The notes under the pieces: generated by a model
Seen by the model: the letters and a program-made list of their open reading frames with translations, nothing else
Database searches by the model: none
What the model was told of the DNA's origin: nothing
DNA from: Heterobasidion occidentale
Taxonomy: Eukaryota > Basidiomycota > Agaricomycetes > Russulales > Bondarzewiaceae
DNA length: 64,000 nucleotides
Direction of reading: 5' to 3'
Assembly: GCA_039111635.1 (NCBI GenBank)
Contig: JBCAQO010000006.1
Span: 248,001 to 312,000, forward strand
Program-made: the position numbers and the translations under genes
In this document: one piece after another, positions 1 to 64,000 of the stretch
Layout: each line of letters begins with the position of its first letter
Position numbering within the stretch: position 1 is the stretch's first letter

Positions 1-651
1 AGAGGGTGAGTCGGATGAGGTGCGGATGGACTCTCGAGCGAATTCGAGGGGTTCCAACGGAGGGAAGATCTCGAGATTTGGGGGATGAGCTGGGTCGCAG
101 CGTTGGCGGTATCATTCAATATCTGGGGAAACTGCGATTGATCCACGGGGATGCCCATCTTGAGACTGCGTATGAGGGCTTCGACAGTATCAGTTAATTT
201 TGACAGCTGCTTTTGAAGGTCCTCATGCTGCGAGCGTGACGACTTTTCGAGGGAAGCCAGCCTCTCGTCGATAGATATGAACTTATCAGTATGTTCATCC
301 AAAGTCTTTTCGAGGGAGGTGAGCTTAGTACTATGTTCATCCAGGACTTCGCCTTGTGCGCGAAGAGTGCCCTCGATGGCATCAAATCTGGCGCTCGATC
401 TCGTGCTCAGCGAATTGATCCTCTCACTGAGCGACAAACGTTCGCGTATGATGTGCTGAGATTCGGTATCGTTATCGGTTCCAAACGTGTATGCCACTGG
501 GACGTCACATATCAGCACGCAGCGCGGCCAACGACAGAAAGCGACCAGGACTAACTAGAGTGCCTATTCGTAGAGTCAGGTGCAGAGGGAGCTACCTGGG
601 AGGTAGTCGATGGAAGCGATGAATGAGATCCGTATGACCTAGGCTCGCCAT
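1..651 (-). pseudogene. Coiled-coil protein gene, left copy, frameshifted and truncated by window edge
   Basis: This is the partner of the intact gene at 38689-39653. The likely start is ATG at 651 in the context CAACATGGC. Five codons later the left copy lacks one base that the right copy has (CCTAGG against CCTGAGG when read on the plus strand near 641). The frame changes after Met-Ala-Ser-Leu and stops after 19 residues. The exon-1/intron junction is conserved at about 555. The second exon keeps a heptad-rich reading frame, but its coiled-coil repeats differ from the right copy, and a further one-base deletion (GGAGGGAAG against GGAGGGGAAG, near 65) breaks it again. I infer a pseudogene. 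The function of the family is unknown. Confidence 0.7.
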
Positions 652-976
652 GTTGAGTGCTTTCGATATGAGGATGTCGTCGGATGACGTGGAAGGGGAG
701 AACGACGAGAACGACGAGAGAGAGAGGGAGAGGAGGGTGGACGGGGAGATACGGACGCGATAGGCAGGAGACTTATAAAGAACGAGCTTGCGTTGTTTAT
801 CCATATCGGACATATCGATGGGATGGCGAAGGCGAGGATGGCGGCGGGGCGTTGGTTGGTTGCTCTTTCGAACAACTGACTCGGCTCCTGCCCACTTTCA
901 CACTCCGCGGTCCCCACGGTGCCGGCATCCAGCCGCCGACGGGCAGGCTTGGCACCGCCATCCCCCACATCCCACC
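652..976. promoter_or_regulatory. Shared divergent promoter, left copy
   Basis: A 325-bp spacer separates the two divergent start codons (minus-strand ATG at 651, plus-strand ATG at 977). It contains an ACTTATAAAGAA stretch near 772-783 that can serve as a TATA-like box for the minus-strand gene. The sequence is nearly identical to the spacer at 39654-39971 except for a short insertion before the plus-strand ATG. No other control site is recognised. Confidence 0.4.
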
Positions 977-2292
977 ATGGCAGAGTCCGTGCTCGACAAT
1001 TTCACGGTGCTCGACGAGGTTGTGCAGCTCGTCTATCAGGGCAGCTCTATGTTCGTTGTCCTCTCGCACGTCAAGGACGACGCTTGGCTTTTGCACGCGG
1101 GACTCGCCCGGGAGGGACGATGGTGGCAAGGGAGATGGCTCGAGAACGACGTGCTCCACTTCGTGGTACGCCGCTTACGGTCGCGCGACACGACTGCGCA
1201 CGCTCAATTCGTCACATCACCAGGGTGAGAAGGTGCCCGAGCTTCTTGAAAAGTTTGCGGATCGATTGCTATCAGCCTTCACCAAGAAGGAGCTCAGCAT
1301 CGATAACTGGGACCCGCTCTCCGAACGCTCCCAGGACTTGAAGGTCAGCCAGCGCTAACCTTCTTCCATTTCGTCACGTAATTTTTTTGCTCCCCCACCA
1401 GCTGATTCTGGGCCCTGGCGCGAAAAGGCCTGTTCACATCGCCCTGACGGAGATGACCCCGCGCGAGGCAGCCACGTTTGCCGCAGGAGAGTTCGCCGCT
1501 GTGAGTCCCACCCCGACCCGAAAATACTGACGAATCCTCAAGCCTCGCCAGATCGCACTGCAAGCTCAATCGCACCAGTGCCGTCTCTATCCCTTCGCGT
1601 ATCCTCAAACCCGTACGCTCCCTCGCCATCGGCAGATTTACTGATCGGTTGATTTCTGTTTCGCATCTTTCAGCCGAAACCCACGATGATCTAAAGCGCC
1701 GGCCTGCTCTCAGCCCCAGCGCGGATCGTCACCAGCCCCCTTCAAAGTTCCCGAAACACCGAAACACCGATCCCGCGAAGCCACCCAGCCTCTTTCCTCT
1801 CCACCGATCCCGCCCAAGAAGCGCCGACGCTCTTCCTCAAGCCCCCCGCCTCCAGTCCGTCCACCCAAGCCCTCAACTTCAACCTCCCCTTCAACGGCCA
1901 CAAGATCAGCGCAAGACCAAGACGTCGGCAAAGGGAAACGCAAGGCGAAGCCGCTCGCAATCAAACCGACCCAGTCTGAGCTGCTCGCACGCGAAGAGAT
2001 CCGGATCCTGCGTCAAGAGCTCTCCAAGGCGCGCACCTTGAACACCGCGAACCAGGGCGGCAGCTTCGGCCTCGGCGGGGGCACGAGCGCTTTACAAAGC
2101 CGTAAGCTCCACCGTCCTTCCTCCCCTTTGCTTCCTTTTCTCGATCGATCGAGTGATCGCTGAGCGTGGTGGTGTCTAGGCTCGGTCGTGCCCGCGCAGA
2201 TGGCCAGGAGGGGCGCGTCCCTCGCGAACCCGAACAAGCAGGCAAGACGGTACCAGGCCGTCGAGTTTGCGAGCGACGGCAAGGAAGAATAG
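977..2292 (+). pseudogene. PAXX-like NHEJ factor gene, left copy, one-base frameshift
   Basis: The exon structure matches the intact right copy at 39972-41288. Exons are 977-1165, 1224-1343, 1402-1500, 1552-1612, 1674-2101 and 2180-2292, all with GT-AG junctions. Exon 5 is one base shorter (428 against 429 nt) because a run of five C is reduced to four near 1716-1720. The reading frame therefore leaves the conserved one before the basic nuclear-localisation-like stretch and the coiled coil, and ends at 2041. The separated 3' part still encodes the tail with Gly-Ala-Ser-Leu-Ala-Asn-Pro-Asn and Ala-Val-Glu-Phe, only slightly diverged. Decay is therefore recent, or the missing base is a sequencing error. 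As read, the product would lack the coiled coil and the putative Ku-binding tail. Confidence 0.65.
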
Positions 2293-3053
2293 GCTCCCCT
2301 CTTGAGATTCAGCGCGCGAAGGACTTGTATCTCTTGGACCGCCCGTATCTTGGCTGCTCTGTGTTTTCTTGGATTCCGACCGACCGCGGGATTGTTGACA
2401 GTGTAGCCGTAGCACTTTTGTGTGTACCAAGCTTAGTTGTAGCTATGCATGGCGAGCAGGTGTGTGCTCCGCTTTTTTCTGTCGTCCATTCGATGAGTTT
2501 GCGGAATTGGAAAGGTATGTATGGAGGAAGATGTATCTCCTGTACAGGCCGCAGTATGCAATATCATATCAACAATTGCTACTAAGGCCAGTGCGGTCCT
2601 CGCTTCGCGGCACGCTGACCTAGACATTATTGGCAGGTTCACGATCAGACGGTCAGTCGTTGATATGGAACATGCCAACTGATAGCTCGTTGACGTCACA
2701 TGTTAGATGGCATTCAATATCCAACTTCCTGTTGGGCCATAAATTGCCCATTCAGATCATATTCCGTATGCTCCACGTTCTTCATCAATGCTATCATTGC
2801 ACCGGAGTTGCAAAACAAAAAAAGATTTCTTTGTAGCATCTTGAATTTGGCTCTCTCTCGCTCCAAATTTTTATGGTGCCTGCAGAAGCTTCTTAAAATG
2901 TGTCCTGTTATTTTTTCAGATTCTTGAGCAGACTCAAAGAATTATTGTGATATGGTTGAGAAGGGGTGTCCGAAAACAAGCAAACCTTGGGAGTTGCAAA
3001 TCTTGCCAATGATTGGGTCACACGTCGTCACGTTTAAACTCAAACTCCAATGG
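2293..3053. other. 3' flank of the PAXX-like copy and unique spacer
   Basis: Up to about 2791 this is the downstream flank shared with the right copy (3' UTR and beyond). From 2791 to 3053 it is unique A/T-rich sequence up to the solo LTR. I see no convincing coding region here. Confidence 0.5.
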
Positions 3054-4131
3054 TGATATGCTAGAGGTGGCTCTAAGTGCCGAGCACAACACCAAAACAA
3101 CCTCTAGAGGAAGGGGTGCTGGAGCTAGTATCTGATACACAAGGAATTGTTAGTGATGACTTTATAAATTGATGGCGCACTGAGAAGCAGAGGGGAGTGT
3201 GAGATTGTAGCGCCCAAACAGTTTTGGGACTGCGCCAAACACCAACCAAACATTTGGTCGGTCGTGTCGGAGATTTGGTCGGTAACAAGAAGATAGTGTC
3301 GCGACCGACAGCTACGTGCTTCGAGAGCCACATGGGACTCTGACAATATACAAGGGAGGACGAGGGGTATGAACGAAGAGACAAGTACAAATACAAACGA
3401 GGCCGAACAACGAGGATGACAAGTTTTCGGGAGTCAACAAAGACAATTTCAATGGTTGAGACGAGTGCAAATGAGCTCTGAACTGTGGGGTGTGAAAGCT
3501 GGTTTATTTCAGAGTCGTATGTAGGTTTTTATAGTAAACTGAGCCCCTAAGTAAAATATCAAACGAGAAATGAGAGCAAATGTTAAATGGGCGCCAAGCC
3601 CTAGCAAGCAGAGAAGATAAGAAGGTAGGTGAGATGTCCATATGGGTTCCAAAGGTGATAAGGTACAAGTTAATCAGCGATGGCAAACTCCCGACCATTT
3701 GGTATCTGTCGCCTGAGCGAAGGTAGCAGGAACAGGCGTTTGAGAACCAATTAGAATAAAGAAGAAGTAACGTACAAACAGGGTGGCCAAGTAATGGTGC
3801 AAGATCGTGTTTGACTGACCATGTGGAAGTCGGGAAGATAAGCAATAAGGACCAACCGACTCATGGAGCACATTGGCCAACACGGACTACTGGCTCCGAT
3901 CTCGTAAACACCTATCGTAACCCTCCTGTGCGGTCATGGTAAGTACGTGAGGTGTGGGCAAACTGACCCAAGTGCTGCCGAACGTCCTTTGGTGGGTTGC
4001 GGCCGGTTGGGTGGGGACTGACCGTGTTCGGTAATAGTCGGTGTCTTCAGTACTTGTCTAGCACTGTTCAGTATCTCTCCAAAGCTTCCCAAATACCTCC
4101 CTCGGACCCTAGTGTGGGTGCATGCTCATCA
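3054..4131 (+). mobile_element. Solo LTR (family S), old copy with CpG decay
   Basis: This is a 1078-bp sequence starting TGATATG and ending CTCATCA, so it has the TG...CA ends typical of an LTR. It is collinear with the insertion at 23250-24320. Flanking four-base sites are ATGG (3050-3053) and ACGG (4132-4135), a target duplication with one C-to-T difference. Many positions that are CG in the 23 kb copy are TG or CA here, for example around 3208-3300. This is as expected from deamination of methylated CpG. There are no internal coding domains, so I call it a solo LTR left by recombination. Confidence 0.75.
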
Positions 4132-4389
4132 ACGGCGTGCACTGTGGAACAACCTACCATGCGGGAATGGCTGACCGGTGAGGAGGTTGTCTACTAGTCT
4201 AGTAGACAATGGACTTCAAGAAAAGTAGACCGTGCACTTGTGCACTTCTAGACGTCTGAGACATGTAGACTTTGGAACCGTGGGACACCGGAGGTACTGG
4301 CTTCTCCGGAGGGCCAAACAGTACCAAATCAATGTCCGGACTCACTAATTTGTTGTCAAATCTGTAGCAGGTGCTATATATATACTCTT

Positions 4390-5466
4390 TGGTATCCTTG
4401 CCAGTCATCCAAACATCACCCAAGGCTTTTCTATTGCTTCATTCTTACAATTCTTCCGGCTGATTGACCACTTGAAAGAGAAATTGTCATGGCATCAATC
4501 ACCTGATATTGAGGGCCCTCCCCTCCTCTTGCCTCGGAAGATACAATGTTTCTGTGCGGCTGCGCTTGGTGTGAAAGACCACCAACTGATATCTGAAATC
4601 TGGGTAGCTCTTCAGGACATGGTGTGGGGCGGGAAGACAGTAATCAGTGCTTGGAGAGCTGGTGATCTTATCAATGTGTTTTTAAAGTATGGCATCAAGT
4701 ATGAGATCGGTACGTTCCTTTGCTTACTTTTTTATCTTTTTTATTTCTACACTCACTCTCTGTAGGTTTCCATAATTGTACCCTCCAACGTGGAAGTGGT
4801 TGGATCCGCATTGCTTGGGAGGACGCAATGGGCCGCAATCTCAGGAGTTACTCGATTTGCAGGGATATCGTGCTGTGCTTTTCACACGGGATTATGGCGC
4901 TCTTTCTGTCTGGTCCTACTCTGCAAAATGCTATAGTAAGTTGTCTCGTATCCATCTAATATAACACCCTAAACTTGTATTTACAGGGTGCGGCACTCGA
5001 TATTACCACAACTACTATGTTCACAACGGAACACGCACCTACTACCTTGAGCTTCCATATTCTATTCATGTCACAATGCACTCGTACGTCAAGACAATAT
5101 TGTGTGAGCGCTTTACGAACATGATGGTCTGTGCCTGGTAAGCCCTCCCTCTTTCTGATGATGCACACTTGCACTGACCATTGTTTCAGGGTTTCCACTG
5201 CAAATAATGCTTGCATCTATGAACTAGAGCACAGCATTTCTCAGAATCTTTCGTGGCCGGTCAGCCTTGCGCTCACCGGTGAACTTATCTGGGACACTTT
5301 TTTCCTTCACGGCCTCATCTGCGACAGCCATGATAAATCCAAGGTTCTTGTCCTCAGCAATAGCTCTCACCCGGATTGTCTTCACAAAGCCCTTGAAGCC
5401 TGGAACATTGCAATGGTTGGCCCAGGACAGAAGCTATGGAACCACGCATGCAAGCAGTGTTGCACC
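4390..5466 (+). pseudogene. KDZ-transposon-associated cysteine-cluster (CxC5/CxC6-like) fragment
   Basis: Spliced reading frames give a block with Leu-Pro-Arg-Lys-Ile-Gln-Cys and GVKDHQLISEIW, then a Tyr-Pro-Pro segment followed by LLDLQGYRAVLFTRDYGAL, a Cys-rich YYHNYYVHNGTRTYY segment, and CERFTNMMVCAW. Candidate introns lie at about 4709-4765, 4938-4986 and 5138-5190. These motifs match what I recall of the CxC5/CxC6 domains that Agaricomycete genomes carry beside KDZ transposases. The frame is cut at 5467 by the left LTR of element 1, immediately after a Cys-X2-Cys-Cys-X-Cys stretch that would begin the next cluster. The sequence beyond the right LTR does not obviously continue it. The role is DNA-transposon associated; the catalytic domain is not present here. 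Confidence 0.55.
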
Positions 5467-6094
5467 TGTTATGAACTGCTCGTTTGGTAACCCAAGAGTA
5501 ACAGGTTCTTCCCTAGGTCGCACAACGGACTGAGGGGTGGACAAAGTCTCGACTGTATCAGGCAATAACACAAGAGGGAATAATGATTCCACTGTAGAAA
5601 GACAGTGGGGAACAAAGGTGTTCATATAGGAAGATACAAACTAACAAGGGTTGCAGTAGGAAGACTGCTACTGAACAAAGGAGAATAGACTGAAGATCTT
5701 CAGCCTATTCTATGGGCCTATACACTGTATAGGGTATAGGGTAAGAGTCCATATGCTTCTCCGGATATCCATCCCAGGAGAGCTGTGGTCGCCGTCTCTC
5801 TCAGCCGGTGCCTACTCTTGTACTTCTCCAGTTGCACCAATCCATCCTGGTGCGACGAGGTGCTTACCCATAAGCCCTAAGCCCATGGCATGTGAATGCC
5901 TATCTTATCAATCCTACATCTATGACCCTGTCGTATACCCTCTACTGATGTCTTGAAGAACCATCGGTCCAGTCAGCTCCTAAGAACATGCCGAATACCT
6001 TAATGTACGCTCCGTAGTAGAGCCGCCTAGCATGTGATGCTTGAACCATCGGATAGACCAGCCCCGACGGGCTCCGATTGGTCAAGTCATAACA
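5467..6094 (-). repeat. Element 1, 3' LTR
   Basis: This 628-bp LTR is homologous to 15737-16396. It starts TGTTATGA on the plus strand and ends TCATAACA. It lacks about 30 bp present in the other LTR. On the element's sense strand it follows the purine tract at 6095-6105. Confidence 0.88.
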
Positions 6095-6105
6095 TTACCC
6101 CCTTT
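6095..6105 (-). promoter_or_regulatory. Element 1 polypurine tract
   Basis: On the element's sense strand the sequence AAAGGGGGTAA directly precedes the 3' LTR. The identical tract precedes the 3' LTR of element 2 (30861-30871). This is the expected plus-strand primer site for an LTR retrotransposon. Confidence 0.8.
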
Positions 6106-8740
6106 CTAGGTCCCAACTCCTGAGGGGACTACTCGCCTCCGTGAGCCTCATCATCTTTCTATCAGCAATTTGTTTCTTGACCCATAAGACCAGATACAAC
6201 TTCTGGTGTGACTTCGTTTTCTGGGGCGAAGACCGACTTACGTCATTTACAATGCCTAGGAGTTGTCCGTCTCCATTGAGCTGTTTGGTTTAGGTACCTA
6301 GCAATATCGCCACAATATTGCGTCACCCTTCCGATGTTCTTCCTTCACCGGTATGGTTTTGTTGCGAGTATGCTCCTAGAGTCAATAGGCAGCTGCTCGA
6401 ACCAGGCCTCTCCTGGTACTGTTTGTTAAGCCAGTTTTCCGCTCTGGCGACGAAGCAGAAAGGTGTTGTGCAAATGACTATCTGATGAAATAGAAACTCG
6501 TCTGTGGATGGGTGTGTGTCGTTCTTCTTTAGAATGCCGAAGGCCATGCTTCAGTGTTTCCAGGATAGATCTTTATCTCCGTGATCTCCGGTATCGAGGG
6601 GGACTCCAGGTGTGTGGGTTGATCGCTTTACTAAGACTTAGGCCCACCAACCTATCAAGAATAGACGGTTCTTGACTTGTCTTGAGTCCGGCAAGACCCC
6701 TTTGAAGATCCCTAACTCTGTCAGCCCCATACGGTGGCCCGTCCTGGTTAGAGATTGGTGTTCGTCCAGAGTTTGTTTGTCACATGGGAGCGAGCATGCA
6801 GCCACGCTCCGCGTATTGAACACGAGGTAAGGATTTTGAAGAATAGATTTTGAACCCCATGGTTTCTTGAGTAAAACATGGTATCCACCTTGACGGTAAT
6901 TATTTGGGGTCAGCGTAAGGTATGTCCTGGTAGTTTAACGTCGTGCCGGACGTCCGTAGTTTTGCGTCTTTGCGGACGTCCTCTAGTTTATCCTTAAGTC
7001 TTTGCGGACTGAGGCTAGTTTATACATAAGTCATTGCGGACTGCCCTGCTAGTTTACGCCAAGGTCGTTGTGGACCTATCCATCTTCCGACGTAGGAGTA
7101 CCTGTAAACAAGATGGAAGACCTTTTCTGCGTGCCGGAACATTCATCGGTGATGCGCATAGAGCCCTAGACCAAGTACAGCCATCTTGACAGGGTTCCTA
7201 CCGAGGCAAGATGGTGACGGTTTATACTATATCAAACCGGATAACTTATAGAGTTGCCAGAATAGACATTGGAGCCTATTTTGACACAACTCACATGGCC
7301 CTGTAATTGAAGGGCAGCTCAGTTTATCGTCATGAAGGACGGCAACTAGTTTATAGTCATTGTGGACGTCCACTATTGCCTGGCTTGAACCTCCCGAGCC
7401 TCGATAGATTTAATCCTCCGGGATGAGGGTAGTTTAAGGTCATTTCAGACTAGTTGGTGGCTAAGGTTGTAGCCATCAACCACATCTCCTATGCGTGAAG
7501 GAGTAAATAGTTTATCGTCATTGCGGACTATTGCAGCTGGAAGCGGTAGTTCTAGCTCCAATATGACTTCCCTAGAACCGAGGGACAATAGTTTATCGTC
7601 ATTGTGGACTAGATCAACATTGTGGCTTCAACAACGATGTCAATTGACATCTCCTATGCTGAAAGGAGTGGTAGTTTAACGTCTTTGCGGATATTGGCCC
7701 TGTAAAGGAAAGGGCAATCCCAGTTTACCGTCATGGAGGACGTCCTAAACCTGAGGCACGATCCCAGTTGCCTCTTGACTGGCCCTTGAAGCAGAATCCT
7801 TGCTTCAGACTTTAAGGGTAGAGTGGGCGCACCATGGAGTAGTCGTGGTCCTGTCGGATGGCTGACAACCCGCTCCATGTCCCCAAACCCCTCGCACGGA
7901 AATGAACTGTGTCGACCCCATATTCTTTTACTGTAAGGCGTATGGAATATGGAAGCACCTTGACCTAGTCAGCAGGGTTCTGCAATGGTGGAGGCCCTCC
8001 CTTCCACCATCTGCCAGAATACAACCATGCTCCGATGGTCCTTGGTAGCTTTAACGTCGTTCCGGACAGTAACTAGTTTATAGTCATTGCAGACTAAGCC
8101 TTTCGTAGTTTTACACCGTTGCGGATGTAATTTGTCCTATTTGGTTACTTAGTGGAGTGCGGCCACTAGTCACCGGCATCACAGATAGGGCCCCCTAATG
8201 CGGAAACAACCCTGTAAAACTGGAGATCCAAAGTGGGACGTCCAAGACACCTGTCAGACCTTGACAGCAAGGTAGGGTCCACCGTTCCCCAACGGTGAAC
8301 ATGCAACACAATTTCCCACCAATATTCTTGCATCATCATAGCCTCTCAGTCGCACCACATGATCGAGGGGCCGGCATATCAGTACCAGTTATTTGTTGAA
8401 TCCAAGGACCTCCTAATGTGGAAAGGGTCCTGTAAAACTGGGGATCCAAGCGGGACACCTGATTCGCTTGTCAGAATACCTCTTGACAACGAGAGTGTGA
8501 GACGCTTGTCCTTCCAGACCGGAGGGTTGAAACGCGCATGGCCAGGTACTTTCCCTGCCTTCTTATCTTTTCACAGTTTAACGTCATGCAGGATGTTCTT
8601 TGGTGTCCTGTGCGTGAAACCGGTACCTGTGGTGCGGAGGGTCCTTTCCTCTCCGTCACCTTCTGAGACAAGGGGTTCCTTAACTCCCTTGTCTAATATC
8701 CTCCGCCGATGTCCCCAAAATCTCTGTATCCCTCGTTGGG
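6106..8740 (-). other. Element 1 long 3' untranslated region
   Basis: About 2.6 kb lie between the third ORF and the 3' LTR with no credible protein coding. They are collinear with 28444-30860 of element 2. The part nearest the LTR (6106-6930) has no repeated motif. The part from 6931 to 8594 holds the motif and hairpin array described separately. Confidence 0.8.
6931..8594 (-). repeat. Element 1 array of about 16 short motifs alternating with hairpins
   Basis: On the sense (minus) strand the motif is close to TCCGCAATGACGATAAACTA. Plus-strand start positions of the copies are 6931, 6957, 6984, 7016, 7050, 7320, 7347, 7430, 7508, 7589, 7672, 7721, 8046, 8074, 8106 and 8574. The best-conserved parts are the GTCCGC end and TAAACTA. 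Between copies lie short inverted repeats, for example 7453-7462 with 7471-7480. The same order of motifs and hairpins occurs in element 2, so the array is a structural part of this retrotransposon family. Function is unknown. Confidence 0.85.
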
Positions 8741-10072
8741 TCAGTAATATGGGTCAGCGTCGTCGTAATTCCCATTATCGACTTCATGCCATGCGTCTAA
8801 TTCCGCTCGAGTCCAGGCAGCAGTTCGCCGAGCTGGTTGCTGGCGGACTTGAGTTTGTCTGCCAAAGTGAGGATGCGTTCCCTCAGTTCGATTATCTCGA
8901 GGACAGTTTGGAGCCGGCAAATCTCTTGGTCGAGTTCTTCCAGGAGTTTCTTGCCTGGGTTGGGGTGCCACCCTTGTCCTTGGGTTTCCTCGTCTCTCGG
9001 TCCTTCTGTACCTCGGAGGATACTCCTCATTGCTGCCTCCGGCGTCCTGCCCGGTGGATTGTCCTGTCGATACGGGAGGAAGGGTCTCTCGGTCCCGTCG
9101 TGCCTGTCGCTGTACCGTAGTCCAGACATATTCTGTCTGGACAGCTGCGTCTCGACTGGTTGGCACTGGCATGGTTCTGCTGGCTTCATCGTCCTCTGGT
9201 TGGATGCGAAATGGGTCAATCCAAATGGGCTGGGGGTGAGGAGAGAGTACTGGATCTGCGCTCAAGATGAGGGCAGGTAAGAGTTCCAGGTTGATGAAGG
9301 AGGAGAATTTGTCGGGATGGATGAGTAGGGCGTACACCCCATTATTTCCTCTGGCATACCATGAGGCCGCTCGATGATCGTCGGCATAGGCCAAAAGCCT
9401 GACCTGGTCGCTTGCGTCTGCGAGGCGCCTGGGAACGTCACTGTTCTCGCTCCCTGGTTGCCCTGCAAAATAATTAGCGAGCCTCTGTAAGGCTAGCGCT
9501 GTGGCCATCTGTATTACCGCCGAGATGGTGGTGCGCTGGAGCAGCGCATCCCCTAATCTTTCCAGTTCTCGGGGGTGCAGATCTCCACCACCGACAGGGG
9601 GTCCTCTGGTCCTGGCAGCCGATGCACTAGTCGCTGCTGATTTGCGTATACCTGTTTCAGCAATTGTAGGCGTTGCCAAATTTGCATGGTTTCTCTGTCC
9701 TCTGCCACTTCTCGTTTCTGGTCTTGCGTCTCCTTGAGCCAACGTTGTCGCCAATCGCGGAGGCGTTGGCGGAGATGGTCTTCCTTCTTCTTGACGTCTC
9801 TCATTGTGCTTGTCATGAGTTCCCTCAATCCGAGATGAGGCTCGTAATTCCGCTCGATCTTCGGCAGTGAGCATGGGGAGACGGGTGGAGACTGGTATGG
9901 AAACTCCCTCTGAAGACGCTGGGTGGCTGCCTTGGCCAGGTCGTCCAGTGTCGGGGTTGGTCACGGCCAAAATGATGTCTGGTGAGGGGTTCCTTGATGG
10001 TGAAGAGGTAGTTCCTTCATAGATGAGCATAGCGCGTCCTGGGGAGTAATCAAGAGAGGAGTGGTCGGACAT
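8741..10072 (-). CDS. Element 1 third ORF (ORF3), uncharacterised 443-aa protein
   Basis: This is an uninterrupted 443-codon frame downstream of pol, starting MSDHSSLDYSPGRAML. It is low-complexity and Pro/Arg/Thr-rich at both ends, with a more ordered middle (about residues 175-290) that includes LLQRTTISAVIQMATALALQ and SWYARG. The same ORF starts at 27067 in element 2. There is no signal peptide, membrane segment or recognised domain, so it is not an obvious envelope gene. A second frame overlaps it: minus-strand codons at about 9960-9553 and 9219-8797 encode predicted coiled coils that are well conserved between the elements. A TATATAAAG sequence about 50 bp upstream (about 10114-10122) could drive a separate transcript. 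Gag-like or RNA-binding function is only a guess. Confidence 0.6.
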   Translation of the reverse strand: MSDHSSLDYSPGRAMLIYEGTTSSPSRNPSPDIILAVTNPDTGRPGQGSHPASSEGVSIPVSTRLPMLTAEDRAELRASSRIEGTHDKHNERRQEEGRPSPPTPPRLATTLAQGDARPETRSGRGQRNHANLATPTIAETGIRKSAATSASAARTRGPPVGGGDLHPRELERLGDALLQRTTISAVIQMATALALQRLANYFAGQPGSENSDVPRRLADASDQVRLLAYADDHRAASWYARGNNGVYALLIHPDKFSSFINLELLPALILSADPVLSPHPQPIWIDPFRIQPEDDEASRTMPVPTSRDAAVQTEYVWTTVQRQARRDRETLPPVSTGQSTGQDAGGSNEEYPPRYRRTERRGNPRTRVAPQPRQETPGRTRPRDLPAPNCPRDNRTEGTHPHFGRQTQVRQQPARRTAAWTRAELDAWHEVDNGNYDDADPYY

Positions 10073-10132
10073 GTGTTGGGGAGGATATCCTTGCTTTCGA
10101 TAAAGGGAGGTCGCTCCTCTTTATATACCCTT

Positions 10133-13100
10133 TTACAGCTTAATCACCGCTGGTCGGGGTTTGTTGGGGTAGCTTTCGTGAAACTCACGAAGCACCTCAT
10201 CGGCTGAATCTTTGAGGAGGGCAAAGGGTTCCCAAGTGTTATCCGCTTCGGAGTACCCAACCCACTTGACGAGATATTTGGTTCCTCGTCCTTGGCGCCT
10301 TGAATCTAGAATGGTTTCCACTTCATAGTGTTCTTCTTCATTCAGGATTTCTGGTGCTGGTCTGGGAAAGTTCTCTCCATGGGCCTCTGTCTCATGATAT
10401 TCAGTGAGCACGGAGGCATGAAATACCGGGTGTATCTTCCATGTTTCAGGTATTTTCAGCCGATAAGCCAGAGGTCCAATTCTTTTGGTCACTTGGAAAG
10501 GACCATAACGCCTAGGTGCCAATTTGAACTTTGGATGAGTCGTCCAAATATGGGTTCCTTCTAACCAAACTTGGGTTCTTGTTTCCCACTGTGGAAGTTT
10601 CCGGTGTAGATCCCGGTCTTTGGCATGCTGCGCCGCTATCTGTAGACTGGCAGCTGCCTCTTCTTGGACTTCCTTGATTAACTGTAAACGTTCAGTTACT
10701 GCGGGCACCTTGGTCTCCAGAGCTGAGTCCACCGAATACGGCGGATTAAATCCATAGAGGACTTTGAACGGCAATTTCCCTGTAGCGGAGTGCCTTCGGG
10801 TATTGTGGGAGAATTCTGCGAAGGGAATCAAGTCTACCCAGTTATCTTGATGGTAATTTCAGAATACACGCAGGAATTGCTCGATTTCTTGATCAACCCG
10901 TTCTGTTTCTCCATCCGTCTGGGGGTGATAAGCCGTGCTGAGGGCCGGAGTGATTCCTAAACCCTTCCATAATTCTCATGTGAACTTTGCCGCAAACTGA
11001 GGTCCTCTGTCGGATACCACCTTGGTTCGTAGACCGTATCGTTTGAACACGTTATCCTGGAAGAGCATTATGGTTTCTTCGGCCGTGATTGTCTTCTTGC
11101 ACGGGGTTATGACTATTCCTTTGGACAGGCCCTGGTCCACCACCACATTTATCGAATTGTACCCTTTGCTTTCCGGGAGGTCTGTTACAAAATCGGTGGA
11201 GATAAAACGCCAAGGGGCATTCGTAGTTTCCAATGGATGGATTGGAGGATGAGTCCTGTGGGGAAGTTCTTGGTGGACTGGCAAACTGCGCATCCGTCTA
11301 CATATTGATGGACGAACTTGGTCATGTTTGACCACCGGTAATGGCGTTGCACCAATTCCAAGGTCTTTGCTCGTCCTGGGTGTCCTGTAGCTATAGTGTC
11401 ATGGTGTGCTTTGACAATTGTTCGCCGGAGGAGATCGTCTCTTGGGACGCATATGTAACCGTCCTGTCTTGTGATGCCATCTTCATGTGTCCACTTCCCT
11501 AAGAGGCCCTTCATTGCTTTTGGTCCTTTTTCCAATAGCTTTTTGAGGGCGACACCCACTATCAAATCATGTTCGGAGCGTGAATGTCGGATGAGGGAGA
11601 GGATGTCCAAGGATACGAGTTCTGTTGCCTTGACGTGTATACCTTCGCTAAAATCTACCAAGGTTTCGCTGGACTCGGTGAAAAGTCTGGACGGAAGCAG
11701 TGTCTGTGCCTTGTTATCAGATTCCACCCCCTCACTAAGGTCTGGACGCTTGGACAGAGCATCGGCGTGGTTAGTCGTTCCAGCTTTATAGCTGAGCTGG
11801 AAGTCAAATCTGGACAAAAACAGACTCTAGTGCGCTTGTCGCCTTGATAGGTCTCGCGCCGTCTGAAAGTGTTCCAGGTTCTTGTGGTCTGTCCAGATCT
11901 CAAAGGGGCGTCGAGCGCCTTTGAGGTAATGTTTCCAATGTTCCAGCACCTTGATGATTGCAAGGAGTTCGCGATCATGTAAGTCGTAGTTCCTTTCGGG
12001 CGGTGAAAACAAGCCCGAAAGGTATGCCACTGGGTGCCAGTCGTTATCAGGTCCTTCTTGTAAGAGGACTGCATCATATGCGGAGAGGGAGGCGTCAGTG
12101 ACAAGCCGGTATGGGCACATCGGGTTGGGGTATATTAAGATGGGTTGACTGATGAAGGCTTTCTTTAATCGATCAAAAGCCTGTTGGCAACTCGTTGTCC
12201 AGTCCCATTTCGTGTCCTTCTTGGTGAGGTCATGCAGGGGTCGCGCGATCAAGGAAACTTGTCAATGAATCGCCGATAAAAATTCCCTAGACCTAAGAAG
12301 GAGCGAATGTCTCGGACTGTGCGAGGAATAGGCCATTCCTGGATTGCTTCAATCTTTGAATCTTCCATGGCGACGTGATCTTTTGAAATTGTGTATCCCA
12401 AGTAGTTTAGCTTTTCCTTGTGGAACTCGCATCTCTCTGGTTTGAGATACAGATCATTGTTGCGCAGGATTTGGAGGACTCGGCGAACAATCACAATGTG
12501 TTCTGCCGTGGTCCTTGTGAAGATGAGGATGTCGTCCATGTATACCGCAACTTTCCGGGCCAAGATAAGTTCTTGGAAAATCATGTTCATCATGGCCTGG
12601 AAGGTCCCTGGGGAATTGCACAGCCCAAAGAACATTACCGTGGGTTCAAATAGTCCTAGGGGCGTTACAAACGCTGCCTTGGACTCGTCCCCTTCTTTGA
12701 TGCGCACATTGTTATATCCCCACCGAACATCCAGTTTCGAGAATACGGTTGCCCCTCGAATAATATCCAAGAGTTCTTGGATCAGAGGCAAGGGTGTGAC
12801 ATCTTGAATGGTGTGTTCATTAAGGTGGCAATTGTCCTGTACCGGGCGTAGTTTTCCATCCTTCTTGTTTATGAAGAAGAAGGAGGCTGCGCTTGGTGCC
12901 GTTGACCGACGTATTGTCCCTCTAGAAAGGTGCTCCTTGACGAATTTTTCTAGCTCGTCGTGTTTATCCGGGCTCAAGGGAAATATCCTTGGAGCTTGGG
13001 GTTTGAACGACGGTTTGAGATTTATTGCGTGGTCCCAGATAGTGTGCTTGGGGAGTTGTTGTGATTGTCTCTTGCTGAAAATGTCGAGGTAGGAATGATA

Positions 13101-13948
13101 TTCCGACGGCACGCAATCCTTTAAATCGGTTGTGTCAATTTCCTCCTCTAGGTCTTCATCAAAACTAGCGAACCCCGAGGGTTCGGGAGCTACCTTCCTA
13201 ATGACGGGTTCTTCTCCGCTATCCGTTGCGGAGAAGTCAAACGATATTTGCGCCTTTTTGGCAACTTTCCTTGAAGCTTCGCCCTGAGCGCTCTTCTCCA
13301 GAGTTCGCTTGCATTCCTTCCCTTCGATCACTTGTTCTTCAAGCTCTTTCTGAACATTCGCTGTGTTGGAATTTGTGCTCGAGCATCTCCAAGAACCAAG
13401 ATTTCCATACCTCCCGTGGGACTTGGCTCCACTGTTTTTTTGTCCAAGTCCATGAAGGTCCTACTGGTTCAGAGACAAGATGCGGTTTTATCCACTGAGG
13501 AATCTTGTCGCCGCGTAGTTTTGCTAGCCATGCCTTCTTGGTAGGCTCTTCCCTTGCCTTGGTGAAACCATATGGTTGTCGGCAATCTTTGGGGCACCGA
13601 TCAAAGTGTACCTCACGGCGCCTCCACCCGATGGAGGGGTCATGGTATTTCAGCCAATCTGTTCCTAGGAGCATGTCATCTTTCCCTAGATTGGTAATGA
13701 ACATCTGGACGTTCAGTGTGGGTTTTCCCCCGTCTGTCCTTGACGGTGAGATTTGCGTCTAGGCCTCGTCGAATGAGACCTGCCTTGTTGATGGTGTCAT
13801 CGACATTGCGAACGCGGATGAGGCGGTTTAAGGTGTAGGTTGGAAAGTTATGCCTTCGTACCCATTTCTCGTTCACCAAAATCCCTTCGCAGGCTGAGTC
13901 GATGGCGGCTCTGGCTCCAGCGCTTCTTCCTCGAGTTGTCATCCTCAC
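10133..13948 (-). pseudogene. pol: Element 1 pol: protease, RT, RNase H, integrase, chromodomain (broken)
   Basis: Reading down the minus strand: a retropepsin-like segment AAIDSACEGILVNE (about 13905-13860), where Asp-Ser-Ala replaces the usual Asp-Ser/Thr-Gly; reverse transcriptase (13331-12249) with LDVRWGYNNV and the catalytic YMDD; RNase H (12250-11800) with LVTDAS and a DRELLAII segment; integrase with an HHCC-type finger ending DGCAVC (about 11300) and the catalytic blocks STDFVTDLP and SDRGPQF; and a C-terminal chromodomain (about 10310-10160, KYLVKWVGYSEADNTWEP). In-frame stops and frame changes occur, for example TGA for an expected Arg codon near 10978 and TGA in place of a Cys codon near 10860. 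The chromodomain is intact. The copy is non-functional as read. Confidence 0.88.
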
Positions 13949-14114
13949 ATCGAGTCGGATAGGAGTAATGATGTGGCTGTTTATTGTTCCGATCCGAATA
14001 CATGACGGGGAATCGTACTCGGGTTCCCTTGACCCCCTCTCTTCGGCTGGTGAAGGAGAGGTCAGGGAAAATCCGCCGTTAAATCTGCCAACATTTGTTT
14101 GGCCTTGACTTCCC

Positions 14115-15369
14115 CTACTTCTCTGAAGAGTGCTCGGACGCCATTAATATCACAGAGGCGTCCGTTACCTCGTTGTCCGTTAGGCGGTACGTAGCGCTCT
14201 CCATTGCTCTGGCGTGGTCCTCTGCTCCTTGAGGGAGGGTCCTCACGTTCCATCGGATGACTAGGTTGTGGTACCCGACCGTGGTGGCCATGAGAACCCC
14301 CCTCCTCCAATCCTCTATGAAGTCCCGCATTGTCTCCCAGCGGGGATTCTTGCTCGTCTTCATCCTCCAAGTCTGCAGCGCGAATTTGTCTACTTCCTCC
14401 ACGTAGCGGTCTGCGCAGATATCCTTGAGACGGTTGAACGCTTCTACGCGGAGACCGGCAGTCAGCTATCCCATGTCCTGCCTTCCCACAGTTATAACAT
14501 GAGAAAGGGGCGGGATTCTTGCCATCGTACACCCGCTTATTTCTGTTGGCGTTTCGCTTTCGCGAGGTGTCAACATCCATGTCGACCGCCTGGTTATTCA
14601 TTCTGCGAGGTGCTGTGGTGGAGTTGTAGCGGAGAGCGGGTTGGAGGTGAAAACGATTGATGAAATCGCTTTGGAATGAGGTGGAGTTGGCGAGGATCGC
14701 CTTTTGAGCACTTCGGGCTCTCAGCCGTCCGTCTACTTCACAGGCGGTATTGATCCAGTCTTGGATCATGTCGCTCGGCGGTGTTTCCTTGTCATAAATT
14801 TTGTCCATGACTCTTGGGTCGAGCCCTCTCTGGAAGTAAGGAACTTGTTCCTTATCGGTGATGTTGGCATCGGCGGCTATAAGGGCAAACTGATTAGAGT
14901 ATTCGTCCACCGTCATCTTCCCTTGAGAGAAGGACATAAGAGCGCTTCGGGCCTTGTCTGTAAGGTTTGTCTCCTTGAATTGGAGTCTGAACTTGATAAC
15001 AAAATCGGCCTAATTCCTGAGGTCCTGAGGCGGTTCTGCCCCAACTGTCTTCTTTAGGAAGTTTCCTGCCCATATGCCGGCCGTTCCATATCTCATGCAC
15101 GAGAGGGCGAGGGAAACCTTGTCTTCATCCATCTTGTACCGGTCTGATTCTACTGTGAAAAGGAGGAGGCAATTCACAATAAACTTCTGTGATTGTATTC
15201 TGTCTCTGTCGAAATTATCGGGGAGTCTAAGCTTGCCCCTTCCAGATGATACTGTCGTAGGGGGAGCTGCGAGGTCTGTCATATTGTTATTTCTTTCGAT
15301 GGTTCGGGTATTGATCAGTGTTTGAATATCCGAGGATTTGGACTTGGATGTTCCTTCTTCTTCCTCCAA
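14115..15369 (-). pseudogene. gag: Element 1 gag with CCHC zinc knuckle (broken)
   Basis: The frame encodes a retrotransposon Gag with the capsid-like segment MSFSQGKMTVDEYSNQF and the zinc knuckle CYNCGKAGHGIADC (C-X2-C-X4-H-X4-C). An in-frame TAG near 15010 sits where element 2 has a Trp codon. One extra base after the knuckle (near 14450) moves the conserved C-terminal part, EEVDKFALQTW onwards, into another frame. It ends at 14115. Comparison with element 2 supports that C-terminal frame as the real one. Confidence 0.75.
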
Positions 15370-15724
15370 TGTGTCCGGGACTTCTGGTTCAGGGTTCCCA
15401 TACTGGGGTGGCCCTACCCAGTCTTCTATTATGTCTTCTCTTGTGAAGAAATATTGTCCTTCTCGGTACGAGCAGTTATCAAAGTTTGGAGGGGCTAATC
15501 ATTGGTGTCGGAGTAATACCAATGGTTTCCCCTTTGATGGATAGGACATTATCTTGTCGGAGTTGGTTATGGGTTCGTCTAGTGCCTGGCGGATATCCTA
15601 GGCCTAGGTCTTGCTCCAGGGTGTGTAAAGTAACACTCTTCGGTGGGGGTCTATGCCACCGATGAGGGTTGTGAGAGAGAGTGTGGCAGCAAGCAAGGTG
15701 TGGTTCAAGGTAGGGGCAAAAGCG

Positions 15725-15734
15725 AGTCTATTCT
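15725..15734 (-). promoter_or_regulatory. Element 1 self-priming primer-binding site
   Basis: On the sense strand AGAATAGACT follows the 5' LTR by two bases. It is exactly complementary to AGTCTATTCT at the predicted transcript start inside the LTR (15980-15989, minus strand), about 32 nt below a TATATAAG box. This is the arrangement known for Tf1/sushi elements, which prime reverse transcription from their own 5' end. Confidence 0.7.
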
Positions 15735-15736
15735 AG

Positions 15737-16396
15737 TGTTATAAACTGCTCGTTTGATACCCAAGAGTAACAGGTTCTTCCCTAGGTTGCACGATGGACT
15801 GAGTGGTGGACGAGGTTTCGACTGTATCGGACAATGATACAGAATAATGATGATTCTACTGTAGGAAGACACTAGGGAACAAAGGTTCTGTATGTGAAGA
15901 TACAGAAAGAACAAGGTGTTCGTGTAGGAAGGCACAACAGAACAAGGGTAGCAGTAGGAAGACTGCCACTGAATGAAGGAGAATAGACTGACGATCCTCA
16001 GCCTATTCTATGGGCCTTATATACTGTATAGGGTTTAGGGTAAGAGTCCGTATGCTTCTCCGGGTATCCATCCCAGGAGAGCTGTGGTCGCCGTCTCTCT
16101 CAGCCGGTGCCTACTCTTGTACTTCTCCAGTCACACCAATCCATCCTGGTGCGACGAGGTGCTTACTCATAAGCCCTAAGCCTATGGCATGTGAATGCCT
16201 GTCTTATCAATCTGCTGTACCCATGACCCTTCCCATATATCCTCTACCGATGTCTTGAAGAACCATTGGTTCAGTCAGATCATAAGGACATGCCGAATAC
16301 CTTGGTGTACGCTCCGTAGTGGAGCCGCCTAGCATGTGATGCTTGAACCATTGGATAGACCAGCCCCAACGGGCTCTAATTAGTCAAGTCATAACA
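15737..16396 (-). repeat. Element 1, 5' LTR
   Basis: This 660-bp LTR begins TGTTATAA on the plus strand (one G-to-A change from the family end) and ends CATAACA. The promoter box TATATAAG is read on the minus strand near 16017-16024. It is homologous to both LTRs of element 2 but clearly diverged. Confidence 0.85.
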
Positions 16397-17103
16397 GTTC
16401 CTGGTTCCTGACCGATCGAAGATGTGGACAGACATTAGTGATCCAGTTACTATACTTAGTTATATGACAGGTCGATGACACATTCTAGCTTACAGATCTC
16501 GTTCATTTACTTCGGTGCCTGAGAAGTGCACAGACCAGATCGTGATCCGGCCCTAGATACTTCTTTGTATAAATAGGCGAGATGAGCTTCTAAGAAGCTC
16601 AGCTCGTTCACCTGTAATACACTTGATCTCTGCATTGCGCCCGGTGTCTGGCTACCTTCCTAGCCCACACTTTGTGATCTCTGTCAGATCTGAGAAACTC
16701 CTTACACAGTCTGACAACGCCCTGGACTTGTCTCCCTTCCCTTCCCTTCCTCTACTCATCCGCTACTATCACGGCCTAGCCGCTTTCCGTGTTCTCAGTT
16801 GAACACCACCACAAGTCATCTGTTGGACAGGAGAAGATCATCCAGTTCCTCCTCACCATCGAGAAGACCTCAAAGATCACCTTCTTTGAGGACAAAGCAG
16901 AAAGCGACCCCAAGTTCCTCGCAAGGGCCCAGAGACAATCCATCGTCTTTATCTATTGGAGTCTATGACTCTTTGAACTAGTGGAGGTTTAGCCTAGGGA
17001 CTCCTTCGTGCATCAGTGCACGTGATAGGTCTTTGACCTAACAATATCTGAGTGAGTCCGTAAAAGGAAACTGGTAGCATATGACGTAATAGTCCATTTA
17101 AAG
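16397..17103 (+). other. Possible remnant of another LTR retrotransposon (promoter region)
   Basis: A TATAAATAGG box lies at about 16568. Some 15-20 bases later there is a perfect inverted repeat GAGCTTCT-A-AGAAGCTC, then a pyrimidine-rich stretch (CCCTTCCCTTCC). The layout resembles the start of a transcript in an LTR. A short open frame follows (about 16800-16975) without recognised domains. I see no matching second LTR in the window, so this is a weak call. Confidence 0.3.
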
Positions 17104-17543
17104 TCAAAAACATACCGCTGTGCCTTTGTGCACGTTTGTCGCTACAGCAGATCTCAACAGCCAGATCCCTTCAACATTCGCTGCATCTGAACCACTTGAA
17201 CCATCTTCGCCAACAGACGGCAAGCAATCTCTGTCGAGTGTGAAGGGAAATGGGAAGAAGGTGCGCAAGTGGAACCCAGGCAAGAAGAACACCACCGAGT
17301 ATGTGTGATTGAGAACCTTCCTTTCATGCTCACTGATAACTTAACTATAGGAATATATGTGCCCAAGAGTGGAAGACACTGTACCCCAATGCAGGGAGAC
17401 AGGAGTTCATGGAGCATTGGGCTGTGCTCAACAAGGATGAGAAGAAGGTATTGTTACATTCCTCTCGTACAAACATATATAATCGCTTCATTCTACAGTG
17501 CTACAAGCAGATGGAGCATGATGCGGTGGCATCCACAGCGTAG
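17104..17543 (+). pseudogene. C-terminal fragment of a transposon accessory protein
   Basis: Three putative exons (about 17120-17290, 17352-17448 and 17500-17543) joined by GT-AG introns encode a basic Lys/Gly-rich linker followed by NICAQEWKTLYPNAGRQEF and end at TAG 17541-17543. This is homologous to the last exons of the accessory gene at 34784-37542, including the same intron position before NICA. It lies outside the left terminal repeat of the CACTA-like element, so it is probably the remnant of a neighbouring related element. Confidence 0.5.
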
Positions 17544-17721
17544 TCAGAGACGCTCTTGTGTCTAGATCTGCAGGTCAACAGCAGCGACCGTGGTTTGGAT
17601 AGGTCAATGCCAGGGTGTAGGTGGGTGATGGTTAGGCGATTGACAGGCAGTGACAGAGAAAGGCGGAGCGGTGGCACAGCATGATTGGCATAGACTAGGT
17701 TGTACATTCCACACAAATTGA

Positions 17722-17800
17722 TATGAATGGATCCCAATGGATCTGAATGGTTTTAAATGGATTCAAATAGATTCAAATGGATTCAAAAAGGCCTGGTTTT
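17722..17800 (+). repeat. Short imperfect tandem repeat AATGGATT(C)AA
   Basis: Six or seven degenerate copies of a 10-14 nt unit (ATGGATCCCA, ATGGATCTGA, ATGGATTCAA and variants) run in tandem. They are followed by a homopolymer A run. No coding role is seen. Confidence 0.6.
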
Positions 17801-18090
17801 CATTTTTCGAAAAAAAAAAAACCTCAGCCAATGTAAAAATAAACCTGAATCTATGCCAATTGATCCCCCTCGATCTGCCTATAAAAAGTCTAAAATTTAA
17901 GAGGGAGACAGATTCAATCCCATTCATATAGATTCGCCTATATCTGCCTCTATTTGCCTCAACTGACTTTTGACTGGGGATCAAGATGGGGTCATTTAGT
18001 AGATCAAATTCCTTGATCAGAATGGCCTGTTGTTCGCGTCCGAGATCAGAGGGCAAATTATCCAGTCTAATCGCTCGACTGAGCATGAAG

Positions 18091-18129
18091 CCCAGTGAAA
18101 ACCCAGTGTAGTCAGATCTAACGAGAGCT
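18091..18129 (+). repeat. Left terminal inverted repeat of the CACTA/Tnp2-like element
   Basis: It reads CCCAGTGAAAACCCAGTG and continues into GTCAGATCTAACGAGAGCT. It pairs with 38132-38170 with two mismatches, and the heptamer CATGAAG lies immediately outside. Confidence 0.75.
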
Positions 18130-18390
18130 GCTTGAGTCTCACGAGGTCTCACAATAGAGCGCGGTCTATCCATATCGAATCGGTCGCAAATGTCTACCGA
18201 AAGCCGGTCTATTACTTAATACAATGTTTGAAATTTGTGCTCACTGCGAGGGTGACGCGGCTGGCTCTGGCTCGCTTCGCGCTACTTTCTAAGTCGTAGG
18301 TAGGCCTACTATAGCAGTCTTGTAAGGTTTTGACCTATATATGCATGTCGTGTAGGGCACTGAATACATAGATTGAATCATATTTGATCA

Positions 18391-19738
18391 ATGCAAGCAA
18401 TCCCGGAAGACAATCAGATCCCTAGTACAGCGGGAGCAAGCGCGAAGACGCAGCGCACCTATTCATGCCAATGTCCGAAATTCTGCAAGGGTGTACCTAC
18501 AGAACGGCCAAAGGCGACATTTTACAGACATCTCAAGATCTGGAAGGGCGGCGCAGCGTTTGCACGACTATCCTCCTCAACGATTCCTTCAAAGCGTCGT
18601 TTTGGGATTGATGAGGGCCCTGGTGATCTCGATGACAGCGCGATTGACGGTGAGTTTGTGATTAACTCGAAGCAAAAGTACCCCTCATAGAGCCAATAAA
18701 GTTACTGATGAGGCACACACGGTAAGTCATTTAGCTCTCTAAGTTGATCGACTCTGACATCGAAGGTTTCTCGTTATAATGTATTACAGCACGACGAGCT
18801 ACAGGTTCCATCCACATCAACCCATAACATTCAGGCAGAACCCTTCACAGATCATCCACATCAAGAACCATTTCATGCGACGACGGATGCTACCGTTCCT
18901 TCCCTCGTTGATGAGGCCCCTCACGATGTCCCTCACGATGCTCCCCGGACGCTTTCAGGCAATACTGCTCCACCATCTGAGCTTGGGCGGCCAGAGAACC
19001 TAGCTGATGTCCCACAACTACAACACACCTTCGCGACACTGGCTCTAGGCGATATAGACCAGGCTTTGCCCCCGGAAGACACCCCCTCGAAGATCGAAGA
19101 CATCAGGATTGCGCAGGAGTTCGTTTGGGCCCTCCAAAATGCATCTCTGGATGACGGAAGCCATAGCCCAGAGGATCTCGACAATCTGCGTCACCCACCG
19201 GAAGAGGTGTTCAATATCGACGCAGATCCTGATCTTTACTTCTCCATCGAAATCTTTCTCGCCATTGGCAATGCCTCACAAAAAACTTATCATGCATTCC
19301 GGGAAGCTACTCTACGCCGATTTCCCAACTGCGGTCTCTTGTTGTATGAACAGGTGAAGCACCGTGTGGCGCAGATTAGTGGAATCCATCCCATCATTCG
19401 CGATATGTGCGTCAACTCATGCATTGCGTACACCGGTCCTTTTCGTCTCCTCGACAAGTGTCCCATGTGCTCTGAACCGCGATACAATCAGATTGCACTC
19501 CAAGCCAGTGCGGGGCAGGAAAAAGTTCCTTGACAGGAGTTCTACACACTTCCCGTCGGTCCCCAACTGCAAGCGCTATGGCGCTCCGTTGAAATCGCCG
19601 ACCTGATGCAATACCGCACACAATGCTTCGAGAGTATCGTGGAGGAGCTTAACAAACATCCAGGTTCGCCAATAGAGGCCTACGACAACGTCTTCCATGG
19701 TGCTGGGTTGCTCGATGCATGGAGCGACAATTTGATGG
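18391..19738 (+). pseudogene. Tnp2-type transposase, 5' half
   Basis: The first exon (18391-18650) encodes a Cys-rich N-terminus with CQCPKFCKGVPTERPKATFYRHLK, typical of the head of basidiomycete Tnp2 transposases. A later exon starting near 18787 runs to the insertion site and includes RIAQEFVWALQNASLDDG, a CxxC pair (DKCPMCSEPRY) and EAYDNVFHGAGLLDAW. An in-frame TGA at 19531-19533 stands where an Arg codon (CGA) is likely, a C-to-T change. Element 2 then splits the gene after codons Asp-Asn-Leu-Met. The frame resumes at 31493 as Gly-Asp-His-Asp, so the gene was continuous before the insertion. Confidence 0.75.
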
Positions 19739-20358
19739 TGTTATGACTTGACCGATCGGGGCCCTTCACGGCCGGTCTAACCGATGGATCAAGCATCACA
19801 TGCTAGGCGGCTCCACTACGGAGCGTACACCAAGGTATTCGGCATGTCCTTAGGAGCCGACAAGACCGATGGTTCTTCAAGACATCGGTAGAGGCTATAT
19901 GAGGGGACATGAGGCTCATAGAGTTCACACAGTAATAAGAGAGGCATTCACATGCCATGGGCTTAGGGCTTATGGGTAAGCACCTCGTCGCACCATGATG
20001 GATCAGTGCGACTAGAGAAGTACAAGAGTAGGCGCCGGATGAGAGAGACGGCGGCCACAGCTCTCCTAGGATGGAAACCTGGAGAAGCACACGGACTCTT
20101 ACCCTATACCCCATACAGTATATAAGGCCCATAGAATAGGCTGAGGATCTTCAGTCTATTCTCTTTCGTTCATTCGTATCTTCGAATACGAAGCTCTTTG
20201 TTCCCCTGTATCCACACATACAGGATTCTTAGAGTCAATCATTACTCCCTCCTGTATCAACGCCTGATACAGTCGAGACTCCGTCCACCACTCAGTCCAT
20301 TGTGCGACCTAGGGAAGAACCTGTTACTCTTGGGTTATTGAACGAGCCGTTCATAACA
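19739..20358 (+). repeat. Element 2, 5' LTR
   Basis: This 620-bp LTR runs from TGTTATGA to TCATAACA. It contains the box TATATAAG (20119-20126) and, about 32 nt below TATAAG, the predicted transcript start AGTCTATTCT (20153-20162), which divides it into U3 and R-U5. Confidence 0.93.
20119..20162 (+). promoter_or_regulatory. Element 2 LTR promoter and self-primer
   Basis: TATATAAG is followed after 26 bases by AGTCTATTCT. If transcription starts there, the first ten nucleotides are exactly complementary to AGAATAGACT just after the 5' LTR. The start position is inferred from spacing and complementarity, not measured. Confidence 0.6.
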
Positions 20359-20360
20359 CT

Positions 20361-20370
20361 AGAATAGACT
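20361..20370 (+). promoter_or_regulatory. Element 2 self-priming primer-binding site
   Basis: AGAATAGACT starts two bases after the LTR end and is fully complementary to 20153-20162. It is the same as in element 1. I do not recognise a tRNA 3' end complement at this site. Confidence 0.7.
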
Positions 20371-20828
20371 CGCTTTTGCCCCTACCTTGCACCACACTCT
20401 GCTTGCTGCCACACTCTCTCTCACAACCCTCATCGGTGGCATAGACCCCCACCGAAGAGAGTTACTTCACACACCCTGGAGCAAGACCTAGGCCTAGGAT
20501 TTCCACCAGGCACTAGACGAACCCATAACCAACTTCGACAAAACAATCGTCTTATTCATCAAAGAGAAAACCGCTGGTATTACTCCGACACCAATCGACC
20601 AGCACCCCAAACTTTGATAACTGCTCGTACCGAGAAGGACGATACTTCTTCACAAGAGAAGACGGAACAGAAGCTGAGTGGGCTTGGGACGAAACAGCAG
20701 AAGACTGGGTAGAACCACCCCAGTACAGGAACCCCGAACCGGAAATCCCGGACACATCGGAGGAAGAAGAAGGAACATCCGAGTCCGAATCCTCGGATAT
20801 TCAAACACCGATCAACACCCGAAATATT

Positions 20829-21989
20829 ATGTCAAACCCTACAGACCCCCCCGTCTCGTCGGGAAGGGGCAAGATCAAGCTCCCCGATAACTTCGAAGGG
20901 GACCGAACACAATCACAGAAATTCATCATGAATTGCCTCCTCCTTTTCACAGCAGAAACCAGACCGATACAAGACGGATTCCGACAAAGTCTCTCTCGCT
21001 CTCTCGTGCATGAGATACGGGACGGCCGGCGTATGGGCAGAGAGCTTCCTAAAGAAGACAGTAGGGCGACCCCACCCAAGACCGTAGGAACTTGGGACGA
21101 CTTCCTTGTCAGGTTTAAACTCCAGTTCAAGGAAACGAACCTCACGGACAAGGCCCGAAGCGCCCTCATGTCTTTCTCTCAGGGGAAGATGACGGTGGAT
21201 GAATATTCAAACCAATTCATCCTTATCGCCGCCGACGCCGACATCACCGACAGGGAACAAGTCCCTTATTTCCAGAGAGGGCTTGACCCGAGGGTCATGG
21301 ACAAGATCTATGACAAGGAAACTCCGCCGAAGGACACGATCCAAGATTGGGTCAACACTGCCTGTGAAATAGATGGACGCTTGAGAGCCCGAAGTGCTCA
21401 AAAGGCGATCCTCGCCAACTCCACCTCATTCCGAAGCGACTTCCTCAACCGCTTTCACCTCCAACCCGCTCGTCGTTATAACTCTACCACCGCTCCTCGA
21501 AGAATGAACAACCAGGTGGTTGACATGGATATTGATACCTCCCGCAAAAGAGACGCCAGTCGGAACAAGCGTGTATACGATGGCAAGAGACCTGCTCCCT
21601 TTTCCTGCTACAATTGCGGAAGACCAGGGCATGGGATAGCTGACTGTCGTTCCCTCGTAGAGGCGTTCCCCCGTCTCGAGGAAATCCGCGCAAGCCGATG
21701 GGTGGAGGAGGTAGACGAACTCGCGCTGCAGACATGGAGGATGAAGACGAGCAAGAATCCCCGGTGGGAAACGATGCGCGACTACATCGAGGATTGGAGG
21801 AGGGGAGTTCTCATGGCCACCACCGTCGGGTACCACAACCTGGTAATTCGGTGGAACGTGAGGACCCTCCCGCGAAAAGGGGAGGATCACGCCAGAGCGA
21901 TGGAGAGCGCTACGTACCGCCTAACGGACGACGAAGCAACGGACCCATCAGTGATATTAATGGCGTCCGAGCGCTCTTCCAAGGAGTAG
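20829..21989 (+). CDS. gag: Element 2 gag-like ORF with CCHC zinc knuckle
   Basis: This 386-codon frame includes LPDNFEGDRTQSQKF, the capsid-like MSFSQGKMTVDEYSNQF, the knuckle CYNCGRPGHGIADC and a C-terminal EEVDELALQTW region. Coding probably starts further upstream, because the acidic stretch at about 20640-20828 is in frame and matches element 1. Between about 20954 and 21065 the frame differs from element 1: an extra base is later compensated, so roughly 37 residues have replaced the conserved RYKMDEDKVSLALSCMRYG-type segment. The ORF looks open but is probably impaired. Gag forms the virus-like particle and packages RNA. Confidence 0.75.
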   Translation: MSNPTDPPVSSGRGKIKLPDNFEGDRTQSQKFIMNCLLLFTAETRPIQDGFRQSLSRSLVHEIRDGRRMGRELPKEDSRATPPKTVGTWDDFLVRFKLQFKETNLTDKARSALMSFSQGKMTVDEYSNQFILIAADADITDREQVPYFQRGLDPRVMDKIYDKETPPKDTIQDWVNTACEIDGRLRARSAQKAILANSTSFRSDFLNRFHLQPARRYNSTTAPRRMNNQVVDMDIDTSRKRDASRNKRVYDGKRPAPFSCYNCGRPGHGIADCRSLVEAFPRLEEIRASRWVEEVDELALQTWRMKTSKNPRWETMRDYIEDWRRGVLMATTVGYHNLVIRWNVRTLPRKGEDHARAMESATYRLTDDEATDPSVILMASERSSKE

Positions 21990-22149
21990 GGAAGGCCGAG
22001 CAAAGGCAGATGTTGGTGGATCTGGCGGAGGATTTTTCCTGACCTCTCCTTCACCAGCCGAAGAGAGAGGGTCGAGGAAACTCGAGTATGATTCCCCGTC
22101 ATATATTCGAATCGGAGCAATGAACAGTCACATTATTACCCCCATTCGA

Positions 22150-25100
22150 CTTGACGTGCGATTAACAACTCGAGGAAGAAGCGCTGGAGCCAGAGCCGCC
22201 ATCGACTCAGCATGTGAAGGGATTTTGGTAAATGAGGGGTGGTACAGAAGCACAACCTTCCCACTTATCCTTTAAACCGCCCCATCCGCGAACGCAACGT
22301 CGATGACACCATCAACAAGGCAGGCCTCATTCGACGAGGCCTAGACGCGAATCTCACCGTCAAGGATAGACGGGGGAGAACTCACACTGAACGCGTCCAA
22401 ATGTTTATCACCAATCTAGGGAAAGACGATATGCTCCTAGGAACGGATTGGCTGAAATACCACGACCCCTCCATCGGGTGGAGGCACCGTGAGGTACACT
22501 TTGATCGTTGCCCCAGAGATTGCCAACAACCATATGGATTGACCAAGGCAAGGGAAGAGCCTACCAAGAAGGCATGGCTAGCAAAACTACGCGGTGACAA
22601 GGTTCCTCAGCGGACGAAACCGCATCTTGTCTCAGAACCGGTAGGACCTTCGTGGACGTGGACTAAAGAACAATGGAGCCAAGTACCCACGAAGGAATGG
22701 AAAATTCGGTTCATGGAAATACTCGAGCACAAATCCCGACAACGCAAAGCTCGGGAATGGCTCGAAGAACAAGTGGCCGAAAGGAAGGAACGCCGGCAAG
22801 CTTCAGCAAAAGTCACTGAAGAAGCGCAAACGCCGTCTGACTCCTCCGCAATGGATAGCGCAGGAGAACCCGTCATTAGGAAGGTAGCCCCAGAACCCTC
22901 GGGGTTCGCAAGCTTTGACGAAGACCTGGAGGAAGAAATCGACACCACCGACTTGAAAGGTCGGGTGCCGACAGAATATCATTCTTACCTCGACATCTTC
23001 AGCGAACGACGATCGCAGAGGCTTCCCCAACATACAGTATGGGACCACGCGATAAACCTCAAACCGTCTTTTGTACCCCAGGCCCCGCGGATATTTCCCT
23101 TGAGCCCGGAAAAGCATGACGAGCTAGGGAGATTCGTCAAAGAGCACCTTTCCAGAGGAACAATACGTCGGTCAACAGCACATAGCGCGGCCTCTTTCTT
23201 TTTCGTAAGCAAGAAAGATGGGAAGCTCCGTCCGGTACAAGACTATCGCTGATACGCTAGAGGTGGCTCTAAGTGCTGAGCACAACACTAAAACAACCTC
23301 TAATGCAGGGGTGCTGGAGCTAGTATCTAATACACAAGGAATTGTTAGTGATGACTTTAGAAATTGAAGGTGTACTGAGAAGCAACGGGTGTGAGATTAT
23401 AGCGCCCGAACGGTTTCGGGACTGCACCGAACACCGACCGAACGTTCGGTCGGTCGTGTCGGGGATTCGGTCGGTAACGAGAAGGTAGTGTCACGACCGA
23501 CAACTACGTGCTTCAAGAGCCACACGGGACTCTGACAATATACGAGGGAGGACGGGGGGGTACGAGCGAAGAGACGAGTACGAACGCGAATGAGGCCGAA
23601 CGACGAGGATGACAAGTTTTCGGAAGTCGACGAAGACGATTTCGATGGTTGCGACGAGTGCGGATGAGCTCTGAACTGTGGGGTGCGAAGGCTGGTTTAT
23701 TCCAGAGTTGTATGTAGGTTTTATAGTAAACAGAGCCCCTAAGTAAAATATTAAACAAGAAATGAGAGTAGATGTCGAATGGGCGCCAAGCCTTAGCGAT
23801 CAGAGAAGATAAGAAGGTAGGTGAGATGTCCATATGGGTTCCGAAGGTGACAAGGTAAAAGTTAATCAGCGATGGCGAAATCCGAACGTTCGGGATCCGT
23901 CGCCCGAGCGTAGGTAGCCGGACAGGCCTTGGAGAACCAATTAAAATTAAGAAGAGGTATCGTACGACCAGGTGGCCAAGTAATGGTACAAAATCGCGTT
24001 TGACCGACCATGTGGAGGTCGGGAAGATAAGCGATAAGGACCGACCGACTCACGGAGCACATCGGCCGACACGGAAGACTGGCTCCGATCTCGTAAACAC
24101 CTATCGTAACACCCCTGTGTGGTCATGGTAAGTACGTGAAGTGTGGGCGAACTGACCCAAGTGCTGCCGAACGTCCTTTGGAGGGTTGCGGTCGGTCGGG
24201 TGGGGACCGACCGTGTTCGGTGCAAGTCGGCATCTTCGGTACTTGTCTAACGCTGTTCGGTATCTCCCCAAAGCTTCCCGAATACCTCCCTCGGACCCTA
24301 GCGCGGGTACATGCTCATCATCGCCACCTTAACGAACATACTATTCGAGACGTCACCCCCCTGCCATTAATCCAAGAACTATTGGATATTATTAAAGGCG
24401 CAACGGTGTTCTCAAAGCTCGATGTTCGGGGGATATAACAACGTGCGCATCAAGAAGGAGACGAGTCCAAGGCGGCCTTCGTCACACCCTTGGGACTTTT
24501 CGAGCCAACGGTGATGTTCTTTGGGCTCTGTAACTCCCCAGGAACCTTCCAAGCCATGATGAACATGATCTTCCAAGAACTCATCCTGGCCCGAAGATAG
24601 CGGTATATATGGACGACATCCTCATCTTCACGAAGACCACAGCGGAACACATTGTGATTCTTCGGCGAGTCCTCCAAATCCTGCGCGACAACGATCTCTA
24701 CCTCAAACCAGAGAAGTGCAAGTTCCACAAGGAAAAGTTTGAACTACCTTGGATACACGATCTCAAAGGACCACGTCGCTATGGAAGACTCAAAGATTGA
24801 AGCTATCCAGGAATGGCCCATTCCACGCACAGTTCGCGACATTCACTCCTTCTTAGGCTTAGGGAACTTCTACCGACGATTCATTGATAAATTCTCTTTG
24901 ATCGCTCGGCCCCTGCATGACCTCACGAAGAAGGATGTGAAATGGGACTGGACCACGGAGTGCCAACAGGCGTTTGATCGACTGAAGAAAACCTTCACCA
25001 GCCGACCCGTCCTGTTGTACCCTGACCCGATGCGCCCTTACCGACTTGTTACCGACGCTTCCCTCGCAGCATATGGTGCAGTCCTCTTACAGGAAGGACC

Positions 25101-27021
25101 TGATAATGACTGGCACCCTGTTGCATACCTCTCAGGATCGTTCTCACCGGCCGAACGAAATTACGACGTGCATGATCGCGAACTCCTCGCCATCATCAAA
25201 GCATTGGAACACTGGAAGCACTACCTCGAAGGTGCTCGACATCCCTTTGAGGTCTGGACGCCAATAAAAACTTAGAACACTTTAAGACGTCTCGCGACCT
25301 GTCAAGGCGTCAAGCGCGCTGGAGTCTGTTTTTGTCCCGATTTGACTTCCAGCTCAGTTACAAGGCTGGAACTACTAATCATGCCGATGCTCTGTCCAGG
25401 CGTCCAGACCTTAGTGAGGGGGTGGAATCTGATAACAAAGCACAGACTCTACTCCCGTCCAGATTTTTCACCGAGTCCAGCGAAACTCTAGTAGAGCCAA
25501 GCGAAGGCATACACGTCAAAGCAACAGAACTCGTATCCTCGGACATCCTCTCACTTATTCGACACTCGCGCTCGGAACACGATTTGCTGGTTGATGTCGC
25601 CCTCAAGAAATTACTGGAAAAGGTCCAAATGCAATGAAGGGCGACCTAGGAAAATGGACACATGAAGAGGGCATCACAAGACGCGACGGTTACATATGCG
25701 TCCCAAAGGACGATCTCCTTCGACGAATGATTGTCAAAACGCACCATGACACTATGGCTACAGGACACCCATGGCGAGCTTAGACCTTAGAATTGGTCCA
25801 ACGCCATTACTGGTGGTCAAGCATGACCAAATTTGTACACGCATATGTGGATGGATGTGCAAATCTGCCAATCTACCAAGAACCTTCCCCATAGGACCCA
25901 TCCACCGATCCAACCGCTGGAAACCACAAACGTCCCTTGGCGCTTTATCTCCACCGACTTCGTGACAGACCTCCCGGAAAGCAGAGGCTACGACTCGATC
26001 AACGTGGTAGTCGATCAGGGTCTGTCAAAAGGAATAGTCATAACCCGTGCAAAAAGACAATCACGGCCGAAGAAACCACGACGCTCTTCCAGGACAATGT
26101 GTTCAAACGATATGGTTTTACCAACCAAAGTGGTGTCCTACAGAGGTCCTCAATTTGCGGCAAAATTCACAGGGAACTATGGAAAGGAATGGGAATCACC
26201 CCTGCCCTCAGCACGGCTTACCACCCCCAAACGGACGGAGAAACAGAACGGGTAAATCAAGAGATCGAGCAATTCCTGCGAGTTTTCTGCAACTACCATC
26301 AAGATAACTGGGTAGACTTGATCCCCTTCGCAGATTCTACCACAACACCCGAAGACACTCCACCACTGGGAAGTCGCCGTTTGAAGTCCTTTATGGGTTC
26401 AATCCACCATATTCGGTCGACTCAGCTCTGGAGACCAAGGTGCCCGCAGTAACTGAACGTTTGCGGCTAATCAAAGAAGTCCAAGAAGATGCGGCCGCAA
26501 GTCTACAAATAGCAGCGCAGCACGCCAAGGACCGGGACCTACACAGGAAACTTCCGCAGTGGGAAGTAGGAACCCAAGTTGGTTAGAAGGAACCCATATT
26601 CGGACGACTCATCCGAAGTTCAAGCTGGCACCTAGGCGCTATGGCCCTTTTAAGTGATTGAAAGAATCGGTCCTCTGGCTTATCGGTTGGAAATACCCGA
26701 AACATGGAGGATACACCCGGTGTTTCATGCCTCCATACTCACGGAATACGAGACAGAGGCCACGGAAGGAACTTCCCCAGACCTGCCCCAGAGATCCTGA
26801 ATGAAGAAGAGCACTACGAAGTGGAGGCCATTCTAGATTCAAGACACCAGGGACGAGGGACCAAGTACCTTGTCAAGTTGGTCGGATATTCTGAGGCCGA
26901 TAACACTTGGGAACCCTTTACCCTCCTCAAAGATACGGCCGACGAGGCGCTTCGTGAATTCCACGAAAGCTACCCAGACAAGCCCCGACCGGCGGCGATT
27001 AGGCTTTTAGAAAGATATAAA
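22150..27021 (+). pseudogene. pol: Element 2 pol: protease to chromodomain, multiple breaks
   Basis: The protease-like IDSACEG (about 22203) is followed by a frameshift near 22240. The frame then continues to 23252 (ISKKDGKLRPVQ-type start of RT), where a solo LTR is inserted. RT resumes at 24321 (HLNEHTIRDVTPLPLI). It is broken near 24433, 24450 and 24597, with MDDILIF of the catalytic loop still visible. RNase H is at 24739-25275, integrase fragments ([27 protein letters not shown]) at 25780-26450, and a full chromodomain (KYLVKLVGYSEADNTWEP) at about 26840-27000. The frame then runs on without a stop into ORF3. Confidence 0.88.
23250..24320 (+). mobile_element. Solo LTR (family S) inside element 2 reverse transcriptase
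   Basis: This 1071-bp insertion starts TGATACG and ends CTCATCA. It is flanked by TCGC on both sides (23246-23249 and 24321-24324). Removing it rejoins the RT codons Asp-Tyr-Arg-His-Leu. It is collinear with the old copy at 3054-4131 but is rich in intact CpG sites, so it is younger. Confidence 0.9.
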
Positions 27022-27066
27022 AAGGAGATACCCCCCCTCTTTCAAAGCAAGAATCCTCCCCAGTAC

Positions 27067-28443
27067 ATGTCCGACCGCTCCTCCCTTGATTACTCCCCTG
27101 GACGTGCCATGCTCATCGATGACGGGACTACCTCCTCCCCTTCAAGAAACCCCTCACCAGACATCATTCTGGCCGTGGCCAACCCCGACACTGGACGCCC
27201 TAGCCGAAGCAGCCGCCCAACGACTCCAGAAGGAGTTCCTGTACAAATCAGTGTCCACCAAACCGCGCTCACCGTCGAAGGTCGAACGGGTTCCCGAGCC
27301 TCACCACGGTTTGAGAGAGCTCATGACGAGCACGATGAAGGACGTCAGGCAGAAGGAAGGCATGCTCCGTCAACGCCTCCGCGACCGACGTCAACATTGG
27401 CTCAAGGAGACGCGAGGCAGGAAACGAGAGGCGGAAGAAGACCAGGAAACCCTTCGGATCTGGCATCGCCTACAACTGTTGAGGCAGGTGTACAAGAACC
27501 AGCAACGGCTGGTACATCAACTACCAGGACCAGAGGGCCCCCTACCAGTAGTCGAGATCTGCACCCCGGAGAGTTGGAAGGACTAGGAGACGCCCTACTC
27601 CAGCGCACCACCATCTCCGCGGTAATTCAGATGGCCACAGCGCTGGCCTTACAAAGGCTCGCTAACTTCTTCGCAGGGCAACCAGGAAGCGAGAGCAGCG
27701 ACATACCCCGACGCCTCGCTGACGCGAGCGACCAGGTCAGGCTTCTGGCCTATGCAGATGATCATAGGGCCGCCTCCTGGTACGCCCGAGGAAATACTGC
27801 TGCTTACGCCCAACTCCTTCATCCGGACGAGTTTCTCCTCCTTCATCAATCTGGAGCTCCTACCCGCCCTCATCTCGCGCACCGACACAGGACATTCAAG
27901 TCACGCCCATCCCGTTCGGACTGACCCATTCCGCGTCCAACCATGGAGCGAAGCTAGCAGAGCGGTACCGGCTACAAGCAGTCGAGACGCATCCACCCAG
28001 ACCGAATATGTCTGGGCTACGGTCCAACGACAGGCACGAAGGGACCGAGAGGCCCTTCCTCCCGTATCGGCAGGACAATCCACCGGGCAGGACGCAGGAG
28101 GCAGCAATGAGGAGCACCCTCCAAGGTACAGGAGGAATGAGGGACGAGGGAGCCAGAGAACAAGGGCAACCCTTCAGCCCAGGCGAAGCAGTCCTAGAAG
28201 AACTCGACCAAGAGATTCGCCGACTCCAAACCGTCCTCGAGATAATCGAGCTGAAGGAGCACATCCGCACATTGGTAGAAGAACTCCAATCCGCCAGCGC
28301 CGACTCAGCGAACTACTTCCTGGACTCGAGCGGAACTAGACGCCTGGGACGAGGTCGAAGGCGATAACTACGACGACGCCGACCCCTACTACAGACCAGA
28401 CGAAGGGTACGGAGATTATGGAGACATTGGCGGAGGATACTAA
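27067..28443 (+). pseudogene. Element 2 ORF3, frame-disrupted
   Basis: It begins MSDRSSLDYSPGRAML and follows element 1 ORF3 throughout, ending at TAA 28441-28443 after a Tyr/Asp/Gly-rich tail. At least one indel near 27840-27930 switches frames. The overlapping frame encodes LRELMTSTMKDV...QRLVHQLPGPEG (27086-27586) and a C-terminal coiled coil LEELDQEIRRLQTVLEIIEL (about 28197-28256), both well conserved with element 1. Function is unknown. Confidence 0.65.
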
Positions 28444-28544
28444 ACCAGGGAGTTGAGGAACCCCTGGTTTTAACATGATGACGGAGAGGAAAGGACCCTC
28501 CGCATCACAGGTACCGGTTTCACGCACAGGACGCCGGAACGAAC

Positions 28545-30073
28545 GTCCTGCATGACGTTAAACTGTGAAAAGATAAGAAGGCAGGGAAGTACCTGACCAT
28601 TTCGCGTTGCAGCCCTCCGGTCTCAAGATGAAGGACAAGCATTCAACACTCTCGTTGTCAAGAGGTATTCTGACAAGCGAATCGGGCGTCCCGCTTGGAT
28701 CCCCAGTTTTACAGGGCCCTTTCCGCATTAGGAGGCCCTTAGGATTCACAACATAACCGACTGGTACATGAATGATGCATGAATATTGGTGGGAAATCGT
28801 GTTGCATACCCACCGTTGGGGAACGGTGGACCAACCTCGCTGTCAAGGTCTGACAGGTGTCTTGGACGTCCCACTTTGGATCTCCAGTTTTACAGGGTCT
28901 TTTCCGCATTAGGGGACCCTATCAGCGATGCAGGAACTGATGGCCGCACTCCATTAGTACCCAAAACGGAGAAAAACATCCGCAACGATGTAAAACTACG
29001 AAAGGCTTGGTCCGCAATGACGATAAACTAGTTACCGTCCGGAACGACGCTAAAGCTACCAAGACCCTCGGAGCGTGGTTGTATTCTGGCAGACGGTGGA
29101 AGTGAGGGCCTCCACCGTTGCAGAACCCTGCCGACTAGGTCGAGGCGCTTCCATATTCCATACGCCCTACAGTAAAAGAATATGGGGTCGACACGGTTCA
29201 ATTCCGTGCGAGGGGTTTGGGGACATAGAGCGGGTTGTCAGTCTTTCGACGACAAAGACCACAACTACTCCATGGTGCGCCCATTCTACCCTTGAAGTCC
29301 GAAGCAAGGATTCCGCTTCAAGGGCCAGTCAAGAGGCAACTGGGATCGTGCCTCGTGTTTGCTTTCATCCGCAACGATGTAAAACTACGAGCGTCCGCAA
29401 AGACGTTAAACTACTACTCCTTTCAGCATAGGAGATGTCGATCGACATCGTTGTTGACGCCACGATGTTGATCTAGTCCGCAATGACGATAAACTATTTA
29501 CTCCTTCAAGTATAGGAGACGTGGTTGATGGTCACGACCTTGACCATCAACTAGTCCGAAATGACCTTAAACTACCCTCACCCCGGAGGATTAAATCTAT
29601 CGAGGCTCGGGAGGTTCAAGCCAGGCGATAGCGGACGTCCGCAATGACTATAAACTAGTTGCCGTCCTTCATGACGATAAACTGAGCTGCCCTTCCGTTT
29701 ACAGGGCCATGTGAGTTGTGTCAAAATAGGCTTCCAGTCTATTCTCGCAACTCTATAAGTTATCCGGTTTGATATAGTATAAACCGTCACCATCCTTCCT
29801 CAATGGGAACCCTGTCAAGATGGCTGTACTTGGTCTAGGGCCCTATGTGCATCACCGATGAATGTTCCGGCGCACAGAAATGGTCTACCATTTTGTTTAC
29901 AGGTACTCCTACGTTGGAAAATGGATAGGTCCGCAATGACCTTGGCATAAACTAGCAGGGCAGTCCGCAACGACTTCTGTATAAACTAGCCTCAGTCCGC
30001 GACGACTTAAGGATAAACTAGCCGACGTCCGCAAAGACGCAAAACTACGGACGTCCGGCACGACGTTAAACTA
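28545..30073 (+). repeat. Element 2 array of about 15 short motifs alternating with hairpins
   Basis: The motif, close to TCCGCAATGACGATAAACTA, starts at 28545, 28978, 29010, 29037, 29367, 29393, 29476, 29554, 29637, 29664, 29929, 29963, 29995, 30027 and 30053. Between copies are perfect short inverted repeats: 29093-29100 with 29111-29118; 29151-29158 with 29178-29185; 29333-29338 with 29349-29354; 29524-29533 with 29542-29551; and 29765-29770 with 29781-29786. Similar ones lie just outside the array (28443-28450 with 28462-28469; 30123-30130 with 30140-30147). Three motif copies near 29929-30020 carry the same 5-nt insertion before TAAACTA. Confidence 0.88.
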
Positions 30074-30860
30074 CCAGGACATACCTTACGCTGACCCCAC
30101 ATAACTACCGTCAAGGTGGATACCATGGTCTATTCAAGAGACCATGGGGTTCAAAATCTATTCTTCAAAGTCCTTACCTCGTGTCCAATACCTTTAGTGA
30201 AAAACAAACTCTGGACGAACACTCAATCTCTAACCTGACAAGAAGTTAGGGATCTTCAAAGGGGTCTTGCCGGACTCAAGACAAGTCAAGAAAAATGTTC
30301 GTTCTTGATAGGTTGGTGGGCCTAAGCCTTAGTAAAGCGATCAACCCACACACCTGGAGTCCCCCTCGATACCGGAGATCAGGGAGATGAAGATCTATCC
30401 TGGAAACACTGAGACATGGCCTTCGGCACTTTGGAAGAAGAACGACACACACCCATCCACAGACGAGTTTCTATTTCATCCTATAATCATTCGCACAACA
30501 CCTTTCTGCATCGTCGCCAGATGACACTGGCTTATCAAACCTACCAGGGAGCCCTGGTCGAGTAGCTGCCTATTGACTCTAGGAGTGTACTCACACAAAA
30601 CGTGCGGTGAAGGAAGAACACCGGGAGAAGGGACAGGGTAATGTGGCTATGCCCCGAACTTCAAATCAAACAGCTCAACGGAGAAGGAAAACTCCTAGGC
30701 GTTGTAAACGACGTAGGTCGGTCTTCGCCCCAGAAAACGAAGTGATATTGGGAAGACGCATCCCAATCTATTTTTGACGACCACAAAGCAATTGTCCGTG
30801 GAATGACGATGAAGCTCGTTTCTGCTCAAGCGAGTAGTCCCCTCAGGAGTTGGGACCTAG

Positions 30861-30871
30861 AAAGGGGGTAA
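30861..30871 (+). promoter_or_regulatory. Element 2 polypurine tract
   Basis: AAAGGGGGTAA directly precedes the 3' LTR at 30872. It is identical to the tract of element 1. Confidence 0.85.
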
Positions 30872-31492
30872 TGTTATGACTTGACCGATCGGGGCCCTTC
30901 ACGGCCGGTCTAACCGATGGATCAAGCATCACATGCTAGGCGGCTCCACTACGGAGCGTACACCAAGGTATTCGGCATGTCCTTAGGAGCCGACAAGACC
31001 GATGGTTCTTCAAGACATCGGTAGAGGCTATATGAGAGGGACATGAGGCTCATAGAGTTCACACAGTAATAAGAGAGGCATTCACATGCCATGGGCTTAG
31101 GGCTTATGGGTAAGCACCTCGTCGCACCATGATGGATCAGTGCGACTAGAGAAGTACAAGAGTAGGCGCCGGATGAGAGAGACGGCGGCCACAGCTCTCC
31201 TAGGATGGAAACCTGGAGAAGCACACGGACTCTTACCCTATACCCCATACAGTATATAAGGCCCATAGAATAGGCTGAGGATCTTCAGTCTATTCTCTTT
31301 CGTTCATTCGTATCTTCGAATACGAAGCTCTTTGTTCCCCTGTATCCACACATACAGGATTCTTAGAGTCAATCATTACTCCCTCCTGTATCAACGCCTG
31401 ATACAGTCGAGACTCCGTCCACCACTCAGTCCATTGTGCGACCTAGGGAAGAACCTGTTACTCTTGGGTTATTGAACGAGCCGTTCATAACA
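30872..31492 (+). repeat. Element 2, 3' LTR
   Basis: This 621-bp LTR is identical by eye to the 5' LTR except for one extra base (ATGAGAGGGACATG against ATGAGGGGACATG). It is followed by the target duplication GATGG. Confidence 0.94.
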
Positions 31493-33592
31493 GATGGGAG
31501 ATCATGACGTCTGCCTTCTGTTCTCAATTGACGGTGCCCAGTTGTATGAAATGAAGGCCTCGGACTGTTGGATTTATATCTGGATTGTTCTCGACCTCCC
31601 TCCCGAGCTACGCTACAAGAAGACTCACGTTTTACCAGGTGGTTTCATTCCGGGGCCTCACAAGCCAAAGAACTTGGATTCTTTTCTCTTTCCAGGGTTT
31701 CACCATTTAGCAGGTGTCCAGAAGGAGGGCTTGATAGTCTGGGATGCTCGGATCAAGGCGAAGTTCACGACATCTCCTCTTTTTGCCTTCGGTACAGCAG
31801 ATACACCCGGTATGGCAATGTTTGATGGCATGGTAGGCCATACGGGAGGCCAAGGCTGTCGTCGATATTGTCCAATGAAGGGACGCCACAAGGCGGGTCA
31901 AGGCCAGTATTATCCTGTGTGTTTGAAACCGGACGTCTACAGCGTGGCTGGTTGCGATCACCCCGATGTTGATCTACCTTTAGAAGATTTAATGTTGTCT
32001 CCTGCGACAACGACAAGGTATGTATGCTACCAAACTATTTCTCTTTTGGCTGAATTCCTAAAACCACGTCTCACAGGTACAACGACAATTTAAACATTGT
32101 GTGTGCCTCGCCAAACCAGACGCAATATGAGAAGTGCCGTTTGAAGACCGGCATATGTAGGCCGACCCTTCTTTCTGGTTTGCCACCCAACCGTGTTCCG
32201 CTCGGGATTCCAGGAAGTTTTCCGGGAGATTTGATGCATCTTGTGGCATTGAATCTCACCGAAGTTCTCCTTGGCCTTTGGCGCGGGACTTTGCTGTGCG
32301 ATGCGAGTGACGACAAACATCTATAGGATTGGGCTGTCTTGAAGGGAGAAACGTGGATGGCGCATGGACGGACTGTCGCAGATGCGACGCCGTATCTACC
32401 TGGCTCCTTCGATCGTCCTCCACGCAATACGGCTGAGAAAATCAACAGCGGTTACAAAGCATGGGAATTCCTGATGTATGTATTCGGGCTCGGGCCAGCA
32501 CTTCTCCACAATATTCTTCCTGATCAATATTGGCGAAACTTTTGCAAGCTCGCCTTCGGAATTCGGGTCATGCACCAGCATAGTATTTCATCCACTCTTC
32601 TTCGTGCGGCTCATGCGGCCCTCACGGAGTTTGCAGACGAGTACGAGCTGCTCTATTACCAACGGATCCCGGGACAACTTCACTTTGTGCGACAAAGCAT
32701 CCATCAGTGTCGTCATCTTGTGCCTGATGCCATCCAACTTGGGCCTCCTGCATATACGGCACAATGGACAATGGAGCGTACAATTGGGAACTTGGGTCAA
32801 GAAATTAAGCAGCCCTCAAACCCATATGCCAACCTCTCGCAGTGTGGCCTTATCCGCGCACAAGTCAATGCTTTGAAAGCAATCATCCCAGCTCTCGACA
32901 CAACGTCTGCCTCCCGACTACCACATGCCGCAATCGACTTGGGGAATGGATTTGTTCTCCTTCGCGCTAAGGACTCCACCTCACGTGCTGTCCATGTCTC
33001 CGAGGAGAATGCTATCAAACTCTACATGGATGAAAATGCGGCTGAAATCTCAGCAGATTGGGATTATAAAGTCACTAGGTGGGCTCGGCTGAGGCTTCCC
33101 AATGGGCAAATAGCACGCTGTCTCTGGAAGGAGTCGCTGAAGCCTCCGAAGGAGGTTAGAAGGGCACGGTGTGTCAAGGTAGCTTGATTTTTATCACCCA
33201 TTTCTTTCTACTCACAACACCTTTGGCAGCTTCATCTTGGAGCGCAGTATCGTTTTGGTGAAGTACACTACTTCTTCCGTATGGTTGTGAATGAGACAAG
33301 GCGTGCCCTGGCTATGGTTTCAATCTATGGATTACCCGACCCAGAACTTCTTCAAGCTTCGACATCCACCTTCATTTCATGTGAGTATCTTGGGGATGCT
33401 GGCCTCAAGGTCATTGATGTGCAGGCTATCTGTTCTGTGGTTGCAATGGTCCCACATTTCTATGGTGCACAAGGTAGTATCCGTTTTTTTGCAACTGAGA
33501 AGTTTGGCCTCGAGGTTGCAACCCTCTCACATAACAATGATGAATATATGTATAATAATACTAATAATACTAATAATTTAAATACTGAGTAG
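31493..33592 (+). pseudogene. Tnp2-type transposase, 3' half
   Basis: The frame resumes as GDHDVCLLFSIDGAQLYEMK and continues KASDCWIYIWIVLDL, LPGGFIPGPHKPKNLDSFLF and GGQGCRRYCPMKGRH, the hallmark region of Tnp2 (Transposase_21) proteins. After introns near 32015-32077 and 33186-33229 it gives the C-terminal part with PGSFDRPPRNTAEKINSGYK, QWTMERTIGNLGQEIKQPSN and a basic-aromatic end region. An in-frame TAG near 32323 (between HL and DWAVLKGE) adds to the TGA in the 5' half. The protein would be the catalytic transposase; this copy is dead three times over. Confidence 0.75.
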
Positions 33593-33658
33593 ATAGACAT
33601 TTGTCTCCTGTTTTTTTTTTGCAAATAAAAATACATGTGACATTGATTTTCTGCCCGT

Positions 33659-34105
33659 TGATGAGCATGCACCCGCTCTGGGGTCCGGGGAAGGTATTTG
33701 GGAAGCTTTGGGGAGAAGCCGACCAGCTCTAGACGCATACCGAAGACACCGACTATTACCGAACATGGTTGGTCCCTACCCGACCGACCGCAAGCCACCA
33801 AAAGACGTTTGGCAGCACTTGGGTCAGTTCGCCCACACTTCACGTACTTACCATGACCGCACAGGAGTGTTACGATAGGTGTTTACGAGATTGGAGCCAG
33901 TAGTCTATTTCGGCCGATGTGCTCCGTGAGTTGGTCGGTCCTTATTGCTTATCTTCCCAACTTCTGCATGGTCGGTCAAACACAATCTTGCACCATTACT
34001 TGGCCATCCTGGTCGTATGTTACTATTTCCTTATTTTCATTGGCTCTCCAACGCCTATTCCTGCTACCTACGCTCAGACGATGAATACCGAATGTTTGGG
34101 ATTTT
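33659..34105 (-). mobile_element. Truncated solo LTR (family S), reverse orientation
   Basis: The reverse complement matches the 3' part of the family-S LTR. It starts at the outer end TGATGAGCATG and loses similarity near 34105, so about 600 bp of the LTR are missing. Several CpG sites are decayed. It lies between the two genes of the CACTA/Tnp2-like element. Confidence 0.7.
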
Positions 34106-34199
34106 GTATTTAGTTGTATTAATGAATAGATGGGACCCTCACGTTTTTGTGAGAGTCCACTGCAAACTCAAGTAGCCTGTGCGACAGGCTATTTTAACA

Positions 34200-34553
34200 T
34201 GTATTTAGAGCATCTGCAAGAGCATGAGGACAACACAAGCATGGGTCACACTGTCTTCCAAGCTGTCCTCTGTAGAATCAATACGCTCCGACCATGTCTC
34301 TCCTAACTTGTCAATTCATCACTCAAAATCCAAGGCTAGCCATGACATATTTGTATATGCGCCGCAGACCATCTGGTGGTTGAAAATGTCTATGTGCTTT
34401 GTGTCTTATTGTTTTTCTTTTGCTTGCACATCTATCTCCGGTGGTCTTCTTCTATCCACCAGTGATTATATATGTGGTATGAATAAAACATTTGTGGGTG
34501 CTTGTATTTAGAGCATCTGTAAGGGCATGAGGACAACACAAGTGCAAGTCACA
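34200..34553 (+). repeat. Pair of 51-bp direct repeats
   Basis: A 51-bp sequence beginning TGTATTTAGAGCATCTG occurs at 34200-34250 and again at 34503-34553 with a few mismatches and 252 bp between. They may be short repeats of the host DNA transposon or a small insertion. No coding is seen. Confidence 0.6.
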
Positions 34554-34783
34554 GCAAGTTGGACCCGCAAAGTCATAACATTGTGTATGTTTTTATTTGT
34601 ATATATTGAAGCCTACGTTATATTTTCAAACAGTTGCAAGGCCTTGTTGTGAGATTCTCGTGAAGGAGAAAGTGAAGTCCGAACCGCGACGCGTCGCATG
34701 TCGCTTAGGTAATCATCATTACTTTTTGTGGGCGCGTGTGCCGCTTCCGCTTCGTCAGTCTTGTCTACAATGCACCCGTGAAA

Positions 34784-36769
34784 ATGGACAACCACCTGTA
34801 TTCCAGAAGTCCCAAACCTTCGCAGTCTCAAGACTCTTCTTCTTTAAGCTCTGTTCATCTCCGTTTGCATTCTTTTGACGATGTTTCTACTGAACAAGCA
34901 TGTCTTTTCATACCTGCTAGCTTCCAGCAGCAAAGCACGGCGCACCAGACTTCTCTAGCGTTTTCTCCACCCGCTTCCCAGCTCCCTTTCTTTGCTCTGC
35001 CTGCCCCATCTCTCCACTCTGCAAGTCCGGCATCAGGAGTCTTTGGGCTTCCAAGTCGAAGCTCGTCGGTGGATTCAGCGCGTTATGATGCTGCCAGGTT
35101 CCGTGTGAAGTCTTTGTTGTCATGTGTTCTGCCGCATACTGATGGAGGCCGCTCCATGTAGCCAAGTCCTTCATCATCTACAAGTTCTCAAATAGATAGG
35201 TTAGCATCGCGTATACTCCGCGACGCAAGTCATCTTTCCCTACTTCAGAGTGGGAATGTGCAGTACAGCCACCTCCACCATGAGTGTCAGAGCCTCAGGC
35301 AGCAAGTAGAAAATTTGACGACAGAAAACCGAACACTCAGGTGAGTTCATGTGTCTTGCTTAATCGATTCTTGTATCGGATCCTGGTTCTTTTAATAGAT
35401 TCGCATACACTGAACTTGCACGGAGCGTAACCTCAACATTGTCCACCCCCGCTCTCTTGAATGACAGTGATATTGAAATTATCGAGCCTGTACCGGATAG
35501 CGATGAGGCGATCAACTTCGCGTCCTTCTCTCAACCTCCCCTGAAGCCACTCGCACGCGTAGACTACCCTAAGGTCACGTACTGGCACAAGCATGAGTGG
35601 ATGTCCGCTTCTAAGGCCATGAAAGCAGATGCTGACGATCCGAACAAGAAGAAAGGGCCGCAAACTAACAGAAACACGACGATGATGTACGTCGAAGACA
35701 AGGACGGCAATTGCATCGACGGGCACAGAGCAAGGGAGATACGCGCTGTGGTAACACAGTTCTGGCTTTGGCTGAAGAAGGTGAATCAATTGCCAAGGAT
35801 GTGGACACAACTGGACCTCAAGCTATCGGACTTGTATCGACTCGAAATGGCCTACCAATTTCCTGAGCTGCAGCTCTGCAAAGACGGATGGAAGGCTGAC
35901 ATGATCGCGATGCACTCATACTCCCAATGGTATGGAAGATCTGTTGTACAAGGCCCCCGTCGAGTCAAGAAAGAGGCCCCCAACCAGGATATGCTTGTCG
36001 CTCAACTCACTTTGGCCAAACGACAAAATGAAGATCCCGATAGGCTTTCGAGCGAGCCCCCCAAAAAACCGAGGCTTGATCCACCCCAGCAGAGCACAGT
36101 TGCCGCCAAGGATGGCAGAATTCTCGCTCCGGACAACGAGGCCGCCCGTGCTCCAGATGGCAAGGCTATTGCTACGGATGGCGACAGCATCGGTCTGGAT
36201 GTTGGTGCTACCGCTATGGATGGCGGGGGCATCACTTTGGGTGCTGAGACGGCCACAACGAGTGTTGGGGGCATCGCTGAGGATGCTGAGAATGCTGCCC
36301 AGGGTGACGAGGGTTCCGCTCAGCCCGACACGATCGCCAATGTATCATCAGCTGACAGCGTCTTGCCAGCATCCCCCACATCACAGCCGCGTGGATCCCA
36401 ACCAGTTCCTCCAAGACCAAGAATTGTAACAAAGGTCCGCGTCATGTATCGTGGAATCCCCGTTCGCAAGAATTCACTCATATCGATCATCTAGCCAATG
36501 AACCCGCTGTACGTATTCCTGATGTTCCATTGTCTTGTCATTCTAATCATATCTCCGTCGTGCTTTTGTAGATCAAAACTTTTCCAAGGCACTCCTACCA
36601 GGCCCCTGCCAACACTCGACATCAACGGCCTCGGCCCTTCCGGTGCTGCCCCCGCTGCCAACATATCTAACGCGCTATCTATGACACGTGACGCCGCAAC
36701 TAACGAATCGACGCCCATGTTCACAAGTCCCACTGGCAGTGCTGACGCCGCTACAGATGCAGCAGCGGC

Positions 36770-36829
<60 letters not shown>

Positions 36830-37542
36830 AGCACTAGCTGCCGCAGCCGCAGCACCAGCAGCAGCAACACTAGCAGCCGTTGCACCAGCAGCCGTTGCAC
36901 CAGCCGCACTAGCCATCACCACCGCAGCAGCAACAACAGCAACAGCAACAACAGCACCAGCAGCAGCACAAGCAGCAGCAGCACCAGCGCCAGCAGCGCC
37001 AGCAGCGCCAGCAGCGCCAGCAGCGCCAGCAGCGCCAGCAGCGCCAGCAGCGCCAGCAGCGCCAGCAGCGCCAGCAGCGCCAGCAGCGCCAGCAGCGCCA
37101 GCAGCGCCAGCAGCGCCAGCAGCGCCAGCAGCGCCAGCAGCGCCAGCAGCGCCAGCAGCGCCAGCAGCGCCAGCAGCGCCAGCAGCGCCAGCAGCGCCAG
37201 CAGCGCCAGCAGCGCCAGCAGCGCCAGCAGCGCCAGCAGCGCCAGCTGCCTCAGGTGATGTCGTTGAATTTGATTCCTTTTATCACACAGTACTAAATTC
37301 TTACTATGCTCAGCTTCAAGCGCTTCTTCATCAAAGGCTCCTAGCCGGAAAAAGGGCGTTGGTAATGGTGTGTTGCGCATAGGGAAGCAACTTGTCGCAA
37401 GGTACGAAGTTCTCCAACTATGAGAGATTACACTGAGCAGTGCTGCCACCTACAAACTAATGTATCACACAGGAATATATGTGCACGGCAATGGAAAGAA
37501 CAATTTCCGAAAGGAACAACTAACGAATTCAATGTTTACTGA
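34784..37542 (+). CDS. Accessory protein of the CACTA/Tnp2-like element
   Basis: Proposed exons are 34784-35104, 35162-35340, 35399-36446, 36572-37254, 37314-37401 and 37473-37542; the donor at 36447 is uncertain. The protein starts MDNHLYSRSPKP. It is Ser-rich, then has a short coiled coil (QSLRQQVENLTTENRTL), then a conserved block YPKVTYWHKHEW ... YVEDKDGNCIDGHRAREIRA ... WKADMIAMHSYSQW that I recall from transposon-linked proteins of Agaricomycetes. A basic PPKKPRL stretch, degenerate 8-residue Asp-Gly-rich repeats, a long Ala-Ala-Pro tract and a C-terminal NICARQWKEQFPKG segment follow. A TGA at 37540 replaces the Trp seen in the related fragment at 17.1 kb, so the end may be truncated. 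Function is unknown, probably transposition-related. Confidence 0.5.
36987..37244 (+). repeat. Minisatellite, about 29 copies of a perfect 9-bp unit (GCGCCAGCA)
   Basis: The unit encodes Ala-Pro-Ala in the sense frame. Copies are essentially identical at DNA level although many synonymous changes would be allowed. It is preceded by CAA and CAG trinucleotide runs (about 36770-36985). The homogeneity implies recent expansion by slippage or unequal exchange. Confidence 0.9.
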
Positions 37543-38131
37543 TCCAGTCTCTCTCCAGACGAACTCGCGGTATGTTCAAATTGACTTCAAAAGACATCAA
37601 ACTCAATAGAATTCTAAATCTACAGGTATATGACCGTCTCGAGCAAGAACAGGTATGTAGTACAACCACCACGGACATCACATACTAACACTGTCCACTC
37701 TTCCCAGAAAACAAATTGTACAGTTGTGACATGGAATTTGGAGTACCTGGGTCGAGGTGGCTAGATGGGATTCGATGCAGTGAGATTACTGAGGCAGGTA
37801 GTTAGATGGGATTCGAGGAGGTTAGATGGCAGGGATGTGATAAATCGATGTGGTTTGATATCGATAGATATGTTCGTGATCTCAATAGACATCGATCTAA
37901 TGCACGAGATGTGGAGAGATGTCAGTAGATCGTGAATGCTCCGAAGCCTTTCCAAGATCGACTGGAGTCGATGTGGAGAGATTTCGTGACATGAACTTGG
38001 TTGAATCACTCGTTAGCATGCAATCAACGGTCTAATTTATGCGCAGCTAAGTGAGATGAAAGTCGTTCACATTCGATCAAAATGAGACTTTTCTAAGCAG
38101 ATCTAGCTATATCTACTTGTCCGTTCTCGTT

Positions 38132-38170
38132 AGCTCTCGTTAGATCTGACTACACCGGATTTTCACTGGG
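38132..38170 (-). repeat. Right terminal inverted repeat of the CACTA/Tnp2-like element
   Basis: It ends TTTTCACTGGG at 38170 and is the inverse of 18091-18129. CATGAAG follows directly. Confidence 0.75.
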
Positions 38171-38688
38171 CATGAAGTGTGATGAGTGTGGGATGAAAGG
38201 AAGAGCCCGGCCTATCCCGGCCCGATCGACTGAACTCCTCACGGCCCTCTAGCGCCGTCTGGGATCACCAATAGTCACCAATTCGAAGAACTTTTCTCTG
38301 ACGAGAATTCGAAACATGGCGACTTTATACATACAGTCGGCAGACCCCCGTCGTATGGATGCCTGACTTTCATGCAGAGCGTGACTTGCTGCGGGACGTG
38401 CGGGTTAAGGTAACCAATGTCATATATACGAGAACATACGATAACAAGAACAGCGTGGCGTACAAAGCGACATGCGAGAGCGAGCGAGACGGATCAGAAC
38501 GAGTCAAAACATGATAAATATATACGAGAGGCGGAGAATCGACAACGACTACTAGCGTCGTCAAGAGGAGGCCGAGGGAGTGTGTGGAATCTGATTGAAC
38601 GAAAGACGCGGGGAGAATGTGGTTATAGACGACAGGGGGTGCGGTCCGTGGCTTCGTGCAGGACTATAGAATGTAATTGCGCCCACTA

Positions 38689-39653
38689 CTACTGTTGAGT
38701 CGTGCTCTTGAAACTCTTGAGACTCTTCGAGCTCTTGAGATTCTTCGAGCTCATGCTCCTCTGCGAGGCCAAGCAGTCAGCGTCACAGATGTATGAGAGT
38801 AATGCGGATCGAAAGGAACTTACAATCACGGTCTTGAGATTCTTGACGAGTCCCTTGACTGCATGCTTGGTTTCCGAGCTTGTTTCGGCGCGGGCTTCAG
38901 AAAGGAGCTGATGCACATCGACTTCGGAGCGATTGAGGGAGAAATCGACCCTATCAGCATCTGCGTATCTACGAGTAGAAGGGCCAGGAGAGGGTGAGTC
39001 GGATGAGGTGCGGATGGACACTCGAGCGAATTCGAGGGGTTCTGACGGAGGGGAAGACCTCGAGATTTGGGGGATGAGCTGGGTCGCAGCGGTGGCGGCA
39101 TCGTCCGGTACCTGGGAAGACGGCGAATTATCCATGGAGGTGCGCGTCTTGAGTTGGGTAAAGATGGCCTCGAGAGTAGCAGATAAACCTGACATCTGCT
39201 TTTGAATCGTGTCATACTGCAAGCGTGACGTCTGCTCGATGGAGGTGAGTCTCGTCTCGAGGGAGGTGAGTCTCGTCTCGATGGAAGTGAGCCTCGTGTC
39301 GATGACGGTGAATTTAGTGCTGTGTTCAGCCAGAAGTTCGCCTTGTTTGCGGAGAGTGTGGATACCATTGCCCTCGATGGCATCAAATCTGGCGCTCGAT
39401 CTCGTGCTCAGCGAATTGATCCTCTCACTGAGCGACAAACGTTCGCGTATGATGTCCTGAGATTCGGTATCGTTATCGGTTCCAAACGTGTATGCCACTG
39501 GGACGTCACATATCAGCACGCAGCGCGGCCAACGACAGAAAGCGACCAGGACTAACTAGAGTGCCTATTCGTAGAGTCAGGTGCAGAGGGAGCTACCTGG
39601 GAGGTAGTCGATGGAAGCGATGAATGAGATCCGTATGACCTGAGGCTCGCCAT
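38689..39653 (-). CDS. Uncharacterised coiled-coil protein, divergent partner of the PAXX-like gene
   Basis: Exons on the minus strand are 39653-39557, 39497-38824 and 38760-38689, giving 280 residues. The introns (59 and 63 nt) have GT-AG ends, GTAAGT at the second donor. I chose ATG 39653 because of its CAACATGGC context and a TTTATAAG box upstream; an in-frame ATG at 39815 would add 54 Ser-rich residues. The protein has a heptad-rich segment in which RLTSIET/RLTSLET is repeated three times, a Ser/Pro-rich middle, a KHAVKGLVKNLKTVI helix and a C-terminal tail of Lys-Leu/Ser repeats (SSKNLKSSKSLKSFKS). There is no signal peptide or membrane segment. No family is recognised. Confidence 0.65.
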
Positions 39654-39971
39654 GTTGAGTGCTTTCGATATGAGGATGTCGTCGGATGACGTGGAAGGGG
39701 AGAACGACGAGAACGACGAGAGAGAGAGGGAGAGGAGGGTGGACGGGGAGATACGGACGCGATAGGCAGGAGACTTATAAAGAACGAGCTTGCGTTGTTT
39801 ATCCATATCGGACATATCGATGGGATGGCGAAGGCGAGGATGGCGGCGGGGCGTTGGTTGGTTGCTCTTTCGAACAACTGACTCGGCTCCTGCCCACTTT
39901 CACACTCCGCGGCCCCCACGGTGCCGGCATCCAACGGGCAGGCTTGGCACCGCCATCCCCCACATCCCACC
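39654..39971. promoter_or_regulatory. Shared divergent promoter of the coiled-coil and PAXX-like genes
   Basis: A 318-bp spacer separates the two start codons. ACTTATAAAGAA near 39772-39783 may act as the TATA box of the minus-strand gene. The plus-strand ATG has the strong context CCCACCATGG. Head-to-head arrangement suggests shared control. Confidence 0.45.
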
Positions 39972-41288
39972 ATGGCAGAGTCCGTGCTCGACAATTTCAC
40001 GGTGCTCGACGAGGTCGTGCAGCTCGTCTATCAGGGCAGCTCTATGTTCGTTGTCCTCTCGCACGTCAAGGACGACGCTTGGCTTTTGCACGCGGGACTC
40101 GCCCAGGAGGGACGATGGTGGCAAGGGAGATGGCTCGAGAACGACGTGCTCCACTTCGTGGTACGCTGCTTACGGTCGCGCGACACGACTGCGCGCGCTC
40201 AATTCGTCACATCACCAGGGTGAGAAGGTGCCCGAGCTTCTTGAAAAGTTTGCGGATCGATTGCTATCAGCCTTCACCAAGAAGGAGCTCAGCATCGATA
40301 ACTGGGACCCGCTCTCCGAACGCTCCCAGGACTTGAAGGTCAGCCAGCGCTAACCTCCTTCCATTTCGTCACGTAATTTTTTTGCTCCCCCACCAGCTGA
40401 TTCTGGGCCCTGGCGCAAAAAGGCCTGTTCACATCGCCCTGACGGAGATGACCCCGCGCGAGGCAGCCACGTTCGCCGCAGGAGAGTTCGCCGCTGTGAG
40501 TCCCACCCCGACCCGAAAATACTGACGAATCCTCAAGCCTCGCCAGATCGCACTGCAAGCTCAATCGCACCAGTGCCGTCTCTATCCCTTCGCGTATCCT
40601 CAAACCCGTACGCTCCCTCGCCATCGGCAGATTTACTGATCGGTTGATTTCTGTTTCGCATCTTTCAGCCGAAACCCACGATGATCTAAAGCGCCGGCCT
40701 GCTCTCAGCCCCCAGCGCGGATCGTCACCAGCCCCCTTCAAAGTTCCCGAAACACCGAAACACCGATCCCGCGAAGCCACCCAGCCTCTTTCCTCTCCAC
40801 CGATCCCGCCCAAGAAGCGCCGACGCTCTTCCTCAAGCCCCCCGCCTCCATTCCGTCCACCCAAGCCCTCAACTTCAACCTCCCCTTCAACGGCCACAAG
40901 ATCAGCGCAAGACCAAGACGTCGGCAAAGGGAAACGCAAGGCGAAGCCGCTCGCGATCGAACCGACCCAGTCTGAGCTGCTCGCACACGAAGAGATCCGG
41001 ATCCTGCGTCAAGAGCTCTCCAAGGCGCGCACCTTGAACACCGCGAACCAGGGCGGCAGCTTCGGCCTCGGCGGGGGCACGAGCGCTTTACAAAGCCGTA
41101 AGCTCCACCGTCCTTCCTCCCCTTTGCTTCCTTTTCTCGATCGATCGAGTGATCGCTGAGCGTGGTGGTGTCTAGGCTCGGTCGTGCCCGCGCAGATGGC
41201 CATGAGGGGCGCGTCCCTCGCGAACCCGAACAAGAAGGCAAGACGGTACCAGGCCGTCGAGTTTGCGAGCGACGGCGAGGAAGAATAG
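39972..41288 (+). CDS. PAXX-like protein (XRCC4-superfamily non-homologous end-joining factor)
   Basis: Six exons (39972-40160, 40219-40338, 40397-40495, 40547-40607, 40669-41097, 41176-41288) give 336 residues; all introns are GT-AG, 51-78 nt. The N-terminal part (about 1-150) has the pattern of an XRCC4-type head, including AWLLHAGLAQEGRWWQGRW and helix KVPELLEKFADRLLSAF. A Pro/Ser-rich linker with a nuclear-localisation-like PPKKRRR follows, then a short coiled coil EEIRILRQELSKA. The last 35 residues carry Gly-Ala-Ser-Leu-Ala-Asn-Pro-Asn-Lys and Ala-Val-Glu-Phe-Ala-Ser-Asp. Human PAXX ends in a very similar arrangement, in which a Val and a Phe two residues apart contact Ku. I infer a Ku-binding tail and a nuclear role in joining DNA ends. 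XLF or XRCC4 proper are less likely because of this tail. Confidence 0.6.
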
Positions 41289-43321
41289 GCTCCCCTCTTG
41301 AGATTCAGCGCGCGAAGGACTTGTATCTCTTGGACCGCCCGTATCTTGGCTGCTCTGTGTTTTCTTGGATTCCGACCGACCGCGGGATTGTTGACAGTGT
41401 AGCCGTAGCACTTTTGTGTGTACCAAGCTTAGTTGTAGCTATGCATGGCGAGCAGGTGTGTGCTCCGCTTTTTTCTGTCGTCCATTCGATGAGTTTGCGG
41501 AATTGGAAACGTATGTATGGAGGAAGATGTATCTCCTCTACAGGCCGCAGTATGCAATATCATATCAACAATTGCTGCTAAGGCCAGTGCGATCCTCGCT
41601 TCGCGGCACGCTAACCAGACATTATTGGCAGGTTCACGATCAGACGGTCAGTCGTTGATATGGAACATGCCAACTGATAGCTCGTTGACATCGCATGTTA
41701 GAAGGCATTCAATATCCAACTTCCTGTTGGGCCATAAATTGCCCATTCAGATCATATTCCGTATGCACCACGTTCTTCATCAATATCCGCCGTTATTACT
41801 AGTACAGCACCGTAGTACGCACGAGGCGAGGAACAGACCGACCATTCCTCGAGCGACATGCACCATCTTCAGAGCACGCTGATCGGGCCTGAAGGCAGCG
41901 CTCGAACGATCCGCAACACGCGCCATGCATCATCATCATTGTCATCATAGCAGGCATACTACACGCACAAGTCGCCGCATCGGCAAAAACTCGTCGAGCA
42001 TAGCCCAAGGCCTCGCCGCATGCCGACCGCGCGCACGTTCGTACGTCCATCACTGATTGCTATGCAGGATGTCCAAGCTTTTCGGGGTTCTTCAAGCCAC
42101 ATCGATGTACAGATCGCAAGCAGTGCTTTCGATCCACGCTAGACATCAAGGGCATCGGAACAGGATATCGGCCATTGGAGTCGCAGGGGTTGAGTGGCCG
42201 GTGCCAGTGCGATGACCGCTTTCTCTTAGAGGCGTGTCCTACGCTGGAAGATCGTCAAGGCGTGGACCCCGGACCTCGCACGGATCACACCTGTCCGACG
42301 AGCGCCGGCCACCCTACACAGTCCAGGCTCACACTGAACGCACCTCAGCAGACTTCAGCCTTGCACAAACCACGGTCGGTCGCCGTACCATCTCAACTCC
42401 CACGTGCCAGCCTCTGAATCAACGTCGCATCCCAGAGTCGACACAGATTCACCGAATGATCGTGCGGCCTCCCTGTTGGGCGCTAAGCGACCCGACCACC
42501 CACCCATATTCCATACATCCAGCGTATTCCGATCGCGCAGTTTCCTAAACTTTTATTCATCGGCTTATCATCGGCTGACTCGGCGAGCGTCAAGGCCTAG
42601 GCATTGTAAGGTCGGCACACATCATTCTAACGTAAGTGGGTCCTAATATACTATGAGAAATGTCACCAGGTGCCGCCCGAAGCGCGTACAAAATTTTTGC
42701 TGTATTTGGGGATTCGAGATTCATGATGGGCAAAGGTAATTCGAACAAGCTTCATGACCCATGTCGCATCATCATTACGAAGCTCTCTACCCAACTGCGC
42801 CAAGTCGGCCTCGACAGCTGATATCCCCGTGGAACAAACATATTCACATTCTCTTCCAAATTCTCCTCTATGGCCATGTACACGTTGAAGTTTCTTTCCA
42901 AACGGCAAAATCTTTCTAGAAATATAGTTTCGATACCTTTTTATAATAGCCGCATAGGCCGCATCATGTCCGAATTTCCACCCCCATTCTGAATGCCGAA
43001 CACGTGTAACCTCGAAAATGAGCGGCTTTCCTGCATTCCAGTAGTTCCGCTCCCGGGGTCCATTCTACAACCGATACAACCCCTTGTATTACACAGCACG
43101 ATGTAAGTTAACCAAAATCCCTTAACTTATAAAAGCGTACAAAGCCAAACGCGGTCCTACAATAATGTATTATCCAAAAGGAAGATGAAATGGAGCGTGT
43201 GGGGGTCGTGTCATGCGCGTACGTATCGAGCAGCAGCATGAAAGCAGAAACAAAAGAGATCAGCGGAGACGGAAAGCAGTCCGCGGACGCACGGCGCCCA
43301 CGCCGATGGGGCAGAAGAAGG
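41289..43321. other. Intergenic region, no gene recognised
   Basis: Up to 41783 this is duplicated 3' flank of the PAXX-like gene. The rest has only short open frames without homology that I recognise, including an 81-codon minus-strand frame at 42663-42908 in a composition that could be a decayed gene. A CATCATCATCATTGTCATCAT stretch lies near 41930. Confidence 0.4.
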
Positions 43322-45469
43322 TCAGATGAGCTCGGCATCCTGCAGGTGGTTCCGAAGGATGCCCTCGCGCACGGTCCCGAGCGTGGTCGCCGTCGCCTTG
43401 ATGTCCTGCAAGCCACGCGCGGTGAGCGGATCGGTTTCATCAGACAGACAAGCGGAGATTCAGGGGAAAGGGCAAAGGCGGTGTAGATCGGGGGAGGAAG
43501 AGGAGGGGAGGGGCGTGACACTCACAACGACAGATGTGGGGAACGAATAAAACCCGCGCGGCTCGGGCGAGTACTTTTTCGAGATGTCGCGGAACTGTTG
43601 GCGGAAATCTGGATCGCGTGGCACGGGGGTGTCAATGTCAGCTATTGATGTACGCATAGCGTGCAGGGTCTTGGGAGGGTGTGCGGACGTACATTTTATG
43701 ACGGCAGTGTGCTCGTTGGGCCTATCGCCATACGTGGGTACGGAGCGCCTGATCTGCTGCCCACGCTCTAGTTTGCGCTGGAGCAGATCGCACTTGTTTA
43801 AGAACAGGATCAACTGGACCTGTGCGAAGGATGGTGAGGACGTGCGTCATGACGGCAGTCTGACAGTGACAGGAGGAACGGAGGGCGACGTACCTTTGCC
43901 AAAAGCTTCGAAGAGCAGACAGCTTTCCATAACAGGAATGAGTCTTCCAAGCGGTTCACTTTGCGGTCTTCCGCGAGGGGCTCGTCGAAGACGGAAATGG
44001 GCGCAAGGAATATGATGGCGTTTACGTCCATGAAGTAAGGGTACCATGCCGACCGCTGCATGATGGCTGGTGAGCGTGAGAGGGCAAAGAGGAGGAAGAT
44101 CGCGTACGTATGAGCGTGCGCCTCCAACATCGTACATGATCCATTCCCGCCCAGCTTCACTACCTGTGGACGTCTGTCAGGGAAGGCCGGGCGTGGGTCG
44201 AACAGAGACGCACCTTTCTCGAATATGAAGCTATACTCCTGCACTCCCATTGTCCGCAGACGAGCACGAATAACATCGTCATCGGAGGGCTCGTAGTTTC
44301 GGCTCGTGATTCTCTCGACATCATCCAAGAAACTAGACAAGGGTCAAATACCACAACACGGGCGGAAGCAAGACACTCACAATCCAGGCTGGTCATCTAT
44401 CCGTATGTTCCGCTTCGCCAACACAGCGTGCACCGTCTCGTCCTCCCATAGCGTCCGGATATCATCGCTACATCCAGCGATCACCTCCACCGCTTCTTCT
44501 GCAGCCTCCTCCCTTCCCTTCCTGATTCGCGTCTCTCCTTCCCGGCCCCGACCCAGGTTCAGCGCGCCTCTCCAGCCACTCCGCGAATGGACAAAGAATT
44601 CCTTTGGTCGCGCCCGGTGGCGCTGCGAAGAGACAACTGCAGAGGACGTGTTTTGAGAGTCCATGCCTTGGAAAGGCGTCGCAGGCCCGCGCAGATCGCC
44701 TGGGTTTTCGGTAGCGCCAGCCCCGAGGCGCACCTCGAGATCGCGTTGCACGCGCCGCAATGGGCCGAGCCGAAGCTGTAATAGCCGATGCTGCTCTGTG
44801 AATGCGAACTTCGGGACGTTGGAGGCGCTTCGCGACGTGATGGAGGAAGTGTGCGAATGTTGTGTCGTGCGGTCGTCTTGATCGTCTTCAGACGATGTTT
44901 CGTCGGAGGAGTTTGAGAAGGCGAGGCGGGTGATACGCGGCTGGAAGACTCTGAGTGAGCCATTTCGCGGCTGACGGCATCGAGGATGGTGTTGACAGAT
45001 CGAACGAGATTGAGGAGGATGACGGATCTCCAGGAGGCGCGTTCTTCGAGCCACGCATTTCGTGCGTAAGCAAGCTGGAAATCTGGAAACGTGAAAGCAA
45101 CACGCGTTTGCATCGTTGACAACACGACGGGGGACAACGTGGCTCACTCTTCACCGTAGTCGACTTGCCTACACACCCCATGTTCCGTAAATTCAAACAA
45201 TGATATATGAGATGGGTACGGAGTTGGGGACGAGAATCGCAAGACGCACCGCTTTCGCTCTGGCCGAGGAGCAAGACCTTGATAGGGGGCTTCTTATGCC
45301 GCTTCCTCATCGCGCTGGCCTCTGCCTTGATCTGTTCATCGATCATGTCGCTCACGCGGCGCGCCTCCGCCTCCTGTTGTTCTCGCACGGCACGCTGTTC
45401 TGTAGTTTCATCCTTCGGCGGAGCCATGGCCCTAGCCAGGGGGTCTGAGTCGGTGGAGGGGCGGGGCAT
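43322..45469 (-). CDS. Heterotrimeric G-protein alpha subunit, atypical (Gln-to-Ala in switch II)
   Basis: About ten exons on the minus strand, most joined by GT-AG introns. Order: a charged N-terminus (RRVSDMIDEQIKAEASAMRKRHKK); the P-loop VLLLGQSES-G|GKSTTVK split by an intron near 45250-45165; FQLAYARNAWLEERASWRSV; a Ser-rich insertion and helical-domain part ending ALWEDE-type TLWEDETVHAVL; switch I RARLRTMGVQEYSF with its Arg finger; switch II YDVGGARS; MDVNAIIFLAPISVFDE; the base-contact motif FLNKCD; and the C-terminus DIKATATTLGTVREGILRNHL ending at 43322. Canonical G-alpha has DVGGQ; here Ala replaces the catalytic Gln, as I recall for an expanded Agaricomycete subfamily. The start (45469, or 45499/45427) and the junction near 44930-44800 are uncertain. 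It acts at the inner plasma membrane in receptor signalling. Confidence 0.82.
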
Positions 45470-48050
45470 GGCGCAATGGAAGGGAGGGGGGGAGGGCAAA
45501 GGGGGAAGCAGGGGCCGAGGAGGACTGGATGCGGACGACTATGTATAGTGGACTTGGTTTCCAATCACGCTGAAAGCGGCGCCGGATATGTGATCGGGAG
45601 GTGGGCCTGGGAGAACTCCACACCAATGGAAAGGGGGCCCGCTGTTTGCATGCCGGCAGCTGCTGGCTATCCCCTTCTCTTCTCTTTGATCATCAATTCC
45701 TGTCGAAATCTGACTGGCAAGGAAACCGCCCCATACCCGTACGCACGCCTAAATCCCCCGGCAGCTCTCCCCACTCTAGCTCAACTGCACTGGACTCACG
45801 CCACAGTGGCGCCCAGCGCCGAGTATAGCAATAGACCTGCGCCTGCCTGCGTGAGTAAGGCTATGTGGTCGGCTTGGGTGATACCCTTACCGACACTTTG
45901 GAGAAATCAGACGGCCTCCGAGAAATGTTCGGAACATCACCGCAGTTTAACTATGAAACAACGCAAACGTCATCGAGTGAAAACTGACAGTCCTGTGAGC
46001 GTTCGCGCTCATCATTCCCTCCGTGCCGCCGGCCAATTTTTCTGAGAAATTCACAAAGCTCCGGTCCATGCTAGCATGCTTGTGGAGATGGTAAAAAAGA
46101 AATGGAGGTTGTGGTGAGGTTGTTTGTGGGGGCCTGCAGCAGGAACCTGGGGGAGCGCTTGGGTGACGGCACGGCCCGGAGCGGGGTCCGAAATGGCCGA
46201 CTCCGTGAGAGCCACTGAGACCCGCATTCTTCTCTATCTCAAGCGATCCATTGCCCATAGGCAGTCCATCGTCTCTGTCAAGCTGCACATATACCGGTAC
46301 ACCCCGGTGTCCCCCTCGGGTGCGGTTGCATCAATTCAGTAACGGAAGTCTTCGTGGTGCTTGGGCCCCCGGCGGATGCAGACCTTAATTCTTGCGGGGC
46401 CGATGCCCTTATGCAGATCCTGAAACCCCGGAATGGCCTGCGCTCTGGATGATCTGCTGTGCGGGGCAACCTCTGGCAAGCTGCCCGGCTTTGTGAGGAA
46501 CGCGATCAGACACGCTACGAAGGTGTGGTGAAACACAGGGGCTGTACAGTGCCATACAAGACGTAGGGGCGCCTGAGAGGCTAAGAGGATCTCTTTAGGC
46601 CCCAGATGCGCTATAGTAGGATGGGAATTGGAAGCCCTTTGTCGGAGGAGGTGCGGGAGATCCTAAAACTATTTCAGAGATTGCCTTTGTGTTCCATCGG
46701 CTTCCATCGTTCGATCGTCCGAAAACCCATTCGTAGAGATCTCGGCTCTGCTGGAGCTAATACTGATGAAACGGACACGTCTCAGATCTCAACTGTGTTT
46801 CCCTGTAAGCGGTACACTCCACTGCAACCTGGGAATATGCCCTATCGGATTGCATGGGCGCATCCGCGAATGTAGGTACATGCGGGCTGCGGATGCCTAA
46901 TGGCAGTATCCCTCACAAGTTTTTTTTTTCTTTTGTCGTGGCTTCCGCATCCATCCACCATTATCGGCAGTATCGATCTCCAAAGGACGCGCTCTGCAGG
47001 TTGGGGCGCCTCTGCTTAGGATACAGTTAGCGCCTATGTCCGTTATGGTCTTGGTTAGTTGCCCTTTTTTCATGCAATGCGCGTGAACTCATCTGCACAG
47101 CATTTGGTTTTTGCGATCTGGTCTTATGCGCGTCCTTGATCATTGTTCTCTATCATCTATGTTAAGAAAAGGCGCTGAACACCGCCTAGCCTCAAACCTT
47201 TGGTTGTCGCACCCACCCTAACGATAAGTTTTTTAGGCTTCGATCCGTTCCGTTACTCTCCTGATCAACCGACTGCCTGGAAACCCTTCCACGATGCACC
47301 TGTGGAACATGTTTCTGAGGCCGCCCGACGACGTCCACGCCCTGGTGAATCGCAACACCTCGTTGCATCGTTCCATCTTGGCTAGGCTCTCGGAGTGCTC
47401 TCGAAGCTTCCATCTTAGAGCACCTGAGCGCTTTTTTTTGATGCCCCCGCTCAATCATCGCACAGGTATGCCCCGTCCAGAGGCACACACGTAGGACAAG
47501 GCGCGTCATTGTATTGTACTCTGACATCGGATGTCATACTTCGGGCCGTGGCGCTTGCTTGCCACGACTTTATGCCACAATGGGCTCGTACAAGCTCAAG
47601 TGACCTTCTGGTCGTTTCGAGAAGCCATCGTGGCACGTACGTCTTTATCCATCTGCCGAATTGCAGCCGCCGTTGATTGTTTCGAGCACTCCATCTTATA
47701 GAGCATAATGTCCAGGACAAACGTTACTGTCAGACCAGTCTATGCGGTCTACCAGGACAGATTCCTTGGGGGTTTGAGTACCGGGTCCTCGATTTTCGAT
47801 GTCCTCAAGAGCATTCTAGATGACATGGACGATGACACGCTATCTTCCCGCGGTTATATCTAGGTCTTTCGGAAGCCTTTCGAAGTCGCATTTGTCGGTT
47901 CTGCTCACGAGTCATACGTACTCCAATGACATGGCTATCACCAAAGACAAACTCATCCCCGCCGCGTATCGGCGAATCCGACTCTAGGGGCATGTTTAAA
48001 AGGCTCTTCTCTGTGTTTAGGACCACGCAGGCCTCGCACTTCGCAGCAAG
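45470..48050. other. Intergenic region, no gene recognised
   Basis: About 2.6 kb between the divergent G-alpha and P450-A genes. There are short unsupported open frames only. The part at 47488-47660 is similar to 57018-57200 upstream of P450-B, and both probably belong to a duplicated promoter region. A poly-T run lies near 46920. Confidence 0.4.
47488..47660 (+). repeat. Duplicated upstream segment of P450-A (partner at 57018-57200)
   Basis: Both segments start CACACACGTAGGA(C/G)AAGGC(G/A)CGTCA and continue with related sequence around CGGGCCG(T/C). They lie 563 and 629 bp before the ATG codons of the two P450 genes. A weaker match lies at about 53180-53320. I infer that the P450s were duplicated with their upstream regions. 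Confidence 0.55.
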
Positions 48051-50161
48051 ATGGTTCTCGGCGCCTTCCAACAACCTGGTCTCATCACAGTCGTTGCAGC
48101 AGCAGTTCTGAGCATTGTCACTGTCGGTATCTTAGCGCGCAGAGCTCGTCGTCCTTCCACGCCGCCTGGCCCGAAATCATCTTGGCTGGGGTTCGGACAA
48201 CCCTTTGTCCCCGCGACATATCCCTGGTATACCTACGAGGAATGGCAGAGACTCTACGGTATCCTTTCTCTTTATCATTGGTTTCCTTATCATTGGTGCA
48301 ACGAACGGATGGCTCAAGATTTTTTTGTCTTTAGGTGACATTGTGTACTACCGTGCATTTGGGAACTCTGTCGTCGTCATCAACTCGGCCAAGGTCGCAG
48401 ATGACCTCCTTGAGAAGCGCGGTGCCATTTATTCCTCCAGGCCCGTCAGGACTATGTTGAGAGAGCTGTATGTCGTCTTTCTCTCCGCTGAAATTTCTCT
48501 CATCATGTATATGAGTTTTTCAGGATGGGTTGGAATTGGTCCTTCGCCAGCATGCTCTACAGTAATTCCTGGAGAAAATATCGCAGCGCCTTCCATAGGC
48601 ATTTTAACTCACGTGCAACGGCCCGGTACGAGCCGTTGCAGCTGAAGGAGGTGCATATATTTCTTCATAACCTGTACCGTGCTCCGGAAAACTTGTACTA
48701 TCATACGCGCAGGTGAAGTCTCGAGCTTACTGTTGTGCACAACGTGCTGAGCGTGATTATAGGAATGCCGCCGCATTGGTCATGAAGATCTCATATGACC
48801 ATGATATCGCAGAGGAGGGAGATCACTTCGTAACCCTGGCCGATAGGGCTATGTCGAGGACCACCGAAGCGGCGATTCATGGAGCTTACGTTGTGGACTA
48901 CCTCCCCATTTGTGAGTCACAGTATATCTTCTTCGAAATGCATCCCTAATGTAGTGCCGAGGATAGTGAGGTACATCCCTAGTTGGTTCCCGGGCGCCGA
49001 GTTCAAGAGGAAGGCTATGAACTGGCGTGCAGACTCCGTAGCGATGCTTGAGGAGCCTTTCAACATGGTCAAACAGAGGATGGTATGAGAATGATTCTGT
49101 CGTGTATCGATGTTTTGGCTGATATCACTCGGCCGTTAGGCCTCCGGAAGTGCAGGACCCTGCGTGACCACGTTGGAGTTGGAGAGCGCCAATCGTGAGA
49201 AGGAGATTGATGTCCCGATGATCCAAGGTGTCGCCGCTATCTCATACGCAGGTAAGATCATATTTTTGCATCCATTTGACTAGTCTCAAACTCTTTCGCG
49301 ATCAGCCGGCGCTGATACAGTGGGCACGCCTTTTATGTTTAAATCCGTAGTCATCACTCACGATCGATCTACAGACCGTTTCTGCCATCATGTCATTCTT
49401 CGTTGCCATGATGAATAACCCTGAGATCCAGCGCAAGGCTCAAGAAGAAATTGATCGCGTCGTGGGGAGTGATCGTCTCCCTACGTTCGAAGATCGAAGC
49501 CATCTCCCATTCATCACCTGCATCGTCTGGGAATGTCTACGATGGAATCCCGTCGCACCATTGGGCGTCCCTCATGCATCGGTTCAAGATGACGTCTACG
49601 AAGGTTACTGGTTTCCCAAGGGCACCACCATCGTCCCGAATATCTGGCGAGTTGGATGTAGCAACGAATGTTCGCTCCCAGCTAATGCACTTGCGCTTGG
49701 CAGGGCGATGTTCCACAACGAGGCCAAGTATCCGGATTCGTTCACGTTCAACCCAGAAAGATTTGCAGATGAAAAGAAAAACGCTGAACTCGAAATCAAC
49801 GAGCTGCCCAAAATAGCCTTCGGGTTCGGGCGCCGGTATGTGACATATGAATATGCTGGTCATCGCATGTTCACACCATGCTTGCCTCAGTGTCTGTCCT
49901 GGCCGCTGGCTCGCGCTCGACACCATATGGATCACGATCGCGTCGGTCCTGGCCGTCTACAACGTCTCCAAGCCCAAGGATACGAATGGTGTTGTCATCG
50001 AGCAGCCCATCGAGTTTACAGGCGTTTCGATCAGGTGTGTGTCCAGGTCGCTTGATAATAGTTCTTCCTCAATCTCTGCTCCCTACAGTCGGCCAAAGCC
50101 GTTCAAATGCGTCATCGCTCCTCGCTCAGGAGAGTCTCTGGCTCTCATAAGGAAGGTGTAG
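48051..50161 (+). CDS. Cytochrome P450 A (microsomal, basidiomycete multigene type)
   Basis: Eleven exons (48051-48258, 48335-48467, 48524-48712, 48763-48911, 48967-49082, 49140-49251, 49306-49319, 49375-49646, 49704-49835, 49891-50034, 50089-50161) give 513 residues, normal for the family. It has an N-terminal membrane anchor (about residues 10-30), the hinge PPGPKSSWLGFG, the C-helix WRKYRSAF, the I-helix oxygen-binding AGADT (about 303-307), the K-helix ECLR (about 360-363) and the haem loop FGFGRR-VCPGR with Cys about 444. Ten introns are in phase. Intron 8 (49647-49703) begins GCGAGT, a GC-AG intron; the paralogue has GTGAGT there. The reaction is O2- and NADPH-dependent oxidation at the ER membrane; the substrate is unknown. 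It is the first gene of the putative cluster. Confidence 0.9.
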
Positions 50162-50621
50162 TGTAGAGGGTTCAGTCTGCCGTTGTATAGTATTCTGAGT
50201 TTCAGTTCGAATTCACCATGTAACGGTGTGTGTAGGCTCTGTACTTTCTACGTCCAGCTAAATCAAGTCGATTGTCGGCGCAATCGACCAATAAATTTGA
50301 GAGCCACAATTCCAATCGAGTGGAAGTAGAAGGCTACCACTACAGCTACACTGTGGTGTCTGCACCAAGCGGATCAATTTCAAGCTATTCAGTACTATAT
50401 AGCTCCGCGATAGGGTTCAACCAAAATACATTATTGTCATGAAATTGGCCACTTCAATATACAGTGGAACCAAGCTAGTAAACAAGACGAAAGGACGGTT
50501 CTGAGTATCGGGGTTGTTGCGCCGAAGAAAGTTACAAGACCGGAGTTTCTGACGCTGATGACAACAAAACGCTGGAGTAGGCATGAAGCGGGGGATGAAC
50601 AGTGCCCAATGTTGAGGACCT
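50162..50621. other. Convergent 3' ends of P450-A and gene X1
   Basis: A 460-bp spacer holding the 3' UTRs of two convergent genes. No other feature is recognised. Confidence 0.5.
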
Positions 50622-51971
50622 TCACCTCCTTGACCGGTAGACAGGGAACTTAGAAGACTCAGAAGGTGCGATAGGCCCTTCGTCGGAATGGTGGGCTCCG
50701 TTATCGCAGATGCATCCGGCACCCTTAACGCGCTTCGCTAACTTCGAGACGAGACCAGGTTGAGGGGCTATCGTATGACGGTGACTTGGAGGGCGTGAAT
50801 CATAAAAATAATAACTACGTACTGGTATTCTGTGCGCGCGGGGCTTCCTCGAAGATGAGCGGGTGAGTCCTCATGGCATGCAGACGTGCCTGCTGCACAG
50901 GGTCAGAGCAAACCCGTTTTCGGGCCCGAGACTGATGGACCACCCTGGGATATATAGTCAGTACGTGAAGCCAAAGTGTCACTCCCAGAGAACACTCACA
51001 TTTCTAGAGCGGCAATCTCGTCGAGAAGCAGTTGAGGATCGTTGAGTTTTCCGACAGTCGAGAGATCATATTCCACGTTGACGATGGGCATAGTCATGTA
51101 GGCAGAGTTCTCCTTCAGACTCCAAGTGGACAAAGATGAAAAACTGTCGTCACTGTCAGGTTCCTCTTCTGAATCTGAATTCGGGGCCGTGCTTGCATCC
51201 AGAGCGGCAAGCTTCCGACGATATTCTGCAAAGGCTTCTGGATTGATCTGAGGGAACCACTCAGGCGGCCGTGGCTCGTCACCTGGATCCTCGACTTCAT
51301 AATCAAATTCCAAGCTAGAATCATCGACCGTGCCGGAAGTCTCAGTGTCGGATGGTATGAGCGGTCGGTCAACAAACGGCGTTTGGCCGAGCGCCAGCTT
51401 TCGTTGGTGGGTGGTATCCTCAACGGCTATCCTATCAATACGGTTGAGGTCCTGTTCGGAGATCGTCACAGCAAGGCGAGTATCCATAAACTTTGTCTGC
51501 ACTCGCAAGGTAACTTGCATGACAGCGTGGTGGTATAAGTCCTTCCAAGGCAGATGCTTGTTTGGGTGAAGGGGTTCTCGGTTGTGTGGGTGGAGTTTGG
51601 TGGGGGAGATTGGCACACACATAGATGCATCGATAAAGCTCTTCTCCGACTTTTCAGGTAAGCCTTGACTAACCATGGAGAATGCGCAACGATGATAGGG
51701 ACGACTTTTCGAAATGACGTCGTATATCTAAATTGTACGATATTAGTCTTAAGACGACGCATTTCAAAGAGCTGCTTGCCTCTTCTACGTATCCGACGTA
51801 CTTCCCAGTAGGTATCTTGCGAGCTAGTTCGGTTGCGTATGGATACTTGAGGGCCTTGACTGTGGCAACCGGGTCTATGGAAAGGGCAACGAACGTCCCC
51901 AAAGGAGGTACATACGCCATCATTGCAGCAGGGTCGATGGCATATGTTTGAAGTTCCTTGGTCCGACTCAT
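50622..51971 (-). CDS. Gene X1, uncharacterised protein, paralogue of X2
   Basis: Exons 51971-51780, 51727-51000, 50944-50823 and 50767-50622 give 395 residues. The start is MSRTKELQTYAIDPAAMMAY. Intron 1 begins GCAAGC, a GC-AG intron conserved at the same place in X2; the other introns are GT-AG. Conserved blocks shared with X2 are SxDPVATVxAL near residue 33, SQGLPxxS, DxSMCVPIxPTK with HPNKxLPWKD (about 95-125), an acidic DYEVEDPGD region (about 210), YDLSTVGxLNDPQLLLDE (about 290), a basic SRARKR segment, and VSKLAKRVKGAGCICDNG near the end. No membrane segment or signal peptide is seen. No family is recognised; the basic segment could be a nuclear signal. Confidence 0.7.
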
Positions 51972-53630
51972 TACGGCGGGCGGAAAGCAGGAGTGATTTA
52001 GTAGTTTATAGAGGTTCAAGAACACAAAGATCGTTTCCAATGAAGGAGACTTTGGGCGATCGGGTCAAGTGTGGGAAGAGGAGCGGGAATAGAGAACCTC
52101 GTCGAAGGTTTATATGACCGTGGACAAGGACCAAGGCTCACCTGCGTGGCATTGTGGCAGTGCGGCACAATCAAATTGAACCGCATGAAACTCGGCCCGG
52201 GTCAGACAGCATTCATACTACCGACTACGAGGATGCATGAGAGATGGTGTTACCGTGTTGGGCAAGTAGATTGCGGAAACACATAGCGGACCTCTTACGC
52301 ATCGGGATGCGTTGTTCTTCAAGGGACGTAAAACGATGCTGAAATTTGGTTCGAACCTGGCGAGCTTCTTGATGTTCGACGACAGCAGGAATAGCCCACC
52401 ATAGATGAGTATATCCCGTTCCAACGAGCAGGAGCTATTTACATTGGTATCCAAGCTTGGGTGGCTTATCGACGACATATATTGAGGCTCTCCTTGAGGG
52501 AAACATACAGCTGCATTACACTTTATCCCGAAAGGTCCAGCAGTAGAGAACATGCCAATGATGCTCCTCGAATGACAGAAGCGGTGGAGATCAATATTTC
52601 GATGTGACGCATGCTATCCGACGATCCAATCGAAATATTGTCGACGAGAAGGACAGCGGTGTCCGAGCCCTCAGCGCTTCCAGAAACTCCACGATATGAT
52701 GTTGGTCGCAAAAGATAGGAAGACAGTCCATTAGATATGTACGGGACCAAGATATGATTCAACCAGCGTCGCGTCGAAAGCAAGGATGAAGACCAGTTTC
52801 ATCAGGTCGGCAAGCTTGGTAATCGCTGTGGACCAGCGTGCGCAGCGATGGCAGCGCATGCAGGCAAATTTTTTCGAGTATCTACGGGTGAACGGCTCCA
52901 GAGGTCGTCAAGGAGGAAGTTATGCCATGCTCTGTTATACGCACCTGATGCTGAACCCCACCTTGCAGAGCTACGTCCAATGGTATACTGGTTCATACAG
53001 TCGACCATTTTCTTTCTCAGCTGCCGAAAACAATTTTCGCGAACGTATATCTGCACGTCGATAAGCGATGAGTGATGCGTCCATGAGACTTCGAGGTACT
53101 AAGACAGCCAGGTCAGGCAAGGGTGCCAGTAGTCCTGAGATCAACACGGCAAGCACCGGATAAGTAAAACGTCACAATTGGCAACGGGTACTTCGGCCGT
53201 GGCACTCCTTTCCGCGACTTCGTGCCACAATAATACGTAGTGACCTCCTGCTCAGTGCTAAGTAGGCGAGGTGGCAAACAAAAAATCTTGCCACTTTGAA
53301 AAGTACATTGTGGTTGCAGCAAAGTGAATCAAAATCAAGATATAACACATTCCTAGGGATATAGTTCCACAACAGGGTCGTATCAAGATATATATTCGTC
53401 AAAATGATAGCTACATCGATACACAGTACAATGATTGTTCAACACAATAACCGAGATGAAAGGACAGTGATGAGCCACGCAGGCGTTGCTTTCCTGAATT
53501 GTCTGGGAATATTTCCACCAAGACAGTTACCTGAGCGAAATGTCCGCCCCTGATGACGGCTGCAATTACGAAAAGCTGGAATAAGTGTCAGCGAAGGATG
53601 AACAGTGTCCAATGTTGGATGAACTTGCAT
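51972..53630. other. Intergenic region between X1 and X2
   Basis: No gene is recognised. A stretch at about 52310-52410 is similar to about 55310-55420 upstream of X2, so the duplication that made X1 and X2 included several hundred bases of upstream sequence. A segment near 53180-53320 resembles the upstream segments of the P450 genes. Confidence 0.45.
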
Positions 53631-54992
53631 TCATCTTCCCGACCGATAGAGAGGAAACTCAACAGACTCAGTGAGTGTGATCGGTCCCTCGCTAGGATCG
53701 ATATTTCCGTTAGCGCGTATGCACACTGCCCCTTTTATGGCTCTCGATAGCTTGGAGACGAGTGTAAGCCGATGGGCTGTTAAATGATGGTAACTTAGAA
53801 GGCATGCAGCACAAATTCGATATACCACGTACCAGTTTGATGTGCGCGCGGGGCTTCCTGGAGCACGGGCTCCTGAGTCTCCTTGGCGCGCAGAAGTGCC
53901 TCCTGGGCGGGGTCAGAATGAGTCAATTTGCGAGCTCGAGATTCCTTAACCAGACTGAGATATACGTCAGCACATAAAGTCGAGGTGTCGCTCAGAAAAA
54001 AAATCCTCACGTTTCTATAACGGCAAGTTCGTCGAGAAGCAGCTGGGGATCATTAAGTTCTCCGACAGTCGAGAGATCGTACTCCACATCGACGATGGGC
54101 ATAGTCAGATGGGCAGGGTCCTCCTTCAGATTCCAGAACGACAATAAACCACTGTCATCGATGCAAGAACCATCTTCCGACTTTGAGTCCGAGGTCGCCC
54201 TTGCCTTCAAACCGCTAAATACTCGATCAAGTTCTTCACAGGCTTCTATATCGACCCCATACCACTCTAGTGACCTTGGCTGATCGCCTGGATCCTCGAC
54301 TTCATAGTCAAGCTCCGAGCTAGAATCATCTGAGGCAAGCGTGCCGGAAGTCCCAGCGTCGGATGATGAGGGCGGTATCTCTATAAACGATGCTTCGCCG
54401 GAGATGAGCTTCTGTCGATGAATGTTGTCCTCAACGCATATCAATTCGATCCGTTTGGTGTCATCTTCGGAGATCATTGGCGCAAAAGTGTGGTCCATCA
54501 GCCTTGGCTTCACGGATAAAGTGAGTTGCCTGTGAGGTAAAGCGTACACGTCCTTCCAGGGAAGACGCTTGTTAGGGTGCAGATGTTCTCGACCTTGCGA
54601 GTGGGCTTTGGTCGGGGCGATTGGCACGCACATCGATTGATCAATATAGTCCTCCCTCGAAAGCTTAGGTAGGCCTTGACTGATCATGAGGAATGTGCAG
54701 CGGTGACGTTGACTCTCAATAATAGGAAGGTCGTGGAACTGAATCGTATTATGATGATCAGTCTCAAGGCTGAAGACGAGGTATATCGAGAGCTACTTGC
54801 CTGAATGACGAATCCAACGTATTTGCGAGGAGATATCTGACGGGCGAGAGCGGTTGCGTAAGGATCATGCAGGGCCTCGACTGTGGCAACCGGATCTATG
54901 GAGAACGCGGCAAACACTGCTACAGGAGGTGCATACGCCATCTTGGCAGCGGGGTCGAAGTCGTAGGTGTGGAGTGGCTTGGTTTGACTCAT
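53631..54992 (-). CDS. Gene X2, uncharacterised protein, paralogue of X1
   Basis: Exons 54992-54801, 54738-54011, 53954-53833 and 53776-53631 give 395 residues. Exon lengths (192, 728, 122, 146 nt) are identical to those of X1. It begins MSQTKPLHTYDFDPAAKMAY. Intron 1 (54800-54739) starts GCAAGT, again GC-AG. It shares all X1 blocks, and its C-terminal exon reads LTLVSKLSRAIKGAVCIRANG. The two proteins have diverged substantially in the acidic middle while keeping frame, exon sizes and ends, which indicates both are under selection. It is in tandem with X1 and flanked by the two P450 genes; a link to the same process is inferred from position only. Confidence 0.7.
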
Positions 54993-55779
54993 AGCTGGGT
55001 CGGGAGAGTGGGAGTAATCAATGGAGTTAGCGGTTGCAGATATAGAGGAATCCGGGAACCCTCTCCTATGGTACGTGTGCGGAGGACGTTAGGAGGAGGG
55101 AGAAGTAAAGAGTCAACCTCGTCCGGCGGAGGCTTTTAAAGGCCGTAAACAAAGGCTAAGGACTCACCTCCGTGGCATTGCGGCAAATCCAGGTTAAACG
55201 CTCCACACTCGGCCCGGGTCAGTGCGTGGCCACATCACTTGTACTGCCACTGCCTACTTGACGGTTCGAAGATGGCGGGAACACATCGTACCTGTTAAGA
55301 ATTTCACTGCATCAGATTTTGGGGGACGTGGAACGAAGCTGATTTTAGATTGGAACTTGGCGAGCTTCGTGTTCCACGACAGCAGGGAGCGAAGAGCCAC
55401 TCGTGGCTAAGTATATTCTTTAGCAAGAGAGAATCTAGAGCAGCGACAATAAGTGTGTAACATGTGCAAGCACCATATTCTTCTTTTTGTGCGGTAGAGG
55501 GGCAGGCCAGAAGACCTAACGGTCCATCAAGGAGATCGTCCAACAGCGTCGATATAATATGCTCTTGATGCGCTTCGACACCTTCAGGACGAAACAATAT
55601 AAATTTCTGAATGATAGTGGGGCATCATCAGAAGTAAAACACCAAACAAATGCATCGCACACGACTATTTCGCGCAGTTGGGGACTGTCCGGTGCACTTT
55701 CATGCGCGGGTGTGCCACATCGGCCCCACGTCGGGACCTAAACTCGTTGATTATGCTGTTAAATAGATTCAGAACACGG

Positions 55780-56560
55780 TCGATTACCTGAAGGAACCAG
55801 CGCCAAGTCAACCTTACTGACCATCAGTGTGGATATCGCGCCGACGTCCGATAGATCACACCCTATGTCAACGATGGTCGTAGTATGATAGGCACGATAC
55901 TTGAGAATCTAGTGCTGTCCAAAGAGGCTGTGGACGAGGACCAGAGATGAATAGTCCGAGACATCACTGTCAAAACGATCTCGCGGCTGAGGATTAGAGA
56001 TTACTTCTGCCCTCAGGCCTCAGGGCGTCGTTCGGAGCATGAGTTCAATGAGGTCCTGCTAAGTCTTGGACAGACCCTATACCGCTGAAGTTGGCTCGGC
56101 CCTCGATCCTAGTTAAATCTCTGAGGCGAGTGCGCTTGGAGCTTCGGTCCGAGAATCAGGTGATTAGGGCAGTAAGTCAACAAAAACTTTACCAGCCATG
56201 AGCGCTTGAGCGCTTGAGCTTTCGCTCTCAGATGGTGTCCGCACAGATTATTCGAAGCATGCATTTGTGTTTGGAGAACATTGGAAACAGCGTAGCCCAT
56301 CAGCTTTGTCTGCACGTGCGAGCTGTGTCGGGCTCATCACCAGGGTTGTGATTTGAGACAGATCCTTGAATGAGTACATACACAGTAGAAAAATGAGGCG
56401 TAAGGAAGGAATATGTGCCACTGCGTTCGTGATCAATAGGTGGTAAAAGTAAGAATCCAAAGGACACTCAACGAATTTGCCTGTCGATAAAGCGAAGGTG
56501 GATTCTGGCATGGTATTCAGAGCCGATGGGCATGAGCAACTGACGCCAGTCTGTTTCGAG
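55780..56560 (-). pseudogene. Decayed third copy of the X1/X2 family
   Basis: Scattered similarity to X1 and X2 runs in the same order on the minus strand. Examples are CCGACGTCCGATAGATCACA against CCGACAGTCGAGAGATCGTA near 55838, and a CATCAGCTTTGTCTGCACGTG stretch near 56298 that matches the TKFMD-type region of X1. No open frame remains. I infer a dead tandem copy. Confidence 0.55.
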
Positions 56561-57646
56561 TCCTTCGACAGCATTTTTTGAGATTTTTTGAAAGAAGGTT
56601 CCGTTGCTGACCTGACGCAGCTTAACGCAGTCTTAACGCCGAAAAACGGTCGTTGAAATTGATCGACCGGCAATGGGCAGGTAGAATACCGGTCCGGCTG
56701 CGAGCTCTGGACCCGGCAGGTCCGACTACGGAGCATTTTACAACTTACCTCCAGCGTTCAGCGTTTCCGACTTATTCTTATTTTTCCTCACCCCGAAGCC
56801 TCACCTATCAAATGGCTGTCAGAGGGTCAAACTTCAAATGCGGGAACCAGAAAATCTTCTATTTCAACCAGGATTTTGAAAGCGACGGTTCAGATTAGCG
56901 GAAGGTTTTCATGCAAGCGCTTGGAGGTTGGCAATTCTTCCCTTGAACAATACGCGATCCCGCCATGCAAATCGTTACGTCGATGAAGCCGATAAGGGCT
57001 CAGAAAGTGATATCCCGAACCACACACGTAGGAGAAGGCACGTCACTTGCGACTTTTCATGATAGCGATTGTTATACTCCGGGCCGCAGTGCTTCTTTTC
57101 TGTGAACTTACGCTACATAGAGCAGGTCAAGTTAGGTTAGGTCAAGCAGGGTCAAGTCCATGCAACCAGTGAGATGCTCCGAAATGGTAGCGTGGAGCGT
57201 ACGTCTCGCGTATTATCTGCCCCTAAGACAAATTTTCGTAGAGCGTCGCGTACTAACCGATGCTGGGCTCAGACCTGCTCAGACAGTGCGTTGGTCGTGC
57301 AACACTCCTCTTCGAGACGATCGCGGTTTCGATGATCTGCCTATGGTTTCCTGACATTCGCATTTCAGATTTCGTACAAAAATCCGACAGACTCAGGCAT
57401 TTTTGAGCCCCAATCTCTAAATTAGCACCCGGCTTCGAGAAGCTCAACTCAAACCCAGATTTGGCGATCATGTTCACGAAATATAGGTCAACTGGCGAGC
57501 TGCATATCAAAAGATGCGCCAGGCCTCATGCCAACCGACGGTATCAAGCCCGTTCAAGATCGGTAAATGCGAAGCTGAGAGGTATATATAAAACGCTCTT
57601 TTTTCGAGCCTGGACGCAGCAAACTCACTCCTCTTAGTTGATCAAG
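56561..57646. other. Upstream region of P450-B
   Basis: No gene is recognised. It contains the duplicated segment at 57018-57200 and a TATATATAAAAC box at 57581-57592, about 60 bp before the P450-B start codon, a plausible core promoter. Confidence 0.45.
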
Positions 57647-59735
57647 ATGCTCGCTGACGCGATTCAACAATATGGAATCACAACCATCGTTGCGGTTGCT
57701 GCTATATCCACCACCTTACTCGGTGTCGTAGCCCGCAGAGCTCGTCGCAAGTCAACCCCGCCTGGCCCCGAATCCCCTTGGTTGGGGTTCGGTCAACCCT
57801 TTGTTCCGGCGTCGTCTCCCTGGCACACCTACCAAGAATGGCAAAAGCTCTATGGTATACCCCGCCGATTTCTTCGTTCACTGTGGTGTATACTGATTTT
57901 TCTTGATCTACAGGTGATATCGTATTCTACTATGCTTTCGGAAGTCCGGTGGCCGTCATCAACTCTGCCAAGATCGCAGATGATCTCCTTGACAAACGCG
58001 GGGCTGTCTATTCATCTCGGCCTCTCAGGACTATGTCAAGGGAACTGTAAGCGGCTCTATCCTCGCTCCCTCAGAGCGTCAGTTTTCTGATCAGCCCTGC
58101 AGTATGGGTTGGACATGGTCTTTAGCAGGAATGCCGTATGGCAGTGATTGGAGGAAATACCGCACCGCCTTCCAGAAACACTTCAACCCCCGCGCAACCA
58201 CTCGTTACGAACCTCTCCAGCTCAAAGAGGTCCAGACTTTCCTTCGCAATTTAAGACGTACCCCCGATAACTATTATCACCACATGCGCAGGTACGTTCT
58301 CATTGATTTTTCTCTAGATCTGTTCGCTTATCGGGTTTTAGGAACGCTGCAGCGCTGGTCATGAAGATCAACTACGATCATGATATCGCGGATGAAGGAG
58401 ACTACTACGTAGCCTTGGCTGATAGAGCAATGAACACCTTGGTCAAAGTGCTTCTTCACGGCTCTTATGCGGTAGACAACTTGCCCATTCGTGAGTCCTT
58501 ACGTCCCGCGTTTTCTTGTGTGGATCTCACATTTTGGACTACAGTGAAGTATGTTCCAAGCTGGTTCCCAGGTGCTGAATTCAAGAAGCAAGCGAAGGAA
58601 TGGCGTAAGGACTCGACCGCGATGCTGGAGAAGCCCTTTGAGATGGTCAAACGGAGGATGGTACACAGTTTTCCCCACAAGCCTTTCAGACGACCATCTA
58701 ACATTTATAGGCCGAAGGAACGGCAGGACCTTGCATCACCACGATAGAACTCGAGGATGCTAGCAAGGAGAAGACAATCGACGTGCAAATGATCCAAGGA
58801 ATCACCGCTATTTCTTACGCAGGTACGATCGCACTTTTTTGCCTCCGTTTCGTGTGATATTTAATAAGAATCTCGCTATCTATAGCTGGTGCTGATACCG
58901 TGAGTCCGCAATCTCCGAAGAGTTTGTGCTAATTTACATGAGATTCATAGACCGTCGCTGCCATCATGTCGTTCATCCGCGCAGCGATGAATGACCCCTC
59001 AATTCAGCGCAAGGCCCAGGAAGAGATCGACCGCGTTGTGGGTAATGACCGCCTTCCGACTTTCGAAGATCGAAACGCGATGCCATACGTTACCGGCATC
59101 GTCTGGGAGAGCCTGCGATGGAATCCGGTTGCACCCTTGGCACTTACTCACAGGACAACTGCAGACGATGTTTACGGAGGATATTATATTCCGAAGGGCA
59201 CGGCAGTCATACCGAATGTCTGGTGAGTTCTTTTCGGATAACCTGGGCACTGCTCCTATGTACTGATGACGTTGGACCTGGCAGGGGAATGCTACACAAC
59301 GAGACCAAATATCCGGATGCTTTCAAGTTCAACCCCGAGCGATACGCGGATGAGACGAAGAATGCTCAACTAGGAATCAACGAGCTACCTCAAATCGCCT
59401 TTGGTTTCGGACGCCGGTATGTGATGGACGTGTATCTACAATGGTTGTTGATCAGTGACACTGCTCCTTAGAGTCTGTCCTGGTCGCTGGCTGGCATTAG
59501 ACACTGTATGGGTGACTATCGCATCGACTCTAGCCGTTTACAACATCGAAAAGCCTAAGGATGCAAACGGCATCGTCATCGAGCAACCCTTGGAGTTCAC
59601 CGGTGCCGCGGTTAGGTACGACATATCTTTGCATTCATTGTGTTCGCCGTCTGATCCATACCATCTAGTCGCCCGAAAGATTTCAAGTGTTCGTTTGTTC
59701 CTCGTTCGGCCGATGCCCTCGCTCTCTTCGAGTAG
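57647..59735 (+). CDS. Cytochrome P450 B, paralogue of P450-A
   Basis: Exons 57647-57854, 57914-58046, 58103-58291, 58342-58490, 58545-58660, 58711-58822, 58886-58899, 58951-59222, 59285-59416, 59472-59615 and 59669-59735 give 511 residues. Lengths of exons 1-10 are identical to P450-A, and all ten introns are GT-AG. It has an N-terminal anchor (IVAVAAISTTLLG-like, residues about 15-30), the hinge PPGPESPWLGFG, MGWTWSLAGMPYG, I-helix AGADT, K-helix ESLR, and haem loop FGFGRR-VCPGR. The start MLADAIQQYG was chosen because it gives the same exon-1 length as P450-A. Substrate is unknown. The two P450s may act on successive or related substrates. Confidence 0.92.
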
Positions 59736-60032
59736 GGGGAAGATGAGTGTCAACGATGACGAGGACTTATTCACTACCAATTGGCTTGCAGGTACATACT
59801 CTCTTGCTTCTGTGCCCGTGGCCAAATTCCTTGTCAGACGTTCACAAACCTTCCTTACTTCAGTTGTAGTATCTTGCCATCCATTGTTGACGTGTTTTTG
59901 AGTAGTGTCACTTCACAGTATCATGCGGCATAGTCTCGTACAATTCGTCGTTATGATCTTGATAGGATATGCGAGTGCGAGTCGTGCATGGTGCGTTCAG
60001 TTTCTCTATGACAAAAATCTACTACTCTCGCT
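59736..60032. other. Convergent 3' spacer of P450-B and the FAD monooxygenase
   Basis: A 297-bp spacer with no recognised feature. Confidence 0.5.
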
Positions 60033-62448
<2,416 letters not shown>

Positions 62449-62688
62449 TGTTGTTAGAGGTGAATGGACATCAAGTGAAGATGAGGGAAAATTGGGACCT
62501 TTAAACCTCTTTGCGCTCACTAGATGGATAGCCTGCGCTGAGCGCCGAGTACCTTACGCAGACGCAGTGCGCCCGAGGGTCCAGAACGACAGACAAAAGG
62601 GTGTGCGCAGGCGAACACTATGGGCAAATCCACGTCTATTATGGAAAGTTTACATATCGTAAGCCATTCTGCGGCGGGTTGACGACAG

Positions 62689-62727
62689 AGCACCAATGCT
62701 GTCATTGGCAATGACAGCACTGGTGCT
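62689..62727. repeat. 39-bp near-perfect palindrome
   Basis: AGCACCAATGCTGTCATT, GGC and AATGACAGCACTGGTGCT form an inverted repeat with 18-bp arms and two mismatches. It lies about 240 bp upstream of the FAD monooxygenase start, in its likely promoter. It could be a regulator-binding site or a transposon footprint. Confidence 0.6.
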
Positions 62728-62862
62728 GTTCGAGACGTCGGACTTGCCAGGCAGAGGACAGAGACGCGTTCCACCGAACTGCGCGTGGGAGCCGGCTATC
62801 CGAGGGCCGAACTTCCCGCCAGTGTCATCAACGCATCAACGCGCAGGCTGGTCGTATTCAGT

Positions 62863-63554
62863 GGGCGCGGGGAGAAAGCCTTAGTTAGCAACTGAGTTAT
62901 TAACTGAGCAGTTATTAACACGTTATTGACACATACCTTCTCGAGCTAGGATTTTGGGGTGTTAATAACTATTACCATAAATGGTAATTCAAAGGAACTT
63001 GTTTGAAAATCCGAGAGAAAATGGCCAGCAATACAGCTCGGGGTGATTTGACTGAGTTTTGATCAATGCATCTAGGCAAAAAAAAAGACACCCAAAGGTG
63101 TCATGCACGTTGATCCATTTCTTTCTAGGTTATGATTACAGGAGGGCACAAAAAAGATCTAGAGGCACGATATTACCATGTAGATATTTATGTAGATATA
63201 TTTGCTCTGAGAGGGAACTGTTTGTTGTTGCAATAGTCTAGTGGCCGTGCGTGGGTACCTTCACGCATGAGTAGTGGGTTTGATTTTGAGCGCGGGCAAA
63301 CATGTTTTGACTCTTTCCCCATTGCATAATTCATGTCAAAGCGTTAAGGTCTGGTGTATTATTCACTCCACAGTGCGTTGCTCGTTATGTTCGCGAGAGT
63401 TAGAGGTGCAAATTTTCACTGGCTGATCACACTGCTAGGGCATAATTTGAAATAGTTACTTAGAGGAGTTAATAACCAAGTTAATAACCGGGTGTTATTA
63501 ACATGGCATGTTATTAACCTGTGAAAAACTCTCGGGGAGTTTCTCCCCGCGCCC
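62863..63554. mobile_element. MITE-like non-autonomous DNA transposon
   Basis: A perfect 15-bp inverted repeat, GGGCGCGGGGAGAAA, lies at 62863-62877 and inverted at 63540-63554. GTATTCA occurs just outside both ends, separated by two bases from each. Subterminal GTTATTAAC motifs recur near both ends. The 692-bp interior has no coding sequence. It is probably mobilised by a transposase encoded elsewhere; the exact target duplication is unclear. Confidence 0.7.
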
Positions 63555-63679
63555 TAGTATTCACCATCCCCCTCGTTCTTGCCTGCTACAGCCTACAACG
63601 CCTTGCTTGTGCAATATACACTGACTTCCGAAGTATTGAGTTTGTAGGTTCCCGAAATTCATACTGCCTCGCAGCCCCA

Positions 63680-64000
63680 ATGCAAGCCGACGTCGTTCGA
63701 GCTATGCCTAGTCAACCATCTTTCCACCCTTTGTTTTCAACAGAGGGAGATATCGTCCTTCGTTCAAAGGATAGCGTGTTATTCCGTGTTCCTAGTTCAA
63801 CTCTTAGAATGACTTCCAGCTGGTTTCGTGCCATGTTCTCGCTCCCACAATCTCCCCCGTCGAACGCACTATCGAGTGATGGCACCGGTATTGGGAGGGC
63901 TTCAGAGTCCGAGATTGCCCTTGATGAGGACTCGCGGACGGTCGAGCATTTCTTGCGTATGATATGTGGTCTGGCCATCCCAGAGCTTGACTCGTGGGAC
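63680..64000 (+). CDS. BTB/POZ-domain protein, N-terminal part (runs off the window)
   Basis: The open frame starts MQADVVRAMPSQPSFHPLF and continues TEGDIVLRSKDSVLFRVPSS, TLRMTSSWFRAMFSLPQ and ASESEIALDEDSRTVEHFL, ending unfinished at the window edge with 107 codons. The pattern (Asp-Ile-Val-Leu-Arg-Ser, then Phe-Arg-Val, Leu, Ser-X-Phe-Arg-X-Met-Phe) is that of the many BTB proteins of Agaricomycetes. An in-frame ATG at 63704 is an alternative start. BTB domains mediate protein dimerisation; a specific role cannot be given. Confidence 0.75.
   Translation, partial: MQADVVRAMPSQPSFHPLFSTEGDIVLRSKDSVLFRVPSSTLRMTSSWFRAMFSLPQSPPSNALSSDGTGIGRASESEIALDEDSRTVEHFLRMICGLAIPELDSWD

Follow-up and report, generated by a model that had tools for sequence, protein, structure and literature searches.

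An array of candidate coremin-type exonuclease-resistant RNA motifs in the 3′ UTR of a Heterobasidion chromovirus

The window that we analyzed, a 64,000-nt stretch of Heterobasidion occidentale contig JBCAQO010000006.1 (forward-strand positions 248,001–312,000), holds two LTR retrotransposons (Table 1) of one family, and the gag, Ty3-type RNase H, and chromodomain sequences of element 2 assign it to the Ty3/Gypsy chromoviruses. Element 2 has LTRs that are 99.8% alike and is flanked on both sides by the target-site duplication GATGG, whereas the LTRs of element 1 are 84.6% alike and a matching target-site duplication is absent, which bears out the view of an earlier note on this DNA that the two are separate insertions. 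A zinc knuckle in the element 2 gag ORF scores slightly below the Pfam cut-off, and the pol pieces at 22239–23252 and 25937–26452, which are partial and fall short of a whole RT or integrase core, match no Pfam family. The junction of the polypurine tract with the 3′ LTR of element 2 has 270 matching places in the host genome at up to three mismatches. The reading frame of the element 2 chromodomain ORF continues across the ORF3 region, and ORF3 of element 1 has no Pfam match and has relatives in Heterobasidion irregulare and in three further entries. A host-genome search that started from the most divergent Heterobasidion ORF3 singled out no second ORF3 family and returned only members of similar identity (32–47% among the main matches listed), and a search of viral contigs for ORF3 elements confirmed none.

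Table 1. Positions of retrotransposon features and motif copies in the window.
Feature	Position	Strand	Basis or remark
Element 2, 5′ LTR	19739..20358	+	99.84% identity to 30872-31492
Element 2 gag ORF	20829..21989	+	Pfam Retrotrans_gag 3.4e-11
Element 2 pol, RNase H region	24739..25275	+	Pfam RT_RNaseH_2 6.8e-38
Element 2 chromodomain ORF	26704..27924	+	Pfam Chromo 5.5e-12, residues 38-88
Copy 1, second class, loop CUGCAU, spacer end ACUG	28545..28565	+	Structural scan; hp2-like hairpin not found
Copy 2, hp1 AUC/GAU, loop CGCAAC	28978..28998	+	Structural scan; weak hp2
Copy 3, loop CGCAAU, fits published loop rule	29010..29030	+	hp2 = hp1 of copy 4
Copy 4, loop CGGAAC, spacer UAAAGCUA	29037..29058	+	Structural scan; weak hp2
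Copy 5, hp1 AUC/GAU, loop CGCAAC	29367..29387	+	hp2 = hp1 of copy 6
Copy 6, loop CGCAAA	29393..29413	+	Structural scan; hp2 CUCCU/AGGAG
Copy 7, loop CGCAAU	29476..29496	+	Structural scan; hp2 CUCCU/AGGAG
Copy 8, loop CGAAAU	29554..29574	+	Structural scan; hp2 present
Copy 9, loop CGCAAU	29637..29657	+	hp2 = hp1 of copy 10
Copy 10, second class, loop CUUCAU, spacer end ACUG	29664..29684	+	hp2 GCCCU/AGGGC
Copy 11, loop CGCAAU, long spacer (CUUGGCA before UAAACUA)	29929..29954	+	Structural scan
Copy 12, loop CGCAAC, long spacer	29963..29988	+	Structural scan
Copy 13, loop CGCGAC, long spacer	29995..30020	+	Structural scan
Copy 14, loop CGCAAA, spacer GCAAAACUA	30027..30047	+	Structural scan
Copy 15, loop CGGCAC	30053..30073	+	Structural scan; weak hp2
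Element 2, 3′ LTR	30872..31492	+	Polypurine tract GAAAGGGGG before it
Element 1, 3′ LTR	5467..6094	-	LTR comparison
Element 1 array	6930..8620	-	14 copies (16 in looser scan)
Element 1 ORF3, 443 aa	8741..10072	-	Upstream of element 1 array
Element 1, 5′ LTR	15737..16396	-	LTR comparison

Downstream of the last ORF of element 2 and ahead of its 3′ LTR, a structural scan (3-bp hairpin, 6-nt loop, and a spacer ending in AAACT or near it) finds 15 sense-strand copies of a motif of about 21 nt, from 28545 to 30073, in agreement with the number in the earlier note; the core sequence given there has 12 matches in the window at up to three mismatches, six on the plus strand in element 2 and six on the minus strand in element 1, where shuffled sequences would be expected to give 0.01. 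The usual form in element 2 is GUC-CGNNAN-GAC-NN-UAAACUA, a hairpin (hp1) followed by a fixed spacer, and the three hp1 pairs are present in 15 of 15 copies, pairing being part of the search rule. For element 1 the same scan gives 19 matches, of which five were discounted as chance to leave 14 copies, and a looser scan that tolerates one broken pair gives 16. Compared by eye, the order of the copies is largely alike in the two elements, with some gains and losses.

The array extends beyond these two elements to other copies in the host genome, the one eukaryotic genome covered by the analysis, which contains 834 exact matches to the main form of the motif and 433 to the second form. It is present in 20 of 20 loci fetched, these having been chosen by exact motif match, so that the proposal that it might be missing from other full-length copies of the family fails; in six loci chosen by the 3′ LTR junction and without an exact motif match on the first list, four have 11–15 copies, a truncated one has two, and the last has none. 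Across 22 element copies (38.6 kb of array) there are 334 loose sense copies of the motif versus 13 antisense, with 29 sense and 6 antisense in the 134 kb upstream of the arrays and 1 sense and 4 antisense in the 38 kb downstream. A site acting at the level of DNA, for example in chromatin or for a transcription factor, would suit a short conserved DNA repeat in an element that encodes a chromodomain, but the strand bias and the compensation within the hairpin (below) point to RNA and make such a site highly improbable.

The motif is under purifying selection. Non-CpG diversity in 26 arrays is 0.032 in the motif versus 0.108 in the rest of the array, a gap that exceeds every circular shift, and in 19 copies it is 0.028 versus 0.118, with ORF3 at 0.163, 0.081, and 0.179 for codon positions 1, 2, and 3; motif diversity is three- to fourfold below that of the surrounding array and also below that of ORF3 second codon positions. 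In regular copies, where the spacer GUUAAACUAC follows hp1 directly, positions 15–21 have a diversity of 0.00–0.03, and in 64 of the 334 loose copies more than two bases precede the fixed part of the spacer. A satellite-like repeat, captured once and drifting without function, would be in keeping with a copy number that varies from 9 to 20 per element and with certain copies that are tandem duplications 24 nt apart, but it is already contradicted by the low diversity of the motif relative to the rest of the array and to ORF3 third positions, and by compensatory change in hp1 without one-sided forms, and is scarcely credible. The array is instead a maintained part of the family, as the earlier note had held, and its alternative of a neutrally decaying satellite falls to the same conservation and covariation.

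The covariation counts, in which few independent events are multiplied across many elements, include 73 occurrences of the compensatory hp1 change GCC/GGC, with the one-sided forms having the same loop and spacer at 0 and 0. One-sided hp1 changes with other loops (n = 334) comprise AUC/GAC in 11 copies, GUC/GAU in 10, GUC/AAC in 9, and GCC/GAC in 2, and part of these are consistent with CpG decay. All three hp1 pairs form in 306 of the 334 loose copies, and a fourth pair forms in 238, compared with a shuffle mean of 158. The second loop base likewise covaries with the final base of the spacer, the combination being G/A in 834, U/G in 433, U/A in 15, and G/G in 0 host-genome cases, and 68, 6, 0, and 1, respectively, in viral contigs that carry the motif and appear to be phages (reversed control, 1). 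Hairpins that bind an element protein, either Gag or ORF3, so that genomic RNA can be packaged or exported could be what numerous conserved sense-strand copies in one noncoding stretch represent, and ORF3, which has relatives in another fungus, adjoins the array. However, the 21-mer and its loop–spacer covariation are found in the apparent phage contigs as well, and RNA viruses of plants and fungi have the motif too, with Xrn1 stalling as the role established there by test (PMC10520033); a protein site does not predict a match to a viral and phage motif, and this argues against it, making it unlikely. The earlier suggestion of action at the RNA level is probably right, but a Gag or ORF3 platform, packaging, or export is unlike what the motif resembles.

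The hairpins reported earlier between the motif copies are real, and many begin within 8 nt of a motif. An hp2-like hairpin follows the motif in 11 of 15 element 2 copies (shuffle mean 5.3, p = 0.005), a clear hp2 being missing in the other four, and in 11 of 16 element 1 copies (p = 0.02 versus shuffles), though the excess over other positions of the same array is not significant (P = 0.18). An extra copy related to copy 10, found in other elements, has one hp2 pair that alternates between G-C and A-U. RNAalifold on aligned copies recovered a window's own hp1 in just 3 of 15 windows and is not counted as support. We favor treating the motif and the adjoining hairpins as components of a single structure. 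Phage and bacterial matches have no excess of downstream hairpins (8 of 55, shuffle mean 11.2, and 6 of 40, shuffle mean 9.2, respectively), which counts against a simple carry-over of the virus model to phages.

To judge from its sequence, the array motif is of the hexaloop coremin Xrn1-resistant RNA (xrRNA_C) type. Hexaloop xrRNA_C occurs in umbraviruses, enamoviruses, hypoviruses, and chrysoviruses (PMC10520033), and it shares with the array hp1 GUC/GAC, the loops CGCAAU and CGAAAU, the spacer end UAAACUA, a (here putative) hp2 without fixed sequence, and the sense strand, with a location often in the 3′ UTR on the virus side. In copy 6 (GUC-CGCAAA-GAC-GUUAAACUAC), hp1 and spacer equal those of the beet-virus BNYVV coremin frame GUC-loop-GACGUUAAACUAC, and the loop conforms to the YGNNAD rule, both as given in PMC10520033. 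Within the BNYVV frame the text of that paper reports Xrn1 resistance for loops CGCAAU and CGAAAU and its loss for the C-ending loop CGAAAC, lists two putative natural mycovirus copies that likewise have C-ending loops, and notes no Xrn1 test of the second loop class. Only 6 of the 15 element 2 copies satisfy both the published loop rule and the short spacer; among the nine that deviate, six have a C-ending loop, two belong to the second class (C-U-N-C-A-U with ACUG), and three have a spacer with five extra bases, two of these three being also C-ending. Among the 334 loose copies, YGAD/YGNNAD fits 144 and YGNNAC 108, and the other 82 are mainly of the C-U-N-C-A-U class or have A replacing G at loop base 2. 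Rfam gave no match in the whole window at the gathering cut-off, viral xrRNA families included, and just two weak unrelated matches (E 2.7 and 4.2) at E up to 5 in 28340–30900. The motif also has what we take to be a resemblance to the tag region of bacterial tmRNA; a tmRNA or tRNA-like identity was rejected, ARAGORN finding no gene in the window and one gene in 60 of 68 viral loci (locus L056, 6634–7007), with the motif, at 6188–6208, outside it.

We consider it probable that the array acts as about 15 serial coremin-type Xrn1 roadblocks in the chromovirus 3′ UTR that leave stable 3′ fragments, a reading in which the stalling itself is extrapolated from Xrn1 assays already published for this motif. 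Once the element RNA was decapped or cut, an Xrn1-type 5′-to-3′ exonuclease, for which the host genome has two XRN_N loci, would degrade the gag-pol-ORF3 part and halt one nucleotide before an hp1, the position published for BNYVV; read-through at one copy would be stopped by the following copy, and the product would be nested stable 3′ RNAs containing array and 3′ LTR sequence. The gain for the element, speculatively, would most likely be the tie-up of Xrn1, a decoy for RNA silencing, or both, which are roles discussed for comparable viral noncoding RNAs. Stalling might, on the other hand, serve to keep Xrn1 and P-body components at the element RNA so that particle assembly can begin, rather than to produce decoy fragments, as budding-yeast Ty3 depends on Xrn1 both to retrotranspose normally and to shift its RNA away from polysomes to where assembly takes place (PMC4589538). 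Xrn1 would, however, arrive at the array only after the upstream RNA had been destroyed, so genomic RNA that is still intact would not be retained by this means, and we find a role in assembly quite improbable.

Serial roadblocks in element RNA would suggest that retrotransposons, like viruses, make decay-resistant RNA fragments. On a broader proposal our judgment is evenly balanced: coremin may be a general device against 5′-to-3′ exonucleases, ancient or repeatedly invented, that is used by RNA viruses, DNA phages and prophages, and LTR retrotransposons, with the chromovirus having made of it a 15-fold serial barrier for sfRNA-like noncoding RNAs, and with a tertiary contact that joins loop base 2 to the final base of the spacer defining its two loop classes. 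The phages and prophages that bear the motif are presumably mainly those of bacteria with RNase J. If the roadblock reading is right, exonuclease-resistant RNA would not belong to RNA viruses only, a chromosomal retrotransposon would depend on it, and the encounter of a retrotransposon with the RNA-decay machinery of its host would become testable. It would also predict a class of stable 3′ retrotransposon RNA that ordinary annotation would overlook, and a single genome would supply natural variants by the hundred for solving the coremin fold, for which there was no solved structure as of 2023 (PMC10520033).

Element 2 has in common with Ty3/Gypsy chromoviruses its gag, RNase H, chromodomain, LTRs, and polypurine tract, and has beyond them an extra ORF3 and the putative xrRNA array before the 3′ LTR. 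In the literature searched, no LTR retrotransposon was described as having xrRNAs, and nothing similar was listed for Ty3/Gypsy elements, in accord with the earlier note. Flavivirus xrRNAs often stand in tandem, and the element array would be, to our knowledge, the largest xrRNA array. As is proposed for it, flavivirus xrRNAs and tombusvirus xrRNA_LT are exonuclease barriers close to the RNA 3′ end, but they have larger pseudoknotted folds, as described in PMC10520033. The coremin of BNYVV RNA3 shares its spacer and hp1 with the array and stalls Xrn1 in yeast, where the noncoding RNA3 arises via Xrn1 and is lost once coremin is flipped, but it has the tetraloop CGAA in place of hexaloops (PMC5869530); an exact tetraloop coremin has one match in the host genome, within an array, and the reversed control likewise has one. 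Unlike viral xrRNA_C, for which the running text of PMC10520033 names one virus, CjTLV, as having a second motif, the array lies inside an LTR retrotransposon of a cellular genome, has 9–20 copies per element, and includes the C-U-N-C-A-U/ACUG loop class and certain spacers with five extra bases.

The original coremin motif (xrRNA_C, the Xrn1-resistant RNA of plant and fungal RNA viruses) is given in the accessible text of PMC10520033 as GUCCGAAGACGUUAAACUAC, which comprises hairpin hp1, a spacer, and then another hairpin, hp2, whose sequence is not fixed; the same text reports that Xrn1 is also stalled by YGNNAD hexaloops, such as CGCAAU and CGAAAU, and that the loop CGAAAC in the frame of BNYVV, the virus with the original motif, does not stall it. 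Matched to this printed sequence, the motif arrayed in elements 1 and 2 appears to be coremin. In the case of copy 6 of element 2 (copies numbered 5' to 3'), hp1 and the spacer are exactly those of BNYVV, with the loop CGCAAA and then a 5-bp hairpin. The published loop rule together with a short spacer is found in 6 of the 15 element 2 copies (3, 6, 7, 8, 9, and 14), in six others the last loop base is C, and two form a second class with loop C-U-N-C-A-U and spacer end ACUG; three copies contain five extra spacer bases, two of them also C-ending and one fitting the loop rule. It is possible that the array is a binding platform for Gag or ORF3, but this would leave the identity with viral xrRNAs unexplained.

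The coremin-like array was recovered in both elements. A structural scan (3-bp hairpin, 6-nt loop, then a spacer ending in AAACT or near it) found 15 copies in element 2, bearing out the ~15 copies of a 21-nt motif that the earlier note had placed between ORF3 and the 3' LTR; its ~16 for element 1 held under a looser scan (16), and the structural scan gave 14, with five chance lines left out. A mismatch search with the motif core found 12 matches in the window, six in element 2 (+) and six in element 1 (-), where 0.01 were expected. Element 2, which has gag together with RNase H and chromodomain regions, is a young insertion, with LTRs 99.84% alike and the target-site duplication GATGG, and element 1 is older or recombinant, its LTRs being 84.6% alike and a matching target-site duplication absent.

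Coordinates of the array, neighboring features, and selected motif copies
Feature	Sequence	Position	Strand
Element 2 array	window	28443-30147	+
Copy 6 of element 2	window	29393	+
Insert in element 2 pol (~1.07 kb)	window	23250-24323	
Relative of insert	window	3054-4134	
Relative of insert	window	33655-34106	
ORF3 (443 aa)	window	8741-10072	-
Repeats densely arrayed at 9-15 bp spacing, inside ORF	window	36730-37249	
Three motif copies	host-genome contig G000:C2	976790-976858	
Motif in Lactobacillus prophage Lj928 (AY459533)	L175	1601-1621	
Second-class (U/G) copy	viral contig L126	6515-6535	

The insert in the pol region of element 2 is missing from element 1 and has relatives elsewhere in the window and inside two other fetched loci (L104 and L106); it is probably a separate mobile element. 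ORF3 is without a Pfam family, and eight relatives were found, of which five are Heterobasidion irregulare proteins (31-41% identity across 62-97% of length) and the other three share 43-48% identity. Within the matched part, many genome copies are free of stops.

Every retrotransposon motif copy studied comes from one genome, the 45.05-Mb host assembly, in which allowing two mismatches gave 957 + 917 matches to the core pattern (reversed control none) and allowing three gave 270 to the junction of polypurine tract and 3' LTR. All 20 loci in a biased set picked by exact motif contained arrays in element orientation, each with 9-20 copies, and because of this bias six loci absent from the first exact-match list were chosen by the junction: four contained 11-15 copies (our reading, with a recurrent chance line per locus and one antisense line excluded), one, a truncated element, contained two, and one contained none. 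Across 22 element copies at a loose score, the array held 334 sense vs 13 antisense motif copies in 38.6 kb, the upstream region 29 and 6 in 134 kb, the sense matches there being mostly recurring weak ones within coding sequence, and the downstream region 1 and 4 in 38 kb. Three copies on one host-genome contig lie at exact 24-nt intervals, showing array growth by tandem duplication.

Pairing within hp1 was examined with the loop CUCCAU and spacer GUUAAACUG held fixed: the doubly changed GCC/GGC form occurs 73 times in the host genome, the two one-sided forms 0 and 0 times, and the unchanged GUC/GAC form is present among the matches listed. The 334 loose copies include 25 with AUC/GAU but also, with various loops, the one-sided AUC/GAC (11), GUC/GAU (10), GUC/AAC (9), and GCC/GAC (2), and a fourth pair outside hp1 forms in 238 vs a shuffle mean of 158, with the relatedness of copies left in. 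Loop base 2 and the last spacer base are also linked, being G/A in 252, U/G in 56, A/A in 21, U/A in 4, and G/G in 1 of the loose copies, and G/A in 834, U/G in 433, U/A in 15, and G/G in 0 exact host-genome matches, though these covariation counts are mostly copies of few events. In IMG/VR contigs, the exact patterns gave G/A in 68 stretches (57 distinct contexts), U/G in 6, U/A in 0, and G/G in 1 (reversed control 1). The accessible text of PMC10520033 does not mention this link. That it turns up independently in phages too is the best indication of one RNA fold in both.

An hp2-type hairpin (-2.5 kcal/mol or better, starting within 8 nt past the copy) follows 11 of the 15 element 2 copies (shuffles 5.3, p 0.005) and 11 of the 16 element 1 copies (shuffles 6.0, p 0.02); compared with other positions within the same array, the excess was not significant (P 0.18). 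For the closely spaced copies 3, 5, 9, 11, 13, and 14, the best downstream hairpin is the hp1 of the next copy.

Among 26 aligned arrays, non-CpG diversity was 0.032 in the motif vs 0.108 in the remaining array, a gap exceeding that of every circular shift of the motif mask, and in regular 21-nt copies it stayed at 0.00-0.03 throughout the UAAACUA spacer (positions 15-21) and rose to 0.098 at position 22. Among the 19 element copies with usable ORF3 (three of the 22 were skipped), the motif (0.028; remaining array 0.118) is under tighter constraint than the second codon positions of ORF3 (0.163, 0.081, and 0.179 for the three positions, element 1 frame). CpG sites had higher diversity both in the motif and in the rest of the array, which fits post-insertion decay and would explain part of the one-sided hp1 changes.

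The coremin-like 21-mer was observed in 68 stretches of viral contigs (reversed control 1) and, among prokaryote genome contigs, in 40 stretches, the control covering the viral contigs only; by our own grouping of record titles, the 40 include 17 Lactobacillales, 8 Patescibacteria, 7 Clostridia, and one proteobacterium. In 5/60 scanned viral loci (L037, L054, L068, L077, and L081), the motif comes right after a predicted gene for a tRNA or tRNA-like RNA and, by eye, it sits immediately ahead of a ribosome-binding site in others; the flanks of the second-class viral copy resemble, by eye, two tRNA halves. In prophage Lj928 it occupies the 55-base gap from Ljo_1458 to Ljo_1459, in the gene row downstream of the cI repressor gene. 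No downstream hairpin excess was found at phage or prokaryote matches, and the motif there may resist RNase J.

In the accessible text of PMC5869530, ncRNA3 is made in yeast via Xrn1 from RNA3 with coremin and is not made when coremin is flipped; repression of Xrn1 by the RNA in vitro is described as well. Two XRN_N loci were detected in the host genome, which matches expectation for Xrn1 plus a nuclear relative. With fifteen putative barriers one after another, a block that is leaky on its own would become nearly complete, yielding 3' fragments of ~1-3 kb with array and LTR sequence, and the element might benefit through retention or inhibition of Xrn1 and through an RNA-silencing decoy, both of which are consistent with viral precedents. 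As far as the accessible texts go, normal transposition of budding-yeast Ty3 requires Xrn1 (PMC4589538) and a yeast totivirus is restricted by it (PMC5053509), so Xrn1 matters to such elements in either direction.

In titles and abstract openings (bioRxiv and most subscription papers being outside the scope), no report was found of xrRNAs in any retrotransposon, and none, in titles and abstract openings, of a coremin-like motif in phages; an R2 engineering paper contains the word xrRNA twice, and Ty3 elements with tandem repeats in an untranslated region in Heterobasidion had no literature match. Judged from sequence, an RNA device already known appears here in a carrier of a new kind, at an unusual copy number and with an extra loop class.
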